Shown here piece after piece: positions 1 through 64,000 of a stretch of DNA of 64,000 nucleotides. The notes under the pieces were generated by a model. That model saw nothing but the letters and a program-made list of their open reading frames with translations, made no database searches and had not been told where the DNA came from. Both the position numbers and the translations under genes were made by a program. The first letter of the stretch is position 1; each line of letters opens with the position of its first letter. The DNA is from Lutimonas halocynthiae (GTDB lineage: Bacteria > Bacteroidota > Bacteroidia > Flavobacteriales > Flavobacteriaceae), in assembly GCF_030409835.1 (NCBI RefSeq), contig NZ_JAUFQO010000016.1:966263-1030262 (forward strand), in the 5' to 3' direction.

Positions 1-1812
1 TAGCTGACGAAATTTAAAATTACCTCGTACAAAGCCGTTGACGATATCGGTTGAATTCACGCTTACTTCTCTCACAGAATCCATATTCTTGGAAGTAATC
101 TCAAAGTCTTTAAAATAGTAATCATCATTCTGATTAGAATATGATGCATCCTTAAAGCTCAATTCACCTTCAATATTATCAAGACTGCTTCCGCTAAGGT
201 CCATATTGATAACGCCCTTGAGAATTGATTTTTCATCTCTTGTAAATAGATTCAGTTTTAAAAAATCAGCATGAGCCACATTGGCCTCAAAATTAAATTT
301 CTTTATATCTGACAATTCTGCAAGCCCTTTAAATTCAAGTTTTATATTTGGATCGTCAACACTTAGATATCCATCAAATTGCTTATCGCGTAACACCCCG
401 TTAATATCTATATTCGAATATGTATATCCCTTATACTGATGCTTAGAAATATGGCCTTTAATCCCTATACTGATTTTATCAATTGAAAAACCCTGGCCTT
501 CCACTTCTCCTATCATCGAGAATTCACCTATCAAACTATCCCTGACAAATTCGCCTAATTTAAAATCTACCAGTTCTATTTTCCCTTTATAGGATGCCAT
601 ATCACCTTTGTCAATATCAGTAAGATTTAAGTCAACATCTGACATTCCCATCTGTGCTATAGTCCTTAACTGAATATCAACAGAAGACCTGGTGATATTC
701 ACTTTTCCACTACTCGAAAAATAGCCTATTTTCTCTAACTCTTTTGGTATCTTATCTCCTAAAAGACCAGGGAGAAGGTTGGTCAAATGGTCGTAATTTG
801 AGCTTAGCTCTTTAATGTCTCCAGTTAGTTTGAATTTTTCAGGATAGAGTACATTTTTCAAATGCACATCCCCCCGAAGCGATGAATTTCGATCTGACTC
901 CAAATCGATATCCTCAATAACAAAGTCATTTATAGTCCCTTTGGCTTTCGCCGTAAAATGAATCTTATCATGCCGCCCGAATTGTCCGTATAACTTTTTC
1001 AGATCTGAAAGAACAATATCTGCCTTCTTGAAATCTGCATCAATCTGAACCTTATTCGTGAAATCGGATAGATCTCCCTGATTATAGGTGAAAACAACAT
1101 CTGCCAACAGTTCTGAGCCCTGAGTTGCCAGGCGCGTATTCACGAATTCCATCCTCGTATCTGAATAACTAAAATCACTTGTGAAACTCGTAACGGCAAC
1201 GTCATGATTTTCAATAACCCGAATGTCTCGAGCCTTCGCCCTTACATTCGACCCTTCTATGTTGAAATCATCAAAATCTCCATGAATTTCATTATAATAT
1301 ACGATTGGGCCCTCTTTTTTATTCTCATTAAACAAGGAAAAATTGATTTTCTCAACATTTATTGAAGAGGAAGACATCCTAAAGGTTTTACTTTCCTTCA
1401 GGCTATCCGTTTTGAACTTATTAACAAATACCGAAAGACTATTTATCGATTCATCTTTATAAGTCTTAAGAACAAGCTTGCCGTTTTTCAAATAAATATC
1501 ACCGAATTTTAATTCACTGCTGAACAACTGCCGATAATTCAAAACAGAAGTCTCTAGTATTTCTGCAGAAATTAAGGTATCCCCATGATGGTCTCTTATC
1601 AACACATTCTTCAATGCCACATTCCTTATTGAAGAAAGGTCTAGTTTCTGGATGGCAATAGATGTGCCATAAGCGCTGTTGAGTCGATTGGTCGCAAATC
1701 TAGCAAGACTAGTTTGAACGCTTGAAAAGGAGAGTATTACACTCAACATTACAAGCAGTAAACTGCCTATCAAAAAAATACGAATTACTATCTTTTTAAA
1801 ACGCTTGATAAT
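1..1812 (-). CDS. tamB: TamB-like translocation and assembly module protein (C-terminal part beyond left edge)
   Basis: The minus-strand frame ending at 1812 stays open to the window edge (about 604 codons). It opens with a basic segment and one membrane helix, followed by text such as 'LNSAYGTSIAIQKLDLSS' and 'LIRDHHGDTL', typical of the N-terminus of Bacteroidota TamB (AsmA-like/DUF490). TamB is an inner-membrane-anchored periplasmic protein that spans to the outer membrane and works with TamA/BamA-type proteins in envelope assembly or lipid transfer. The rest is beta-rich repeats, as expected; full-length members exceed 1,400 residues, so more than half is missing. Divergence from tsaD is common in this phylum. 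The start is uncertain: after the in-frame stop at 1816-1818 there is no ATG before 1749, so ATT (1812) or TTG (1773) would be needed to keep the anchor. A -7-like TACTTTTA lies at 1844-1837 on this strand. Confidence 0.85.
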   Translation of the reverse strand, partial: MIKRFKKIVIRIFLIGSLLLVMLSVILSFSSVQTSLARFATNRLNSAYGTSIAIQKLDLSSIRNVALKNVLIRDHHGDTLISAEILETSVLNYRQLFSSELKFGDIYLKNGKLVLKTYKDESINSLSVFVNKFKTDSLKESKTFRMSSSSINVEKINFSLFNENKKEGPIVYYNEIHGDFDDFNIEGSNVRAKARDIRVIENHDVAVTSFTSDFSYSDTRMEFVNTRLATQGSELLADVVFTYNQGDLSDFTNKVQIDADFKKADIVLSDLKKLYGQFGRHDKIHFTAKAKGTINDFVIEDIDLESDRNSSLRGDVHLKNVLYPEKFKLTGDIKELSSNYDHLTNLLPGLLGDKIPKELEKIGYFSSSGKVNITRSSVDIQLRTIAQMGMSDVDLNLTDIDKGDMASYKGKIELVDFKLGEFVRDSLIGEFSMIGEVEGQGFSIDKISIGIKGHISKHQYKGYTYSNIDINGVLRDKQFDGYLSVDDPNIKLEFKGLAELSDIKKFNFEANVAHADFLKLNLFTRDEKSILKGVINMDLSGSSLDNIEGELSFKDASYSNQNDDYYFKDFEITSKNMDSVREVSVNSTDIVNGFVRGNFKFRQL

Positions 1813-1869
1813 TTTTTATTTCTAAATTTGCATTTTTAAAAGTACAATATTTGTGCCTAAATTTTTCTA

Positions 1870-2904
1870 ATGCAAAAAAAAACTATTCACATACTTTCTA
1901 TAGAGTCTTCATGCGATGATACAGGAGCCGCAGTCCTTAGAAATAATGAGGTTTTATCTAATGTTATTGCAGGCCAGAAGATTCATGCAGCCTATGGAGG
2001 CGTTGTTCCTGAACTGGCCTCAAGAGCGCATCAACAAAATATAGTTCCAGTAGTGGATCAGGCTTTAAAACTGGCTGGCATTACTAAAAATCAATTGGAT
2101 GCCATCGCATTTACCCAAGGGCCTGGCTTGATGGGATCATTACTGGTTGGAACATCTTTTGCCAAATCATTATCTATCGCATTAAACATACCTTTAATTC
2201 CTGTGAATCATATGCAGGCTCATGTTTTGGCTCATTTTATAAAAGAAGAAGGTCATCAAGCACCTCCATACCCATTCCTTTGCATGACCATAAGTGGTGG
2301 ACATACTCAAATATTAAAGGTTATTGACTATAATAATTTTGAAATTCTAGGAGAAACCATTGACGATGCAGTCGGAGAAGCTTTTGATAAAACTGCTAAA
2401 ATATTAGGGCTACCCTACCCTGGAGGGCCATTAATTGATAAATATGCCAGAGAAGGAAACCCAACGGCTTTTAATTTTTCCGAACCTAAAACAGCGAATC
2501 CTTTGGATTTTAGTTTTAGTGGACTTAAAACAGCCATTCTTTATTTTTTGCAAAGAGAGCAAAAGAAAGATGCCAACTTCATAAAACAGAATTTAAATGA
2601 CATCTGCGCTTCGGTTCAACGCACTATTGTAACTATTTTAATGAAGCGATTGATGAAAGCGGCAAAAGAAACAAAGATTGAGCATGTAGCGATCGCAGGA
2701 GGTGTTTCGGCTAATTCTGAAATTAGATCCTCCTTAAAAAGCATGGAAAAAACATTGGGATGGACCACTTATATTCCAAAATTTGAATACACAACTGATA
2801 ATGCGGCAATGATTGGAATAGTTGGTTACTTCAAATATTTGAATGCCGATTTTGGGAAAGAAGATATCACTGCATCTTCCAGACTTGGCATTAATGAATC
2901 GTAG
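1870..2904 (+). CDS. tsaD: tRNA N6-adenosine threonylcarbamoyltransferase TsaD
   Basis: This 344-residue protein is the catalytic subunit for the universal t6A37 modification of ANN-decoding tRNAs, transferring threonylcarbamoyl from TC-AMP together with TsaB and TsaE in the cytoplasm. Family hallmarks are visible: N-terminal 'ILSIESSCDDTG', the metal-binding HMQAH motif (His114 and His118), the nucleotide-binding 'TISGGHTQ' loop, 'GEAFDKTAKILGLPYPGG', and the C-terminal 'AIAGGVSANSEIR' and 'TDNAAMIG'. Length fits the family (about 340). The ATG start leaves no room for upstream extension, and a bidirectional terminator follows directly. Nothing is missing. Confidence 0.97.
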   Translation: MQKKTIHILSIESSCDDTGAAVLRNNEVLSNVIAGQKIHAAYGGVVPELASRAHQQNIVPVVDQALKLAGITKNQLDAIAFTQGPGLMGSLLVGTSFAKSLSIALNIPLIPVNHMQAHVLAHFIKEEGHQAPPYPFLCMTISGGHTQILKVIDYNNFEILGETIDDAVGEAFDKTAKILGLPYPGGPLIDKYAREGNPTAFNFSEPKTANPLDFSFSGLKTAILYFLQREQKKDANFIKQNLNDICASVQRTIVTILMKRLMKAAKETKIEHVAIAGGVSANSEIRSSLKSMEKTLGWTTYIPKFEYTTDNAAMIGIVGYFKYLNADFGKEDITASSRLGINES

Positions 2905-2940
2905 ACTTTATTAAATTAAGAGCACCAGCATAAGACATAA

Positions 2941-2978
2941 AAAAAACCGTCTAGATTTAAAATTTAGACGGTTTTTTA
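2941..2978. terminator. Bidirectional intrinsic terminator between tsaD and the oxoamine synthase gene
   Basis: An inverted repeat (left arm AAAAAACCGTCTA, right arm TAGACGGTTTTTT, with more A/T pairing inside the loop) is flanked by an A-run on one side and a T-run on the other. It can end transcription of the two convergent genes. Confidence 0.85.
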
Positions 2979-2996
2979 TTTTTAACTGAATAGCTG

Positions 2997-4241
2997 CTAA
3001 ATTAATGTTGCTGCTATTTTTTTATAAAATCCTTTAACTAGTTTTTCTCTCATTGATGAAAAAGCCTCTATCGTTTCGTTTACATCGTCAAGATTATGAG
3101 CCGAAGTAGGAATTAAACGCAGTAGAATCATTCCTTTAGGGATCACCGGATACACAACTATTGAACAGAATATGCGATAATTCTCTCTTAAATCATTAAC
3201 CATTGCCATTGCCTCAGGAATATCTCCTTCTAAAAATACAGGGGTAACACAGGTATTTGTTTTACCAATGTTAAAACCTTTTTCAACCAAACCATTTTGA
3301 AGCGCATCTACGTTCTCCCACAATTTAGTTCTTAATTCAGGCATTGTTCTAATCATGTCAAGCCTTTTCAAAGCTCCTTTCACCATGGTCATCGGTAATG
3401 ATTTGGCAAACATTTGCGAACGCATATTATACTGTAAATACTTTATTACATCTTTATTACCGGCAAAAAAAGCACCGATTCCTGCCATTGATTTTGCAAA
3501 AGTAGCAAAATACACATCAATGTCATCCTGAACTCCTTGCTCTTCACCTGCTCCTGCTCCTGTTGCGCCAAGAGTTCCAAAACCATGCGCATCATCAACA
3601 AGCAACCTGAAGTTATACTGTTTTTTCAAAGCAACGATCTCTTTTAATTTTCCCTGCTCGCCTCTCATTCCAAACACACCTTCACTAATCACAAGGATTC
3701 CTCCATTTGATTCTTCAGCCTTCTTTGAAGCTCTGATAAGGTTTTTCTCAAAACTTTCCATGTCATTATGACGGTAAGTAAATCTTTTCCCTTGATGTAA
3801 TCTCGCTCCATCAATAATACAGGCATGCGAATCCATATCATACACCACCACATCATTCTTTGTAACAAGTGCATCTATAGCTGAAACCATTCCCTGGTAA
3901 CCAAAATTCACTAAATAGGCAGCCTCTTTCCCTACAAAATCAGCGCATTCACGCTCCAATTGCTCATGGAAATCAGTATGACCACTCATCATTCTGGCTC
4001 CCATAGGGTATGCCATACCATGTTCTTTGGCAGCATCTGCATCTGCTTTAATAACATCCGGATGATTGGCTAAACCCAAATAATCATTTATACTCCAAGT
4101 AATGACTTCTTTGCCATTAAATCTCATACGGTTTGAAATACTTCCTTCTAGTTTTGGAAAAACATAATAGCCTTCAGCCTGCTCTGCCCATTTACCTAGA
4201 GGACCCTTATCCTTTATTATTCTTTCAAATAAATCTTTCAT
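2997..4241 (-). CDS. Alpha-oxoamine synthase: serine palmitoyltransferase or cysteate fatty-acyl transferase
   Basis: This 414-residue PLP enzyme belongs to the alpha-oxoamine synthase family (AONS, KBL, ALAS, SPT), which condenses an amino acid with an acyl thioester and releases CO2. The PLP lysine is Lys250 in 'ATFAKSMAGIGAFF', and Asp216/His219 lie in 'VDDAHGFG'. The FAKSMAGIG form resembles serine palmitoyltransferase more than KBL or BioF. In Bacteroidota such enzymes make 3-ketosphinganine from serine, or 3-keto-capnine from cysteate for sulfonolipids, which matter for gliding in Flavobacterium and Capnocytophaga. The next gene upstream on the same strand is a cysteine synthase-like enzyme, favouring the cysteate version; that is inference. 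No bioF neighbours are present, so biotin synthesis is unlikely. It seems to have its own promoter. Confidence 0.85.
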   Translation of the reverse strand: MKDLFERIIKDKGPLGKWAEQAEGYYVFPKLEGSISNRMRFNGKEVITWSINDYLGLANHPDVIKADADAAKEHGMAYPMGARMMSGHTDFHEQLERECADFVGKEAAYLVNFGYQGMVSAIDALVTKNDVVVYDMDSHACIIDGARLHQGKRFTYRHNDMESFEKNLIRASKKAEESNGGILVISEGVFGMRGEQGKLKEIVALKKQYNFRLLVDDAHGFGTLGATGAGAGEEQGVQDDIDVYFATFAKSMAGIGAFFAGNKDVIKYLQYNMRSQMFAKSLPMTMVKGALKRLDMIRTMPELRTKLWENVDALQNGLVEKGFNIGKTNTCVTPVFLEGDIPEAMAMVNDLRENYRIFCSIVVYPVIPKGMILLRLIPTSAHNLDDVNETIEAFSSMREKLVKGFYKKIAATLI

Positions 4242-4296
4242 GTATCTATCTCATTTAAACTAAGGATTAATAAAACCCCTCTGTTTTAATTATTTG

Positions 4297-4304
4297 CAAA
4301 AATA
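4297..4304 (-). promoter_or_regulatory. Bacteroidota -7 box TATTTTTG upstream of the oxoamine synthase
   Basis: On the minus strand the sequence TATTTTTG fits the TAnnTTTG -7 element of this phylum and lies about 56 bases before the start codon, downstream of the terminator at 4350-4394. It suggests independent transcription of the gene at 2997-4241. Confidence 0.55.
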
Positions 4305-4349
4305 GAAAAAATTGCAATGTAAAACTTTCTATGTTTATAGTTTTTAACA

Positions 4350-4394
4350 AAAAAGAAAAAGACTGTTTGTTATTCAAACAGTCTTTTTCTTTTA
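4350..4394 (-). terminator. Intrinsic terminator after the cysteine synthase-like gene
   Basis: The inverted repeat AAAAAGACTGTTT / AAACAGTCTTTTT with a 7-base loop (GTTATTC) lies just downstream of the minus-strand stop at 4413 and is followed on that strand by a T-rich run. It separates the two PLP-enzyme genes transcriptionally although they share a strand. Confidence 0.8.
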
Positions 4395-4412
4395 TTTATT
4401 GGCTTTATCCAC

Positions 4413-5450
4413 CTATCTAATGATTTCTAAGGATGCGTTTTCTTGTTTTCTTGAATCAAAAAAACCTTGCTCTCTCATCCATTCATCACTGTAAATTTTT
4501 TCCATATACCTTGACCCGTGATCAGGAAGAATCATTACAACCATACTGTCTTTATCAAAATATCCTTTTTCAGCATATTGTAAAGTAGCTTGAACTACCG
4601 CCCCACTCGTATATCCTGTAAACAAACCTTCTTTCAACGAAAGTTCTCTTGCTTTATGAGCAGCTGCCTCATCCGTAACTTTTTCAAAAACATCAATGAT
4701 CTCAAAATTAGTCGCTGAAGGAATCAGGTTTTTTCCAAGACCCTCAATTCTGTACGGATAAATTTCTTTTGTGTCGAAATCAGAAGTTTCATGAAACTTC
4801 TTCAAAATAGATCCATAAGCATCCACACCTAATATTTTAATATCAGGATTTTGCTCTTTCAAGTATTTTCCTACACCCGATATCGTACCACCTGTTCCGC
4901 TCGCCACGACAACATGTGTTACTTTACCGTCTGTTTGTTCCCAAATTTCAGGACCAGTTGACAGATAATGCGCTTCTGAATTCAATTCGTTAAAATACTG
5001 ATTGATATATACGGAATCTGCTGTTTCTTTGTGTAATCTTTTTGCTACCTCGTAGTAAGATCGAGGATCATCTGCGCTCACATTAGCCGGACAGACATAT
5101 ACTTTTGCACCCATGGCCCTAAGCATATTAATCTTTCCTTTTGAAGCTTTTGAGTTAACAGCTAAAATACATTCATATCCTTTAATGATACAAACAAGCG
5201 CAATACTAAAACCAGTATTTCCTGAAGTCGTTTCAATGACTTTACTTCCTTTTGTAAGGATGCCTCTCTTTTCAGCTTGCTCCACTATGTGCGTCGCAAT
5301 TCTGTCTTTCATAGAGTGCCCTGGATTAAAGGCTTCATATTTCGCTAAGAACTGACCGTCTAACTCTTTTGTTATTTTATTTAATCGAACTAATGGTGTA
5401 TCTCCAATTAAATCTAATATGTTATTAGTTATACCGTTATGTTTTTTCAT
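4413..5450 (-). CDS. Cysteine synthase/cystathionine beta-synthase family enzyme, possible cysteate synthase
   Basis: This 345-residue fold-type II PLP enzyme has the PLP lysine Lys48 in '[11 protein letters not shown]', the substrate loop 'TSGNTGFS' and the phosphate-binding 'GTGGTISG'. It aligns with the catalytic cores of CysK and cystathionine beta-synthase but has no CBS-domain pair. Such enzymes replace the beta-substituent of (O-acetyl or O-phospho) serine with a sulfur nucleophile. The C-terminal '[18 protein letters not shown]' is more CBS-like than CysK-like. Next to a serine palmitoyltransferase-like gene, a cysteate synthase (phosphoserine plus sulfite) for capnine lipids is a good candidate; ordinary cysteine or cystathionine synthesis is the alternative. 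The family call is firm; the exact substrate is inference. Confidence 0.85.
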
Positions 5451-5482
5451 AAAAATACAATGCTTTGATTATAAAAACCGGG

Positions 5483-5490
5483 CAAATTTA
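5483..5490 (-). promoter_or_regulatory. -7 box TAAATTTG of the cysteine synthase-like gene
   Basis: The minus strand carries TAAATTTG, a match to the phylum -7 consensus, about 33 bases before the start codon at 5450. Confidence 0.5.
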
Positions 5491-5574
5491 AGTATTTTTT
5501 TTTTAACTATAACTGATCATCTAAATAAGAATGTAATCAGCGTATTAGGCATCACAATAAAATAAAATATATTA

Positions 5575-7665
5575 TTATTCGCTAATCCCCTCTAAATCAA
5601 ACAAAAAGCAATAATCTCGAGTTACTTCTTTTAAAGCATCAAACCTCCCGGATGCTCCTCCATGACCTGATTCCATATTTGTGTACATTAATAACTGTTT
5701 ATTGCCGGTCTTATTCAACCTCAATTTGGCAACCCATTTAGCTGGCTCAAAATATTGAACCTGTGAATCATGCAATCCTGTTGTGACCAACATATGAGGG
5801 TAATCGTGCTTTTGCACATTATCATAAGGAGAATAAGACAACATATATTCATATGATTCTTTATTCTTTGGATTTCCCCATTCATCAAACTCACCAGTAG
5901 TTAAAGGAATACTTTCATCTAACATGGTTGTTACCACATCCACAAATGGAACCGCTGCGATAATTCCATTAAAAAGTTCCGGATTTAGATTTATTACTGC
6001 TCCTACCAATAAACCACCGGCTGAACCTCCTTCAGCATATAAATGATCAGCAGAAGAATACTTATGATTAATCAGGTGTTTGGCGGCATCAATAAAATCA
6101 TAGAAAGTGTTCATTTTATGAAACATTTTTCCGTCATCATACCATTTTCGACCAAGGTATTCACCTCCACGAACATGAGCTATAGCATAAACAAACCCCC
6201 TGTCAAGTAAACTAAGTCTGACTGAACTGAATCTGTCACTTACTATGCTCCCATAAGAACCATATGCATAAAGAAGCAAAGGTGTTTTCTCATTGATCTT
6301 TGTTTTTTTGTGATATACCAAAGATATTGCAACGCGTTTTCCATCTCGTGTAGTCGCCCAAATTCGTTCACTTTGATAGTCTTCTTTATCGAATGTTCCT
6401 CCTAGTACTTCCTGCTCTTTTTTTACCTCTTTAGAACGATCATCAACATTAAAGTCGATCACCGAATTAGGGGTTGTCAAAGAGTTATAACTATATCTAA
6501 TTACATTTGTATCAAATTCTGGATTATTATAGACCGAGGCTGAATAGGTTTCTTCATCAAAAGGAAGGTAATAATCATCCGATCCATCCCATTTTTTTAT
6601 CCTAATCTTATTTAGACCATTATTTCTTTCTTCCAGTATCAGAAATTCTTTGAAAATTGAAATATCTTCTAATAAAGTATCTTCTCTATGAGGGATAACC
6701 TCTACCCAATTCTCTTTTAACGTCTCGCCTATTGGCGTTTTCATCAGTTTAAAATTGAGGGCATTATCCATATTAGTTAAGATATAAAAATCTTCACCGT
6801 AATGAGCCATACTGTACTCAAGGTCTTTTTCTCTAGGTTGAACAATTTTGAACTTTCCATTAGGGTCGTTTGCATCCAAATACATATACTCTGTAGACAA
6901 GGTGCTATATGATCCTATAATGATAAAACGTTTCGATTTTGACTTATAGGCAAAAGTCCAAAAAGCCTCATCATTCTCTTCAAAAATTAACTCATCCTCA
7001 GATACATCAGTCCCTAAAACATGCTTAAATATTTTATCACTGCGCAAGGTTACAGGGTCTTTACGGGAATAAAAAACCGTTTTATTATCGTTGGCCCAAG
7101 CTGTGCTTCCTGTAGTGTTTTTAATGATCTCAGGATAGATCTCATTCGTTTCAAGATTTTTAAACTGAATATCGTATTGTCTTCGACTCACAGTATCGAC
7201 TCCAAAGGCAGCAACCGTATTTAACTGGTTAACATTTAAGCCCGTTAAAGCATAATAATCATGCCCTTTCGCGAGTTCATTGACATCAATCATGATGCTT
7301 TCCTCTGCATCCAGGCTAGCCTTTTTTCTTGTATATACCGGATATTGTTTACCCGTTTCATACTTGGTAATATAATAATAGCCATTTTTCTTATAAGGTA
7401 CAGATTCATCATCCTCCTTTATTCTGGCTTTCATTTCTTCAAAAAGATCTTCTTGAAATTGTTTGGTATGAGCCGTCTTATGCTCATAATAGTCGTTTTC
7501 GGCATTTAGATAGTCAATGACCTTGGGATTCTCTCTCTCATTCAACCAATAATAATCATCAACTCGAATATCACCATGAATCTCCATTTCTTTGGGGATC
7601 CTTTCAGCTATGGGAGGGACTATCTCCTTTTTAGACATATTTGTATCTTTTGTGTTTTCTAACAT
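5575..7665 (-). CDS. Prolyl oligopeptidase family serine peptidase (S9A, oligopeptidase B-like)
   Basis: This 696-residue protein has the S9A layout: an N-terminal beta-propeller (about 80-430) and a C-terminal alpha/beta hydrolase. The catalytic triad is readable: Ser548 in 'AEGGSAGG', Asp633 in 'GLHDSQVQ' and His668 in 'ESGHGGASGR'. 'DDYYWLNERENPKVIDYLNAEN' near residues 36-57 is typical of the family. These enzymes cut short peptides after proline or basic residues, and oligopeptidase B is the closer match by motif style. Flavobacterial relatives are often exported lipoproteins; here the ATG start gives no signal peptide. A second start at residue 10 (MSKKE) is possible. The frame also runs 18 codons further upstream without an ATG and would read as a short hydrophobic leader, so cellular location is open. 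Confidence 0.93.
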   Translation of the reverse strand: MLENTKDTNMSKKEIVPPIAERIPKEMEIHGDIRVDDYYWLNERENPKVIDYLNAENDYYEHKTAHTKQFQEDLFEEMKARIKEDDESVPYKKNGYYYITKYETGKQYPVYTRKKASLDAEESIMIDVNELAKGHDYYALTGLNVNQLNTVAAFGVDTVSRRQYDIQFKNLETNEIYPEIIKNTTGSTAWANDNKTVFYSRKDPVTLRSDKIFKHVLGTDVSEDELIFEENDEAFWTFAYKSKSKRFIIIGSYSTLSTEYMYLDANDPNGKFKIVQPREKDLEYSMAHYGEDFYILTNMDNALNFKLMKTPIGETLKENWVEVIPHREDTLLEDISIFKEFLILEERNNGLNKIRIKKWDGSDDYYLPFDEETYSASVYNNPEFDTNVIRYSYNSLTTPNSVIDFNVDDRSKEVKKEQEVLGGTFDKEDYQSERIWATTRDGKRVAISLVYHKKTKINEKTPLLLYAYGSYGSIVSDRFSSVRLSLLDRGFVYAIAHVRGGEYLGRKWYDDGKMFHKMNTFYDFIDAAKHLINHKYSSADHLYAEGGSAGGLLVGAVINLNPELFNGIIAAVPFVDVVTTMLDESIPLTTGEFDEWGNPKNKESYEYMLSYSPYDNVQKHDYPHMLVTTGLHDSQVQYFEPAKWVAKLRLNKTGNKQLLMYTNMESGHGGASGRFDALKEVTRDYCFLFDLEGISE

Positions 7666-7819
7666 TTCTTTTTCATCGGCAAGTGCAAAAGTAATAGATA
7701 ATATTATGTTAATAACATTTTATTTATCTCATTATCAATAATGGGTATTGCTTAAATTCTTAAATTAGCTATCCTCGTGAAGAACGAAAACAATTAATTA
7801 ATCGAAAAAATATAAGATC

Positions 7820-8143
7820 ATGTTTGGAGATATGCAAGGAATGATGGCCAAGTTACAAGAAGCTCAAGCCAAGATAGAAGAAACTAAGAATCGTTTAAAT
7901 ACCGTAATGGTAGATGGCGACGCCGGGAATGGAATGGTCGTCGTAACAGTAACTGCGAATAGAGAAGTGAAGAATATCGCTATAGACGATCAGTTGCTTG
8001 AAGACAAAGAAGCTTTAGAAGATTATATGATCCTTGCACTCAATAATGCAATTGATAAAGCCAATAAAATTAATGAAACTGAAATGGCCGCTGCTGCCAA
8101 AGGAGGTATGCCAGACATTCCAGGAATGGATTTATTCAAATAG
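7820..8143 (+). CDS. ybaB: YbaB/EbfC family nucleoid-associated protein
   Basis: This 107-residue protein opens with '[26 protein letters not shown]', a coiled helix, and contains the conserved '[26 protein letters not shown]' beta-sheet. YbaB/EbfC proteins form dimers that bind DNA without strict sequence specificity and affect nucleoid organisation. In many bacteria the gene sits by dnaX-recR; that neighbourhood is absent here. Length fits the family (100-110). It is transcribed away from the oligopeptidase gene, and its stop lies 5 bases from the end of the convergent YhhN gene. Confidence 0.95.
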
Positions 8144-8148
8144 TCTGG

Positions 8149-8835
8149 TTAAGTTACTCCGTCTTTATCCAGAACTTTTGATTCAGAACCCAGCATATAA
8201 CTTGCTATAAGATACTGGGCAGCAATATAGGTCAACATGATTGTAACAGGATAAAATGATTGCTCTTCGTGAAATTTATTCAATGCGATCATACTATCTG
8301 ACAGGATAAACAATAAAGCACCCTGTAAAAGGGTCATGCTTAATTTGTTTTTAACTGCCAAATAATTCAATAAGGCAATCGTCCCAAAAATCGAAATAGC
8401 CATTCCATAAACCATCACCGGAATGAGTAAGTCATTCAGATTAGGTGACAAAATCGAAATTAAAACGCTATAAAATAAAAGAAAAGGCAGTATTGATGCC
8501 AATTTTTTCTGTCGAGATACTTTAGCTAAGCCCTTTGAAAAAATAAAAATATAGATTACTTGTGTGATCAGAAAAGCGGCTATTCCGAAAATAAATAAGT
8601 TGATCTTATCAAGTAACAGCACATCTCCTATAAAAGAAAAAAACAACGCTATAACATACCATTTGTTAATAGCATCTGTCTTGATCAGATACCAAGCTAT
8701 CAAACTCGGAATAATCATGGGCTTACAGACTGTTTGCAAGAATGGGTTTTCCATAAAAATACCCACAACATCTAACAATGAAACCAATATGAAAAATAAA
8801 AATACAGGTTTGGAAAATCTCTTATAACGCATCAT
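8149..8835 (-). CDS. YhhN (TMEM86) family membrane protein, lysoplasmalogenase-like
   Basis: The 228-residue product is almost entirely hydrophobic with about eight predicted membrane helices. It keeps family features such as 'KPMIIPSLIAWYLI' near the N-terminus, 'FFSFIGDVLLL' and 'GALLFILSDSMIALNKF'. Human TMEM86B of this family hydrolyses the vinyl-ether bond of lysoplasmalogens; the bacterial role is largely unproven. The start codon lies three bases after the stop of the 12-haem cytochrome gene on the same strand, so the two are probably co-transcribed, although no functional link is obvious. Confidence 0.85.
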   Translation of the reverse strand: MMRYKRFSKPVFLFFILVSLLDVVGIFMENPFLQTVCKPMIIPSLIAWYLIKTDAINKWYVIALFFSFIGDVLLLDKINLFIFGIAAFLITQVIYIFIFSKGLAKVSRQKKLASILPFLLFYSVLISILSPNLNDLLIPVMVYGMAISIFGTIALLNYLAVKNKLSMTLLQGALLFILSDSMIALNKFHEEQSFYPVTIMLTYIAAQYLIASYMLGSESKVLDKDGVT

Positions 8836-8838
8836 ATA

Positions 8839-10725
8839 CTAATAATCTGGTAGCAGACATTTGTCTGACAATTTCAAAAGTAACGGATTTAATCCAGTTT
8901 TTAGAGATTCAGTCATGATTTTAGAATCTTTCGAATGACATTGTAAACAAGCTCCCACAGTCAAGACTTTTTGCTGTTCAGCTACACTCAATGGTCTAAA
9001 GTCACTGCGTGTAGATAGTTTTTTGGAACTCGGTTCAGTCAAAAATGGAATCCAGGCATCTTCAGGCAAACCATCTATTGGATTTACTGAATAGATTGGT
9101 TCAAAGTTCCAGGTTGCAGACTTGCCATTTACTTCATAGCGTAGCTTGCCTTTACCATAACCCAGAGATGCAGGATCAAGGTGACAAGATTCGCATGACC
9201 TGGCTTCTTTTGCCGTAGTATGTGGTGCATTAGCTGCGTATAATCTTTCAAAAACAGGCTCATTTGATGATGAAGCCTCATGAGCAGATTTATCGATAGA
9301 TAAAATCATTCCTGGTATAGCTGGTTCTACTATTCTTCCTTCCTCAGTTATCCGCACTCCCATAGCCGGAAGACCCGTTTCAAATTCAAAAACATGTTCT
9401 ATCCAGGTTCCTTCAATCAATTTCTTTTCTAATAGATCATATCCTTGTTTATCATTATCGTAGGTATTGTGACAGCCAATGCATCTGGGAGCCCATTGTG
9501 AATGGCAGGAGGAGCAACTTAAAGATTGATGCGCTTCATCTCTGGCACAGATATCACTTTGTTTCTTTATCAAATGTTCTTTCCCATCCTTTTTACCTAT
9601 CAGATACGCCTCACCTCTGTCATTAATAAAAGTATTTACAAGCGGATGACCATCTTCGGCTACTTTCAACATTTCCTTTTCCTGATGCTGGTAATTTCGG
9701 TGCATAAAAACCAAGGAAGATTCGATATCTAAATCATCGTAAGCTACTGTCAGTGGCTCCTCCTTATAGTGACAATCAGAACAACTTAGTTTTACGGCAT
9801 CCTCTTCATGTAAATAATCCTTCCCATCCCCCATCACTTCATGAGAACTGTGACAATCTATACATAACAGGCCTTTTGAATGGTGTACATCAGCTCCTTT
9901 GAACTCATATATTCTTTCATCTTCAAATTGCTTATAGTTTTCTGATGCTGGTAGTTCATCCAATAATGTTTCATGCCACCCCATATAATTGGTAGATATC
10001 CTGCTTGACCGGCTATGACAACCAAAACAATGTGTGTCACTCATAAAAACATCCGTTGAAGGATGCATTTGAGCCAATTTTGTTTTTCCTGAAACAAGGT
10101 AGTCATCGAGCTGATTTGACGCCTCCTCGGAATAGTTCAAATGACAAGCATTACAACCTCCTCCTCTACTCAACTGAGAAATGGCACCCAGCTCAGTTTT
10201 TTCGGCACCTAAATGACAATTTGCACATAGATCACGAAGGTGATCATCCGCAGGGCTATGACCCAAATCACGAATATCAAAATGATGATCTGGCGAATCA
10301 CTCTCGCCAAAAATATATTTATCAACGGCCACCAAACCGCTATTGGTTGTCATCAATGAGTGTTGAATTTTCTCTAATTCTTGTTTGTGACAGGTGCCGC
10401 AGGTAAATTCTGCGTCACTTAAATTTCCTGGGATAACAACCATATCTTGATGTGACAAATCTTTGTCTGAACTAGCCGGATTGCCTAAATGACAAACCAC
10501 ACAACCAAGAAGCTTAGGGTCGTGAAAAGATGAAAATCCAGTCATCTCCACATGGCATTCAGTACATGATTCTTTTGAAACCTCAATAGTTGCATATGCT
10601 TCTGAATCCATTAAACCCTGTTGATCATTTTGAAAAAACTTCAACCCAAACCAAACACCAGCAATCAGCACCAATGCCAAAAAGAGCCAGATACTTCTCA
10701 ATTGATTTTTTTTGATTGAGGTCAT
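8839..10725 (-). CDS. Membrane-anchored dodecahaem cytochrome c
   Basis: The 628-residue protein has an N-terminal membrane helix (about 11-30) and then twelve CxxCH haem-binding motifs: CTECH, CVVCH, CGTCH, CANCH, CNACH, CFGCH, CIDCH, CSDCH, CSSCH, CIGCH, CESCH and CLQCH. The first is at residues 54-58. It should sit in the periplasm attached to the inner membrane and pass electrons between the quinone pool or a periplasmic oxidoreductase and another partner. I do not recognise a characterised family; it is not obviously NrfA, Otr (octahaem tetrathionate reductase) or the Sir/MccA sulfite reductase. It diverges from the psrA-like gene across a shared 198-bp regulatory region, which argues for a role in the same respiratory system. 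Confidence 0.9.
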   Translation of the reverse strand: MTSIKKNQLRSIWLFLALVLIAGVWFGLKFFQNDQQGLMDSEAYATIEVSKESCTECHVEMTGFSSFHDPKLLGCVVCHLGNPASSDKDLSHQDMVVIPGNLSDAEFTCGTCHKQELEKIQHSLMTTNSGLVAVDKYIFGESDSPDHHFDIRDLGHSPADDHLRDLCANCHLGAEKTELGAISQLSRGGGCNACHLNYSEEASNQLDDYLVSGKTKLAQMHPSTDVFMSDTHCFGCHSRSSRISTNYMGWHETLLDELPASENYKQFEDERIYEFKGADVHHSKGLLCIDCHSSHEVMGDGKDYLHEEDAVKLSCSDCHYKEEPLTVAYDDLDIESSLVFMHRNYQHQEKEMLKVAEDGHPLVNTFINDRGEAYLIGKKDGKEHLIKKQSDICARDEAHQSLSCSSCHSQWAPRCIGCHNTYDNDKQGYDLLEKKLIEGTWIEHVFEFETGLPAMGVRITEEGRIVEPAIPGMILSIDKSAHEASSSNEPVFERLYAANAPHTTAKEARSCESCHLDPASLGYGKGKLRYEVNGKSATWNFEPIYSVNPIDGLPEDAWIPFLTEPSSKKLSTRSDFRPLSVAEQQKVLTVGACLQCHSKDSKIMTESLKTGLNPLLLKLSDKCLLPDY

Positions 10726-10799
10726 TCTTGTGTTTTGAACAAAATTACCAAGATGTAAGAATGAAAAGTATGAGTAATGACATGTTTTATTCTTCTATA

Positions 10800-10815
10800 T
10801 GTGACCGAGGTCACA
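10800..10815. promoter_or_regulatory. Perfect-consensus CRP-type palindrome in the cytochrome/psrA divergent region
   Basis: TGTGACCGAGGTCACA is a TGTGA-N6-TCACA palindrome, matching the classical CRP recognition sequence. Its centre (10807.5) lies 22 bp, about two helical turns, upstream of the centre of a second site at 10822-10837. It is the best candidate operator for the Crp/Fnr regulator at 20878-21531 and may serve both divergent genes. Confidence 0.7.
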
Positions 10816-10821
10816 ATTCAA

Positions 10822-10866
10822 TATGATTTTTATCATCTAAACAACAGTGATGTCACTCTAATTTTA
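10822..10866 (+). promoter_or_regulatory. psr operon promoter: Crp/Fnr-type site plus -7 box
   Basis: TATGA-TTTTTA-TCATC (10822-10837, centre 10829.5) is followed after 21 bp by TAATTTTA (10859-10866), a -7-like box. The same spacing recurs upstream of 17588, 20878 and 23742. The site centre would lie near -41 of the transcript. Confidence 0.7.
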
Positions 10867-10923
10867 CCCGAAATATATCTGTAATAAAGTGTAAAGCAGG
10901 TATTCAATAAAAACTATTACAGC

Positions 10924-13164
10924 ATGGTTAATTCAAGAAGGTCATTTATCAAGATATCCGCAATGGGTGCCAGTGGAATTGCTATTAGTACTTCTGCTCT
11001 AGGCGCCATACCTTCAGATCTGACTTCTAACAAGAAAGGTGTTGCAACAGCGGCAACGCTAAAACGATCTGCAACCTATTGCGAGGTTTGTTTCTGGAAA
11101 TGTGCAGCTTGGGCCTATTCAGATGAAAACAATAACATTCAAAAAATTATAGGGAATGATAATGATCCTCACTGTTATGGACGTCTTTGCCCCAGAGGAA
11201 CCGGAGGTATTGGAATGTACAGCGATACGGATCGCTTAAAAAAACCTTTAATCAGAACTCAAATTAACGGCGAAGATACTTTTAGAGAAGCATCTTGGGA
11301 AGAAGCACTTGATCTTGTCGCTAAAAACATGCGACAAATTAAAGATACTTACGGGTCGGAGTCAATGGCCTTAATAAAACATGGTTCTCCGGGTAGTCAT
11401 CTGGAACATCTTTTTAAAGCCTTTGGATCTGATACCATTGCTGAACCAGCCTATGCACAATGCCGTGGCCCCAGAGAAACCGGCTTCGGTTTAACATTTG
11501 GATCGTGGGTCGGATCACCTGAACCCACTGATATTAGAGACACCAAATGTCTGGTTTTGATCGGTTCGCATATCGGTGAAAACATGCATAATAGTCAGGT
11601 ACAAGAAATGTCTGATGCGATTGACAATGGGGCAAATATTATAACTGTTGACCCAAGATGTTCAACAGCAGCGAGTAAATCACAACATTGGCTCGCCATA
11701 AAGCCTGCTACTGATATTGCATTATTACTATCATGGATGCATGTTTTGATTTATGAAGATATTTATAATAAAGAATATGTTGAGCAACATGGTCATGGTT
11801 TCGAGGCCTTGAAGAAACATGTAAAACCTTTTACGCCTGAATGGGCTTATGGTATTACAACCATTAAACCAGAAGAAATCAGAAAAACAGCCAGAGTAAT
11901 GGCTGCTGCAGCTCCAGCTGCAATTATACATCCCGGAAGACATGTAACATGGTATGGTGATGATGCGCAAAGAGAGCGCGCAATTGCCATGCTCAATGGG
12001 CTTTTAGGTTCTTGGGGAAATCGTGGAGGCTTTTATTTTAAAGAAAAAATTAAAGTGCCTAAATATCCACATCCTGCTTATCCACATCCAAAATGGGGAT
12101 GGAAGGAACTGGGCAAAAAATATCCTTTTGCAGAAATGGGGAATACAATGGAAGTAATCAAAGCCTCAATTCCTGAAAACAACCCAAAATATCCTATCAA
12201 GGGCTGGTTTGTAGCAGGTACTAACTTAGTTACTTCAGTACCACAGCGTGCCATGATTGAAAAAGCAATAGAATCCCTTGATTTCATGGTCGTTATGGAT
12301 ACCATGCCAATGGAAATAACCGGCTACGCAGATGTCATTTTACCAGAATGCACCTATTTAGAAAGATATGACGGAATCAGATCTGCAACTAACAGAGAAC
12401 CTTCTATTGCGCTGAGATGCCCGGCTGTTCCTCCAAAATACGATTCCAAACCTGCCTGGTGGATGGCTAAAGAAATCGGAACGCGACTTGACCTCCAAGC
12501 CTACTTTGATTATAATGATTTTGAAGAAGTTATTGCATGGCAATTAAATGAAATGGGCAGTTCATTGGAAGAAATGAAAAAAATTGGTGTAAAGAACTTT
12601 AAAAGAAAATCAGGGTCTCTCTACATGGAAAAAGGCAAAGCACATGAATTCGCTACCACAAGCGGGAAAATTGAATTTTATTCAGAAGATCTGGCAGAAC
12701 TTGGGCTCGATCCCATGCCTGTTTATACATCACATGAAAGTCCGGATCAAGGCTTCTACAGACTCAACTATGGAAGATCTCCAATGCACACTTTCAGCAG
12801 GACGATCAACAATCCTAACCTGAGTGACCTGACTGATGAAAATACGCTTTGGGTAAATCCAAAAGTCGCCAGAATTGAAGACTTAAAAAATGGCCAATAC
12901 GTTTGGCTCGAAAATCAAGATGGAATTATTTCAAGTTTTTCAATTAAAGTAAGGGTTACAGAAAGAATCAGATGGGATTCTGTTTACATGTATCACGGAT
13001 TTGGACATAATAATAAAAAACTGAGCCGAGCTCATGGAAAAGGAGCTAGTGACACTGAGTTGATCAGTAGAATAAAAGTTGATCCTCTAATGGGTGGTAC
13101 CGGAATGAGGGGAAACTTTGTGAAAATATTAATCGAGAACCCAACTAAAGAGGTATTGTTATGA
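10924..13164 (+). CDS. psrA: Molybdopterin oxidoreductase catalytic subunit, polysulfide/thiosulfate reductase-like (PsrA/PhsA)
   Basis: This 746-residue protein starts with a Tat signal ('NSRRSFIK' then a hydrophobic stretch), so it is exported folded to the periplasm. Cys53, Cys56, Cys60 and Cys89 form the N-terminal [4Fe-4S] site; Cys180 in 'YAQCRGPRETGFG' is the probable Mo-bisMGD ligand, as in PsrA/PhsA. The C-terminal molybdopterin dinucleotide-binding domain begins near 600. Length agrees with PsrA and PhsA (about 750-760) and is far below tetrathionate reductase TtrA (about 1,000). Substrate could be polysulfide, thiosulfate or another sulfur or arsenic oxyanion, in either direction. 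It overlaps the ferredoxin subunit gene by 4 bases. No dedicated TorD/NarJ-type chaperone gene is present nearby. Confidence 0.9.
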   Translation: MVNSRRSFIKISAMGASGIAISTSALGAIPSDLTSNKKGVATAATLKRSATYCEVCFWKCAAWAYSDENNNIQKIIGNDNDPHCYGRLCPRGTGGIGMYSDTDRLKKPLIRTQINGEDTFREASWEEALDLVAKNMRQIKDTYGSESMALIKHGSPGSHLEHLFKAFGSDTIAEPAYAQCRGPRETGFGLTFGSWVGSPEPTDIRDTKCLVLIGSHIGENMHNSQVQEMSDAIDNGANIITVDPRCSTAASKSQHWLAIKPATDIALLLSWMHVLIYEDIYNKEYVEQHGHGFEALKKHVKPFTPEWAYGITTIKPEEIRKTARVMAAAAPAAIIHPGRHVTWYGDDAQRERAIAMLNGLLGSWGNRGGFYFKEKIKVPKYPHPAYPHPKWGWKELGKKYPFAEMGNTMEVIKASIPENNPKYPIKGWFVAGTNLVTSVPQRAMIEKAIESLDFMVVMDTMPMEITGYADVILPECTYLERYDGIRSATNREPSIALRCPAVPPKYDSKPAWWMAKEIGTRLDLQAYFDYNDFEEVIAWQLNEMGSSLEEMKKIGVKNFKRKSGSLYMEKGKAHEFATTSGKIEFYSEDLAELGLDPMPVYTSHESPDQGFYRLNYGRSPMHTFSRTINNPNLSDLTDENTLWVNPKVARIEDLKNGQYVWLENQDGIISSFSIKVRVTERIRWDSVYMYHGFGHNNKKLSRAHGKGASDTELISRIKVDPLMGGTGMRGNFVKILIENPTKEVLL

Positions 13165-13694
13165 AATATGCGATGGTCATTGACACATTAAAATGTGTAG
13201 GATGTAGTGACTGTGTGGTTGCCTGTCAAACTGAGAATAGTGTACCCATTGGTTATTGTAGAGACTGGGTTACAGAATCAGTAAATGGTGCCTACCCACA
13301 TGTCGAGATTGAATTGAAGTCTGAACGGTGTAACCAATGTGATAATGCTCCTTGTGTGCGTTGTTGCCCAACTGGAGCCAGTCATAAGGCTGAAGGTGGA
13401 ATTGTATTGGTCACTGCTGACGAATGTATCGGTTGTGGAGCATGCATTGCCTCATGCCCTTATGATGCAAGATATCAACACCCTGATGGATATGTTGACA
13501 AATGTACTTTTTGTGCGCATCGATTGAAAAAGGGTCAATTGCCAGCTTGTGTTTCTGTATGCCCTACCAAATGCATGTATTTTGGAGACATTGATGACCC
13601 AACAAGTAAGGTATCCCATTTACTTGCTTCCAGAAAGTTTAAGGTCTTGGCACCCGAAGCCGGAACCAAGCCTAATGTTTACTATCTAATTTAA
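13161..13694 (+). CDS. psrB: Four-cluster ferredoxin electron-transfer subunit (PsrB-like)
   Basis: The 177-residue protein carries cysteine ligands for four [4Fe-4S] clusters: 'CVGCSDCVVAC', 'CNQCDNAPCVRCCP', 'CIGCGACIASCP' and 'CTFCAHR...ACVSVCP'. It belongs to the DMSO/polysulfide reductase iron-sulfur subunit family and passes electrons between the molybdenum subunit and the membrane subunit. It has no signal peptide, as usual; it is carried out with the Tat-exported catalytic subunit. It overlaps psrA by ATGA and lies 11 bp before the membrane subunit gene. Confidence 0.95.
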   Translation: MKYAMVIDTLKCVGCSDCVVACQTENSVPIGYCRDWVTESVNGAYPHVEIELKSERCNQCDNAPCVRCCPTGASHKAEGGIVLVTADECIGCGACIASCPYDARYQHPDGYVDKCTFCAHRLKKGQLPACVSVCPTKCMYFGDIDDPTSKVSHLLASRKFKVLAPEAGTKPNVYYLI

Positions 13695-13705
13695 TCTGAA
13701 TCATC

Positions 13706-14647
13706 ATGCAAGAAGAAATATTTATCAGCGGAAGAAATATCCCAAAAATCGATCCAAATCTCGAAGTATGGCATTTCCCGATATCACTTTATCTTTTTTT
13801 AGGAGGAATGGCGGCAGGAATCATATTCTTTGCCACTTTGTTCACTATACTAAAACGTGAAAAACAAGTGCAAACTGCCATCAAACCAGCGATGATTATC
13901 GTGCTTTTTGCTTTGAGTATTGGCTTATTAGCCTTGTTCTATGATCTTACTCATAAGCTTTATGTATGGCGTTTGTACACAACTATCAGACTAGAATCTC
14001 CCATGTCATGGGGAGCCTGGGTTTTGCTCTTAGTCACGATTGGGTCATTCTTATGGGTTTTTAGTTATTTTTCAGAAATCTTCCCTAAGTGGGACCTTAA
14101 AATAAAAGCGTTAAAAAATCTGGAAGGCTTTCTTATTAAGAATCGAAGAAATCTAGCGATCATATTATTGCCACTATCTCTAATCCTTGGTATCTATACC
14201 GGAATCCTTTTATCTGCATTCAATGCAAGGCCCCTTTGGAATAATGCCATTTTAGGTCCGTTATTTTTAATATCAGGGCTGTCTACAGGAGCCGCCTGCA
14301 TCATACTATTTTCAAAGGATCACCTAGAGCGCAAGCTCTTCAGTCAGATTGACCTTGCATTGATTTTTATAGAATTAGCATTGATTGTTCACATGATTAT
14401 GGGAATGTACGCAGGATCTGCTGTCCAACTTGAGGCACTTGACATATTGATCGGAGGAGACTATACCGTTATGTTCTTTGTTTTTGTGATCATACTCGGC
14501 TTGATATTTCCTGCAATCCTGGAAGGGATAGAGCTCCTTGGTTATAAGGTCCCTGTAATTATTCCGGCGGTTCTAATCTTGATAGGTGGACTCGTTTTTA
14601 GAATGGTCATGGTTGAAGCCGGGCAATTAACCAGATACTTATATTGA
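13706..14647 (+). CDS. psrC: NrfD/PsrC-type quinone-interacting membrane subunit
   Basis: The 313-residue product is an integral membrane protein with about eight or nine helices, starting with 'EVWHFPISLYLFLGGMAAGIIFFATLF', which matches the first helix of NrfD/PsrC proteins, where 'W..P...Y.F.GG.A.G' is conserved. It anchors the complex and exchanges electrons with the quinone pool. Following the PsrA- and PsrB-like genes, it completes a three-subunit periplasm-facing complex. Four bases separate it from the next gene. Confidence 0.92.
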   Translation: MQEEIFISGRNIPKIDPNLEVWHFPISLYLFLGGMAAGIIFFATLFTILKREKQVQTAIKPAMIIVLFALSIGLLALFYDLTHKLYVWRLYTTIRLESPMSWGAWVLLLVTIGSFLWVFSYFSEIFPKWDLKIKALKNLEGFLIKNRRNLAIILLPLSLILGIYTGILLSAFNARPLWNNAILGPLFLISGLSTGAACIILFSKDHLERKLFSQIDLALIFIELALIVHMIMGMYAGSAVQLEALDILIGGDYTVMFFVFVIILGLIFPAILEGIELLGYKVPVIIPAVLILIGGLVFRMVMVEAGQLTRYLY

Positions 14648-14651
14648 TACT

Positions 14652-15182
14652 ATGGAAAAGACAAATCAAAAAAATCGACACGTATATTGGAATCCATATT
14701 TTGGTGGATTTCTTCTCGGATTATTAATCATTTTCACCTTTTATATCACAGGAAGGGGTCTTGGAGCAAGTGGCGCTGTTAAAAGTGGTGTGGTCACAGT
14801 AGTGAATAAGGTTTCACCTGAACACACCGAAAACAATGCCTATTATAAAAAATTCATCGATGGTGAAAGTTCACCTATGAATAACTGGCTGGTTTTTGAA
14901 GCTCTTGGAGTTATCATGGGTGCCTTCCTATCAGGAGCTATGACCGGACGTGTCAAACTGAAAATTCAGCATTCTCCTAAAATCACAGGAAAAAGAAGGT
15001 TGGTCTTTGCCCTTATTGGGGGGCTCCTTTTTGGCTTTGGTGCACAAATAGCAAGAGGCTGTACAAGTGGCGCTGCCTTAAGTGGTATCTCGGTATTGGC
15101 TACCGCCGGATTTATTAGCATGATGGCCATATTTGGGACAGGTTATTTAGTAGCCTACTTTTTTAGAAAAAACTGGATTTAA
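14652..15182 (+). CDS. YeeE/YedE-family sulfur transport protein (first half-size unit)
   Basis: The 176-residue membrane protein has an N-terminal helix, a periplasmic segment with 'GESSPMNNWLVFEALGVIMGAFLSG', and the family signature 'LLFGFGAQIARGCTSGAALSG' with a cysteine in the membrane region. YeeE/YedE (TsuA) proteins take up thiosulfate through a chain of conserved cysteines; half-size versions (PmpA/PmpB) are known in sulfur-oxidising and sulfur-respiring bacteria. Here it sits between psrC-like and a second half-size unit, so the pair may form one transporter for a substrate or product of the Psr complex. Substrate is inferred from the family. Confidence 0.85.
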   Translation: MEKTNQKNRHVYWNPYFGGFLLGLLIIFTFYITGRGLGASGAVKSGVVTVVNKVSPEHTENNAYYKKFIDGESSPMNNWLVFEALGVIMGAFLSGAMTGRVKLKIQHSPKITGKRRLVFALIGGLLFGFGAQIARGCTSGAALSGISVLATAGFISMMAIFGTGYLVAYFFRKNWI

Positions 15183-15200
15183 TCAATAAAATATACAATT

Positions 15201-15791
15201 ATGGGACCTATTATTCCAAATGAATTAATACCTGCAGAATGGAATTTTGTTTTTGCCATTCTGATCGGAATTGCTTTCGGATTTATAATGGAAGCATCTG
15301 GATTTTCTTCTTCCAGAAAACTTGTCGGCGTTTTTTACGGTTATGATTTTGCTGTATTGAAAGTTTTCTTAACAGCTACAATCGTTGCTGTAATTGGTCT
15401 TCATTATTTGGATTATCTAAACTGGATCAATATGGATCAACTCTTTGTACAACCTACTTATTTATGGGCGGCATTAGTTGGTGGATTTATTATGGGTGTT
15501 GGCTTTCTTGCCGGTGGATTTTGCCCGGGCACAAGTCTATGCGCCGTTGGTATTGGGAAAATCGACGGCATCGTTTTTACAGTGGGATTATTTATAGGTA
15601 TCCTTATTTTTTCGGAGTCCTTTTTATGGCTACAGCCTCTTTATGAAAATTCCTTTCTGGGTCATATAACACTAGACGAAACCTTAAACATTTCTCCCTA
15701 CCTCATCATTTTCATATTCACACTCATTGCCCTATTGGCTTTTTTTATATCCGATATGGTCAGAAAACGAGTAAAGAAAGTCTTTTACTAA
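15201..15791 (+). CDS. YeeE/YedE-family sulfur transport protein (second half-size unit)
   Basis: The 196-residue protein has about five membrane helices, with 'FGFIMEASGFSSSRKLVGVFYGYDF' near the N-terminus and the signature 'GFLAGGFCPGTSLCAVGIGKIDG', which holds two cysteines in the conserved loop. It complements the preceding half-size unit, and the pair together has the size of one full TsuA-type carrier. The operon spacing (18 bp before it, 13 bp after it) supports co-expression with the Psr complex and the following rhodanese-fold genes. Confidence 0.88.
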   Translation: MGPIIPNELIPAEWNFVFAILIGIAFGFIMEASGFSSSRKLVGVFYGYDFAVLKVFLTATIVAVIGLHYLDYLNWINMDQLFVQPTYLWAALVGGFIMGVGFLAGGFCPGTSLCAVGIGKIDGIVFTVGLFIGILIFSESFLWLQPLYENSFLGHITLDETLNISPYLIIFIFTLIALLAFFISDMVRKRVKKVFY

Positions 15792-15804
15792 AAACATATC
15801 ACTT

Positions 15805-16470
15805 ATGTCTGCTACATATACCACAAAGAAAATACTCGTAAAAAGAAGTTATCAAATACTTGCTTTGATTCTTATCGCTTTAGCCGCTGGCTTACTTTTG
15901 ATTCCAAAGCATCCAAAGCATGAAGGTATTTCACCTGAGCTTTTTGCGAAAAACATCCTCAGTACCGAAAGATATATTACTTCTGACCAACTGGCTGACA
16001 GAATTATCAATCAAGATCCAACGCTGTTATTAATCGATACGAGATTATTAGAAGCGTATCAAAGTTTTAGTTTACCTAATGCTATTCATATTCCATTATC
16101 TGAAATATTCAGTGAAGAGTTGAACCCTTATCTCGACCAAAACATCTATGACATTATATTGTTTTCAAATGATAATTTCAACGCCGAACAGGCCTGGATG
16201 CTATGTAATCGAATGGATTACCAAAGGCTTTATATACTAGATGGAGGTCTTAACACCTGGTTTAGCACTATAATCGAACCTATACCACCCAAAGAAACGA
16301 TGTCACAAGAGGCATTTGAACTATACTCTTTTAGAAGGGCTGCTGGTAAATATTTTGGTGTTGCAAATGACACTGTAGAAGTTGAAGTAAAACCTGTGAG
16401 AAAGGCGGCTCCCAAAAAGGTGGTTACCAAACCTAAGAAAAAGAAAAGAGTACCTGAAGGTGGATGTTAA
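15805..16470 (+). CDS. Membrane-anchored rhodanese-fold protein with PEGGC tail, active-site Cys absent
   Basis: The 221-residue protein has a basic N-terminus, one membrane helix (about 18-33), a rhodanese-like domain (about 58-155) and a Lys/Pro/Val-rich linker (about 195-215) ending in RVPEGGC with Cys221 as last residue. The fold is recognisable from 'LLLIDTRLLEAYQSFSLPNAIHIPLSEI' and 'YILDGGLNTW'. The active loop that should contain the persulfide cysteine reads 'FSNDNFN' (120-126), so the canonical Cys is gone; only Cys134 and Cys221 remain. With N-terminus inside, the domain faces the periplasm. The flexible tail with a terminal Cys looks like a sulfur-carrying arm, by analogy with DsrC; this is inference. 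It is followed by a paralogue with the same tail. Confidence 0.85.
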   Translation: MSATYTTKKILVKRSYQILALILIALAAGLLLIPKHPKHEGISPELFAKNILSTERYITSDQLADRIINQDPTLLLIDTRLLEAYQSFSLPNAIHIPLSEIFSEELNPYLDQNIYDIILFSNDNFNAEQAWMLCNRMDYQRLYILDGGLNTWFSTIIEPIPPKETMSQEAFELYSFRRAAGKYFGVANDTVEVEVKPVRKAAPKKVVTKPKKKKRVPEGGC

Positions 16471-16509
16471 CCTCAGACTGATTCAATACAAAACAATTAA
16501 TTTAAAATT

Positions 16510-17133
16510 ATGAAAGAGTTAGAAAAAACAAAAAGAATCTCCATATCAGCTGTACTTTTTCTATTAGTTGTGGTCATAAGTCTATTGACATTTCGAAAAC
16601 CACAATATAGCTTCACAAATAACACGGCCAAAACCCTTGAATTTATTAGTAATAAGTCATACATCTTATCAATATCTGAATTCGAACAAATCAAAGATCA
16701 AGCATCTGTTATTATTGATGTTCGTAGTAATTTTGACTTTTCCAAAGGACATATTGAGAAGGCCATAAATATTCCTTTAAGTCAGCTACTTGATAAAAGC
16801 TCAATTGACTTACTCACAGGGTCCAGCTCGCAAAATCCAGCCATTTTATATGGTAAAACTCCTGAAGAGGCCAATGCTGCCTTTATGCTATTATACCAAT
16901 TGGGTAATGAAGATATTAAGGTATTGAGTGTAGCTACTTACTATGATGACAAACAATTTCATGTCAAGAATATAGAAATTGGAAAGGCCAAAGTAAATTA
17001 TGCTACTACTATGGAAAAAGCAATGATTCAACCTGTAAAAAAAGTTGTCGTTAAACCAGCTCCAAAACCGGTAAAGAAAAAGGTAGTAGTTCAACCAAAA
17101 AAGAAAAAGAAAATGCCCGAAGGAGGTTGTTAA
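16510..17133 (+). CDS. Second membrane-anchored rhodanese-fold protein with PEGGC tail
   Basis: The 207-residue protein repeats the plan of its neighbour: basic N-terminus, membrane helix (about 11-27), rhodanese-like domain (about 54-145, with 'SVIIDVRSNFDFSKGHIEKAINIPLSQL'), then a Lys/Pro/Val-rich linker ending in KMPEGGC. The active loop reads 'LYGKTPEEAN' (113-122) and has no cysteine; the only cysteine in the protein is the last residue, Cys207. The domain and linker have diverged strongly from the first copy while the last five residues are identical, implying selection on the tail. It ends the psr operon, 52 bases before a terminator. Confidence 0.85.
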   Translation: MKELEKTKRISISAVLFLLVVVISLLTFRKPQYSFTNNTAKTLEFISNKSYILSISEFEQIKDQASVIIDVRSNFDFSKGHIEKAINIPLSQLLDKSSIDLLTGSSSQNPAILYGKTPEEANAAFMLLYQLGNEDIKVLSVATYYDDKQFHVKNIEIGKAKVNYATTMEKAMIQPVKKVVVKPAPKPVKKKVVVQPKKKKKMPEGGC

Positions 17134-17185
17134 ATTTTGTCATGAATTTAGTAACGCTTCGAGTTAGTTAGTTAATTGTTTTGTT

Positions 17186-17220
17186 AAAAGTCCTTCGCCT
17201 TAACGAAGGACTTTTTCTTT
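17186..17220 (+). terminator. Intrinsic terminator of the psr operon
   Basis: The arms AAAAGTCCTTCG and CGAAGGACTTTTT pair with a 6-base loop (CCTTAA) and are followed by CTTT-rich sequence, 52 bases after the last stop codon of the operon. Confidence 0.9.
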
Positions 17221-17496
17221 AATTAATTTGATCTGGACAACTGCAATTGACGTCTTTTGATTAGAAAATGAGTTCTTATTATTCGTCTAAACTACTCAGT
17301 TTTCAGAATTTCATTTTTAATAATCTACACAAGCAACATTTTCAACATCCGCCTCACTTTCAACTCAAATTAAATACTTTTAATGTATTGATTTTATGAT
17401 AGTTATAGTGAATTTATTTCATTAATTCATTTGTAATGTTTGTTGCTTTTTTTGGTAACAATTGATACACAGTAAACTCATTATATATTGTAAAAC
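17221..17496. other. Gene-free AT-rich spacer
   Basis: Between the psr terminator and the next promoter I see no reading frame, RNA gene or clear repeat. The stretch is AT-rich without recognisable motifs. Confidence 0.6.
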
Positions 17497-17541
17497 CATG
17501 AGAAATATCATGGAAATATGTCTGCTCTAAAATTATTTTTA
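17497..17541 (+). promoter_or_regulatory. Rhodanese-porin operon promoter: Crp/Fnr-type site plus -7 box
   Basis: CATGA-GAAATA-TCATG (17497-17512, centre 17504.5) is a palindrome in its outer five bases on each side. Exactly 21 bp later lies TATTTTTA (17534-17541). The arrangement equals that at the psr, crp and sqr promoters. Confidence 0.7.
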
Positions 17542-17587
17542 AACCAAGTAAAAACAGATAAACAATTGAATTTTAAAAATTTACATC

Positions 17588-18589
17588 ATGAGAAAACTAT
17601 CATTAATTCTCGTATTATTATTACTGCCTGCCACACTATTGGTAAGTAGTTTTAAAGCACCAAGTGCAAATCTAAATAACAATATTGATCCTCCAAATGA
17701 ATTTGAAACCCTCTTGAGTTTCCTTGAAACCAACAGAGATTTCATCAACACCGATGCAGCTCCTGCCTTGATTCCTGCAGATGAGGTTAAAAAGAACCTC
17801 AAGAATCCGAAATATCATATAATTGATATTCGAAGCGCAACCTGGTTTGAATATGGTCACATCAAAAATGCTGTGAACGTTCAACCCTCGGATCTTTTAA
17901 ATCATTTTGAAAATAGTATTTCACCCTCCGAGTATGACAAGATCATTTTGATCTGTTATTCAGGGCAGTCTGCTGCATATTTCACCGGTCTTTTGCGCAT
18001 TGCTGGTTATGATAATACGCATAGCATGAATTGGGGAATGAGTTCATGGAGAGTTGATTTTGCCGAGAATTCTTGGCTTAAGAATACTTCCGATGATTTC
18101 GCTGCAAAATTAGAAACTACAACGCATGAAAAAGGAGCTAAAGGTTCTGCTCCTGAAGTTGCTACTGGTAAATCTGATGGCGAAGCCATTTTAAGAGCAA
18201 GATTAGAAAAGGCATTTGCTACACCTTATAAAGAATCTATCGTAAAATCTGCTTTGGCATTTGAGAATCCAAATGACTATTACATCATAGACTATAATGG
18301 TTCTGATCGTTATGCCAAAGGACATATTCCTCAAGCTGTTCAATATGACCCAAATGGATCCTTAAGTTCTACTGCTGATCTATTTACACTTCCTACAGAT
18401 AAAACAATTCTTGTTTATGGCCCAACAGGTCAAGAAACCGCCTACGTAGTAGCTTACTTAAATGTTCTTGGTTACAAAACCGGCAATTTAGCCTATGGAG
18501 GTAACAGTTTTATGCACAAAAATCTAAAAGAAAATAACTGGGAGGCCTTTTCTAAAAAAGAGGTTAACATGTTTCCGGTTATCGAATAA
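17588..18589 (+). CDS. Secreted tandem rhodanese protein, one active and one inactive domain
   Basis: The 333-residue protein begins with a Sec signal peptide (about 1-22). The first rhodanese domain (about 65-150) has an intact active loop 'CYSGQSA' with Cys123, preceded by 'YHIIDIRSATWFEYGHIKNAVNV'. The second domain (about 235-320) has 'YIIDYNGSDRYAKGHIPQAVQY', but the loop reads 'YGPTGQETA' without cysteine, as in thiosulfate sulfurtransferases whose other domain has lost its Cys. Rhodaneses move sulfane sulfur from thiosulfate or polysulfide to a thiol acceptor. It should act in the periplasm or, because it lacks a lipobox, possibly outside the cell. It is first in an operon with a similar lipoprotein and a porin. 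Confidence 0.9.
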   Translation: MRKLSLILVLLLLPATLLVSSFKAPSANLNNNIDPPNEFETLLSFLETNRDFINTDAAPALIPADEVKKNLKNPKYHIIDIRSATWFEYGHIKNAVNVQPSDLLNHFENSISPSEYDKIILICYSGQSAAYFTGLLRIAGYDNTHSMNWGMSSWRVDFAENSWLKNTSDDFAAKLETTTHEKGAKGSAPEVATGKSDGEAILRARLEKAFATPYKESIVKSALAFENPNDYYIIDYNGSDRYAKGHIPQAVQYDPNGSLSSTADLFTLPTDKTILVYGPTGQETAYVVAYLNVLGYKTGNLAYGGNSFMHKNLKENNWEAFSKKEVNMFPVIE

Positions 18590-18625
18590 CAAAAACTCAA
18601 AATTTTATTCAATAAACAAATAATT

Positions 18626-19642
18626 ATGAAAAAAATAAATCTATTCGTACTAGCATTATTATGCGTTCCAGTGTTGCTACTTAGTTCATGTGACAGAGGA
18701 GATGAAATCAGTCCAGAAAATCCAATTCTTAAACCTGCGTTTGAAGTAATGAAGGATCATATGATGGATAATGATCTTGATTTAAACAACATTCTAAGCG
18801 GACCGGGAGGAGAAGTTAAATTTGTGGCCGGAGCTCCTGCAGCAGCAGATCTGGATGCATTTTTGAATAAATACAGTATTCTTGATATCAGAACTCTCGA
18901 AGCATTCAATACAAGTCATATTCAGGGAGCTAAAAACATAGCCTTTGCCGATATACTTAAAGAAGCAGATGCTGCAAGCAAACAAGTCTTAGTAGTTTGC
19001 TATACAGGTCAAACAGCTTGTTATGGCGCATCTCTTTTACGCCTTGCCGGACACAGTAATGCCCAAGCACTTAAATGGGGTATGTCTGGGTGGAATTCTG
19101 AAACAGCTGGTTCATGGAATAACAATACAGGAGATGAAGCAAAAGGTCATGGTAATTGGGCCGCAAATAAAGCGCCAGACGACCTGACTTTTGATGACCC
19201 TGTATTTGACCTTTATTCTACAGATGGTGCAGAAATTTTAAGACAAAGAGTTGAAGCTGTAATAGAAGCAGGTTTTAAAACTGCCAAAGGAACAGATGTT
19301 TTAAACAGCCCTGAAAATTACTTCATCAACAACTACTTTGGAGATACAGACTACGGAAATTTTGGTCATTTAAAAGATGCTTTTCGCGTCAAGGAAGTTT
19401 TATTACTTGAGGGCAATGGTTACAAAGGTCTGGATTCAGATTCGAATGCCAAAGTGATTACTTACTGTTATACTGGTCAAACCTCAGCTGTTATAACAGC
19501 CTGGTTACAAGTTCTTGGGTATGATGCTTATAGTATGACATTTGGGATGAATGGAATCTACCATTCTAACCCAGCTTGGAGCTCAAATCAATGGGGTGTT
19601 GGCTCATCCGTTCCTAAAGAATTACCGTTGATCAAAAATTAA
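18626..19642 (+). CDS. Tandem rhodanese lipoprotein with two intact active sites
   Basis: This 338-residue protein has a lipoprotein signal ending in LSSC (Cys22), so it is tethered to a membrane, probably the outer membrane. The first rhodanese domain carries 'CYTGQTAC' (Cys125, with Cys132 seven residues on), the second 'CYTGQTSA' (Cys281). Both domains thus keep the persulfide cysteine, unlike the preceding paralogue. A Trp-rich stretch, 'KWGMSGWN', follows domain one; a related 'TFGMNGIY' follows domain two. It probably accepts and donates sulfane sulfur in the periplasm. Transcribed with the preceding rhodanese (36 bp gap) and the following porin (17 bp gap). Confidence 0.9.
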   Translation: MKKINLFVLALLCVPVLLLSSCDRGDEISPENPILKPAFEVMKDHMMDNDLDLNNILSGPGGEVKFVAGAPAAADLDAFLNKYSILDIRTLEAFNTSHIQGAKNIAFADILKEADAASKQVLVVCYTGQTACYGASLLRLAGHSNAQALKWGMSGWNSETAGSWNNNTGDEAKGHGNWAANKAPDDLTFDDPVFDLYSTDGAEILRQRVEAVIEAGFKTAKGTDVLNSPENYFINNYFGDTDYGNFGHLKDAFRVKEVLLLEGNGYKGLDSDSNAKVITYCYTGQTSAVITAWLQVLGYDAYSMTFGMNGIYHSNPAWSSNQWGVGSSVPKELPLIKN

Positions 19643-19659
19643 TCTTCAAATAAGATAAC

Positions 19660-20706
19660 ATGAAAAATATTATTTCGATATCTATCGTACTGATGATTAG
19701 TATGTTCATTAGTCAAATACAGGCGCAAGGTTGCGACGCCGAGGACCCTACTGACAGCATTGCTCCTGCTAAAATCAAACTATTTGGTTTTATCCAACCT
19801 GAATATAATTATACTTTTTCTGACCCTGCTGAAAGCACTTTTAAATTTAGAAGAGCGAGAATTGGAGTTAGAGGCCGTCTCTTTGAAGATTGGAGCTATT
19901 ATTTTATGCTAGAAACCAGTCCTTTTATAGGTGGTGTTGGAAGTGCTTACCTCATGGATGCCTTTGTAACCTGGGATAAATATAACTGGGCTAGACTTTC
20001 TGTTGGATCGTATAAACAGCCTTTCGGACGTGAAGTTCAGACCGCGTGTAATGCATTAATCACTATTGATCGGGCTATCGTTTCAGATCAGTTAGTAGTC
20101 CCTCAAAGAGATTATGGTATTTCAATTTGGGGTGGAAATGTAAACACCAGACTGAATTATGCGTTTGCGATCATGAATGGTAGTGGCTTAAATAAAGTCG
20201 ATAACAACAATAAAAAAGATGTTGTTGGACGCGTCACCTATAAAGTGTTTGATTTCATGACCATTGGAGGTAGTTTTAGATATGGTTATCCGAAGTTAAA
20301 TAATGATGAAGACAGCCGAACTACCTATGGTGGTGAGATTTTATTTGACATCAATAACCTTCATATCCAAGGAGAATATATTCATGACGAAGGAGCATAT
20401 GATCCAGGTGCAGATACCGGTTGTGGATCTGAACCACTTGCCCTTGGAGAGGAAAGAGATGGAGCCTATGGTATGATCTGGTATGACACTAAATGGAATC
20501 TTCAACCTGTATTCAAATATGAATTTTTTGATCAAGACCTTGATCTAAAAGATGTACCATATAGATACAGCGAAAGAATGACAATTGGTCTTAATTATTA
20601 TTTCAATAAAGCGATACGCTTACAAGTGAACTATCAAGCCAACATTGAAACCGTAATCAATGAGGATAACGATAAATTCCTGGCACAAATTCAAGTAGTT
20701 TTCTAA
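19660..20706 (+). CDS. Outer-membrane porin, phosphate-selective porin O/P-like
   Basis: The 348-residue protein has a Sec signal (cleavage near 'IQAQG') and alternating hydrophobic/polar beta-strand text such as 'KIKLFGFIQPEYNYTF', 'KFRRARIGVRGRLFEDWSYYFMLE' and a C-terminal strand ending in Phe. This matches Bacteroidota porins of the OprO/OprP superfamily. Its position as last gene of the rhodanese operon and behind a sulfur-type promoter suggests it admits an anionic sulfur compound such as thiosulfate or tetrathionate; that substrate is inferred, not visible. Confidence 0.85.
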   Translation: MKNIISISIVLMISMFISQIQAQGCDAEDPTDSIAPAKIKLFGFIQPEYNYTFSDPAESTFKFRRARIGVRGRLFEDWSYYFMLETSPFIGGVGSAYLMDAFVTWDKYNWARLSVGSYKQPFGREVQTACNALITIDRAIVSDQLVVPQRDYGISIWGGNVNTRLNYAFAIMNGSGLNKVDNNNKKDVVGRVTYKVFDFMTIGGSFRYGYPKLNNDEDSRTTYGGEILFDINNLHIQGEYIHDEGAYDPGADTGCGSEPLALGEERDGAYGMIWYDTKWNLQPVFKYEFFDQDLDLKDVPYRYSERMTIGLNYYFNKAIRLQVNYQANIETVINEDNDKFLAQIQVVF

Positions 20707-20752
20707 TTATTTATTTGTTTTGCTTGAATGCAGTCAGAATCGATTTTGGTGG

Positions 20753-20786
20753 AAAACTCCTTAACACATGTTAAGGAGTTTTTTTA
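20753..20786 (+). terminator. Intrinsic terminator of the rhodanese-porin operon
   Basis: AAAACTCCTTAACA pairs with TGTTAAGGAGTTTT across a very short loop and is followed by a T-run. It lies about 46 bases after the porin stop codon. Confidence 0.88.
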
Positions 20787-20802
20787 GTAATAAATGTTAC
20801 CG

Positions 20803-20847
20803 TATGACAAATATCCTGTTTACTCATTCTATTTTAGATTAATTTTG
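20803..20847 (+). promoter_or_regulatory. Promoter of the Crp/Fnr gene with a likely autoregulatory site
   Basis: TATGA-CAAATA-TCCTG (20803-20818, centre 20810.5) has a good left and a weak right half-site. The -7 box TAATTTTG (20840-20847) follows after exactly 21 bp, as in the three target operons. The degenerate right half may reflect weaker autoregulation. Confidence 0.6.
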
Positions 20848-20877
20848 TGTCAATATTGATTTTTAATAGATAAAAAA

Positions 20878-21531
20878 ATGAATACACAGGAAGTTATTCT
20901 TAGAGAAAAACTAAGCGAATATTACAGTTCCATTTTCGAAAAAGATCTTATAGAAGAAATCGTTAAGGTTGGTTTTTTAGATAAGTATAAACACGGTGAG
21001 GTATTAGTGGATATTGGAGAGAATATGACGCATATACCTCTCATACTCGGCGGAGCGGTTAAAATAATTCGCAGAGAAAAAGAAGGTGATGAGCTGGTAC
21101 TTTATTTTCTAGAGAAAGGAGACACTTGTGCCATTTCATTTATCAATTGTATTAACCGTAAAGAAAGTATCTTCAAGGCCGTTGTAGAGAACGATACAGA
21201 GGCCATCTTTTTACCTGTGGACCATATAGACGAATGGCTGGCAAAATATAAGACATGGAGGCATTTCATCATTGATAGTTACCACTTCAGGCTAATCGAA
21301 ATGGTAGAATCAATAGATGGCCTGGCCTTTATGAACATGAATCAGCGCTTGCTAAAATATCTCGGAGATAAGGCTAAGATCAATCAAAATGTGAACCTTG
21401 AAATTACGCATCAGGAAATTGCTGATGACTTGAATACCTCAAGAGTTGTGGTGACCAGGCTTCTTAAGCAACTGCACAATGATGGAAAGGTTTATTCAAC
21501 CCGTAACAAAGTAAAAGTTCTGGAAATCTAA
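20878..21531 (+). CDS. Crp/Fnr-family transcriptional regulator of the sulfur island
   Basis: This 217-residue regulator has an N-terminal cyclic-nucleotide-binding-type sensor domain (about 15-135) and a C-terminal winged helix; 'ITHQEIADDLNTSRVVVTRLLKQL' is the helix-turn-helix, with Arg residues spaced as in the CRP recognition helix (SRxxxxR). The FNR cysteine cluster is absent, but Cys84 and Cys91 in 'GDTCAISFINC' lie in the sensor domain, a feature also found in other Bacteroidota Crp-like proteins. It sits between the rhodanese operon and ligA. Matching Crp-type sites with fixed spacing at four promoters here, including its own, point to it as activator of the island. The signal it senses is unknown. 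Confidence 0.92.
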   Translation: MNTQEVILREKLSEYYSSIFEKDLIEEIVKVGFLDKYKHGEVLVDIGENMTHIPLILGGAVKIIRREKEGDELVLYFLEKGDTCAISFINCINRKESIFKAVVENDTEAIFLPVDHIDEWLAKYKTWRHFIIDSYHFRLIEMVESIDGLAFMNMNQRLLKYLGDKAKINQNVNLEITHQEIADDLNTSRVVVTRLLKQLHNDGKVYSTRNKVKVLEI

Positions 21532-21537
21532 GCCTGA

Positions 21538-23559
<2,022 letters not shown>

Positions 23560-23671
23560 TTAAAAATAAACCTTTTTTTATTATCAGCGTATTTTTCTTC
23601 CTTTCTATATACTTTTTTTTGGATCCTTGTGTTACATAAGTTACTGAAAATAGTGACTTTACGCACGTAAA

Positions 23672-23716
23672 TATGACTTAAGTCACATATTAAAAAAAAA
23701 CCTCACTCTATATTTG
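23672..23716 (+). promoter_or_regulatory. sqr operon promoter: Crp/Fnr-type site plus consensus -7 box
   Basis: TATGA-CTTAAG-TCACA (23672-23687, centre 23679.5) is followed after 21 bp by TATATTTG (23709-23716), an exact TAnnTTTG. The start codon lies 25 bases further on. The site would centre close to -41, the standard position of a class II activator. Confidence 0.75.
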
Positions 23717-23741
23717 TACTATAATTAATAAGACAAAAAAC

Positions 23742-24974
23742 ATGAAGAAGTTAGTGATTTTAGGTGCCGGAACAGCTGGAACAATGATGTTAAACAAATT
23801 GCATCACGAACTTGAAAAAGACGAATGGGAAATCACAATCGTTGATCAATATAAAACACATTATTACCAACCTGGATTCTTGTTTATTCCTTTTGGAATT
23901 TACGGTAAAAAAGATGTAATCAAACCAAAATATGATTTCTTCCCTCCAGGAGCAAATGTGATTTTTAGCCCTATTGATAAGATCGTGGGTGAAGAGAACA
24001 AAGTACTTCTTGAAGGTGGCAGGGTATTGAATTATGACTTTTTGATCATTGCCACAGGAACAGAAACAAGACCGTCAGAAACCGAAGGCTTAACAGGAGA
24101 ATTATGGTATAAGGATATCTTTGATTTTTATACGGTAGAAGGCGCTGTAGCACTTCATAAGCGTTTTAAAGACTGGGAAGGTGGTAAATTGGTTATGTGT
24201 ATTCCGGAATTGCCATATAAATGCCCGGTAGCTCCAATAGAGTTTGTATGTCTTGCTGAAGCATATTTTGCTGAAAGAGGGATGCGAGATAAAGTTGATA
24301 TCTCTTATGTTACGTTGATGTCAGGTGCTTTCACAAAGCCAGTGGCCTCTAAGGTACTTGGTGATCTTTTAGAAGAAAAAAATATCGATGTTGTTGCTGA
24401 TTTCTATTTGAGTCATGTTGATAATGAAAATAAAAAACTGATTTCTTATGATGATCGTGAAGTGGAATTCGACATCTTAACTATCGTTCCTGTCAATATG
24501 GGATCAGATATGATCGAGCGAAGTGGTCTGGGTGATGACATGAATTATGTACCCACTGACAAGCATACGTTGCAGTCTAAACAATTCGAGAACATTTTTG
24601 TGATTGGTGATGCAGCAAACCTTCCAACATCAAAAGCTGGATCTGTGGCGCATTTTGCCGCTGAAATCCTAATGGAAAATATTCTTGCAGCAATGGAAGG
24701 AAGAGCTCTTCCTGCAAAATTTGACGGTCACGCCAATTGTTATATTGAAACGGGTTACGGTAAAGGTGCCTTAATCGATTTTAATTATGAAACAGAACCA
24801 TTACCAGGAACTTTTCCATTACCAGGTATCGGGCCATTTGGTCTATTAAAAAATACGAAAATGAATCATTATGGTAAAATTCTTTTCAGATGGATCTATT
24901 GGCATATCCTACTTAAAGGAAGAGAATTACCTATCGAGGCTGATATGACCATGGCAGGAAAAAAGAGAATTTAA
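23742..24974 (+). CDS. sqr: Sulfide:quinone oxidoreductase-like flavoprotein
   Basis: The 410-residue FAD protein has the dinucleotide fold 'VILGAGTAGTMM', the ATG-type motif 'LIIATGTE', and the second FAD site 'VIGDAANLPTSKAG' (287-300). Cysteines at 153, 161 ('YKCPVAP'), 170 and 333 include the two expected redox cysteines of the SQR family (161 and 333); the third cysteine found near residue 125-130 in classical SQR is missing. The C-terminal 'GKILFRWIYWHILLKG' is an amphipathic segment for membrane attachment. SQR oxidises sulfide to polysulfide or persulfide and reduces quinone. It leads an operon with DUF1641, TusE-like and DsrE-like genes, which supports sulfur chemistry. A related flavoprotein activity cannot be excluded. 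Confidence 0.87.
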   Translation: MKKLVILGAGTAGTMMLNKLHHELEKDEWEITIVDQYKTHYYQPGFLFIPFGIYGKKDVIKPKYDFFPPGANVIFSPIDKIVGEENKVLLEGGRVLNYDFLIIATGTETRPSETEGLTGELWYKDIFDFYTVEGAVALHKRFKDWEGGKLVMCIPELPYKCPVAPIEFVCLAEAYFAERGMRDKVDISYVTLMSGAFTKPVASKVLGDLLEEKNIDVVADFYLSHVDNENKKLISYDDREVEFDILTIVPVNMGSDMIERSGLGDDMNYVPTDKHTLQSKQFENIFVIGDAANLPTSKAGSVAHFAAEILMENILAAMEGRALPAKFDGHANCYIETGYGKGALIDFNYETEPLPGTFPLPGIGPFGLLKNTKMNHYGKILFRWIYWHILLKGRELPIEADMTMAGKKRI

Positions 24975-24992
24975 CCTCAATAAAGACTAGTG

Positions 24993-25670
24993 ATGGAAGA
25001 TAAGAATATACAAATACAAATTGATGCACTGGACAAAAAGCTGGATCTGATCCTGGGGTATGTACATCAACAAAAACTACAGGCCAACATGGTTGAAGAC
25101 CTTGTAGGGGATCTTAGTATCATTGGGAAGGATGCCTATGATTCTACAGTACTAGAGCTCGACAAAAGACAGGTTGAACTTGATCCATCCGAATTAACCG
25201 GATTAGCCGTTTCATTTTTGAGAAATATCGGAAATATCAAAACCGTAATGGATACACTTGAAATGGCCGTTGATCTTGGTAAAGAAGTTGGACCAATCGC
25301 TAATGAAGTGATCTTGGACTTTACAAAACAAATGCATTCATTAGAACAAAAAGGCTATTTCGACTTTATTAGAGAAATAGGACCGGTTATTGACAATGTT
25401 GTTAAAGGCTTTAGCCCTCAGGATATTAAGGAATTATCAAATAGTATTGTTTCTATCCTGTCAATTGTTAAAGAAATGACACAGCCAGAGGTACTCAGTA
25501 CCATGCAAAATGCAATTAAGGCGTTTAATAGTATGGAAACAGAAAGTGTACCTTCTTACTCTGTATGGAAATTAATGAGAGAAATGAATAGCCCGGAAAT
25601 GAAAAAAGCATTGGGTTATGGTATTACCTTTATGAAAAATGTCTCTAAAGATGTTCATATCGAAAAATAA
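24993..25670 (+). CDS. DUF1641 family protein
   Basis: The 225-residue helical protein has no signal peptide and no cysteine. It contains the family-type segment 'LTGLAVSFLRNIGNIKTVMDTLEMAVDLGKEVGPIANEVI' and predicted coiled stretches near the N-terminus ('IDALDKKLDLILGYVHQQKL'). DUF1641 proteins frequently accompany SQR-like flavoproteins, DsrE-type proteins and formate dehydrogenase-like systems, but no biochemical role is established. The ATG at 24993 follows a GTG codon. It probably acts as a cytoplasmic partner of the SQR-like protein. Confidence 0.82.
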   Translation: MEDKNIQIQIDALDKKLDLILGYVHQQKLQANMVEDLVGDLSIIGKDAYDSTVLELDKRQVELDPSELTGLAVSFLRNIGNIKTVMDTLEMAVDLGKEVGPIANEVILDFTKQMHSLEQKGYFDFIREIGPVIDNVVKGFSPQDIKELSNSIVSILSIVKEMTQPEVLSTMQNAIKAFNSMETESVPSYSVWKLMREMNSPEMKKALGYGITFMKNVSKDVHIEK

Positions 25671-25700
25671 ATAAACAATTAATAACTAAAAAATAATATT

Positions 25701-26012
25701 ATGGCTTTACAAACAATCGCAGGAGCACAAGTAAATGTATCTGAAGATGGATACCTTGAAAACATGAATGAATGGAACGAAGGCATCGCTAATGAAATAG
25801 CGGGTGAAATTGGAATTGAATTAACTGAAAAACATTTTGAAGTTCTAAACTACCTAAGAGAAAAAACTGAAGCTGGTGAAGCACTTAGCATAAGAAAAGT
25901 AGGTAAATCAGGCATTACTGACATCAAGGGTTTATATAAATTATTTCCTAAGGGACCTTTAAAATACTCAGCAAGGATTGCAGGAATTCCAAAACCAGCT
26001 AGTTGTGTTTAA
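25701..26012 (+). CDS. tusE: TusE/DsrC-family sulfur carrier with a single C-terminal cysteine
   Basis: The 103-residue protein ends in 'GLYKLFPKGPLKYSARIAG' followed by IPKPASCV, the DsrC/TusE C-terminal arm. Only the penultimate cysteine (Cys102) is kept; the second cysteine of true DsrC, eleven residues earlier, is Ala91. This is the TusE-type arrangement, able to carry a persulfide but not to form the DsrC internal trisulfide. TusE accepts sulfur from TusBCD (DsrEFH-like) in tRNA thiolation; here the adjacent DsrE-like and SQR-like genes suggest a dissimilatory or sulfide-detoxifying use. There is no other cysteine in the protein. Confidence 0.92.
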   Translation: MALQTIAGAQVNVSEDGYLENMNEWNEGIANEIAGEIGIELTEKHFEVLNYLREKTEAGEALSIRKVGKSGITDIKGLYKLFPKGPLKYSARIAGIPKPASCV

Positions 26013-26046
26013 TATTTCATTTCAAGGATAACAAAAATTTAGAATT

Positions 26047-26550
26047 ATGAGTTCAGACGAAAAAAAACCTTTAGAAAAAGTGTGTATCATTTGCGCCAAA
26101 GGATCTTTGGAAGATGTATATGCCACGTTAGTGATGGCCAATGGAGCTGTAATGGAAGGTATTGAAACCAATGTGTTTTTCACATTCTTCGGCCTTGATG
26201 GTATCACTAAAGATAGAATGCTCGGTCTTCATACGGCAACAACTGGTAATCCAGCGATGCGTATGCCAGGTGGCCTGCCTTTCCCAACAATGTTAGGAGG
26301 ATTGCCAGGTGTAGAAGCCGGAGTATCAAAAATGATGAGAACCCAAATGGAGGAACTTGACATGCCTCCTGTTGACGAATTTCTGGAAATGATTACTGCC
26401 GGTGGCGGTATGATCTATGCCTGTAAATTAGCTGTAGACATGTTTAAATTGGAAAAAGAAGATTTACACGAAGAAGTTGATTCTATCATTACCATTGGAG
26501 ATTTCTATGGTCTTTGTGATGGTGACAGAACACAAATTATATTTACTTAA
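26047..26550 (+). CDS. DsrE/DsrF-family sulfurtransferase (DsrE2/E3-like)
   Basis: The 167-residue protein has the DsrE/F/H-like fold, with 'EKVCIICAKGSLEDVYATLVMANGAVMEGIETNVFFTFFGL' at the N-terminus and the conserved cysteine Cys126 in 'GGGMIYACKLAVDMF'. Additional cysteines are Cys13, Cys16 and Cys157. An insert rich in Gly, Pro and Met (about 68-90) is typical of the larger DsrE2-type proteins. It probably receives persulfide sulfur generated by the SQR-like protein and passes it to the TusE-like carrier encoded just upstream. A terminator follows 44 bases later. Confidence 0.9.
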   Translation: MSSDEKKPLEKVCIICAKGSLEDVYATLVMANGAVMEGIETNVFFTFFGLDGITKDRMLGLHTATTGNPAMRMPGGLPFPTMLGGLPGVEAGVSKMMRTQMEELDMPPVDEFLEMITAGGGMIYACKLAVDMFKLEKEDLHEEVDSIITIGDFYGLCDGDRTQIIFT

Positions 26551-26593
26551 ATAATAATTCCTGATTACCTTTTACGGGTAAGTAATTTAATCT

Positions 26594-26630
26594 AAAAGCG
26601 GTTGTAATTAAATTTACAACCGCTTTATTA
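26594..26630. terminator. Bidirectional terminator between the sqr and efflux operons
   Basis: AAAGCGGTTGTAA pairs with TTACAACCGCTTT around a TTAAAT loop, with A- and T-rich flanks. It lies between convergent operons. Confidence 0.88.
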
Positions 26631-26646
26631 TTTATTCTTTTAGAGA

Positions 26647-28236
26647 TTAATTAGCCTGTCTGGCTGCTTTACGCATCTCTCTTTCTCTTTGATTCAATTC
26701 TTTTCGTTGCTGCTTTCGTTGTTGCTCCTGTTCAGGTGTTAAATAATAATCAACTAACTGCCCAGCATAATAGAGACTATCCCGATCGATCTCAGATTCG
26801 TTCACATTTAATTCATCTGCTAATTGAAGGGCATATTTTTCCAGTTCATCCTCTGTAACCCAACCGCCTCCTAGCGATTTATAAAGACCTATATAAGAAC
26901 TGAGTAAACGTTGATAATTTTCAGAGTAGCTGAGGCGGGCCTCAAATTCTTGTCGTTGATTCTCAATCACCTCCAGATAACTGGTTACACCTTGAAAGTA
27001 TCTTTGCCTCGATAAGTAACTTGCATTTTCTGCGGCCCCTAACTTGTATTCATTAGCCGCCAGCTCGTCTCTCAGCGTTTGTAAAGAGATTAGTGAATTA
27101 TCTACCTCGAGCAGCGCTGTTAATACCGTGTTCTCATAAGAGAAAAGTGACTGGCGCGCTATTTCGCGCTCGATATCCACTCGACGAACGTTCTTGCCCC
27201 ATTCAAATAATGGTCCTAAAAGACTGACTCCTGCACTCCAACCTAATCCATTGTCTAACAAGGTTGAAAGATCATTCGATCCTACGCCTAACAAACCTGT
27301 CAGACTAATAGCAGGAAATCTCATCGCCTGTGCTACACCAATTCTCGCATTTTGTGCTCGGTATAGTTGCGCAGCTTCCATGACATCCGGCCTTCTTGCC
27401 AATAACTCAGATGGAATTCCTTGAGGTACAGTATCAGGCACTTGATACTCGATAAGGGTCTTTGGTGTGATAATGCTGCTTGGGTTTCGCCCCAATAGAA
27501 TACTTAAATTGTTCTCTGCAAAACCGATCTCCCTTTGAAATGTAGGTACAGAAACCTGAGCAATTGCCTTCTGGATCTCTGCTTGATTTACATCGATAAT
27601 ATGCGTATAGCCTTTGTCAAAACGAGCCTGGATGATTTGTAATGAGGTATCTCGAGAAGCCAGTGTTTTCTCCGAAATATCGAGTCTGGTCTGAAAATCC
27701 AACAATTGAAAATAATTGATGGCCACCTCACTGATCAGGGCAACCTCAATGGCTCGCTTCCCATAAAAAGATGCCAAAAGCTCTGCCTGGGCAGCCTCGT
27801 TACCTCTTCGAAATTTTCCCCAAAAATCCAATTCCCAATTTAAAGTGGCACTGGCTCCATAGGTTTCCAGGTTTTGATCCAGGTTTTGACCAAATAACTG
27901 ATTTTGAACTCCTGCATTTGCCTGAACGCCAAACTTTGGGCCCATATCCGCTTTGTTGAATTTGAAATTTGCCCTAGCCTGCTCAATTCTACTTGCAGCT
28001 ATCAAAAGGTTTTTATTCTCTCTCAGGGCTGTATGGATCAGGGTATCAAGCGTAGGATCATTAAAAATCTCCCACCACTTGAAATTAATGATACTATCTG
28101 TCTTTTCAGCGGTGAATCGAAATTCAACCGGGGTTGTATCTTCAGGCTCCACATAGTTAGGACCAACCTTGCAGGAAACTATAAACAACATAGTCATAAA
28201 TCCCAGCGTACCGTATGTAATAAGTTTCTTAGTCAT
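26647..28236 (-). CDS. Outer-membrane channel lipoprotein of an RND efflux system (NodT/OprM type)
   Basis: The 529-residue product is a TolC-fold outer membrane factor. Starting at the ATG at 28236 gives a lipoprotein signal with lipobox 'IVSC' followed by 'KVGPNYVEPE', the standard N-terminus of this family, so this start is preferred to the longer frame from 28308. Its ATG overlaps the stop of the RND pump gene (ATGACTAA). Two OEP repeats follow; 'RPDVMEAAQLYRAQNARIGVAQAMRFPAISLTG' is characteristic. The C-terminal 70 residues are rich in Gln, Arg and Glu, a charged extension not usual in OprM. It forms the outer end of the pump encoded upstream. Confidence 0.93.
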   Translation of the reverse strand: MTKKLITYGTLGFMTMLFIVSCKVGPNYVEPEDTTPVEFRFTAEKTDSIINFKWWEIFNDPTLDTLIHTALRENKNLLIAASRIEQARANFKFNKADMGPKFGVQANAGVQNQLFGQNLDQNLETYGASATLNWELDFWGKFRRGNEAAQAELLASFYGKRAIEVALISEVAINYFQLLDFQTRLDISEKTLASRDTSLQIIQARFDKGYTHIIDVNQAEIQKAIAQVSVPTFQREIGFAENNLSILLGRNPSSIITPKTLIEYQVPDTVPQGIPSELLARRPDVMEAAQLYRAQNARIGVAQAMRFPAISLTGLLGVGSNDLSTLLDNGLGWSAGVSLLGPLFEWGKNVRRVDIEREIARQSLFSYENTVLTALLEVDNSLISLQTLRDELAANEYKLGAAENASYLSRQRYFQGVTSYLEVIENQRQEFEARLSYSENYQRLLSSYIGLYKSLGGGWVTEDELEKYALQLADELNVNESEIDRDSLYYAGQLVDYYLTPEQEQQRKQQRKELNQREREMRKAARQAN

Positions 28237-31200
28237 TGCTTTCTGTTGATTTTTGCTCCAAGGCCATAGCCTTTTCACGTTGTTTTTCATAGCCAAATAT
28301 TTTACCAATAAAGATAAATAACATGGGATATAAGAAAACTCCCAAGAAAGTTGCCAAACTCATTCCTCCCAATAGGGCCATTCCCATAACTTTTCTTGCT
28401 TCTGCTCCAGATCCTGAAGCAATAACCAACGGAAATACACCTAAAATAAATGAAAAGGCTGTCATCAATATCGGTCTGAATCGAGATTTAGATGCAGCCA
28501 TTGCTGCATCAAATAAACTTAATCCTTTTTTAAACTCGTCATTTGCAAATTCAACAATCAAGATGGCATTCTTTGCTGCCATTCCAATCAACATTACAAA
28601 AGAAACCTGAGCGAAAATATTGTTTTCAAAAGTCGGACTAAAGAATCTCGCCGCCCATAAGGCAAATAAAGCTCCAAAAATAGCAAATGGAGTTCCAAGT
28701 AAAATGCTAAAGGGTAAAGACCAACTCTCATATTGTGCTGACAAAATCAGAAAAACGAACACCAATGAAAAAGTTAAAATCATCATCAATGATCCGGAAG
28801 CCTTTTCTTCTTGAAAAGACATGGCATTCCAGGCGTAATTCATATCTGCCGGTAAAACTTCTTCAGCCACTTCTTTTAAAGCTTGTCTGGCTTGATCAGA
28901 AGTATATCCCTCAGCCGGCCCACCGGTGACTTCAACCGATCTAAACAAATTAAATCGATTCGTATAGTCAGGACCAGAGGTAGGTGTAACAGTTGCCACA
29001 GTACCTAATGGAACCATTTCTCCCTTATTATTCTTTATGAAAAAATTACTTATCTGTGACTCATCAACTCTGTATTCAGGTTCTGCCTGAATATAAGTTT
29101 TATACAATCTTCCAAATCTGGTAAAATCGTTTACATAGGTCCCCCCCATGAACGCTCCAACAGTAGTGTATAAGTCATTTAATTTAATTCCCAGTTTTAA
29201 GGCCTTTTCCTTATCAATATCCATAAATCGCTGAGGTACGCCTGCCTGGAATGTTGTGAATGCACTCCCTATTTCAGGCCGGGCATTTGCCGCCTGTAAG
29301 AATTTCATAGTCGATTGAGCGATATAATTCGGATCATTACCTCCTCTGTCCTGCAACATTATACTAAATCCGGAACCATTTCCTAAGCCTGGAATTGCAG
29401 GTGGGCCAAAAGCAAATACTTGTGCCCCTTTTATTTCACTTCCAAGCCGGGCATTCACTTTTTGAACCATTTCCTTTACGGTAATGTCTCTTTCTGACCA
29501 ATTACGAAGTGTGACAAACATAAAACCATTGTTGGGAATATTCGAACCAGAAAGCATACTGTAACCCGTCGCATTTAAGACAAATTGAACGTCAGGATAA
29601 TCCATCAATATTCCCTCTATTTCTTCTGAAATGGCACCGGTCCTTTGTAGAGAAGCTGCATTTGGTAATTGAATATTTACGTAAAAATACCCCATATCTT
29701 CTTCAGGAATAAATCCACCAGGAACCAGACCTCCAAAGACACCTGCACCAACAGTCATCAAAAGAATAAAAACGACACCTCTCTTCATTTTTCGACCAAT
29801 AATGTTGGTCATGCTCATATAAGCATCGGTACTTTTATCCATTCCCCTATTGAATTTATCAAAGAACCATCCCAATGGACCTCCATAAGGAACGGGCTTT
29901 TTCAATAATAAGGAGCAAAGTGCAGGGCTCAAAGTCAAAGCATTAACAGAGGATACAATTACCGAAACCACAATGGTAATCGCAAACTGTTGATAAAGCA
30001 GTCCGGTTATACCGGCCATTCCTGCCACCGGAATAAATACGGCAATAAGTACCAAAGTAGTGGCAATAACCGGTGCCGTAACTTTGGCCATAGCATCTAA
30101 AGTAGCCTCTTTTGTATTCATCCCCTTGGCAATATTTACCTGAACGGCTTCAACCACTACAATGGCATCATCCACTACTATCCCAATCGCCAATACCAGT
30201 CCTAAAAGTGAGAGCACGTTAATCGTGAACCCTAATAATGGGAAAAATATAAACGCACCAATTAAGGAAACCGGAATTGCCAAAGTGGGTATTAAGGTAG
30301 CCCTCCAATCCTGAATAAAAATAAATACCACCAATACTACCAAAATAAGGGCAATAATTAAGGTTACAACGATATCTTTAATCCCTGCAGTAATTGGAAG
30401 AGTTGTATCCAAACCAACCTCGTATTTTACACTTTCAGGGAATCCTTTGGACAATTCATCCATTTCTATAATAATCTGTTCAGCCAATTCTACAGCATTG
30501 GCACCGGGAGATTGATAAAGCGCAATAATGGCACAAGTTTCTCCATTACTTCTCGGAATCATACTATAGGTTTCTACTCCTAAATTCACTGTAGCTATAT
30601 CTCCTATTTTCACTTGAGACCCATCTGAATGGGTCCTGATAACGATATTCTCGAATTCCTCAGGCGAATTAAATCTTTCAGGCAATCTAACAGTGTATGT
30701 AAATTCGGTACCAGGGGGTGCGGGTTCTGCTCCAAATTTCCCACCGGGTACGATAATATTTTGCTCGTTAATGGCATCCATGATCTCAGGAACTGTAATT
30801 CCCATTTGAGCCAAACGATCAGGTTTTACCCATATTCGCATGGAATAATTGGCGGCCCCCATGACGTCAACTCTACCTATTCCCTTAACCCTTGCCAGTT
30901 GATCCTTAATATTGATCAAGGCGTAATTCCCAAGAAAATCCTGATCATAACGACCATCAGAAGTAAGGGTTAAAGCCAGCATAATATTGGGTAAACTCTT
31001 TTTTGTGGTAACCCCGTATTTAGTTACCGAAGCAGGTAATTTTGCTGATGCAGCTGAAACCCTGTTTTGAGCCAATACCGTATTCATATCAGGATCGGTC
31101 CCAACATCAAATGAAACCTGAATAACCATTGTACCATCGTTGGCATTGGTAGATTTCATATAGATCATATTATCAACACCATTCACCTCCTGCTCTATAG

Positions 31201-31402
31201 GCGTCGCAACAGATTCTTCCACACTGATGGCATTTGCACCTGTATATGTTCCTCGAACCTCAACTATCGGAGGTGTTAAATTTGGATATTGTTCAACAGC
31301 GAGACCAACTAATGAAACTGATCCCACAATAACAATAATAATCGCAATTACCATAGCCACAATAGGGCGATGCACAAAGAAATTTCCTTTATTATCTGCC
31401 AT
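28229..31402 (-). CDS. RND multidrug efflux pump, inner-membrane subunit (AcrB/MexB type, HAE1)
   Basis: The 1,057-residue protein has the AcrB plan: helix 1, a large periplasmic loop, helices 2-6, a second periplasmic loop and helices 7-12. The proton-relay aspartates sit in 'GIVVDDAIVVVEAVQ', and 'FFVHRPIVAMVIAIIIVIVGSVSL' is the first helix. Such pumps export hydrophobic or amphiphilic compounds driven by proton influx. It is the middle gene of an adaptor-pump-channel operon; six bases separate it from the adaptor gene. Confidence 0.97.
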   Translation of the reverse strand: MADNKGNFFVHRPIVAMVIAIIIVIVGSVSLVGLAVEQYPNLTPPIVEVRGTYTGANAISVEESVATPIEQEVNGVDNMIYMKSTNANDGTMVIQVSFDVGTDPDMNTVLAQNRVSAASAKLPASVTKYGVTTKKSLPNIMLALTLTSDGRYDQDFLGNYALINIKDQLARVKGIGRVDVMGAANYSMRIWVKPDRLAQMGITVPEIMDAINEQNIIVPGGKFGAEPAPPGTEFTYTVRLPERFNSPEEFENIVIRTHSDGSQVKIGDIATVNLGVETYSMIPRSNGETCAIIALYQSPGANAVELAEQIIIEMDELSKGFPESVKYEVGLDTTLPITAGIKDIVVTLIIALILVVLVVFIFIQDWRATLIPTLAIPVSLIGAFIFFPLLGFTINVLSLLGLVLAIGIVVDDAIVVVEAVQVNIAKGMNTKEATLDAMAKVTAPVIATTLVLIAVFIPVAGMAGITGLLYQQFAITIVVSVIVSSVNALTLSPALCSLLLKKPVPYGGPLGWFFDKFNRGMDKSTDAYMSMTNIIGRKMKRGVVFILLMTVGAGVFGGLVPGGFIPEEDMGYFYVNIQLPNAASLQRTGAISEEIEGILMDYPDVQFVLNATGYSMLSGSNIPNNGFMFVTLRNWSERDITVKEMVQKVNARLGSEIKGAQVFAFGPPAIPGLGNGSGFSIMLQDRGGNDPNYIAQSTMKFLQAANARPEIGSAFTTFQAGVPQRFMDIDKEKALKLGIKLNDLYTTVGAFMGGTYVNDFTRFGRLYKTYIQAEPEYRVDESQISNFFIKNNKGEMVPLGTVATVTPTSGPDYTNRFNLFRSVEVTGGPAEGYTSDQARQALKEVAEEVLPADMNYAWNAMSFQEEKASGSLMMILTFSLVFVFLILSAQYESWSLPFSILLGTPFAIFGALFALWAARFFSPTFENNIFAQVSFVMLIGMAAKNAILIVEFANDEFKKGLSLFDAAMAASKSRFRPILMTAFSFILGVFPLVIASGSGAEARKVMGMALLGGMSLATFLGVFLYPMLFIFIGKIFGYEKQREKAMALEQKSTESND

Positions 31403-31407
31403 AATTC

Positions 31408-32562
31408 TTAAGATTGAGGCGTTTGTTGACTCACAAATTCTGTAACCTGTGGAATAATTTCCATTCCGGATCTGGCTTTTTGAATTCCTTCCAAAATTAT
31501 CTTATCGCCATTATTCAATCCTTCTTTGATGATATAGAATTCACCGACCTTATCTGTAACTTCAACTGTTTTGCTTTCTAAAACATTCTCATTATTGACA
31601 AACATTACAGAAAATTGACCTTGAAGTTCCTTGGCACATTTTTGGGGAATAACAATCGAATTTTCATCCTCACGAACACGTATCCTTACACGGGCAAACT
31701 GCCCCGGCCTGATCAAGCGCTGCGGGTTCGGGAAACTGGCTTGAACCAAAATCGACCCCGTCGAGGAATCGATATTTCGATCAATAAAATCGACTTCACC
31801 CTTTTGATCATACAAGGTACCATCAGCAAGAATTAGTTCGAGTTCGGCCCTGTCATCTCCTTCAACCCGACGCATTTCCATCTCTTCATCCGTTAAGTAA
31901 GCCCTTGCTATTTTTAAATAATCCGGTTCGGTCAAAAAGAACTGTACTCTTATCGCCCTTAATTGTGAAACTGTATTCAATATCACGGGATTTGGGTCCT
32001 TTCCTACAAATTCACCCTCCCGAGCGTTGGTTTTTCCAATGATTCCTTCGATTGGGGCATACATTTTGCAATAGCCCTTATTTATCTTGGCTATGTTCAG
32101 ATTGGCCTTTGCTGCCTCAAGACTCGATATCGCAGCATCCCTTTTACTGACAGCCATATCCAGTTCCTGTTGGCTTACGGCATCCATGGCCGCTAGGGGC
32201 TCAATCCGGCGTAAATCACTTTCTGCCTGCACTAGAACCGTCTGGGCTTCTGAAACCTTAGACTCTTCTGCCACTACCTTCTCCTGAAACGGATCAGGAT
32301 CGATCGAATACAGCAACTGTCCCTTTTCCACCCTTTCTCCTTCATCAAAATGTATTCCTTCTAAAAAGCCCTCTACCCGGGCTCTAATTGGTATATCTTT
32401 TTCACCATATATCTGACCCACAAATTCTTCATAGATAGGAACTGATTTGGTCTGAATTTCATAAACCTCAAAAGGCTGAGGTGGCATGGCTTGCTGTTTA
32501 TCTCCTTTCTTGCATGAGAATATAATAGCTGACAATAAAAGAAGGAAGTATACTTTTTTCAT
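31408..32562 (-). CDS. RND efflux periplasmic adaptor subunit (AcrA type)
   Basis: The product is a 384-residue membrane-fusion lipoprotein. The ATG at 32562 gives 'MKKVYFLLLLSAIIFSC', a lipoprotein signal, and is preferred to the longer frame from 32619. Typical elements follow: a beta-barrel/lipoyl half ('VPIRARVEGFLEGIHFDEGERVEKGQLLYSIDP' style, here starting 'DIPIRARVEGF'), a coiled-coil hairpin (about 90-150), the second lipoyl half 'APIEGIIGKTNAREGEFVG', and a barrel domain. It bridges the pump and outer channel encoded downstream. No regulator gene is adjacent. Confidence 0.95.
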   Translation of the reverse strand: MKKVYFLLLLSAIIFSCKKGDKQQAMPPQPFEVYEIQTKSVPIYEEFVGQIYGEKDIPIRARVEGFLEGIHFDEGERVEKGQLLYSIDPDPFQEKVVAEESKVSEAQTVLVQAESDLRRIEPLAAMDAVSQQELDMAVSKRDAAISSLEAAKANLNIAKINKGYCKMYAPIEGIIGKTNAREGEFVGKDPNPVILNTVSQLRAIRVQFFLTEPDYLKIARAYLTDEEMEMRRVEGDDRAELELILADGTLYDQKGEVDFIDRNIDSSTGSILVQASFPNPQRLIRPGQFARVRIRVREDENSIVIPQKCAKELQGQFSVMFVNNENVLESKTVEVTDKVGEFYIIKEGLNNGDKIILEGIQKARSGMEIIPQVTEFVSQQTPQS

Positions 32563-32652
32563 AGGGTTTAGTTTTAATCGAGTAACAGTGGTTAAAAATA
32601 AAAAATCTTTTAACAACAATCACCATTATCCCCTTAAAACTATAGAATACCT

Positions 32653-34098
32653 TTAATAATAGGCAAATCTTCTCACCTTTGAGATATATTTGGCCAAGCC
32701 CATTACTTGATGACTATAACCATATTCATTGTCATACCATACATATAGTATCGCATGATCACCTTCTTTCGAAACAATTGTGGCATGGCTGTCAAAAATG
32801 GCTGGTTCAAGCGTACCAACGATATCTGATGACACGAGTTCGTTACTCATAGAATAGCGAATCTGTTCAACCAAGTTTCCCTCTAAGGCAAACTTCTTTA
32901 CCAAAGCGTTAAGATCTTCTCTGGTTGTTTTACTTTGAAGATTTAAATTTAAAATCGCCAAGGATCCGTTTGGAACCGGAACCCGTATGGCATTTGAGGT
33001 CAGTTTCCCTGCTAATTCTGGTACCGCTTTTGACACTGCTTTACCAGCGCCAGTCTCAGTAATAACCATATTTAAAGCTGCAGCGCGGCCTCGTCTATAT
33101 TTATCATGCATATTATCAACCAAATTCTGATCATTGGTATAGGCATGTATTGTCTCTATATGTCCATGTTTAACTCCTAGCGTGTCATTAATCACCTTTA
33201 GAACTGGCGTAATGGCATTAGTAGTGCAAGAGGCTGCAGAAAATATCCGGTGTTCATCTGGGTTAAAATTATTTTGATTGACGCCATAAACGATATTTGG
33301 AACATTTCCAATTCCAGGAGCCGTCAACAAAACTTTATCCACTCCCTTTGCCTCTAAATGTCTTGATAAATCCTCCTCTGATCTGAAGGCTCCCGTATTA
33401 TCAATTATTAAGGCATCATTAATCCCATAGTTCAAATAATTAGGATCTTCAGGGCGGTTTGCTGAAATAACAAAAACAGTGGTCCCGTTTATGATAAGTG
33501 CCTGTTCTTCAAAATCTACTTTAACAGATCCTTTAAAATAACCATGCACTGAATCTTTCCTTAGCATAGAAGCTCTCTTTTCAAGAACCTCCTTTGTAAT
33601 CTCTCCTCTTGTTACAATAGCGCGTAACCGCATTTGAACCCCTTTACCGGTCCTAGACATCAATTCTCGAGCCAGCAGGCGTCCTATTCTACCAAAACCA
33701 TAAAGAACAACATCCTTTGGTTTAAAGCCATTTCCGTTTTTTGCGCCCGACAATTTACCTTCCACAAAACTATCTACATCTGTTTCGGCGGTTAAATGTA
33801 GGACGTAAGCAAGTTTACCTATATCGATTTTGGACGGTGGCAAGTCCATTTTCATAATCTTTTGAGCGATTTCCAACATGTAGGTCATGGAAATCGGTTT
33901 TTGAACAAATTCTTTCGAATAATCCAACAGATTCAAAATTTCGCTAACGTTTCTATCAATTAACTGGTTTCTGAATAAAAACAGTTCTATGTTGTTTTCA
34001 TACCACAAATCACTGATCACCTTGATCAATTCAACTGTCATCCTTCTCTGATCTACTGCCTTGGATAACTGCTCTTCGTAACTCTTTATCAATTTCAT
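32653..34098 (-). CDS. Long-form glyceraldehyde-3-phosphate dehydrogenase
   Basis: The 481-residue protein contains a complete GAPDH: NAD-binding 'GFGRIGR' at 134-140, catalytic Cys291 in 'SAASCTTN', and 'SNAIRVPVPNGSLAILNL'. An extra N-terminal region of about 125 residues, helical and charged, precedes the NAD fold. This long form occurs alongside a standard GAPDH in flavobacteria; its separate role (glycolytic versus gluconeogenic or NADP use) is not settled by sequence. No other glycolytic gene is nearby. A terminator separates it from the protease gene upstream. Confidence 0.92.
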   Translation of the reverse strand: MKLIKSYEEQLSKAVDQRRMTVELIKVISDLWYENNIELFLFRNQLIDRNVSEILNLLDYSKEFVQKPISMTYMLEIAQKIMKMDLPPSKIDIGKLAYVLHLTAETDVDSFVEGKLSGAKNGNGFKPKDVVLYGFGRIGRLLARELMSRTGKGVQMRLRAIVTRGEITKEVLEKRASMLRKDSVHGYFKGSVKVDFEEQALIINGTTVFVISANRPEDPNYLNYGINDALIIDNTGAFRSEEDLSRHLEAKGVDKVLLTAPGIGNVPNIVYGVNQNNFNPDEHRIFSAASCTTNAITPVLKVINDTLGVKHGHIETIHAYTNDQNLVDNMHDKYRRGRAAALNMVITETGAGKAVSKAVPELAGKLTSNAIRVPVPNGSLAILNLNLQSKTTREDLNALVKKFALEGNLVEQIRYSMSNELVSSDIVGTLEPAIFDSHATIVSKEGDHAILYVWYDNEYGYSHQVMGLAKYISKVRRFAYY

Positions 34099-34156
34099 AT
34101 CATAATAAATATATTATTAAGAACGTAAAAATATGTCTTTATTATATGTAATTCAT

Positions 34157-34190
34157 AAAAAAAACCACTCAAGATAAGTGGTTTTTATTA
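34157..34190 (-). terminator. Intrinsic terminator after the HtrA-type protease gene
   Basis: AAAACCACT pairs with AGTGGTTTT around an 7-base loop; A-run and T-run flank it. It lies between the stop at 34233 and the GAPDH start at 34098. Confidence 0.8.
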
Positions 34191-34232
34191 AATTATTAAA
34201 TTAGACCTTATAATAAGTACTAGATTAGTTTG

Positions 34233-35678
34233 TTAATTGGAGCGAACTCTAATATAACCCTGTTTTCCGCTTTTTGTCAGTATTTGCAATTCAAAATAAT
34301 CTTTGTTCTGGTATTTTTTCAATAATTGATCAACCTCTTGCGCACTTGAAACCTTTTGGTCTTCAACAGCTAATATAATATCTCCATTACCTACTCCATA
34401 AGTTCTTTCGATGGCTTCATTGTTTAAACTCACAATTTTCACCCCGTAATCTATATCATATCTGTTGCCTTCACTTTTGGATATTGGCTCTAATTGCCCA
34501 ATAAAGTATTCTGAGAAATCAGAATTTTCAAATTTATATTTTCCAAACTGATTCTTTAATTTTAAGGTTAATGTTTTAATTTCTTCACTTCTAAGGATCG
34601 TCACCTCAACCTGATCTCCGGGCCTCTTAGAACCAAGATAACCCTGCAAATCAGAAAAATTCGCGATCTTGACATTATCCATTTTTACGATAATATCATT
34701 TGTCATCAATCCGGCTTCTTTAGCGGCCCCTTGATCCAAAACCCTTGTAATTAAAACTCCTTCAGTACTTTCAACTCCAAATTCACTGGCCTTGGCACTG
34801 TTCAACTCTTCATAATTGATTCCCAAATAGGCTCTTTGCACATTCCCAAATTCAAGTATGTCTTCTATTACCTTTTTTGCAATATTTGAAGGCACAGCGA
34901 AAGAATAGCCTATATAGGAGCCTGTTTGCGAGGATATTGCTGTGTTAATTCCGATTAGGTTACCTCTAGTGTTGACCAAAGCACCTCCACTATTCCCCGG
35001 ATTAACAGCCGCATCTGTTTGAATAAAGGATTCAATCCTTTTATTATTATTCATTATATTGATATCTCTAGCCTTGGCACTGACAATTCCTGCTGTTACC
35101 GTTGAAGTAAGGTTAAACGGGTTACCAACCGCTAAGACCCATTCTCCTACACTAAGGTGATCAGAATCTCCAAATGGCATATAAGGTAAATCGTCTTTTT
35201 GAATTTTCAACAAAGCGATATCAGTACTTTCATCCACACCAACTACTTCAGCCTCGTATGACTCCTTATTATTTAAGGTCACCTCTAATTTTCGAGCTCC
35301 TTTTATAACGTGATTATTTGTGATGATATAACCATCAGAAGAAATAATTACTCCCGAACCCGAACCTACTACCTGTCTTTCTGCGCCACCCGTGTCACCA
35401 TAAAAGAATTCCATCAAAGAATTTGATCTGGAACTCGTACTGCTTATATTTTTTACGTGCACCACGGCATGTATAGACTTCTCAGCAATTGCTGTAAAAT
35501 CAGTCTTCTCGGCTGCAGCCACCCTATCAGATTCATAGCTTGCCGGAATGATTGTTGGCATATTGACGCCCCCAATATCACCTGGCACAACCTGTTGTTC
35601 AAAAAATGTAACATACATTCCTAAAGTCAGCACACCTCCAAGGGCAGACACAACAAGCATTTTAAAAAAATTCTTCAT
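34233..35678 (-). CDS. HtrA/DegP-family periplasmic serine protease
   Basis: The 481-residue protein has an N-terminal membrane or signal helix (about 5-25), a trypsin-like protease domain and two PDZ domains (about 285-380 and 400-480). The catalytic triad is His123 ('TNNHVIKG'), Asp153 ('DESTDIALLKI') and Ser230 ('NPGNSGGAL'). DegP-type enzymes refold or degrade damaged envelope proteins. The divergent region towards dapF holds no obvious stress-sigma motif. Length and domain order match Bacteroidota DegQ/DegP proteins. Confidence 0.96.
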   Translation of the reverse strand: MKNFFKMLVVSALGGVLTLGMYVTFFEQQVVPGDIGGVNMPTIIPASYESDRVAAAEKTDFTAIAEKSIHAVVHVKNISSTSSRSNSLMEFFYGDTGGAERQVVGSGSGVIISSDGYIITNNHVIKGARKLEVTLNNKESYEAEVVGVDESTDIALLKIQKDDLPYMPFGDSDHLSVGEWVLAVGNPFNLTSTVTAGIVSAKARDINIMNNNKRIESFIQTDAAVNPGNSGGALVNTRGNLIGINTAISSQTGSYIGYSFAVPSNIAKKVIEDILEFGNVQRAYLGINYEELNSAKASEFGVESTEGVLITRVLDQGAAKEAGLMTNDIIVKMDNVKIANFSDLQGYLGSKRPGDQVEVTILRSEEIKTLTLKLKNQFGKYKFENSDFSEYFIGQLEPISKSEGNRYDIDYGVKIVSLNNEAIERTYGVGNGDIILAVEDQKVSSAQEVDQLLKKYQNKDYFELQILTKSGKQGYIRVRSN

Positions 35679-35782
35679 AATTCGCTATTTTTTTATCAAT
35701 AAACTCAAATTTAAATATAAAAAACCCAAGTCAAGACTACTTTAACTATACTTTAACAGCCATGATTTCTTTCAATAATTCC

Positions 35783-35790
35783 TACATTTG
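35783..35790 (+). promoter_or_regulatory. -7 box TACATTTG immediately before dapF
   Basis: TACATTTG fits TAnnTTTG and ends only four bases before the ATG at 35795, so the dapF transcript is probably leaderless or nearly so. It also argues against the longer frame that starts at 35762. Confidence 0.6.
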
Positions 35791-35794
35791 CAAG

Positions 35795-36580
35795 ATGAAA
35801 ATAGACTTTTTTAAATACCAGGGCGCTGGAAATGACTTTGTGATCATCGATAACCGGAACAACTTTTTTCCAAAAGATGATTACAAACTTATTCAAGCAT
35901 GCTGTGACCGAAAGTTTGGAATTGGTGCAGATGGCCTGATGCTACTTGAAAATGATGCCCAGACAGATTTTAAAATGGTATATTATAATGCAGATGGCAA
36001 ACCAGGATCAATGTGCGGTAATGGAGGGAGATGTATCGTTGCCTTTGCCAAATCGCTTGGGATTTTTAAGGCAACAACAAAATTTATGGCCTTGGGAGAA
36101 ATATACCAGGCCACAATGCAAGGTGATCAAGTGAGTCTAAAAATGATTGACATTGACGCAATTGAAGTTTATGATAAGCATGTATTTCTGGATACTGGTT
36201 CTCCGCATCATGTCAGCTTCGTTGAAAATCTTTCTGAATTCAATGTGGTTGATCATGGACGTAAAATTCGATATGGCGCTCCATACAATGAGACAGGAAC
36301 CAATGTGAATTTTGTTGAGAAATTAAATGACAATACTTTTAGTGTCAGAACCTATGAACGGGGTGTTGAAAATGAAACCCTGAGTTGTGGTACCGGCGTA
36401 ACCGCTGTGGCCTTAGCCAGTTATCATTTGAATAAAACCAGCGAAAAAACTATACATATTGAAACGCTTGGTGGTAAATTAAAAATTGAATTTGAAAAGG
36501 AGCAAAATGTATATAAGAATATTATCCTTAGCGGCCCGGCTACTCTAGTGTTCCAGGGCACAATAGACATGAAACTATGA
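35795..36580 (+). CDS. dapF: Diaminopimelate epimerase DapF
   Basis: The 261-residue enzyme converts LL- to meso-diaminopimelate for lysine and peptidoglycan synthesis. The two catalytic cysteines are visible: Cys74 in 'GSMCGNGGRC' and Cys198 in 'TLSCGTGVTA'. 'FFKYQGAGNDFV' at the N-terminus is the family opening and supports the ATG at 35795; an in-frame ATG at 35762 would add an unsupported 11 residues and precede the promoter box. The stop overlaps the next start by ATGA, making a tight four-gene unit through 39061. Confidence 0.97.
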   Translation: MKIDFFKYQGAGNDFVIIDNRNNFFPKDDYKLIQACCDRKFGIGADGLMLLENDAQTDFKMVYYNADGKPGSMCGNGGRCIVAFAKSLGIFKATTKFMALGEIYQATMQGDQVSLKMIDIDAIEVYDKHVFLDTGSPHHVSFVENLSEFNVVDHGRKIRYGAPYNETGTNVNFVEKLNDNTFSVRTYERGVENETLSCGTGVTAVALASYHLNKTSEKTIHIETLGGKLKIEFEKEQNVYKNIILSGPATLVFQGTIDMKL

Positions 36581-37110
36581 ACCTACTTGAAAACGAACTT
36601 GTAAAACTCAGGTCTTTGGAACCCATGGATCTTGATCTCTTGTTTTCAATTGAGAATGATAGTCAAAATTGGGAAGTCAGCAATACCCTGACTCCGTTTT
36701 CAAGAGATGTTTTATCCAAATATCTTAAGAACGCCCATCAGGATATTTATGAAGCCAAACAGCTTAGACTGGTCATAACTCGAAAATCCGATAGCCTAGT
36801 TCTTGGGCTTATCGATCTTTTTGACTTTAATCCTCAGCATGAAAGAGCTGGAATTGGTATATTGATACTAAACAAATTCCAACGACAGGGATACGCACAG
36901 AGTACTTTGGAGCTTTTTCTAAACTATGCCTTTGAACACCTTGATTTACATCAGATTTATGCCAATATCCCGGTAGACAATAAAAGTAGCTTGGCATTGT
37001 TTAGCAAAATGAATTTCAAAGAAATAGGTGTTAAAAAAAGTTGGATCAAAGTGAAAGGCAAGTTCAAGGATATTGCTATTTTGCAAATATTAAACCCAAA
37101 ACATACATGA
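36577..37110 (+). CDS. GNAT family N-acetyltransferase (RimJ/SpeG-like)
   Basis: The 177-residue protein has the GNAT acetyl-CoA site 'RAGIGILILNKFQRQGYAQSTLELF' and the C-terminal 'NKSSLALFSKMNFKEIGVKK'. RimJ-type enzymes acetylate N-termini, antibiotics or polyamines (SpeG); the substrate cannot be told from sequence. Translation appears coupled to dapF (ATGA overlap) and to mltG (ATGA overlap). Confidence 0.9.
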   Translation: MNLLENELVKLRSLEPMDLDLLFSIENDSQNWEVSNTLTPFSRDVLSKYLKNAHQDIYEAKQLRLVITRKSDSLVLGLIDLFDFNPQHERAGIGILILNKFQRQGYAQSTLELFLNYAFEHLDLHQIYANIPVDNKSSLALFSKMNFKEIGVKKSWIKVKGKFKDIAILQILNPKHT

Positions 37111-38135
37111 AAAAGAAGCTTGCAATTGGAATTGCGATAATCGTTCTGATAGTGGCCATCATAGGCTACTCCTTTTACAGTAAAATATATAGTCCTAATG
37201 TGCCGGAAACAACATCTATTCTGATTCCGACAGGCACTGATTTTGAATCACTTGTGCGGATCATTGAGCCGCATGTGAAAAATGTAAACAATTTTATCTG
37301 GGTTGCCAAAAAGAAAAACTATCCCAATAAAATAAGAGCCGGGAAATTCAAGATTACTGAAGGAATGAACAATGAATCTTTGGTGGATCATCTAAGAGGG
37401 GGCAAACAAGAAACCATTACCCTGACTTTTAACAATCAGGATAGTTTCGAAAAACTGGCAGGAAGAATTGCTGTTCAGATAGAGGCCGATTCTTTGTCTC
37501 TTTTAAATGCTTTTAATGACCGAGAATTTTTGACACAGAACGGCTTTGATGCCACGACAGCATTGGCCATGTATATTCCTAATTCATATGATTTTTACTG
37601 GAGTACAAATGCGCAACAATTCAAAGAAAAGATGCTCTCAGAATACAATAAATTCTGGAATGATGATAGGATATCGAAAGCAAAGAAACAAGGAATCACA
37701 CCCTTGCAAGTAACTACACTGGCCTCCATTGTGCAAAAAGAGACCGCTGTTGTTAATGAAAGAAAAACTGTAGCCGGACTGTATTTAAATCGTCTGCATG
37801 ATTTCTGGCCTTTACAGGCCGATCCAACGATTATTTTTGCCCTCAAAGAAAAATATGGTCAGGATAAAGAATTCAAAAGAGTTCTTAACAAAGATCTGAA
37901 AATAGATTCTCCTTATAATACGTATGCAAATTTCGGTTTACCACCTGGACCAATTGGCATGCCCGATATTTCATCGATTGATGCGGTTTTAAACCCTGAA
38001 GACCATCAATATTATTATATGTGCGCCAGTGTTGAAAATATTGGTTATCACAAATTTGCCAAGACGCTCAAAGAGCATAACATTAATGCTGCAGCCTATC
38101 AGAAATGGGTAAGTCAACAGGGCATAAACAGGTGA
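37107..38135 (+). CDS. mltG: Endolytic murein transglycosylase MltG
   Basis: Starting at the ATG at 37107 (overlapping the acetyltransferase stop) gives 342 residues: one membrane helix (about 5-23), a LysM-like segment, and the YceG domain with the catalytic glutamate in 'LASIVQKETAVVNERKTVAGLYLNRL'. MltG cleaves nascent glycan strands in the periplasm next to the inner membrane and sets chain length. The longer frame from 37041 would add 22 unlikely residues ahead of the membrane anchor. It shares an operon with dapF, another cell-wall gene. Confidence 0.95.
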   Translation: MKKKLAIGIAIIVLIVAIIGYSFYSKIYSPNVPETTSILIPTGTDFESLVRIIEPHVKNVNNFIWVAKKKNYPNKIRAGKFKITEGMNNESLVDHLRGGKQETITLTFNNQDSFEKLAGRIAVQIEADSLSLLNAFNDREFLTQNGFDATTALAMYIPNSYDFYWSTNAQQFKEKMLSEYNKFWNDDRISKAKKQGITPLQVTTLASIVQKETAVVNERKTVAGLYLNRLHDFWPLQADPTIIFALKEKYGQDKEFKRVLNKDLKIDSPYNTYANFGLPPGPIGMPDISSIDAVLNPEDHQYYYMCASVENIGYHKFAKTLKEHNINAAAYQKWVSQQGINR

Positions 38136-39061
38136 TCGATCGAGTAGGCCAACATACATGGATGCTACTTTTACTCATTATCATTTTTTGTGGTGAAGAT
38201 TATCTTGTTGCTCAAAATAAAACACCTTTTTTTCAAAGATCCGATACCTTAAACAAAAAGCGAAGAACAGCCGTTTATGTGACCGAAGCAGCTTTGGCTT
38301 CTGTTACGCTTATCGCTTTAAATGAAGCCTGGTATGCTGACTATGATAAGTCTGGTTTCCATTCATTTAATGACAATTCACAATGGATGCAAATGGATAA
38401 GGTCGGGCATACTTTCAGCTCTTATTATATTGGGAAAATGGGTATGGATGCCCTGGCCTGGGCCGGTGAAACAAAAAAGAACCAGTTGATATATGGTGCA
38501 ACCCTCGGATTTGTTTTTCTGACTACTATAGAGGTTTTAGATGGATTTTCAGAAGAATGGGGTTTTTCAAACGGTGACATAATGGCTAATGCACTGGGTA
38601 CAGGATTATTGATCGGCCAGGAGCTTTTATGGGATGAGCAGAGAATACAAATGAAATTTTCTTTTCAAACAACCGAATATGCTGCAAATAATCCAGATAA
38701 GTTGGGGAGCACAACCATGCAACAGATTCTAAAAGATTACAATGGCCAAACCTATTGGTTTTCGGGTAATTTAAAATCGTTTTTTAAGGAGAGTAAGATT
38801 CCGAGATGGTTCAATGTGGCGGTTGGATATGGTGCTAACGGGCTTCCAGAAGGCAGTTATGACTTTTCCACCTTACCTCCTGTTCCTATTGAATCATATC
38901 GCCAATTCTTCGCCAGCGTTGACGTAGACCTAACTAAAATTAGAACAAACTCTGATTTTTTAAAAACTGTATTCAATATTTTCAATTTCATTAAGATACC
39001 CGCACCGACAATTGAATACCGCAGTAACGGAGAGTTTAAATTCCATTTTCTCTACTTTTAA
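38132..39061 (+). CDS. DUF2279 (YfiM-like) exported protein
   Basis: The frame encodes about 310 residues. A GTG at 38132 overlaps the mltG stop as GTGA, matching the ATGA overlaps earlier in the operon; alternative starts are an ATG at 38105 inside mltG and an ATG at 38162 that directly opens the hydrophobic signal 'MLLLLIIIFCGEDYLVAQ'. The DUF2279 core is visible as 'QWMQMDKVGHTFSSYYIGKMG' and 'GFSEEWGFSNGDIMANALGTGLL'. Members are small lipoproteins or outer-membrane-associated proteins of unknown function. Beta-rich text at the C-terminus suggests an outer-membrane location. Confidence 0.82.
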   Translation: MIDRVGQHTWMLLLLIIIFCGEDYLVAQNKTPFFQRSDTLNKKRRTAVYVTEAALASVTLIALNEAWYADYDKSGFHSFNDNSQWMQMDKVGHTFSSYYIGKMGMDALAWAGETKKNQLIYGATLGFVFLTTIEVLDGFSEEWGFSNGDIMANALGTGLLIGQELLWDEQRIQMKFSFQTTEYAANNPDKLGSTTMQQILKDYNGQTYWFSGNLKSFFKESKIPRWFNVAVGYGANGLPEGSYDFSTLPPVPIESYRQFFASVDVDLTKIRTNSDFLKTVFNIFNFIKIPAPTIEYRSNGEFKFHFLYF

Positions 39062-39167
39062 GAAACCCTTATTTTAAGCCATTCTTCGCTCATTTTTAAC
39101 CATTTGCGAAAAATACATTATCTTTGACCCAAGTAATTTTAGGTACTCCCTAACTAAAAATACGATT

Positions 39168-39797
39168 ATGAAAAAGAAAATACTATTTATCGCGTTATGC
39201 GCGATAGTAATGACTGCATTTACCCAGGACAAATCTTTGTTCTTTAAGGGCCCCCAAAAGGTTCGGTACAATTTACCTCAAGCCAATGTCATCGCGACTG
39301 TAAGCAAAAGTTTTAAACCATTCGAAATTCATTATACCCCAAGAGTTGATAAGCTTTATGTTGGGTTTAAGGAAGCTTTAGCGTTTAAAGAATCCAGAGG
39401 TAATTATCGCAAAGTAAACAGCCTAGGTTATCTTGGTAAATACCAATTCGGTGAGACAACTTTGAATCGTATACGAGTTTATGATACCCATTCATTTTTA
39501 AATGACCCTAAACTTCAGGAAGATGCCTTCTATGCTCTTTGTTCACTGAACAAGTGGATTCTGATCAGAGATATCAAAAGAAGCGTTGGTAAAAAAATTA
39601 ATGGTATTGAAATTACGGAATCAGGTATTTTAGCAGCTGCTCATTTGGCTGGAGCTGGAAATGTAAAGAAATACTTAAGAAGTAATGGCGAGCTAAATGC
39701 TTATGATGCTTACGGATCTGATGTACAGCATTATATGAAAAAATTTGCCGGATATGACACTTCATTTATCAAACCAGTAAAAAACGCAAGGCTTTAA
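39168..39797 (+). CDS. Exported lytic-transglycosylase-like protein
   Basis: The 209-residue protein has a Sec signal (about 1-20) and a domain with 'ALAFKESRGNYRKVNSLGYLGKYQFG', in which Glu of 'KESRG' sits where SLT/lysozyme-fold enzymes keep their catalytic glutamate, and 'AAAHLAGAGNVKKYLRSNG'. It probably cleaves or binds peptidoglycan. Flavobacteria often carry such small SLT-like proteins, sometimes labelled peptidoglycan-binding. The 3' end overlaps the convergent methyltransferase gene by 4 bases. Confidence 0.78.
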   Translation: MKKKILFIALCAIVMTAFTQDKSLFFKGPQKVRYNLPQANVIATVSKSFKPFEIHYTPRVDKLYVGFKEALAFKESRGNYRKVNSLGYLGKYQFGETTLNRIRVYDTHSFLNDPKLQEDAFYALCSLNKWILIRDIKRSVGKKINGIEITESGILAAAHLAGAGNVKKYLRSNGELNAYDAYGSDVQHYMKKFAGYDTSFIKPVKNARL

Positions 39798-40510
39798 AAT
39801 TTGTGAAAAATAAAAATGCAAGGTCTTTTATGAAGGTCTACATTTTCTGTTTTCCACTCTTTAACGGTGAGTGTTTTGATGTATTCTGTACTTAAGGTAA
39901 GATCAACCGCCACACTTAAATACGTGGATGGAGTCAAAGAAGCTTTTAATTCAGCTAACAATTTTTGATTGCGATATGGCGTCTCAATGAATATTTGCGT
40001 CTGGTCATTTTGCTTGGAGTGTTTCTCTAGTTCTTTGATCTTCTTTTTGCGCTCGAGCTTATCAATGGGCAAATAGCCATTAAAGGCAAAGCTCTGTCCG
40101 TTAAGACCAGAACCCATCATGGCCAGAATTATTGAAGAAGGCCCTACCAAAGGAACCACCTGTACTTTTTTGAGATGGGCGAGCATTACGATGTTAGCTC
40201 CAGGATCTGCAATTGCCGGAACTCCTGCTTCAGAAAGCAAACCCACATTAAAACCTTGAAAACAAGGATCAATATATGATTTAGATTCAAACTCACTGGT
40301 GTATTTATCGAGCACAAAAAGTCTTAATGCCGGCTGTGATTTCCTGGGAGCAATTTTCTTAATAAATCGCCTCGCAGATTTTTCATTTTCAACTATAAAA
40401 AAATCAATGTCCTCCACAGCCTTTTTCACCGATATAGGAAGTACCTCTAAAGGTTCGTTTTGACCTAAAGTAGTTGGAATGAGAAATAATTTGCCAAATT
40501 TACTATTCAC
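39794..40510 (-). CDS. SAM-dependent methyltransferase of the tetrapyrrole methylase/RsmI family
   Basis: The 238-residue protein has the family pattern: 'KLFLIPTTLGQ' at the N-terminus, 'LLSEAGVPAIADPGANIVMLAH' (motif for SAM binding), and 'VVPLVGPSSIILAMMGSGLNGQSFAFNGYLP'. RsmI methylates 16S rRNA C1402, but this shorter, divergent version is probably a second paralogue common in Bacteroidota, with unknown substrate. It overlaps the phosphatase gene upstream by 8 bases; the order dnaA, phosphatase, methyltransferase looks like one transcription unit. Confidence 0.88.
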   Translation of the reverse strand: MNSKFGKLFLIPTTLGQNEPLEVLPISVKKAVEDIDFFIVENEKSARRFIKKIAPRKSQPALRLFVLDKYTSEFESKSYIDPCFQGFNVGLLSEAGVPAIADPGANIVMLAHLKKVQVVPLVGPSSIILAMMGSGLNGQSFAFNGYLPIDKLERKKKIKELEKHSKQNDQTQIFIETPYRNQKLLAELKASLTPSTYLSVAVDLTLSTEYIKTLTVKEWKTENVDLHKRPCIFIFHKF

Positions 40511-40961
40511 GACTCAAGTGTTTTGCAATTTGTTCACAGGCCTTATCAAGCAAGTCATAAACATGTTGAAAACCATTCCCACTACCATAATACGGGTCAG
40601 GAACCTCCTCATTAAGATCTGCTGCCATTTCATTCAAAATCATACGCACTTTCGAAACATCCGTATCCGTTTTGGCCAAAGCAATGACATCATCATAATT
40701 AGATTTATCCATTACATATATCACGTCAAAATCCTCAAAATCCTGTGCTGTAAATTTTCTGCATCGCTGGTCATTGATACTGAGTCCATTTAATCGTGCA
40801 ACTTCGATTGATCTTGTATCTGGCAATTCACCCACATGCCATCCTCCAGTTCCGGCCGAATCTACATATACTGATTTGCTGTCAACTTTCGATTTTAATA
40901 TACCCTCAGCTAATGGCGACCTGCAAATATTTCCAAGACAAACCATTAAAACCTTAACCAT
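40503..40961 (-). CDS. Low-molecular-weight protein-tyrosine phosphatase family protein
   Basis: The 152-residue protein has the P-loop 'CLGNICRSP' (Cys8, Arg14) and the general acid Asp in 'VPDPYYGSG'. These enzymes dephosphorylate tyrosine on proteins, in bacteria often regulating exopolysaccharide kinases; no such kinase gene is nearby. It lies 14 bases downstream of dnaA on the same strand, a neighbour pair frequent in flavobacteria. Confidence 0.94.
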   Translation of the reverse strand: MVKVLMVCLGNICRSPLAEGILKSKVDSKSVYVDSAGTGGWHVGELPDTRSIEVARLNGLSINDQRCRKFTAQDFEDFDVIYVMDKSNYDDVIALAKTDTDVSKVRMILNEMAADLNEEVPDPYYGSGNGFQHVYDLLDKACEQIAKHLSRE

Positions 40962-40975
40962 AAAAATATTGCTAA

Positions 40976-42403
40976 TTAAAAAGTGAGTTTTTTAGTCAAT
41001 TCATCAACATACTTGCGAAATTGCTTATCAGTTTCTGTAAGATTATCAACAGTCTTGCAAGCGTGAAGTACCGTTGCATGATCTCTACTTCCTATCTGAG
41101 AACCAATACTGGCTAAAGAAGCCTTGGTCATTCTTTTAGCAAAATACATAGCCAATTGTCTGGCTTGAACAATATGTCTTTTTCTAGTCTTTGATTGCAA
41201 AGTAGTTACATCCATTTCAAAGTACTTCGAAACAACTTTCTGAATATAATCGATGGATACTTCTTTCTTAGTGTTTTTTACAAACTTATCTACGATTTGC
41301 TTGGTCAAAGACAAGGTAAACTCTTTTCTATTAAAAGAAGCCTGAGCAATTAAAGAAATAAGTACTCCTTCAAGTTCTCTTACATTGGTCTTGATATTCT
41401 TTGCGATATATTCTACAATCTCTTCCGGAATTTCGACACCGTCTCTGAACATTTTACTTTTCAAAATGCTGATTCTGGTTTCATAATCAGGAGCAACTAG
41501 CTCAGCTGAAAGCCCCCACTTAAATCTGGACAACAAACGTTGTTCTATATCCTGCATATCAACCGGAGCCTTATCAGAAGTTAGAATTACCTGTTTCCCA
41601 TTTTGATGTAAGTGATTAAATATATGGAAGAATACATCCTGCGTACCCGATTTACCTGAAAGGAATTGAACATCATCAACGATCAAAACATCAATCATCT
41701 GATAAAAATGAATAAAATCATTTCTGGTATTTGCCTTTACAGAATCTATAAATTGTTGTGTGAATTTTTCAGCAGAGATATAAAGAACTGTTTTTTCAGG
41801 ATACCTTTCTTTGATTCTCACACCAATGGCCTGAGCCAAATGCGTTTTCCCTAAACCTACTCCTCCGTAGATCAGTAATGGGTTGAATGAAGTTCCACCA
41901 GGCTTGTTTGAAACAGCCATACTCGCAGATCTTGCCAGTCGGTTTGAATCTCCTTCAATAAAGTTTTCGAAATTATAATTTGGATTTAATTGTGATTCGA
42001 TTTTTACCTTTTGTATTCCTGGAATTACAAATGGATTCTTTAATTCTCTTTTGTCAATTTCAAGTGGAATTGTTACCCCTTGAGAATTAAATGGTTTTTT
42101 ATTGGAACTTGGAAACTTAACAGTATGTGGCTTCTTGTTGCTATAGGTATTTTCCATCCTAACGTCATAGACCAATTTTGCATGATCTCCCAACTCTCTT
42201 ATCAGCGCAACTCTTAATAATTTTATATAATGTTCCTCCAACCATTCAAAAAAGAACTTACTAGGCACCTGAATAGTCAAAACGTCTCCGGTTAACTTCA
42301 TCGGCTTTATAGGCTCAAACCATGTTTTATAGGCTTGAGGTTTGATATTATCCTTTATAAAAAGCAGACAATTATTCCATACAGAGGAGGCTGTTCTCGT
42401 CAT
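40976..42403 (-). CDS. dnaA: Chromosomal replication initiator DnaA
   Basis: The 475-residue protein has domain I (about 1-85), a linker, the AAA+ domain with Walker A 'GGVGLGKT' (180-187) and Walker B 'DVLIVDDVQFL', and the C-terminal DNA-binding domain with 'GSRDHATVLHACKTV', which recognises DnaA boxes. It opens the origin in ATP form. The 165-bp region upstream holds only one near-match to a DnaA box (42478-42487), so no origin is called there. Confidence 0.98.
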   Translation of the reverse strand: MTRTASSVWNNCLLFIKDNIKPQAYKTWFEPIKPMKLTGDVLTIQVPSKFFFEWLEEHYIKLLRVALIRELGDHAKLVYDVRMENTYSNKKPHTVKFPSSNKKPFNSQGVTIPLEIDKRELKNPFVIPGIQKVKIESQLNPNYNFENFIEGDSNRLARSASMAVSNKPGGTSFNPLLIYGGVGLGKTHLAQAIGVRIKERYPEKTVLYISAEKFTQQFIDSVKANTRNDFIHFYQMIDVLIVDDVQFLSGKSGTQDVFFHIFNHLHQNGKQVILTSDKAPVDMQDIEQRLLSRFKWGLSAELVAPDYETRISILKSKMFRDGVEIPEEIVEYIAKNIKTNVRELEGVLISLIAQASFNRKEFTLSLTKQIVDKFVKNTKKEVSIDYIQKVVSKYFEMDVTTLQSKTRKRHIVQARQLAMYFAKRMTKASLASIGSQIGSRDHATVLHACKTVDNLTETDKQFRKYVDELTKKLTF

Positions 42404-42568
42404 TTAATTAAAATATTTTGAATTAAGTATCGTTCCCTTTTTCTAGACAATTTAGGTCTCCCTTTTGCCTTTACAAATTTGTGAATAAACTTTATTATAA
42501 AAAAATAAAATTGCTATTGATTCTTATTTATTTTTTCACTAAACTGTCCGAGTCCAAAATACAACAAA

Positions 42569-42976
42569 ATGATCACAAACCAAACAAAAATAAGGGTAAG
42601 ATATGGAGAAACTGACCAAATGGGTTATGTCTATTACGGAAACTATGCCCAGTTTTTTGAAGTTGGACGGGTTGAATGGCTTCGCGCCCTGGGAGCAAGT
42701 TATAAAAGTTTAGAAGAATCTGGAATCATGCTTCCCGTTATTGAGCTGAACATCAAATACATGAAGCCAGCGAGATATGATGACCTCCTTACCATCACAA
42801 CCAAACTTTCAAAAAAGCCTTTGGTAAAAATCGAATTTGATTTTGAAGTGCGTAATGAAAAAGAGGAATTGTTAACAACCGGGTATACGAGTTTGGTTTT
42901 TATGGATATGAAAAAAAACAAACCAATTAAAGCGCCTGCATATTTGCTTGAGCAAATCTATTCACAATTTAATTAG
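42569..42976 (+). CDS. Acyl-CoA thioesterase (YbgC/FadM type, hotdog fold)
   Basis: The 135-residue protein has 'VRYGETDQMGYVYYGNYAQFFEVGRVEWLR', in which the Asp of 'ETDQMG' is the catalytic residue of the 4-hydroxybenzoyl-CoA thioesterase class. It hydrolyses acyl-CoA or acyl-ACP; the physiological substrate is unknown. Its 3' end overlaps the convergent YigZ-family gene by 4 bases. Confidence 0.92.
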   Translation: MITNQTKIRVRYGETDQMGYVYYGNYAQFFEVGRVEWLRALGASYKSLEESGIMLPVIELNIKYMKPARYDDLLTITTKLSKKPLVKIEFDFEVRNEKEELLTTGYTSLVFMDMKKNKPIKAPAYLLEQIYSQFN

Positions 42977-43587
42977 ACCATTTTCGCATCCAGGCATCTT
43001 AAGTCTTCAAATATTTTCAAAATTTCCTCCGCTTTATTTTTTCGAACAGCTATTTCGAACAAACAATTCAATTCCATTTTTTGATTTAAAATCTGAAGTT
43101 GATGTTCTTTAATGATCCGCATCACTTTGTTCATATGAACATAGTCAAATTCAAGCCTTATTGATTCCTTTAACATTTTGGTGACCACATTAGCCTCCTC
43201 TAAGCTAAGTTTGGCTGCCGTCTTATAAGCAGTAACCAATCCCCCTACTCCAAGTTTAGTCCCTCCAAAATATCGAACCACCACGACTAAGACATTTGTC
43301 AATTGAAAAGATTGAATTTGACCATAAATAGGCTTTCCCGCACTATTATTAGGCTCCCCGTCATCATTATATCTGAAATTTGGTTTTTCAACACCAATTT
43401 GCCAGGCGTAACACCAATGTCTGGCTTTGGTGTGCGCCTTCTTTAGTTGATCAATTGTAGTTTCAACCTGATCTATATGTTCTAAAGGAAAAGCATATCC
43501 TAAAAACTTACTGCCTTTTTCTTTATAAATCTGTTCAGTAGATGGTTTCTCAAGTGTTTGATAAAGATCAGAATCAATATTCTCCAT
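42973..43587 (-). CDS. YigZ/IMPACT family protein
   Basis: The 204-residue protein contains the UPF0029/IMPACT domain with 'KGSKFLGYAFPLEHIDQVETTIDQLKKAHTKARHWCYAWQIG', 'DDGEPNNSAGKPIYGQIQ' and 'VVVRYFGGTKLGVGGLVTAYKTAA', plus the C-terminal DUF1949-like ferredoxin fold. Its role in bacteria is not settled; a link to translation or ribosome binding is proposed for relatives. Its start abuts the stop of ribD, so both are probably co-transcribed. Confidence 0.93.
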   Translation of the reverse strand: MENIDSDLYQTLEKPSTEQIYKEKGSKFLGYAFPLEHIDQVETTIDQLKKAHTKARHWCYAWQIGVEKPNFRYNDDGEPNNSAGKPIYGQIQSFQLTNVLVVVVRYFGGTKLGVGGLVTAYKTAAKLSLEEANVVTKMLKESIRLEFDYVHMNKVMRIIKEHQLQILNQKMELNCLFEIAVRKNKAEEILKIFEDLRCLDAKMV

Positions 43588-44645
43588 TAACTATTATTCT
43601 TATAAAGATACATGTCATCATTCAAGACCTTCTGGTGTACAAATGGTTTAACACCTATATCCGGGCCTTTGATTCCTTCCTTAAAAATTTGATCGCCTTC
43701 AAATACCAAGGCTTCATCCCAGAAACCCGACTCAATAAAGTGCGCTAAGGTATAGGCTCCACCCTCCACAATTACACTCTGAATCTCTAAATGATATAAA
43801 TGATTCATTATCTGAGCTATCACCTCTTTCTCAAAATCAAGCTTTACATAATGCAGATTATGCATCACCTCATCTTTCTTTTCATTATAAATAATAGTAT
43901 GAACAGATTGATCAAATAAATTCTTATCGTCTGGCAGTTCAAGGTTCCTGTCTATAACAAGTCGCATAAGACCGTTTCCCTCAAAATGCCTGAGGTTTAA
44001 CTTTGGATCATCTTGTAAAACAGTGTTCTTTCCTACTAAAATTGAAGCCTCCTGTGACCTCAATTGATGAACCCGCTGCAATGAATACTTGTTTGAGATC
44101 CAAAAAGGTGTTCCTGATGCAGCTTTTGCCTTATCAGGAAAAATATACCCATCCTTACTTCGGGCCCATTTTAAAATCACAAAAGGTCTGTTCTTTTCAT
44201 GAAAAGTGAAAAAGCGCTTGTTTAATTCCCTACACTCCTTCTCCATCACAGAATGAATCACCTCTATGCTATTCTCTTTTAGTCTTTTAATACCTTTCCC
44301 ACCAACCTTATCATTTGTATCAATCGATCCAATGACCACTTTTTTGATATTATTTTTGATAATAAGGTCTGCACAAGGTGGTGTCTTCCCATAATGAGAA
44401 CATGGCTCAAGGTTAACGTATAGTGTAGCCTTTGAAAGTAATTCTTTTTCCTTTACGGCATTAATAGCGTTTACCTCAGCATGCGCTTCTCCTGCTTTTT
44501 GATGCCATCCTTCTCCAATGATAAGCCCTTTATAAACAATGACGCTCCCAACCATAGGATTTGGATACACCAATCCAAGACCATTCGCAGCCAATTCAAG
44601 ACAGCGCCTCATATACAAATTATGTTCTGCCATATTTTGTTGCAT
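43587..44645 (-). CDS. ribD: Bifunctional riboflavin biosynthesis deaminase/reductase RibD
   Basis: The 352-residue protein joins an N-terminal zinc deaminase ('HAEVNAI' and 'EPCSHYGKTPPC') and a C-terminal NADPH reductase ('VILKWARSKDGYI', 'VEGGAYTLAHFI'). It converts the pyrimidine product of GTP cyclohydrolase II to 5-amino-6-ribitylaminouracil phosphate. A second ATG four codons downstream (MAEHNLYM) is equally possible as start. No other rib genes or FMN riboswitch are seen here. Confidence 0.95.
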   Translation of the reverse strand: MQQNMAEHNLYMRRCLELAANGLGLVYPNPMVGSVIVYKGLIIGEGWHQKAGEAHAEVNAINAVKEKELLSKATLYVNLEPCSHYGKTPPCADLIIKNNIKKVVIGSIDTNDKVGGKGIKRLKENSIEVIHSVMEKECRELNKRFFTFHEKNRPFVILKWARSKDGYIFPDKAKAASGTPFWISNKYSLQRVHQLRSQEASILVGKNTVLQDDPKLNLRHFEGNGLMRLVIDRNLELPDDKNLFDQSVHTIIYNEKKDEVMHNLHYVKLDFEKEVIAQIMNHLYHLEIQSVIVEGGAYTLAHFIESGFWDEALVFEGDQIFKEGIKGPDIGVKPFVHQKVLNDDMYLYKNNS

Positions 44646-44786
44646 AATGCGAAATTAAAAAGATTATACCTCTTTTGGGCCAATTAATCATTTTAATCGC
44701 ACAATTCACTGGAATAAGGAGGCTTTATAATTCCTAATTAAACATTATATTTCGGCCATAAATAAATCGATCTAAGTATCTCATAC

Positions 44787-45629
44787 ATGACCATTAAAGC
44801 TTTACAAGAAGCATTTCAAAAAAGATTGAACCCGCTGTATGACAAGGGTGAAATCAACAGTTTCTTTTACCTTCTTTCTGAAGCATATCTTCATAAAACA
44901 AGACTCGATATTGCTCTTGAACCCAATGAAGTATTAAATGATGACGACACGCATTTGTTTCTGAAAGCCCTTGAACAATTGTCTAAGGAGTATCCAATAC
45001 AATATATTATTGGAAAAACAGAATTTATGGACCTAGCGTTTGAAGTAAATGAACAAGTGTTAATTCCGAGACCTGAAACAGAAGAATTAATCAGATGGAT
45101 CCTAAGTGCCGATCCCAAAGCCAAATCCATACTAGACATTGGAACAGGAAGTGGCTGTATTCCGATAGTTCTGGCCAATTCTTTGCCAAATACAAAAGTG
45201 ACCTCTATTGATATTTCAGAAAAAGCAATTCAGGTAGCCAAAAGAAATGCCACAAAAAATAATGTTGCTATAAACTTTCTTCAACATGATATCCTGCAAA
45301 TAGAAGTTTTGGAAGAATCTTATGACATTATTGTTTCGAACCCACCCTATGTCAGGGAAAGTGAAAAGTCAGCAATGAATAACAATGTCTTAAAATACGA
45401 GCCTGAAATGGCCTTATTTGTATCAGATGAAGACCCACTTATTTTTTACCGGCATATTGCTTCCTTAGCAATCAAGTCATTGCACACTGATGGCGTTTTA
45501 TACTTTGAGATAAATCAATACCTGGGTTCAGCCTTATATAAGCTTTTGGAAGCTGTTGGATTTAAAAAAATTGAACTAAGAAAAGACATGTATGGTGCTG
45601 ATCGAATGATCAGAGCTGTAAAAAATTAA
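44787..45629 (+). CDS. prmC: Peptide chain release factor glutamine methyltransferase PrmC
   Basis: The 280-residue enzyme methylates the Gln of the GGQ motif of release factors RF1/RF2. The SAM site '[13 protein letters not shown]' and the catalytic 'IVSNPPYV' are present, after a helical N-terminal domain. It lies 13 bp before trmD, forming a translation-related pair that leads towards rplS. Confidence 0.96.
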
Positions 45630-45642
45630 ATATATTTGCCGC

Positions 45643-46323
45643 ATGCGAATAGATATAGTCACAGTATCACCAGAATTGATTAGAAGCCCTTTTGAACATT
45701 CTATCTTGAAAAGAGCTCAAGACAAAGGGAAGGTAGAAGTTCATTTTCATGGCCTCAGAGATTATGCCCTTAATAGATATGGTAAAATCGACGACTATCA
45801 ATTTGGAGGAGGCGCCGGAATGGTTCTCATGATAGAACCAATTGACAAATGCCTTAGTGGCCTCATGCAAGAAAGAGATTATGATGAAATCATCTATATG
45901 ACTCCTGATGCTCCTACTCTAGACCAGCGAACTGCGAATATCCTTTCTGACAAGTCCAACCTTCTTATTTTAACGGGTCATTACAAAGGTGTTGACCAAC
46001 GGATCAGGGATAAGTTCATCACAAAAGAAATTTCAATTGGCGATTATGTGCTCTCTGGAGGTGAACTTGCTGCAGCTGTGCTTTGTGACGCAGTAATCCG
46101 ATTAATTCCCGGAGTTCTTGGAGATGAAACTTCTGCTTTAACAGATTCTTTTCAAGATAATCTCCTTGCTCCACCAGTTTTCACTAGGCCTGCAGAGTAT
46201 GATGGAATGAAAGTACCAGACATTCTACTTTCAGGAAATTTTCCTAAAATTGAAGAATGGCGTCATGATGCGGCTATCGAAAGAACAAAATTGATCAGGC
46301 CAGATCTGTTAAATGATGAATAA
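45643..46323 (+). CDS. trmD: tRNA (guanine-N1)-methyltransferase TrmD
   Basis: The 226-residue SPOUT enzyme makes m1G37 in tRNAs and prevents frameshifting. The knotted SAM site is visible as '[16 protein letters not shown]' and '[30 protein letters not shown]'; '[12 protein letters not shown]' is the N-terminal signature. It sits between prmC and rplS, matching the common trmD-rplS order, though 249 bp and an own promoter separate it from rplS. Confidence 0.97.
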
Positions 46324-46495
46324 ACTTAGAGCAAATCTTTTTTCTATTGTCGGTGTTTTCTTAATTCATTTGAATACTTATAGCTAAACAGACATCTTAG
46401 CCTCTACGCTAACATGTATCTATAAAGGGTTTTAGATAATTTTAATCACTCTTAAAATATTTTCAAATCAACTTATAATAATCAAAACTTTTTTA

Positions 46496-46503
46496 TAAAT
46501 TTG
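46496..46503 (+). promoter_or_regulatory. -7 box TAAATTTG of the rplS promoter
   Basis: TAAATTTG fits the phylum consensus and lies about 70 bases before the rplS ATG. The leader between them contains a small inverted repeat (GTTG/CAAC, 46541-46557) that might form a weak hairpin. Confidence 0.55.
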
Positions 46504-46572
46504 CAAACTCAAAATCAACCTCTGACGAAAATCGTGCATGTTGGTGATTGATCAACCATTTAAAATTTGATA

Positions 46573-46923
46573 ATGGAAAATTTAGTAAACTTTGTACAGA
46601 ATGAATTCGTAGCTAAAAACGATATTCCAGCATTTGCCGCAGGAGATACGATTACTGTATACTACGAAATTAGAGAAGGTAAAAAAACAAGAACTCAGTT
46701 CTTCAAAGGAGTTGTTATCCAAAGAAGAGGTAGCGGAAGTTCTGAAACGTTTACAATTAGAAAAATGTCTGGAACTATTGGTGTGGAAAGAATCTTCCCA
46801 ATCAACCTTCCAGCTATTCAAAAAATTGAAGTGAACAAAAAAGGTAAAGTAAGAAGAGCTAGAATCTATTACTTCAGAGGCCTAACAGGTAAAAAAGCAC
46901 AGATTAAGGAGAAAAGATCTTAA
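46573..46923 (+). CDS. rplS: 50S ribosomal protein L19
   Basis: The 116-residue protein sits at the 30S-50S interface. '[33 protein letters not shown]' and '[18 protein letters not shown]' are the L19 signature. The ATG at 46573 (MENLVNFV) is chosen; an upstream in-frame TTG at 46567 adds only two residues. A strong terminator follows 23 bases after the stop. Confidence 0.98.
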
Positions 46924-46945
46924 GAATCGCTTTTAATAATTCTAG

Positions 46946-46980
46946 AGTCCCTTTTATCAGTTGATAAAAGGGACTTTTTT
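46946..46980 (+). terminator. Intrinsic terminator of rplS
   Basis: GTCCCTTTTATCA pairs fully with TGATAAAAGGGAC and is followed by six T. The start of the noncoding repeat region overlaps its T-run. Confidence 0.92.
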
Positions 46981-46998
46981 ATTAACAAATGTTGATAA
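46979..46998 (+). repeat. 20-base direct repeat, copy 1
   Basis: TTATTAACAAATGTTGATAA recurs at 47576-47595 with one difference (G to C). It contains TTATTAACA and TGTTGATAA, each close to a DnaA box (TTATCCACA/TGTGGATAA). Confidence 0.7.
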
Positions 46999-47172
46999 TC
47001 ACATTTGATAATGTGTTGAAAACAAACGGCTTAAATTTTTGATTAAATAACATTTAGTAGTTAGATTTGATATTAGAAATCAGATAAATTTCGAGTTCAG
47101 CTGGAAGCGAAGATGCAGATTTTCAAAGAAAGTTGGAAACAGAAAATGAACTGGTTTTGCTAAGGTGAATAC

Positions 47173-47186
47173 TTTAGCGCAATTCA
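47173..47186 (+). repeat. 14-base direct repeat, copy 1
   Basis: TTTAGCGCAATTCA occurs again, identical, at 47788-47801. It lies 175 bases after the end of the 20-base repeat. Confidence 0.7.
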
Positions 47187-47414
47187 CTGATACCATAGCA
47201 AGATCAATGTATTTAGCATAAATATTTAGATTCTAAGGTGAAGTGGTTGCAAATTAAATGTTTTGAAGCTTCTTTTGGCAAAAGCTGAAGCTCAGGTGGA
47301 AGCAGATGTGAATTAAGGCTCAGAATATTTAAAGAAATTAAAGTTTGAAATTATATTATTGGAACATGAAAGTGTGACGATAAGTGATTAATTTTAAGCA
47401 AAATGTTTCGGCAG

Positions 47415-47458
47415 ATACCCATGATTAAGATTCATCTTAATCATGGGTATTGTTTTTT
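47415..47458 (+). terminator. Strong intrinsic terminator closing noncoding unit A
   Basis: ATACCCATGATTAAGA and TCTTAATCATGGGTAT form a perfect 16-bp stem with loop TTCA, followed by TGTTTTTT. No protein-coding gene lies in the 490 bases upstream, so it must end another kind of transcript or be a second stop for rplS. Confidence 0.85.
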
Positions 47459-47575
47459 CAATACGTTTATCCTGCAAACGCTATTTCCAATGCGCAATAC
47501 TTGAAATTTATAAGCCCAAGTAGATCCCGTTTTTAACAAATGAAAACCATTTGAAATACTTTTCTCATTTTGATC

Positions 47576-47595
47576 TTATTAACAAATGTTCATAA
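47576..47595 (+). repeat. 20-base direct repeat, copy 2
   Basis: TTATTAACAAATGTTCATAA, one mismatch to copy 1. It is followed by TTGTTAATAA (47599-47608), which is the exact inverse of its first ten bases, TTATTAACAA, giving an inverted repeat with a 13-base centre. Confidence 0.7.
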
Positions 47596-47787
47596 CGCTT
47601 GTTAATAAACTGTTTATTGTTTTATTATTGATTTGTAACCTCTTGTGCCTCTGTTCATTTAAATTTGTTTTGGTCTTTGAAACGAATGTAGCGATCCCCA
47701 ATATCAAGTTATGAAAATCGCTTCGGGAGGAGTAATTGACTTTAGATTAATTTCTAAAACTGTTAATTGATACAAAATACTAAAGTG

Positions 47788-47801
47788 TTTAGCGCAATTC
47801 A
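47788..47801 (+). repeat. 14-base direct repeat, copy 2
   Basis: Identical to 47173-47186. Here it is preceded by CTAAAGTGTTTAG, a small inverted repeat that overlaps it. Confidence 0.7.
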
Positions 47802-47923
47802 TCTTTAGTTAAGCAAGAAACAGTCATTTTTATAGGGTTATTAATGATATACTAACATTAAGTCCCCCCTATTTTAAACCAATTCAATGTTTAAATACTA
47901 TTAGACATTGTTGACCAAACCAG

Positions 47924-47966
47924 AAAGCCATAATGAAGTTTTACTTTATTATGGCTTTTAATTTTG
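47924..47966 (+). terminator. Terminator-like hairpin closing noncoding unit B
   Basis: AAAGCCATAATGAAG pairs with CTTTATTATGGCTTT (one mismatch) around a 5-base loop, followed by TTAATTTT. Confidence 0.7.
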
Positions 47967-48054
47967 TAAAACCTCACTTTTAGGGCTTTTGAATACGAAT
48001 TTATTAAAAGTAATTTTTTTGTTTTTCAGGAGCTTAAACTTTCCAATGGTTTAC

Positions 48055-48062
48055 TATATTTG
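48055..48062 (+). promoter_or_regulatory. -7 box TATATTTG of the icd promoter
   Basis: TATATTTG is an exact TAnnTTTG and lies 20 bases before the icd ATG. Confidence 0.65.
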
Positions 48063-48082
48063 CAGCAATTAAATAAAACACA

Positions 48083-49309
48083 ATGACTAAAATAAAAGTA
48101 ACTAATCCTATCGTTGAACTGGATGGGGATGAGATGACAAGAATCATTTGGAAATTTATTAAGGACCAACTTATCTTGCCATACCTTGACCTGGATATCA
48201 AGTATTACGATTTAGGAGTTGAGTACAGAGATGAAACTGATGATCAAATAACTATTGACGCTGCTGAAGCGATCAAGAAGTATAATGTAGGAATCAAATG
48301 TGCAACAATTACTCCAGATGAAGATCGAGTTGAGGAGTTTGATCTGAAAAAAATGTGGCGTTCACCGAACGGCACAATCAGAAATATTGTTGGTGGCACG
48401 ATATTTAGAGAACCAATCATTATGAAAAACGTTCCTAGATATGTTCAAGGCTGGACTAAACCAATTTGTATTGGTCGTCATGCTTTTGGAGATCAATACA
48501 AAGCAACTGATTTGGTAACAAAAGGAAAAGGTAAACTAACCATGACTTTCACTCCTGAAGATGGAAGCGACGCGCAATCTTTTGAAATTTACAATTTTCA
48601 AGAAGATGGTGTGGCCATGGCCATGTATAACATTGATTCATCAATTTTTGGCTTTGCACGTTCAAGCTTCAATCAGGCCTTAAAAAAGGGCTGGAACCTT
48701 TATTTTAGTTCAAAAAATACGATTCTAAAAGCTTACGATGGTAGGTTCAAGGATATTTTCGAAGAAGTATACCAAACTGAGTTTAAAGAAAAATTTGCTG
48801 AAGCTGGCATTACGTATGAGCACCGATTGATTGATGATATGGTAGCCGCTGCTATGAAATGGAATGGTGGTTTTGTTTGGGCATGTAAAAATTATGACGG
48901 TGATGTTCAATCTGATACTGTTGCTCAAGGCTTCGGTTCATTAGGGTTGATGACTTCTGTTTTAGTTACTCCTGACGGAAAAACTGTTGAGGCTGAAGCA
49001 GCTCACGGAACTGTTACAAGACATTACAGACAACACCAACAAGGAAAAGAAACTTCTACAAACCCTTTGGCTTCAATTTTTGCATGGACCAGAGGATTGG
49101 AACATAGAGGTAAGCTTGATAGCAACCAAGAATTGATCGATTTCTGTCATACCCTTGAAAAAGTATGTATCGATACTGTTGAAGGTGGTGATATGACAAA
49201 AGACTTGGCTTTACTTATCCATAAAGAGAACATGACTTCTGATAATTATTTGAATACGCAGTCGTTCTTAAATACAATTAAAGAAAACTTAGATAAAGCA
49301 TTGGCTTAA
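48083..49309 (+). CDS. icd: NADP-dependent isocitrate dehydrogenase (eukaryote-like type)
   Basis: The 408-residue enzyme oxidises isocitrate to 2-oxoglutarate in the citric acid cycle. '[22 protein letters not shown]' is the substrate-binding segment, '[30 protein letters not shown]' binds the metal, and '[12 protein letters not shown]' is the NADP-binding loop of the homodimeric IDH1/2-like subfamily, which differs from E. coli Icd. Length is typical (about 410). Single-gene unit with own promoter and terminator. Confidence 0.96.
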
Positions 49310-49326
49310 TTGTTTTCAATACCTAG

Positions 49327-49364
49327 AAAAAGGCTTCAATAATTATTATTGAAGCCTTTTTTTT
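49327..49364 (+). terminator. Intrinsic terminator of icd
   Basis: GGCTTCAATAAT pairs perfectly with ATTATTGAAGCC across one base (loop opens to a few bases in practice), followed by eight T. Confidence 0.9.
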
Positions 49365-49417
49365 GTGCATAATTATATCAAATCTATATATCTTTAGGCA
49401 GGAATTCGAATCTTAGA

Positions 49418-49684
49418 ATGAAAGGACAAAGAGAAATAAAACACGGAGAACAGGTTTTCGACAATGAGGATACAAAAAAAATATTCCGAAAAGGAATGAA
49501 ATTTTTGGCTATTGCGCTTCCCCTGCTATTTACATCTCCAATTGTTGTAACGATTGGATTCAAAATAATTAATAAAGGAGGAAATTATATTGTTTTAGTA
49601 TTGGGCTGTCTGCTGACAGTATTTACTATAGCCTTGGTCACACAGGCTTTTAGGCTTATTCTAAAATCACTTTTTAATAAATGA
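49418..49684 (+). CDS. Small membrane protein with two helices (DUF6095-like)
   Basis: The 88-residue protein has a charged N-terminus and two membrane helices (about 29-48 and 57-78). It resembles small flavobacterial proteins of the DUF6095 kind, but I am not certain of the family. No function can be stated. Its stop overlaps the next start by ATGA, so it is probably translated together with the ATP-grasp gene. Confidence 0.7.
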   Translation: MKGQREIKHGEQVFDNEDTKKIFRKGMKFLAIALPLLFTSPIVVTIGFKIINKGGNYIVLVLGCLLTVFTIALVTQAFRLILKSLFNK

Positions 49685-50748
49685 GACGAAATCCTGTCTT
49701 TATCAAGCTAACCCAATGGGAGCACTGGCCAACATTGGCCTATTATGTTCCGCTCCTTCCATTCTTTTTTTGGCGCTCACTACGCGCCGGTCACCCCATC
49801 TTTTTTACCGTAACAAATCCTTCTATTTTATTTTCAGGAGTAGGGACCGAATCTAAATACAAAACACTTGAGTTATTGCCTGATGATTTAAAACCACACA
49901 GTCTGCTCGTTAAAAAAAATACAAAGCCAGAATCGATTTCAGGACTCATCAGTGCTCATCAATTCTCCTATCCTATTATTGCAAAACCCGATATTGGATT
50001 CAGAGGTTATTTGGTAAAAAAAATAGATTCACAGGCATCTCTACTTCGGTATTTAAATCATGTAAAGGAAGATGTAATATTACAGGAATTCATTCCGTAT
50101 GAAAATGAGTTAGGTGTTTTTTATCACAGGATACCTGGTGATACAGAAGGTAAGATTACTTCTGTAACCATTAAGAAATTCATTAAAATAAAAGGTGATG
50201 GTGTACTTACTTTATCAGAATTAATTAAAAAAGATGAGCGCGCCTTTCTTTATACAGATCTGTTTTTTAATATTCATCAGGACAACCTTGACAAGGTATT
50301 ACAGCAAGGCGAAGAATTAACCTTATCAGTAATAGGAAATCATTCTAAAGGAACTCAGTTTCTGAACGGAAACCACCTTATTGACAATGCTTTAGGGAAA
50401 TTAATAAATGATTTCTGTAAAAATATCGATGGCTGGTATTATGGACGACTCGACATCAAATACGAAAGCTATGAGCAATTGTTAAAAGGAGAAGCATTTA
50501 AAATTCTTGAAATAAACGGTATCATTTCAGAACCTACACATATTTATGATGCCTCTTATAAAGGTGCCTCTTATTTTAAGGCTCTTGAATCAATTAATGA
50601 GCATTGGAGCATAATGGGTAAAATAGCGCGGAAACTGCATCGTGAGAACAAAATAGCCTACCCTTCAGTAATGCCCTATATCAAAAACATGATCTGGCTC
50701 AGATCACACACTAAGAAACTTAAAGAATTAAATGCACAAGATTTTTAA
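49681..50748 (+). CDS. ATP-grasp family ligase of unknown substrate
   Basis: The 355-residue protein shows ATP-grasp features: 'SYPIIAKPDIGFRGYLVKKI' (ATP-binding lysine region), 'VILQEFIPYENELGVFYHR', and 'FKILEINGIISEPTHIYD' (metal-binding Glu/Asn). Relatives in flavobacteria are sometimes labelled D-alanine-D-alanine ligase, but the usual DdlB N-terminal domain is missing, so another amino acid or amine ligase is likely. A hydrophobic stretch near residues 18-30 may touch the membrane. Its last base abuts the convergent DinB gene. Confidence 0.82.
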   Translation: MRRNPVFIKLTQWEHWPTLAYYVPLLPFFFWRSLRAGHPIFFTVTNPSILFSGVGTESKYKTLELLPDDLKPHSLLVKKNTKPESISGLISAHQFSYPIIAKPDIGFRGYLVKKIDSQASLLRYLNHVKEDVILQEFIPYENELGVFYHRIPGDTEGKITSVTIKKFIKIKGDGVLTLSELIKKDERAFLYTDLFFNIHQDNLDKVLQQGEELTLSVIGNHSKGTQFLNGNHLIDNALGKLINDFCKNIDGWYYGRLDIKYESYEQLLKGEAFKILEINGIISEPTHIYDASYKGASYFKALESINEHWSIMGKIARKLHRENKIAYPSVMPYIKNMIWLRSHTKKLKELNAQDF

Positions 50749-51246
50749 TCAATTATTGATCATGTCTCCTCGAGGTGTTGTTGGATTATATCCAAAATCC
50801 CCATCGGGTAAATTAATTCCCATTTGAGAAATAATATAACCTATACTGGCAAAATGATGAATAGCATGACTATGCGCCTGAATTAGTGCAGCTGCAATCG
50901 TATAATTAGCTGTTATCATTCCTAATCCCAAATCATCCTTCACTTCAACAAGCCTATCCAAATCTTCTTCACGAACTTCATTTAACAAAGCTATAATACG
51001 GTCAAAATAGTCTAGTCCTACAGCGACTTTGGTCTCTGCCAATTCATTCCTTTGACGTGCTGTTAAATCAATTTGCCCATTTTCGATTCCTTCGAAGATA
51101 CAGTTAAACACATCCAAAATATGACGCATATGAATCCCTATACTTGAATAATATGGTGCGGTAGAATTATTAGCATATTGATCATCACTAATTGAGTTTA
51201 ACAAATTAGTTCCTCTATTGAGGTTCTGTACTATTGCTGGAATCAT
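50749..51246 (-). CDS. DinB-family putative metal-dependent hydrolase
   Basis: The 165-residue four-helix protein keeps three histidines where DinB/YfiT proteins bind metal: 'YSSIGIHMRHILDVF' and 'AAALIQAHSHAIHHFASIGYII'. DinB-like enzymes include thiol-dependent transferases (bacillithiol or mycothiol S-transferases), but this member's substrate is unknown. It is convergent with the ATP-grasp gene without any gap. Confidence 0.85.
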   Translation of the reverse strand: MIPAIVQNLNRGTNLLNSISDDQYANNSTAPYYSSIGIHMRHILDVFNCIFEGIENGQIDLTARQRNELAETKVAVGLDYFDRIIALLNEVREEDLDRLVEVKDDLGLGMITANYTIAAALIQAHSHAIHHFASIGYIISQMGINLPDGDFGYNPTTPRGDMINN

Positions 51247-51287
51247 TCACAAATATTTAGTAATACGTCGCTAATTTAATAAATAAA

Positions 51288-51902
51288 TTACTTTAAAAAT
51301 TTAATTAAAGTCAAAATTCCAAGCACTAAAAACAGAAGGCTCAGAATATAATTGATATTTCGTGCTATGAATTGTGCCCTCTTCTGAATGATCTGTGCAA
51401 AACTAGCATACAAAAAAAACAAACTGAAGGCTCCTAGAAATACCCCGCTTACAAATAAAATAATATAGGGCTGTTCGGTTTGAAGTAAACCTCGGTTTTC
51501 TAAAACTGAAGATAAAACAAGATAAAACGGAATTGCAAGCATATTCATTCCTGACATCAACATTCCGAGTAAAAAACTTTTCCCTTCTCGCTTCCCTCCT
51601 TTACCTTCAAATTTTTTCCTCGCCTGTATAAAAAATACAATTGACAAAACAAACAATACAACGATACCCGCAATTTCCAAACGCGCTACTACTTGTGGGT
51701 TTTCTGCAAAATATCTCGCAAATACCAAGGCTATAAAAGCCTGGGGTATTACAACCATGGCTGCTCCTAATGCAAACCAAATTCCTTCTTTTTTGCCTTT
51801 TTGCAGTGACGTTTTAACAGCTGTCATATTTAACATCCCTGGAGGTATCAAACTAAGAAAGGCCATTACAAATCCTAAAACAATATGTGAGAGATACGCC
51901 AT
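51288..51902 (-). CDS. LysE/RhtB-family amino-acid exporter
   Basis: The 204-residue membrane protein has about six helices and the LysE opening 'LGFVMAFLSLIPPGMLNMTAVKTSLQKGKKEGIWFALGAA', with the Pro-Pro-Gly near the first helix end. The family exports amino acids or related small solutes. Substrate unknown. Confidence 0.88.
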   Translation of the reverse strand: MAYLSHIVLGFVMAFLSLIPPGMLNMTAVKTSLQKGKKEGIWFALGAAMVVIPQAFIALVFARYFAENPQVVARLEIAGIVVLFVLSIVFFIQARKKFEGKGGKREGKSFLLGMLMSGMNMLAIPFYLVLSSVLENRGLLQTEQPYIILFVSGVFLGAFSLFFLYASFAQIIQKRAQFIARNINYILSLLFLVLGILTLIKFLK

Positions 51903-51969
51903 GTTGGTAAATTCAAGATTAATATAAGGCTACCCAAATTTCGCAATTGTTTTGGCAATTAGAAAGCTT

Positions 51970-53427
51970 TTACCTAAAATATTTACGCAGCATTTGGTTC
52001 ATTTCTGATGATAATTTTATCCTAATGACCAAAAATCCAAATATAAGCGTCAGCAAACTACTTTTTATCAGGATATTCACGAAGGGGTTAAATGGTAAAG
52101 CCATAAAACCAAATACCGCATACAAGAGTCCGATAATGCCTAGTAAAATAACAGTTTTAGAGGTGAAAGGCTGTATTTTCATTTTGATATTCACATAGAG
52201 CAGTTTAAGCATTGAGAAGATGGCAACAACTATAAACGTGGCCAATGCGGCCCCTTGAATACCCATTATATCTATGAGGATTTTATTTAAAACAACCACA
52301 CTCACTGCCATTCCTATGGCATAATAAAAAAGCATTCTATAGTATTTTGAATTGGTCAATATCGCACCATTGGTCCCTAATGAAAGCTTGATCAATTCAG
52401 AGATTGAAATTACAAGTACAACATATATACCAGCCGTGTACTCAGGTTTATTGATAATTTCATACAATTCAGTTATGTTGACATTGATTAATAAGAACAG
52501 AAGACCTCCAACTATCAGCAAATTCAAAGAACTTTTTCGATATAAACTATCTACTTCTGCTAAATTATTTTCGTTAAGTGCCTTTGCCGTAATTGGATTG
52601 ATAATTTGTTGCATCGCTCTGGAAGGTATACCGATTACAGAAGCGATATAAACACCTACCGCATAATAAGCTACTTCTGCAATTTGCTTCATCTGCGGAA
52701 TCATAAACTTATCAATCTCCAATAAAATGGTACCTGCTGAACCAGCCATAATGATATACAAGCTAAATGTCAATATTTCCTTAATGTTCTCTGGTAATTT
52801 TACGCGTTTGAATTTAGGGAAGTATAGATAAAAGGCATAGATTTTCATGATGACTACCCGAATGAAGTATACGATAACCACAGCATATATGAATTCTTCT
52901 GCATTGATGATATCTAAATAAACAGCAAATAATAAAAACGAAACGCAGAGCCTTGCAAATACTTCTTTTATAAAATTCCCAAAAACCGATTGCATTTGCA
53001 CCCTGCTCCAGGCATAAAACACTTCAAAATAGCCCATACATAATGACACTAAAAAAATAGTAAAAGTGTACTGCTCAATAATTATATTTTCTCTTGACAG
53101 GTATGCGGCAATATTTTGGTAAAAAATGACTCCTAAAATGGCGAGTGGAATAATTACAAGCAGCGGGAGTAATATCGCAGTCCATAAAAAATTATCCTGC
53201 TCTTCTTTACTTTTATAAGAGGAAAAGAATTTAATAATCGTGTGCTGCATCCCAAAAACCATTAATGGCATGATCATATTGGCAGTAGACAATAAAAAAG
53301 TGATCAACCCAAAATATTCTGCCTCCAAAAAATGGGTGTATAAAAAAAGTACATTTAGTCCTCCAATTCCGAAACCTAAAAAAAGAATCAAAGTATTATT
53401 AAAGGACTGTCTGATTACGATACCCAT
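51970..53427 (-). CDS. Polysaccharide flippase-like membrane protein (Wzx/MVF type)
   Basis: The 485-residue protein has about 12-14 membrane helices and resembles oligosaccharide flippases of the Wzx/RfbX family ('LFLYTHFLEAEYFGLITFLLSTANMIMPLMVFGM'). They move lipid-linked glycans across the inner membrane. The ATG at 53427 directly follows the stop of the upstream MATE gene and has GGAG eight bases before it; a frame extension to 53442 would overlap that gene. No glycosyltransferase genes are adjacent. Confidence 0.85.
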   Translation of the reverse strand: MGIVIRQSFNNTLILFLGFGIGGLNVLFLYTHFLEAEYFGLITFLLSTANMIMPLMVFGMQHTIIKFFSSYKSKEEQDNFLWTAILLPLLVIIPLAILGVIFYQNIAAYLSRENIIIEQYTFTIFLVSLCMGYFEVFYAWSRVQMQSVFGNFIKEVFARLCVSFLLFAVYLDIINAEEFIYAVVIVYFIRVVIMKIYAFYLYFPKFKRVKLPENIKEILTFSLYIIMAGSAGTILLEIDKFMIPQMKQIAEVAYYAVGVYIASVIGIPSRAMQQIINPITAKALNENNLAEVDSLYRKSSLNLLIVGGLLFLLINVNITELYEIINKPEYTAGIYVVLVISISELIKLSLGTNGAILTNSKYYRMLFYYAIGMAVSVVVLNKILIDIMGIQGAALATFIVVAIFSMLKLLYVNIKMKIQPFTSKTVILLGIIGLLYAVFGFMALPFNPFVNILIKSSLLTLIFGFLVIRIKLSSEMNQMLRKYFR

Positions 53428-53428
53428 A

Positions 53429-54838
53429 TTACTCCTTTTCAATTAGTTTATTCGACAAATAATTAAATCTCATATAAAGTAAAATTGCTGACACTGTCAA
53501 GCCTGCTAGCAAGCCAATCCAAATTCCTTGAGAGCCATATCCCATTACCTTTCCTAAAACAAATGAAATAGGGAAGCCTACAACCCAATAGGCAATAAAT
53601 GTAATCAAGGTTGGTATCTTCACGTCCTGCAAGCCCCTCAAAGCTCCTAAGACGACAACCTGGAATCCATCAGATAATTGAAAAAGACCTGCGATAAGTA
53701 ACAAGGAGGCCGCTGTGTTAACAACAGTTTCATGGTCGATATAAATCATAGGAAGAACGTCCTTTAATAAAATAAATGCCAAAGCAAAAAAGCATTCAAT
53801 AATAAAGACTTGGAGAAATATGGATATACTAACTCTTCTTAGCTCTGAAAAGTTCTTTAAACCTTTTTGATTTCCCACTCTTATCGTTGCCGTTACACCT
53901 AATCCTACAGCTATCATAAAAGTCATGGAAGACAGGTTAAGTGCAATTTGATTCGCAGCCTGATCTACCGTTCCCATGGTTCCTGCTAACCAGATAGCTG
54001 CTGTAAAGACACCAACTTCAAAAAGCATCTGCATTGCTGTTGGAAACCCAAGATTAATTATTTTAAAAAACAGTTTTTTGCTGATCTCGTTAATCTTTAA
54101 CCAAACAAAATATGGCTTGAATTTATTCCTTGTATTTAGAATCCAAATAATAAAGATTGTCATTACTACCCTTGAAATCAAGGTTCCATAAGCCGCACCC
54201 ACTAATTCAAGACGCGGAAATATCCAAAATCCATAGATCAACATGAAATTTAAAAACACATTCACAACGTTAGCCAAGATCGTTGCATTCATCCCATACT
54301 TAGTACTAGACATTCCGTCAGTAAACTGTTTATAGGCTTGAAAAACCATTAATGGAATCATCGAAAAAGCAACAATACTTAAGTAAGGCATAGCCAGCGC
54401 TACTACCTCTTCAGGCTGATCCATATACCTCATAACCGGGCTCGCAATCAACAGTAACAGAAACATACTTACACCTAAAATAGAACAAAGAATGAGTCCG
54501 TGTTGAAACAATCTCCTCCCCTTGTCGATATCATTTTCTCCATCTGCTTCTGCTATAAGAGGCGTTATGGCCAATGAAAACCCTATCCCTAAAGAAAATG
54601 CTATAAAAACAAAACTATTCCCCAAAGAAACCGCTGCCAAAGGCGCAGCTCCCAACCTTCCCACCATTATATTATCAGCTAATCCTACCAAAACATGACC
54701 GAGATGACCAATCATAACAGGTATGGCTATGCGGAAATTATAGCGAAATTCTGATGTGTATTTCTGAAGGTTCAACAGAGCGGGTATTTGAGGTTTAAGC
54801 CGCAAATTAATGCTAATCTTTAAGAGTACAGAAATCAT
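53429..54838 (-). CDS. MATE-family efflux transporter
   Basis: The product has up to 469 residues and twelve helices in two MatE halves; 'AIPVMIGHLGHVLVGLADNIMVGRLGAAPLAAVSLGNSF' is the typical first region. MATE transporters expel cationic or organic compounds using Na+ or H+. The first 21 residues from the ATG at 54838 are atypical; a TTG at 54775 would start 'NLQKYTSEFRYNFRIAIPV', which looks more like homologues. It precedes the flippase gene with one base between. Confidence 0.92.
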   Translation of the reverse strand: MISVLLKISINLRLKPQIPALLNLQKYTSEFRYNFRIAIPVMIGHLGHVLVGLADNIMVGRLGAAPLAAVSLGNSFVFIAFSLGIGFSLAITPLIAEADGENDIDKGRRLFQHGLILCSILGVSMFLLLLIASPVMRYMDQPEEVVALAMPYLSIVAFSMIPLMVFQAYKQFTDGMSSTKYGMNATILANVVNVFLNFMLIYGFWIFPRLELVGAAYGTLISRVVMTIFIIWILNTRNKFKPYFVWLKINEISKKLFFKIINLGFPTAMQMLFEVGVFTAAIWLAGTMGTVDQAANQIALNLSSMTFMIAVGLGVTATIRVGNQKGLKNFSELRRVSISIFLQVFIIECFFALAFILLKDVLPMIYIDHETVVNTAASLLLIAGLFQLSDGFQVVVLGALRGLQDVKIPTLITFIAYWVVGFPISFVLGKVMGYGSQGIWIGLLAGLTVSAILLYMRFNYLSNKLIEKE

Positions 54839-54886
54839 TACTATTTTTTTTCTCTGTTCAGTATTTTTAATGGACTTCTAAATTGT

Positions 54887-54894
54887 TATATTTG
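54887..54894 (+). promoter_or_regulatory. -7 box TATATTTG before the low-complexity exported protein
   Basis: Exact TAnnTTTG, 41 bases before the TTG start at 54936. Confidence 0.6.
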
Positions 54895-54935
54895 TGCTTT
54901 AATAATTAGTAACCCCCACTAGTCATTTATTTGTT

Positions 54936-56063
54936 TTGAAAAAAAATCTTCGAATTAACTTACTATTCTTATTCCTTTTTGTTGCCACGCCTCTTTTTGC
55001 ACAGGATGTCACAACGATTACTGCCAATAGTGACGATATCAGTGATAATTTAGACTTGGAGGCGGTTGCCTCAATTTTTGGTGATTCTAAAGATCTAGAA
55101 GATTTTGAAAAACGCTTAAATGATCCCAAGACGCAAATATCAAATCTCGATCTCAACAACGATGGAGAAGTTGATTATTTACGCGTAATGGAAACGTCAG
55201 AAAATAATGTGCATAGCATTTCTATTCAAGCGGTTATTGGAAAGGATCAATATCAGGAGGTTGCCGTGATTGATGTTCAAAAAGATTCTAAAGGGAGCAC
55301 TCAGGTTCAGGTTGTGGGTAATGTCGACATGTATGGCCCTAATTATTATATTACGCCATACTATCCTGTGGTGCCTGTTTTCTTTACACTTTTTTGGGTT
55401 GCTGCCTACAGACCCTGGTATTCGCCTTGGTATTGGGGCTATCACCCACCTTATTTCAGACCTTGGCCTCCTATTTCGCCATATCGCTACCGTACAAATG
55501 TGCATGTACATGTCAACATCAACAACACCTATAACAGAAATAATGTTAGAATAAACAACAGGACAAATATCAACACAAGAGATAATTCCTATTTTAAAAA
55601 TAACCCGGATAAATCATTTAATAAACGAAATCCTGGTGTGAGCAACAGAAGTGAATTATCTAAGGATAGAAAATCCAGACCTGCAAATAGAGGCGTCAAT
55701 AATGACAAAGGATACAAATCAAGTGGAAGACCTGTACAAAAGCCAAATAATAAACCAAGCACAAGGCCCAGTTCTAAGCCAAGTAACAAACCTAGCACAA
55801 GGCCCAGTTCTAAGCCAAGTAACAAACCTAGCACAAGACCTGGGTCTAAACCAAGCACAAGACCTTCTTATACCAGGCCAAATACCAAACCTTCTGCTAA
55901 ACCAAGCACAAGGCCAAGTAGCAGACCCTCAAATACAAGACCAAGCAGCAGGCCTTCAAATTCCAGACCTAGCAGTAGGCCTTCAAATTCCAGACCAAGC
56001 GCAAGACCATCGTCAAGTAGAAAACCTGCTTCACGATCGAGCCATACGCGAACAAGACATTAA
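54936..56063 (+). CDS. Exported protein with Ser/Pro/Arg/Lys-rich C-terminal repeats
   Basis: The 375-residue protein appears to start at TTG, since no ATG gives the full Sec signal 'KKNLRINLLFLFLFVATPLFAQ'. Residues about 25-130 form a small acidic domain with 'LDLNNDGEVDYLRV', like an EF-hand-type loop. A Trp/Tyr/Pro-rich hydrophobic section (about 135-175, 'RPWYSPWYWGYHPPYFRPWPP') follows, then an Asn-rich stretch and a very basic tail (about 240-375) of KPSTRPSS-type repeats. The tail could bind cell-wall polymers or surface polysaccharide. I do not recognise a named family; related proteins occur in flavobacteria. It is followed by an MscS gene on the same strand. Confidence 0.78.
   Translation: MKKNLRINLLFLFLFVATPLFAQDVTTITANSDDISDNLDLEAVASIFGDSKDLEDFEKRLNDPKTQISNLDLNNDGEVDYLRVMETSENNVHSISIQAVIGKDQYQEVAVIDVQKDSKGSTQVQVVGNVDMYGPNYYITPYYPVVPVFFTLFWVAAYRPWYSPWYWGYHPPYFRPWPPISPYRYRTNVHVHVNINNTYNRNNVRINNRTNINTRDNSYFKNNPDKSFNKRNPGVSNRSELSKDRKSRPANRGVNNDKGYKSSGRPVQKPNNKPSTRPSSKPSNKPSTRPSSKPSNKPSTRPGSKPSTRPSYTRPNTKPSAKPSTRPSSRPSNTRPSSRPSNSRPSSRPSNSRPSARPSSSRKPASRSSHTRTRH
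55758..55829 (+). repeat. Two perfect tandem copies of a 36-base coding repeat
   Basis: The unit encodes STRPSSKPSNKP and is present twice without change (55758-55793, 55794-55829), within a longer degenerate run of Ser-Arg-Pro/Lys-Pro codons to about 56000. Such repeats vary in copy number by slippage. Confidence 0.85.
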
Positions 56064-56085
56064 TAAATATTTCAAATAATAAACT

Positions 56086-56895
56086 ATGGACATGAACAAT
56101 TTACTCGATGAATTTAACAATATAATATACACCTATGGTCCTAAACTTTTAGGGGCCATTGCCGTACTGATTATTGGTAATTATATAATCAAAATAATGC
56201 TAAATTCTTTTTCTAAAATGCTTGATAAGAAAAAGACTGACTCCTCATTGAAACCTTTCTTATTAAGTCTGGTAAGAATCCTTTTAAAAACGATGCTGGT
56301 CATTAGCGTATTGGGTATGCTTGGTGTACAAATGACTTCGTTTATAGCTGTTTTAGGAGCCGCGGGTCTTGCCGTTGGGATGGCTTTATCAGGTACCCTT
56401 CAGAATTTTGCTGGAGGTGTAATCATCTTGTTGTTTAAGCCTTTTAAAGTAGGTGATTATATAAATGCTCAGGGACATTCAGGGATAGTTAAAGAGATTC
56501 AGATTTTCAATACTATTTTACTTGAACTTGATAACAAGACGGTCATTATACCTAACGGTCCACTTTCAACTGGGTCAATGGTCAATTACTCAACTGAACC
56601 TACACGTCGAGTTGATTTTACATTTGGAATAGCTTATGGAGACAGTGTTGATAAAGCAAGAAAGATCCTATTTCAACTATTCAAAGAGGATAAAAGAATT
56701 CTAACTGATCCAGCTTCTTTTGTTGGTTTATCAGAAATGGCTGATAGCTCTGTTAACCTAACAGCACGTGCATGGGTAAAAGGCGAAGATTACTGGGATG
56801 TTTTCTTTGATATCAACGAAAAGACTTATAATGCATTTAATGCTGAAGGAATCAGTATTCCTTTTCCACAGATGGATGTTCATTTACAAAAATAG
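56086..56895 (+). CDS. Small-conductance mechanosensitive channel (MscS family)
   Basis: The 269-residue protein has three membrane helices; the pore-lining TM3 'AVLGAAGLAVGMALSGTLQNFAGGVIILLFKPFKVGDYI' is nearly canonical for MscS, followed by the beta domain and the C-terminal cage. It releases solutes upon osmotic downshock. Length agrees with E. coli MscS (286). Confidence 0.95.
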   Translation: MDMNNLLDEFNNIIYTYGPKLLGAIAVLIIGNYIIKIMLNSFSKMLDKKKTDSSLKPFLLSLVRILLKTMLVISVLGMLGVQMTSFIAVLGAAGLAVGMALSGTLQNFAGGVIILLFKPFKVGDYINAQGHSGIVKEIQIFNTILLELDNKTVIIPNGPLSTGSMVNYSTEPTRRVDFTFGIAYGDSVDKARKILFQLFKEDKRILTDPASFVGLSEMADSSVNLTARAWVKGEDYWDVFFDINEKTYNAFNAEGISIPFPQMDVHLQK

Positions 56896-56928
56896 ACAGA
56901 AAAGCAAATAGCCTTTCTAATTACATTA

Positions 56929-58134
56929 TTATAAATCCTTTATAATTTCATCCGCAATGGCCATACATGCCGTTGCGGCTGGTGAAGGAGCGTTGATGAC
57001 ATGAGTAACTCCATTGTTTTTAACGATTTTAAAGTCATCTATCATTTGACCTTGAATTCCCACAGCCTGAGCCCGAACACCTGAACGAGTAGCGATTACA
57101 TCTTTCTCAGTAATAGAAGGCATCATGCGTTGTAATTCTTTTACAAAAAGTTTCTTTGAAAAAGCCCTCCTGTATTCTTCAATTCCCTTTGACCAATTTT
57201 TTGCAAATAACCTTAAAGTTCCCTTGTAAGAAAGCGCCTCAATACTATCTTTTAAACTAAAGCTTGTTTTACGATAGCCTTCTCTTTTAAAAGTAAAAAC
57301 AGCATTTGGACCACACTCTACCTTGCCGCCAACCATTGGTGTATAATGGACACCTAAAAACGGGTACTTAGGATCAGGAACCGGATATATTAAATTTTTA
57401 ACCTTATGCTTTGCGTGTTCGAGTAATTCATAGTAATCTCCTCTGAACCCAACTATTCTCATATCCAGCTTGATCCCATCTAATTTGGCCAACCTATCCG
57501 AAAACAGACCTCCACATATAATAAGTTTATCAGTTGAAATTACTTGATTGTCAGTTTTAATGATAATTTTCTGGCTCATTCTTTGGATACTATTTACCTT
57601 TTCTCCCAGAAAAAGTCGATTTTTTGGATGCTTTTTTAATACCAGGTCAATGAATTTTTTGACTACCGCAACATAATCTATGATACCCGCACTTGGCACC
57701 CAAATACCTTTTAAACCTTTTATGAATGGTTCTCTAACTTCAATTTCAGCAGCATCTATCAATTGAATCCCAGGCGTTTTATTTTGTAGTCCTTTTTCAA
57801 ATATTGCTTCCAAAATAGCTATTTCTGACTTGTTCGTGGCTACAATAACTTTTCCACAAATCTGATGTTCGATATTATGTGATTTGGAAAATGTAACAAG
57901 TTGTTCTCTTCCAATTCTGCAATTTTCAGCTTTTCGCGAGCCTGGTGTATAATAAATACCTGAATGAATAACGCCAGAATTTCTTCCTGTTTGATGCTTA
58001 CCTAATTCCATCTCCTTTTCAATAATCCCTATCCTTTTATCAGGAAACTTTAGAGACAGTTTATAGGCTGTAGCCGAACCCACTATTCCACCTCCGATCA
58101 CAACATAATCAAAAGTTTGAGCTGGATTCATCAT
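56929..58134 (-). CDS. lhgO: L-2-hydroxyglutarate oxidase/dehydrogenase LhgO
   Basis: The 401-residue FAD enzyme has 'DYVVIGGGIVGSATAYKLS' at the N-terminus and 'GRNSGVIHSGIYYTPGSRKAENC', the signature of L-2-hydroxyglutarate dehydrogenases within the DAO family, plus 'RSGVRAQAVGIQG' near the C-terminus. It oxidises L-2-hydroxyglutarate, a side product of central metabolism, to 2-oxoglutarate and passes electrons to the respiratory chain. It overlaps the upstream transporter gene by ATGA. Confidence 0.93.
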   Translation of the reverse strand: MMNPAQTFDYVVIGGGIVGSATAYKLSLKFPDKRIGIIEKEMELGKHQTGRNSGVIHSGIYYTPGSRKAENCRIGREQLVTFSKSHNIEHQICGKVIVATNKSEIAILEAIFEKGLQNKTPGIQLIDAAEIEVREPFIKGLKGIWVPSAGIIDYVAVVKKFIDLVLKKHPKNRLFLGEKVNSIQRMSQKIIIKTDNQVISTDKLIICGGLFSDRLAKLDGIKLDMRIVGFRGDYYELLEHAKHKVKNLIYPVPDPKYPFLGVHYTPMVGGKVECGPNAVFTFKREGYRKTSFSLKDSIEALSYKGTLRLFAKNWSKGIEEYRRAFSKKLFVKELQRMMPSITEKDVIATRSGVRAQAVGIQGQMIDDFKIVKNNGVTHVINAPSPAATACMAIADEIIKDL

Positions 58135-59435
58135 CTGACATATTTTGTTTTTTTCATAAAACTAAGAACAATAAAACTGGCAACAAAAAAGACGCATAAG
58201 AGTAAAATTGATAACCTCATTGAATCAGTAATCGCAACAGCTAAACCAAAAATAAAGGTTCCCCAAACAATGGCGATTTTTTCGGTCACATCAAAAAAAC
58301 TGAAATAGGTAGTAGGATCTTCAGTATTTTCTGGAAGTAATTTTGAATAGGTTGATCGCGAAAGGGTTTGAATGGCTCCTAATACCAAACCAATAAAACC
58401 ACTAATTATATAAAATTTTAATTGGACATTAGGGTCGTCCTTATCCAAATAATAGGCACTTAAACTTGCGAGAGTCCAAATGACAATTGTTATTTTTAGG
58501 GTAGTGATATTCCCTATTTTTTTAGACAAATTTGAAAACAAATAGGCACCGGCTATCCCTACAAGCTGTATGACTATTATTGTTAAAATCAAACTACTGG
58601 TTGAAAGCCCAATTTCTGATTTACCATATATGGTAGCCAGAAGAATAATAGACTGGACACCCACGCTATAAAGAAAAAAGGAAGTCAAAAAGTTTAATAG
58701 CACTGGCTGATCTTTTAACTCATTCACAACTTTTTTTAATTCCTGAAAACCTTTAAAAATATAATTTTTTTTCTCCTTTTTAACACGAATTGAATCTGGT
58801 AATCTATTAAATGTAATCTGAGAAAAACCCATCCACCAAACACCTACAGTAAGAAAGGATATTCTAGGTGCCATACTTGCATCTGTAATACCATACCATT
58901 CTGGCTTCATCACCATGGTCAAATTAAAAATCAAAAGAATTACGGAGCCTATATAACCATAAATAAAACCTAGGGCACTCACTTGATCCTGTTGATCACT
59001 ATAAGCCACTTCAGGTAAATAAGCGTTGTAGAAAACAAGGCTCCCCCAAAACCCAACACTGGCAAATATTGAAAACAAAATACCAATCCAAAGCGTTTCT
59101 ATTCCATCGAAAAAATACAAACTCATAACACTTATAGATCCAAAATAGCAGAAAAACTGCATATAGGATTTCTTATTTCCAACATAATCTGCTATTCCAG
59201 AAAGAAGCGGTGAAATAAAAGCAACAATCAAAAATGAAAAAGACAATGCATAAGTATACAAAGTTGTATTATTGATTTGCATTCCTAAAAACTGAACCAT
59301 TCCAGTTTCAGATTGGGTAACCGTTTCATAATAAATTGGGAAAACAGCGGTACTGATTACAAGGGAGTACACTGAATTGGCCCAATCATAAAACGCCCAA
59401 CCATGGGTTAGTTTTTTATCTCCTTTTTGGAGCAT
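58131..59435 (-). CDS. MFS transporter of the UMF1/Atg22-like family
   Basis: The 434-residue protein has about twelve membrane helices and opens with 'THGWAFYDWANSVYSLVISTAVFPIYYE', the signature of the UMF1 (vacuole effluxer Atg22-like) family, with 'GAIQTLSRSTYSKLLPE' in the C-terminal half. Relatives in fungi export amino acids from the vacuole; bacterial substrates are unknown. Coupling with lhgO might hint at an organic acid substrate, but this is speculative. Confidence 0.92.
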   Translation of the reverse strand: MLQKGDKKLTHGWAFYDWANSVYSLVISTAVFPIYYETVTQSETGMVQFLGMQINNTTLYTYALSFSFLIVAFISPLLSGIADYVGNKKSYMQFFCYFGSISVMSLYFFDGIETLWIGILFSIFASVGFWGSLVFYNAYLPEVAYSDQQDQVSALGFIYGYIGSVILLIFNLTMVMKPEWYGITDASMAPRISFLTVGVWWMGFSQITFNRLPDSIRVKKEKKNYIFKGFQELKKVVNELKDQPVLLNFLTSFFLYSVGVQSIILLATIYGKSEIGLSTSSLILTIIVIQLVGIAGAYLFSNLSKKIGNITTLKITIVIWTLASLSAYYLDKDDPNVQLKFYIISGFIGLVLGAIQTLSRSTYSKLLPENTEDPTTYFSFFDVTEKIAIVWGTFIFGLAVAITDSMRLSILLLCVFFVASFIVLSFMKKTKYVR

Positions 59436-59638
59436 AGTTAAGGTGGTTATAATTAACGAACGACAATGTACAATTTTTTATCTTTTTTTTACTTACCAAA
59501 TATTAAAATGCCAATTTTATTTCACCTTTAAATTCGTTAGATTTGTGTTCCTTGAAAAGTATATAGCAGAATTATTTACTTTGCGTTTCTCGAATTACAA
59601 ATAAGATTTAAAATATTATAAATCAATAAACTACAACC

Positions 59639-60505
59639 TTGTCAAAGAAGAAAAAACCATTAAAGAATCATAATTCCCTTGTAATTCCCAGACCGTTCAT
59701 TGCATTAGGCAAGGCAATTCAATTTTTCTCTACAGATTTAGCTACTCAATATGTGGCAAAACTATTCTCAACTCCGGTAAAAGTGACTATTCCAGATAGA
59801 GAATTAACAATGAGAAATAGTGCCAAGAATGAGACATTGAGATTGCCACATTGTGAAAAAGACATCAATGTATATGTTTATGGCTATTCAAAAGTGAAGG
59901 TATTGATGGTGCATGGCTGGGCCGGGCGTGGAACACAACTTTACCAAATTGCCGATAAAGTTCTGGAGAACAGGATGATGGTCATAAGCTTTGATGCGCC
60001 TGCCCATGGCCTATCTAAAGGCAAAAGGACGCATATGCTTGAATTCTTAGAGTCCATTAAAGAAATAGATAAAAAATATGGGCCTTTTGATGCTGCGATT
60101 GGGCACTCATTTGGAGCGATGTCATTGATCAATGCTGTTGCAGATGGATTGAAGGTGAATAAGTTAGTGGCTATTGGAGCAGACAATTCGATTCCTCGTA
60201 TATTTCAGTATTTTGTTGAAAAAATGGAGCTTAAGCCAATTATCTCAAAAAAGCTCCAAGCGATAACTGAACAAAAATTTCACGGAAATTTAGATAGTTT
60301 AACTTCTGAACATAAGGCGCTTAAAATAAATATCCCCACTTTGGTAATTCATGATAGCGATGACAAATATGTAAATGTAAGTAGTGCCGTTTCTATTCGT
60401 CAAAATCTTAAAAAAGGTGAATTACTCATTACAAACGGATTGGGTCATCACAAAATTTTTAAAAACAGATTCGTGATACAAAGAATAATAGATTTTATCA
60501 AATGA
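59639..60505 (+). CDS. Alpha/beta hydrolase
   Basis: The 288-residue protein, read from a TTG start (no ATG near), has the oxyanion segment 'VHGWAGRGTQ', the nucleophile elbow 'GHSFGAMS', an acid in 'VIHDSDDKYV' and a late His in 'NGLGHHKIF'. It is an ester- or amide-cleaving enzyme of unknown substrate. The stop overlaps the msrB start by ATGA. A -7 box TAGATTTG is at 59538-59545. Confidence 0.9.
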   Translation: MSKKKKPLKNHNSLVIPRPFIALGKAIQFFSTDLATQYVAKLFSTPVKVTIPDRELTMRNSAKNETLRLPHCEKDINVYVYGYSKVKVLMVHGWAGRGTQLYQIADKVLENRMMVISFDAPAHGLSKGKRTHMLEFLESIKEIDKKYGPFDAAIGHSFGAMSLINAVADGLKVNKLVAIGADNSIPRIFQYFVEKMELKPIISKKLQAITEQKFHGNLDSLTSEHKALKINIPTLVIHDSDDKYVNVSSAVSIRQNLKKGELLITNGLGHHKIFKNRFVIQRIIDFIK

Positions 60506-60972
60506 AAACATTAACACTACTATGCCTGATTTTACTAAGCCCGGTGATCTCAGCACAAGAAAACACAACTATGAAGAAAAAAGTTAACAAAACAGAAGAG
60601 GAATGGAAACAAGTATTGACTCCTGAACAGTATTATGTATTGAGAGAAAAAGGAACTGATCGCCCTGGAGATGGCGGTTATACGAAACACTTTGAAAAGG
60701 GAACTTATCATTGTGCGGCTTGCGATGCACAGTTATTTGTTTCAGGAAGCAAATACGAATCTCATTGTGGCTGGCCTTCTTTTGATGATGCCATTGAAGG
60801 GTCTGTTGAATATGTTGTGGATAAAACACATGGTATGATAAGAACCGAAATAATATGTACCAACTGCGACGGACATCTTGGACACATTTTTGATGACGGA
60901 CCTGCTGACACTACTGGAAAACGATACTGCGTTAATACGACCTCAATCAGATTTGAAAAATCAAAAATGTAA
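60502..60972 (+). CDS. msrB: Exported peptide-methionine (R)-S-oxide reductase MsrB
   Basis: The 156-residue protein starts with a Sec signal ('LLCLILLSPVISAQ') and then the MsrB domain: zinc ligands 'CAAC' and 'CTNC', 'ESHCGWPSFDDAI', and catalytic Cys in 'GKRYCVNTTSIRF'. It repairs R-methionine sulfoxide, here in the periplasm. Translation is coupled to the hydrolase gene upstream. Confidence 0.95.
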   Translation: MKTLTLLCLILLSPVISAQENTTMKKKVNKTEEEWKQVLTPEQYYVLREKGTDRPGDGGYTKHFEKGTYHCAACDAQLFVSGSKYESHCGWPSFDDAIEGSVEYVVDKTHGMIRTEIICTNCDGHLGHIFDDGPADTTGKRYCVNTTSIRFEKSKM

Positions 60973-61017
60973 ATAATTATACAAGCTTTTCTTTATAAAA
61001 TCTTGCTTGTAATTTCT

Positions 61018-61025
61018 TATCTTTG
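61018..61025 (+). promoter_or_regulatory. -7 box TATCTTTG of the ffh promoter
   Basis: TATCTTTG fits TAnnTTTG and lies 42 bases before the ATG at 61068. It overlaps the first codon of a longer frame at 61023, which rules that start out. Confidence 0.6.
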
Positions 61026-61067
61026 CCTGCTGTAAATAGCAGGATATTATATAATCTGATAAGAAAT

Positions 61068-62396
61068 ATGTTCAATAATTTAAGTGATAAATTAGATAAG
61101 GCGTTTCATGTACTAAAAGGTCATGGAAGTATAACCGAGATCAATGTAGCAGAGACTTTAAAAGAAGTCAGGCGGGCGCTGTTAGACGCCGATGTTAACT
61201 TTAAAATTGCCAAAACTTTTACAAGTACTGTGAAAGAGAAGGCTTTAGGCCAGGATGTTTTAACTACACTTAACCCAGGTCAATTGATGGTCAAGATCGT
61301 AAAAGACGAATTGACCGAATTAATGGGTGGAGATACGGTAGGCTTAAACCTTAAAGGATCCCCTACTGTCATATTAATGTCTGGATTGCAAGGTTCGGGT
61401 AAAACCACTTTTTCAGGAAAATTAGCCAACTATTTAAAGACTAAAAAGACTAAAAATGTCTTATTAGTAGGTTGTGATGTATACCGACCTGCTGCGATCA
61501 ATCAATTAAAAGTTGTTGGAGATCAGGTTGGCGTTGAAGTATATGCCGAAGAAGGTAATATGAACCCGGTTCAAATTGCCGAGAATGCTGTTAAGCACGC
61601 TAAAGCAAATGGTAAAAATGTAGTCATCATTGATACTGCAGGTCGATTGGCCGTAGATGAAGAGATGATGACTGAAATTTCAAACATTCATAAAGCTGTT
61701 TCACCTGAAGAAACACTTTTCGTTGTCGATTCGATGACAGGTCAAGATGCTGTGAATACCGCCAAATCATTTAATGATGTCTTAAACTTTGATGGAGTTA
61801 TATTGACAAAACTAGATGGTGACACAAGAGGTGGGGCAGCTCTTTCTATTAAATCTGTTGTTAATAAACCAATAAAATTTATCGGTACAGGTGAAAAAAT
61901 GGAGGCTATAGATGTCTTTCACCCTGACCGTATGGCGGAGCGTATTTTAGGTATGGGAGATGTTGTTTCCCTTGTTGAACGCGCCCAAGAACAGTATGAT
62001 GAGGAAGAAGCCAGAAGAATTCAAAAGAAGATCGCCAAAAATCAATTTGGCTTTGATGACTTCTTAAAGCAAATTCAGCAAATCAAGAAGATGGGTAACA
62101 TGAAGGATCTTGTTGGTATGATTCCGGGAGCTGGAAAAATGATGAAAGACGTTGATATTGACGATGATGCCTTTAAAGGGATTGAAGCAATTATTCATTC
62201 TATGACGCCCGACGAAAGAAGTACTCCTGCCATGATCAATGCAAGTAGAAAAAAGAGAATAGCCAAAGGGTCCGGAACTAATGTTCAGGAAGTGAATCAA
62301 CTGATGAAACAGTTCAATCAGATGAGCAAAATGATGAAAATGATGCAAGGTGGTGGTGGCAAAAAAATGATGCAAATGATGAAGGGAATGCAATAA
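61068..62396 (+). CDS. ffh: Signal recognition particle protein Ffh
   Basis: The 442-residue GTPase has an N domain, the G domain with 'LQGSGKTTFSGKLA', 'DTAGR' and 'TKLDGDTRGGA', and a Met-rich M domain ('QMSKMMKMMQGGGGKKMMQMMKGMQ' style end) that binds SRP RNA and signal sequences. It directs membrane proteins to the Sec translocon through FtsY. The start at 'FNNLSDKLDKAF' matches homologues. Confidence 0.97.
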   Translation: MFNNLSDKLDKAFHVLKGHGSITEINVAETLKEVRRALLDADVNFKIAKTFTSTVKEKALGQDVLTTLNPGQLMVKIVKDELTELMGGDTVGLNLKGSPTVILMSGLQGSGKTTFSGKLANYLKTKKTKNVLLVGCDVYRPAAINQLKVVGDQVGVEVYAEEGNMNPVQIAENAVKHAKANGKNVVIIDTAGRLAVDEEMMTEISNIHKAVSPEETLFVVDSMTGQDAVNTAKSFNDVLNFDGVILTKLDGDTRGGAALSIKSVVNKPIKFIGTGEKMEAIDVFHPDRMAERILGMGDVVSLVERAQEQYDEEEARRIQKKIAKNQFGFDDFLKQIQQIKKMGNMKDLVGMIPGAGKMMKDVDIDDDAFKGIEAIIHSMTPDERSTPAMINASRKKRIAKGSGTNVQEVNQLMKQFNQMSKMMKMMQGGGGKKMMQMMKGMQ

Positions 62397-62466
62397 TGCA
62401 ACTTCTTCACTGCACTCGTTTGATATTTTATTAAAAAAATTATACGTAATCTTAATTCTTTAGCAC

Positions 62467-63342
62467 ATGACTATTCTAGACGGCAAAAAAACCTCTGACA
62501 ATATAAAAGATGAAATTGCTATAGCTGTTCAAAAGCGCAAAGAAGCCGGATTAAAAATTCCTCATTTAGCGGCAATCATCGTTGGAAGCGATGGTGCCAG
62601 CATGACTTATGTAAGTAGTAAAGTGAAATCATGTCAGAAAGTTGGTTTCAATTCAACACTAATCGACCTTCCAGAAGATACAACCGAAGAGCAATTGCTT
62701 CATGAAATTCAAGATCTTAATAAAGATCCTGACATCGATGGTTTTATAGTGCAATTACCTTTGCCCAAACAGATAGATGAACAAAAGGTATTGATGGCAG
62801 TAAATCCTGGAAAAGATGTTGACGGTTTTCATCCTGTAAATGTTGGTAAAATGGCATTAGATCTTCCTTCCTTTTTACCTGCCACGCCTTATGGTATTCT
62901 TGAATTATTAGACAGGTATAATGTTGAAACTTCCGGGAAAAACGTGGTTGTGATAGGAAGAAGTCATATCGTAGGAAGACCGATGAGTATTCTGCTAAGT
63001 CAAAAAAGAAAAGTCGGGAATGCTACGGTTACGATTGCGCATAGTCGAACTAAAGATTTAGCTTCTATCACTAAAAAAGCAGATATTGTTGTGGCTGCCC
63101 TTGGTATTGCCGAGTTCTTAACCGGAGACATGGTAAAAGAAGGCGCCACCATTATTGATGTTGGTATTACGCGGGTTAAGGATGATTCGAAAAAAAGAGG
63201 GTATCGATTGGCTGGGGATGTTGACTTTGAATCTGTCAGTAAAAAAGCTGCCTTTATTACACCTGTACCGGGTGGTGTAGGACCAATGACTATTGCGATG
63301 TTGTTGAAAAACACCTTATTGGCTTGTGAAAACAGAGACTAA
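62467..63342 (+). CDS. folD: Methylenetetrahydrofolate dehydrogenase/cyclohydrolase FolD
   Basis: The 291-residue bifunctional enzyme interconverts 5,10-methylene-, methenyl- and 10-formyl-tetrahydrofolate. '[17 protein letters not shown]' holds the catalytic Tyr and Lys, '[15 protein letters not shown]' and '[14 protein letters not shown]' are folate-binding segments, '[16 protein letters not shown]' binds NADP, and '[15 protein letters not shown]' closes the domain. Length and motifs are normal. Confidence 0.97.
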
Positions 63343-63427
63343 AACTTTGCTTTCATTTCAACAAGACATTCATTTTAATGCTTCTTACTAATTCCTGAAT
63401 TTCAGGTATTTTCTATAATTTATCAAT

Positions 63428-63790
63428 TTATTGGTCTTCCCTATTGGCTCGATCTAGTTCAAAAGGCGGGTCGCAAATGGCAATATATTCGCAAGCTGCA
63501 TCAAAAGGATTTGAATATTGCACTCTTGTTCCTTTTAAGATTTTAATGGATTCTCCTGCTGCTAAAATAATTTCCTCATCATCGATGATAAATTTCTTTT
63601 TCCCTTTAATGATATAAGTGTATTCATCAAAATCAGGAGTTTGAAAGGGCTCAGACCATCCTGGTGGCGCAATCATATGCGCCAAACTGATTGTAGCGTT
63701 GATACTTGCTTGCCCAAAATGTTCTTCTATGAGTTTACCATCACTTGTTGGCACTACAAACGGATTTCGCTGAACCTTATATTTTTTCAT
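63428..63790 (-). CDS. Small single-domain cupin protein
   Basis: The 120-residue protein has one cupin barrel with 'PGWSEPFQTPDFDEYTYIIKGKKKFIIDDEEIILAAGESIKI', but the metal-binding histidines of cupin motif 1 are replaced (EPFQTPDFDE), so it may lack metal. Function unknown. Its start overlaps the end of the preceding flavin-type protein gene by 14 bases. Confidence 0.82.
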   Translation of the reverse strand: MKKYKVQRNPFVVPTSDGKLIEEHFGQASINATISLAHMIAPPGWSEPFQTPDFDEYTYIIKGKKKFIIDDEEIILAAGESIKILKGTRVQYSNPFDAACEYIAICDPPFELDRANREDQ

Positions 63791-64000
63791 TTTGAATATT
63801 TAAAACGCTGTCTGGCAAATTAATTCCTTCCTTTAATAAAGGGTCTGGAATCGCCAACCCGTAGTTTCTTTCAATAGGAACTAAACCTGCCCATATATCA
63901 AGCTCATAGTCTTTTTTATCATCTCCAACTCCCTCATTTCTGATCTTTGCCGATCCTTCAATAATTTTGAGTTTTAAAACTTTAGTCACATTGAGTTCCT
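63777..64000 (-). CDS. Pyridoxamine 5'-phosphate oxidase-family protein, C-terminal part (cut by right edge)
   Basis: The frame is open to the window end; the GTG at 63989 is internal. The visible 74 residues, 'VTKVLKLKIIEGSAKIRNEG', 'YELDIWAGLVPIERNYGLAIPDPLL', resemble the C-terminal portion of FMN-binding split-barrel proteins of the PNPOx-like group. The catalytic and flavin-binding parts are outside the window, so the family call is moderate. Confidence 0.65.
   Translation of the reverse strand, partial: ELNVTKVLKLKIIEGSAKIRNEGVGDDKKDYELDIWAGLVPIERNYGLAIPDPLLKEGINLPDSVLNIQNEKI

Follow-up and report, generated by a model that had tools for sequence, protein, structure and literature searches.

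Two adjacent genes, rhd1 and rhd2, encode membrane-anchored rhodanese-fold proteins that have lost the cysteine of the catalytic loop, keep a cysteine at the tip of a C-terminal tail and lie beside a sulfur-transport channel; for these reasons both probably ferry sulfur, as carriers of a type as yet undescribed. It is reasonably likely that they act as periplasm-facing carriers of sulfane sulfur, where we infer the periplasmic side, the loading as persulfide, the partner and the direction of transfer. The rhodanese fold, the principle of a carrier arm, Psr and YeeE are already known, and no description of a rhodanese combining loss of its cysteine with a carrier tail, of its operon context or of tail matching within a genome was found in open PMC full text, a collection outside which most subscription papers fall. 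The window denotes throughout the whole stretch of DNA that was analysed, 64,000 nucleotides in length.

Two rhodanese-fold proteins in a psrABC-yeeE operon

The genes rhd1 (15805-16470, 221 aa) and rhd2 (16510-17133, 207 aa), both on the + strand like every feature given with coordinates in this section, are adjacent open reading frames that end in PEGGC and encode rhodanese-fold proteins, as the preliminary description of this DNA had reported; Pfam places both in the rhodanese family. Rhodanese PF00581 is the sole Pfam family for either protein at E <= 0.01, matching rhd1 with 5.5e-12 and 46.5 bits and rhd2 with 5.9e-11 and 43.2 bits against a cut-off of 22.2. The AF2 models combine a helix with a rhodanese fold, confidently predicted with mean pLDDT values of 88 and 87, followed by 35-40 final residues of low-confidence coil. 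In Foldseek searches of the PDB, rhodanese-domain proteins rank top, the first being 3tp9 for rhd1 and EanB for rhd2.

The presumed membrane anchor of rhd1 is the N-terminal helix of residues 3-31 (15811-15897), seen in AF2 model m10e9a08b9a51 and as a hydrophobic stretch by eye, while that of rhd2 comprises residues 2-27 (16513-16590; model ma9c9090616f4). The catalytic loops, FSNDNFN in rhd1 and LYGKTPEE in rhd2, lack the catalytic cysteine as originally noted, its position being taken by Ser121 (16165-16167) and Gly115 (16852-16854). The domain is followed in rhd1 by a basic flexible linker of residues 186-216 (16360-16452) and in rhd2 by a Lys/Pro/Val-rich linker of residues 175-202 (17032-17115), both modelled as low-confidence coil. 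The PEGGC ends occupy 16453-16467, with the Cys221 codon at 16465-16467, and 17116-17130, with the Cys207 codon at 17128-17130. The terminal cysteine is indeed the only one in rhd2, and rhd1 has Cys134 in addition. A lipobox-like start occurs in 6 of 66 rhd2 homologues, so that the domain would sit outside; together, the anchor, the lipobox-bearing relatives and the neighbouring genes suggest that rhd1 and rhd2 face the periplasm.

The operon runs in the order psrA, psrB, psrC, two half-length YeeE genes, rhd1 and rhd2, with intergenic gaps of -4 to 39 bases. PsrA is a PsrA-type molybdopterin oxidoreductase (10924-13164; PF00384) with a twin-arginine-like signal, read by eye as RRSFIK; its top PDB match, at E 4.7e-191, is 2vpw_A, an entry deposited under the name thiosulfate reductase, and it scores 481 bits against the NCBIfam PhsA model, under that model's cut-off of 694. 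A PsrB-type 4Fe-4S subunit (13161-13694; PF13247) and a PsrC/NrfD membrane subunit (13706-14647; PF03916) follow, bringing the molybdopterin, Fe-S and NrfD subunits of a PsrABC/PhsABC complex together in a single operon. YeeEa (14652-15182; PF04143, profile 173-309) corresponds to the C-terminal half of a YeeE/TsuA-type transporter and YeeEb (15201-15791; PF04143, profile 10-149) to the N-terminal half of a YeeE-type transporter.

A terminator-like stem 3' of rhd2 (17186-17215; 1 found vs 0.2 expected) probably closes the psrABC-yeeE-yeeE-rhd1-rhd2 unit. A gap of 454 bases separates rhd2 from the next gene, dRhdA (17588-18589; PF00581 in 2 stretches), a double rhodanese with one loop cysteine (CYSGQS), followed by dRhdB (18626-19642; PF00581 in 2 stretches), a lipoprotein-type double rhodanese with two loop cysteines and no tail, and by a Porin_O_P outer-membrane porin (19660-20706; PF07396).

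Loop and tail cysteines among relatives

In total, 91 loci with rhd1 were surveyed, made up of the window itself, 10 loci from further genomes and, out of 209 relatives found in the genome collection, the best 80. The titles of these 80 are nearly all Bacteroidota, with one Chlorobiota and one Desulfobulbaceae. Among them, the closest named relatives of rhd1 in the tree are Flavobacteriaceae such as Lutimonas, and the named isolates with the locus include Lutibacter, Lutimonas, Polaribacter and Maribacter species. The rhd1/rhd2 arrangement is thus confirmed not to be confined to one genome, and the hosts of the paired dead rhodaneses are some marine and sediment bacteria. Because the query behind this ranking contained the tail itself, relatives lacking it may be under-represented among the best 80, and the tails of three loci (L121-L123, f93 operons) found through the tail DNA pattern are not independent evidence. 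The rhd2 homologue was taken as the neighbouring rhodanese reading frame downstream, within 900 bases, a few of these fitting the rhd1 model better; such a neighbour was undetected in 20 of the 91 loci, some of them at contig ends. One rhd1 cut by a contig end (L163) was left out of the counts, and two cut rhd2 genes (L137, L189) are among the 71 loops counted but not among the tails. Both L158, whose contig is that of L115, and L121, nearly a copy of L122, were kept in the rhd1 tail count of 90 and in the loop counts.

The catalytic position, set by alignment, by-eye comparison with active dRhdA and strand-helix placement in the model, is never cysteine in these homologues. It is Ser in 88 rhd1 proteins, Gly in 2 and Ala in 1 (Cys 0/91), and Gly in 54 rhd2 proteins, Ala in 10, Ser in 3, Asn in 2 and Asp and His in 1 each (Cys 0/71). 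Loop cysteines away from this position occur in 3 rhd1 and 2 rhd2 proteins.

The tail behaves in the opposite way to the loop. A cysteine lies within the last two residues of 89 of the 90 complete rhd1 proteins (last in 77, second to last in 12) and of 67 of the 69 complete rhd2 proteins (59 and 8), and free variation of the last residue, which would have spoken against a functional tail, was not seen. The rhd1 ends read GGC in 73, EGC in 4 and GGC plus one of D/G/S/E in 12, with no such motif in 1. The three complete homologues without the tail cysteine are the rhd2 of L118 and L201 and the rhd1 of L179, the last on a 3.4 kb contig labelled Desulfobulbaceae. The identical PEGGC first described holds for the window pair; across relatives PEGGC proves lineage-specific, the conserved part being Gly-Cys, mostly as GGC, either fully terminal or displaced from the end by one residue. 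Among 45 ordinary rhodaneses of the same order serving as controls, none has a cysteine in the last three residues and 41 have a CxxGx[RS] loop.

The divergence of domains and linkers around a preserved tail, also part of the earlier account, is borne out by the mean column identities, which are 0.98 in GGC, 0.62 in the domain and 0.36 in the linker. The spacing from Arg177 to the tail cysteine in rhd1 is 40.3 +- 4.3 residues (range 35-57, n=87), and this stretch is net positive in 96.5%. The linker therefore appears to be conserved in length and free in sequence, with an almost invariant tail cysteine. Such a pattern would mean that a carrier arose by way of a pseudoenzyme, in that the nucleophile disappeared from the active site and turned up again on the tail, both being kept in some living relatives.

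The basic GGC end could instead direct sorting or processing, as a tag for lipidation or covalent attachment at the surface might; a short C-terminal motif that recurs on several proteins, all presumably exported, and co-varies within each genome would fit this. The distribution of the motif disfavours a general tag and makes this very unlikely: the PEGGC-stop DNA pattern occurs exactly 2 times in the whole 3.99 Mb genome of the window, in rhd1 and rhd2, and the looser KK[KR]xxxGGC pattern is likewise limited to these two. In related loci, 29 of 1188 other gene-sized reading frames have a cysteine in the last two residues, and the 7 of 1188 that end in GC or GCx are all rhodaneses (six dRhdA by phmmer, one by Pfam). 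Moreover, a hydrophobic segment beside the motif is absent by eye, and both proteins are already anchored. As a finder in a sample of 395 genomes, the tail DNA pattern was rejected: it matched 51 genomes and a backward control pattern about 48, so most of its matches are chance. KKKGVPGGC-type matches arose in three f97 genomes, and the one inspected (L124) had no tailed gene among its listed reading frames.

Matching tails within each genome

The tails of rhd1 and rhd2 were compared in 66 genomes with both tails, leaving out L158, L121, L118 and L201, the last two without an rhd2 tail. Within a genome, the ten residues before the cysteine are 85% identical on average and fully identical in 34 of 66, values inflated, like all tail identities including those across genomes, by low-complexity Lys runs and drawn from related genomes that are not independent. 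The domains of the same pairs share 30% identity (22-39%). An rhd1 tail is 66% identical to the rhd2 tails of relatives whose rhd1 domains are at least 50% identical, against 86% for its own partner, and in the 64 genomes with such relatives 0 of 2000 random re-pairings reached the own-partner value. In 48 genomes, none of the 66 rhd2 tails matches the rhd1 tail better than the one from the same genome. At 60-70% domain identity, orthologous rhd1 tails are 78% identical, and paralogue tails inside those same genomes 94%.

In the tree, whose bootstrap is not fully settled, rhd1 and rhd2 fall on opposite sides of a 100/100 branch, which rules out recent duplication as the source of the likeness. 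As judged from these alignments, rhd1 and rhd2 are old paralogues that share matching tails in each genome, a new observation.

It is possible, though somewhat doubtful, that the likeness is a by-product of gene conversion between neighbours, which would be silent on any shared partner and compatible with a functional cysteine. Where tail residues are identical, 280 of 700 codon pairs differ, fewer than the approximately 338 expected under independence, and in the 34 genomes with identical tails 122 of 368 do, against 166 expected; in L134 and L185 the tail codons of the two genes are almost identical. Nevertheless, 40% of identical residues still have different codons, and in the window, L164 and L186 tails with the same residues differ in most codons. 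Residue identity between rhd1 and rhd2 also falls from 0.99 at the cysteine to 0.27 by 18-22 and 0.10 by 28-35 residues upstream, and conversion alone leaves the near-invariant GGC beside a diverging linker unexplained. Gene conversion may contribute, as the codons of L134 and L185 suggest, and the codon differences make pure conversion insufficient as the whole cause.

The alternative that we propose is that one partner site reads all paralogues, and that the tail is shared in each genome for this reason. Tail matching within a genome may then be a natural readout of several carriers using one partner site.

YeeE as candidate partner and the proposed relay

The expected co-occurrence with sulfur genes proved nearly complete: a YeeE pair lies upstream in 83 of the 84 loci having at least 1.5 kb of upstream sequence, and psrABC in 68 of the 69 having 5.5 kb. 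The exception to both counts is L129, with YeeEb present and psrABC and YeeEa undetected upstream. No tailed homologue was seen outside a sulfur neighbourhood where the flank sufficed, flanks being too short in some loci such as L130. At E <= 1e-20, the genomes with full-length rhd1 and those with YeeEb are one and the same set of six among the 395 sampled genomes of the class, and nine further genomes have weaker, partial rhodanese matches to rhd1.

The upstream pair resembles a split YeeE of the PmpAB type, consisting of two half-length proteins that correspond to the C and N halves with their cysteines kept. YeeEa Cys137 aligns with TsuA Cys293 (alignment to 8k1r) and is kept in 88/88 homologues; YeeEb Cys108 is kept in 89/89 and was matched to TsuA Cys91 by motif, unaligned, a PDB sequence search with YeeEb having returned no match. 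Passages of PMC11582611 describe Cys91 and Cys293 of TsuA as indispensable, propose that PmpA and PmpB pair as a split YeeE, and discuss TusA/TsuB, SoxS, DsbA and SoxYZ as partners of YeeE/TsuA, SoxT and PmpAB. A rhodanese-fold arm is absent from those passages, in which sulfur is said to enter the cytoplasm by YeeE-like routes 'by unknown means' (PMC11582611, 2024). The YTD cluster of sulfur disproportionators, outlined in parts of PMC12998232 and PMC13047784 as yedE, tusA, dsrE and conserved hypotheticals, is similar in joining YedE/YeeE to small sulfur-transfer proteins; it differs in that the window's genome has no TusA match and in that those parts name no rhodanese arm. With a membrane-tethered arm encoded beside the channel, the YeeE sulfur-delivery step becomes directly testable, including in named isolates.

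The GGC tail is not tied to dead rhodanese domains. It occurs as a GC tail in 6 of 35 dRhdA (L062, L063, L145, L178, L185, L193), all of which keep at least one catalytic-type loop cysteine, and in 0 of 25 dRhdB. Tailed single-domain rhodaneses with a catalytic-type loop cysteine, judged by eye, are found in L119, L191 and L213. In L119, a 10 kb contig, a rhodanese ending in GGGCGG stands behind TusA and a full-length YeeE in the absence of psr genes, which makes YeeE, rather than Psr, the likelier constant partner. The relatives of this active rhodanese in families f30 and f75 (4 genomes) lack the tail, with no sulfur genes by eye within about 3.4 kb. In L191 and L218, active-loop lipoprotein rhodaneses with GGC ends adjoin octahaem tetrathionate-reductase-family cytochromes, showing that a tailed rhodanese need not directly adjoin YeeE.

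These cytochromes, together with a multihaem cytochrome gene divergent upstream of the psr operon in the window (8839-10725), raise the alternative that the tail cysteine binds metal or haem iron, for example in handling a cofactor or cytochrome for the neighbouring respiratory complex. This is hardly probable, since the cysteine stands alone in a flexible Gly-rich stretch where neither a conserved His nor a further Cys lies close by, a sulfur transporter adjoins, and a multihaem cytochrome gene is present in just 39 of 91 loci, some with short flanks.

A structural tether is a further alternative, in which rhd1 and rhd2, and tailed double rhodaneses too, would be joined by tail disulfides to one another or to a partner, building a periplasmic assembly around Psr and YeeE in which the tails carry no sulfur. 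The periplasm is oxidising, 39 of 90 rhd1 and 38 of 69 rhd2 proteins have a single cysteine, and the two tails match within a genome, all of which would suit it. A tether nevertheless gives no reason for losing the loop cysteine, the tail is also found on the six dRhdA and three single-domain rhodaneses with catalytic-type loop cysteines, an rhd2 neighbour was undetected in the 20 loci mentioned above, and flexible GGC-ended arms have a carrier precedent in SoxY, so that a purely structural role is unlikely.

For the carrier reading, the preliminary description had invoked DsrC and TusE, cytoplasmic sulfur carriers with a cysteine at or beside the C-terminus on a flexible arm. The parallel stands in the terminal or penultimate cysteine of the rhd arm, whose flexibility is suggested by low AF2 confidence; the folds are unrelated, and homology was rejected as neither protein matches PF04358. 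The closest functional analogue appears to be the SoxY arm (GGCGG) and not DsrC. In SoxY, according to passages of PMC6067878 and PMC5336275, the arm cysteine in the C-terminal GGCGG swinging arm carries sulfur intermediates. Judged from sequence, rhd1 and rhd2 would likewise be extracytoplasmic carriers with a reactive cysteine in a Gly-rich C-terminal arm; nearly all have Gly-Cys in their final two to three residues, and two rhodaneses of the L119 genome (G463), ending in GGGCGG and SGGCGG, have the exact GGCGG. They differ from SoxY in the rhodanese fold, the helix or lipid anchor, the Lys-rich arm of about 40 residues and a psrABC-yeeE instead of a sox operon, and homology to SoxY was likewise rejected, PF13501 being unmatched and the end motif alone alike.

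PDB 1qxn ('sulfide dehydrogenase'), which we take to be Sud, the polysulfide-sulfur transferase of Wolinella, matches the rhd1 profile with E 1.1e-4. Sud carries sulfur on its rhodanese-loop cysteine; rhd1 and rhd2 share its fold and the linkage to psrABC and differ in having Ser or Gly in the loop, the cysteine on the tail and an additional linkage to YeeE. The periplasmic Sud presents polysulfide to PsrABC, as stated in part of PMC2628731. From the SoxY, Sud and YeeE precedents, we infer that rhd1 and rhd2 combine a dock, a carrier cysteine on an arm, and YeeE and Psr/dRhd ends.

In the proposed mechanism, the N-terminal helix, or a lipid in some relatives, would hold rhd1 and rhd2 to the inner membrane, and the rhodanese domain, its sulfurtransferase chemistry presumably gone with Ser or Gly in place of the nucleophile, would act as a dock. 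From it would extend a disordered, basic arm, about 40 residues long, whose terminal Gly-Gly-Cys thiol would take up sulfane sulfur, the donor being PsrA or the active double rhodaneses of the periplasm. The loaded arm would then hand the sulfur over at the mouth of the split YeeE channel, whose genes directly precede rhd1, or work in the reverse direction, with the same partner site reading every paralogue and thereby keeping one tail sequence per genome. More tentatively, and with rather less than even probability, several Bacteroidota rhodanese-family proteins, namely dead single domains, active lipoproteins and a double rhodanese, may have had grafted onto them a thiol arm that acts as a module and is recognised by the YeeE channel. 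The copies in each genome would share an 'address' and a carrier cysteine and change together, forming a relay that takes sulfane sulfur across the inner membrane, can dispense with SoxYZ and TusA and would answer how periplasmic sulfur reaches YeeE-type transporters.

SoxY family matches were found in 0 of 12 genomes and in none of the control genomes either, so the absence of SoxY is not readable. TusA had no match in the window's genome and matches in 4 of 12 genomes and 11 of 14 controls; because it was not found in the window's genome, the cytoplasmic route there may use SQR, DsrC and DsrE2. Genes for an FCSD/SQR-like flavoprotein, DUF1641, DsrC and DsrE2 lie within the window at 23742-26550, the DsrC gene at 25701-26012 matching PF04358 with 9.6e-27.

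Tailed rhodaneses beside other YeeE genes

Locus L119, from another genome, encodes TusA, a full-length YeeE, an active rhodanese retaining its loop cysteine, a double rhodanese, a porin-like protein, another rhodanese, and a rhodanese lacking the loop cysteine (4192-9703). The active rhodanese ends in TGGGCGG and the loop-cysteine-less protein in SGGCGG; L119 is a second tailed system, located on a contig without psr genes. The second YeeE copy of genome G548 adjoins a divergent rhodanese-like protein with the C-terminus RKGC (L120, 564-2313).

Cysteine placement and exceptional loci

Three double rhodaneses (L171, 11168-12274; L173, 11255-12361; L191, 11199-12305) terminate in EVCD, carrying a penultimate cysteine without a GG motif. 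Rhd1, the first of the two adjacent PEGGC-ending proteins, possesses a second, non-tail cysteine, Cys134 (window 16204-16206), which lies in a helix. Of the 91 rhd1 compared (window, 10 others, and the best 80 of 209 relatives), 39 have a cysteine at the equivalent position. The rhd1-like protein of L179, on a short contig (1-3420) labelled Desulfobulbaceae, lacks the tail cysteine, and a search of three frames past its stop found no GGC end; the contig may be misbinned, or the gene may have been transferred. L129 (1-10000) contains rhd1, rhd2, and the transporter half YeeEb, with neither the other half, YeeEa, nor psrABC detected upstream, reflecting either assembly frameshifts or genuine loss.

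Neighbouring cytochromes and a second sulfur cluster

The divergent multihaem c-type cytochrome of the window (8839-10725, minus strand) scored 247 bits against the ExtM model, below the cut-off of 800, and has relatives in 39/91 loci. In L191 (12624-19874) and L218 (3827-6739), a lipoprotein rhodanese with an active loop and the C-terminus EVGGC is encoded beside octahaem tetrathionate-reductase-family cytochromes, accompanied by cytochrome b-like genes recognized by eye. A second sulfur cluster in the window (23742-26550, plus strand) comprises an FCSD/SQR-like flavoprotein, a DUF1641 protein, DsrC, ending in CV, and DsrE2. Within the flank available per locus, phmmer identified relatives of SQR in 19, DsrC in 17, and DsrE2 in 14 of the 91 loci.
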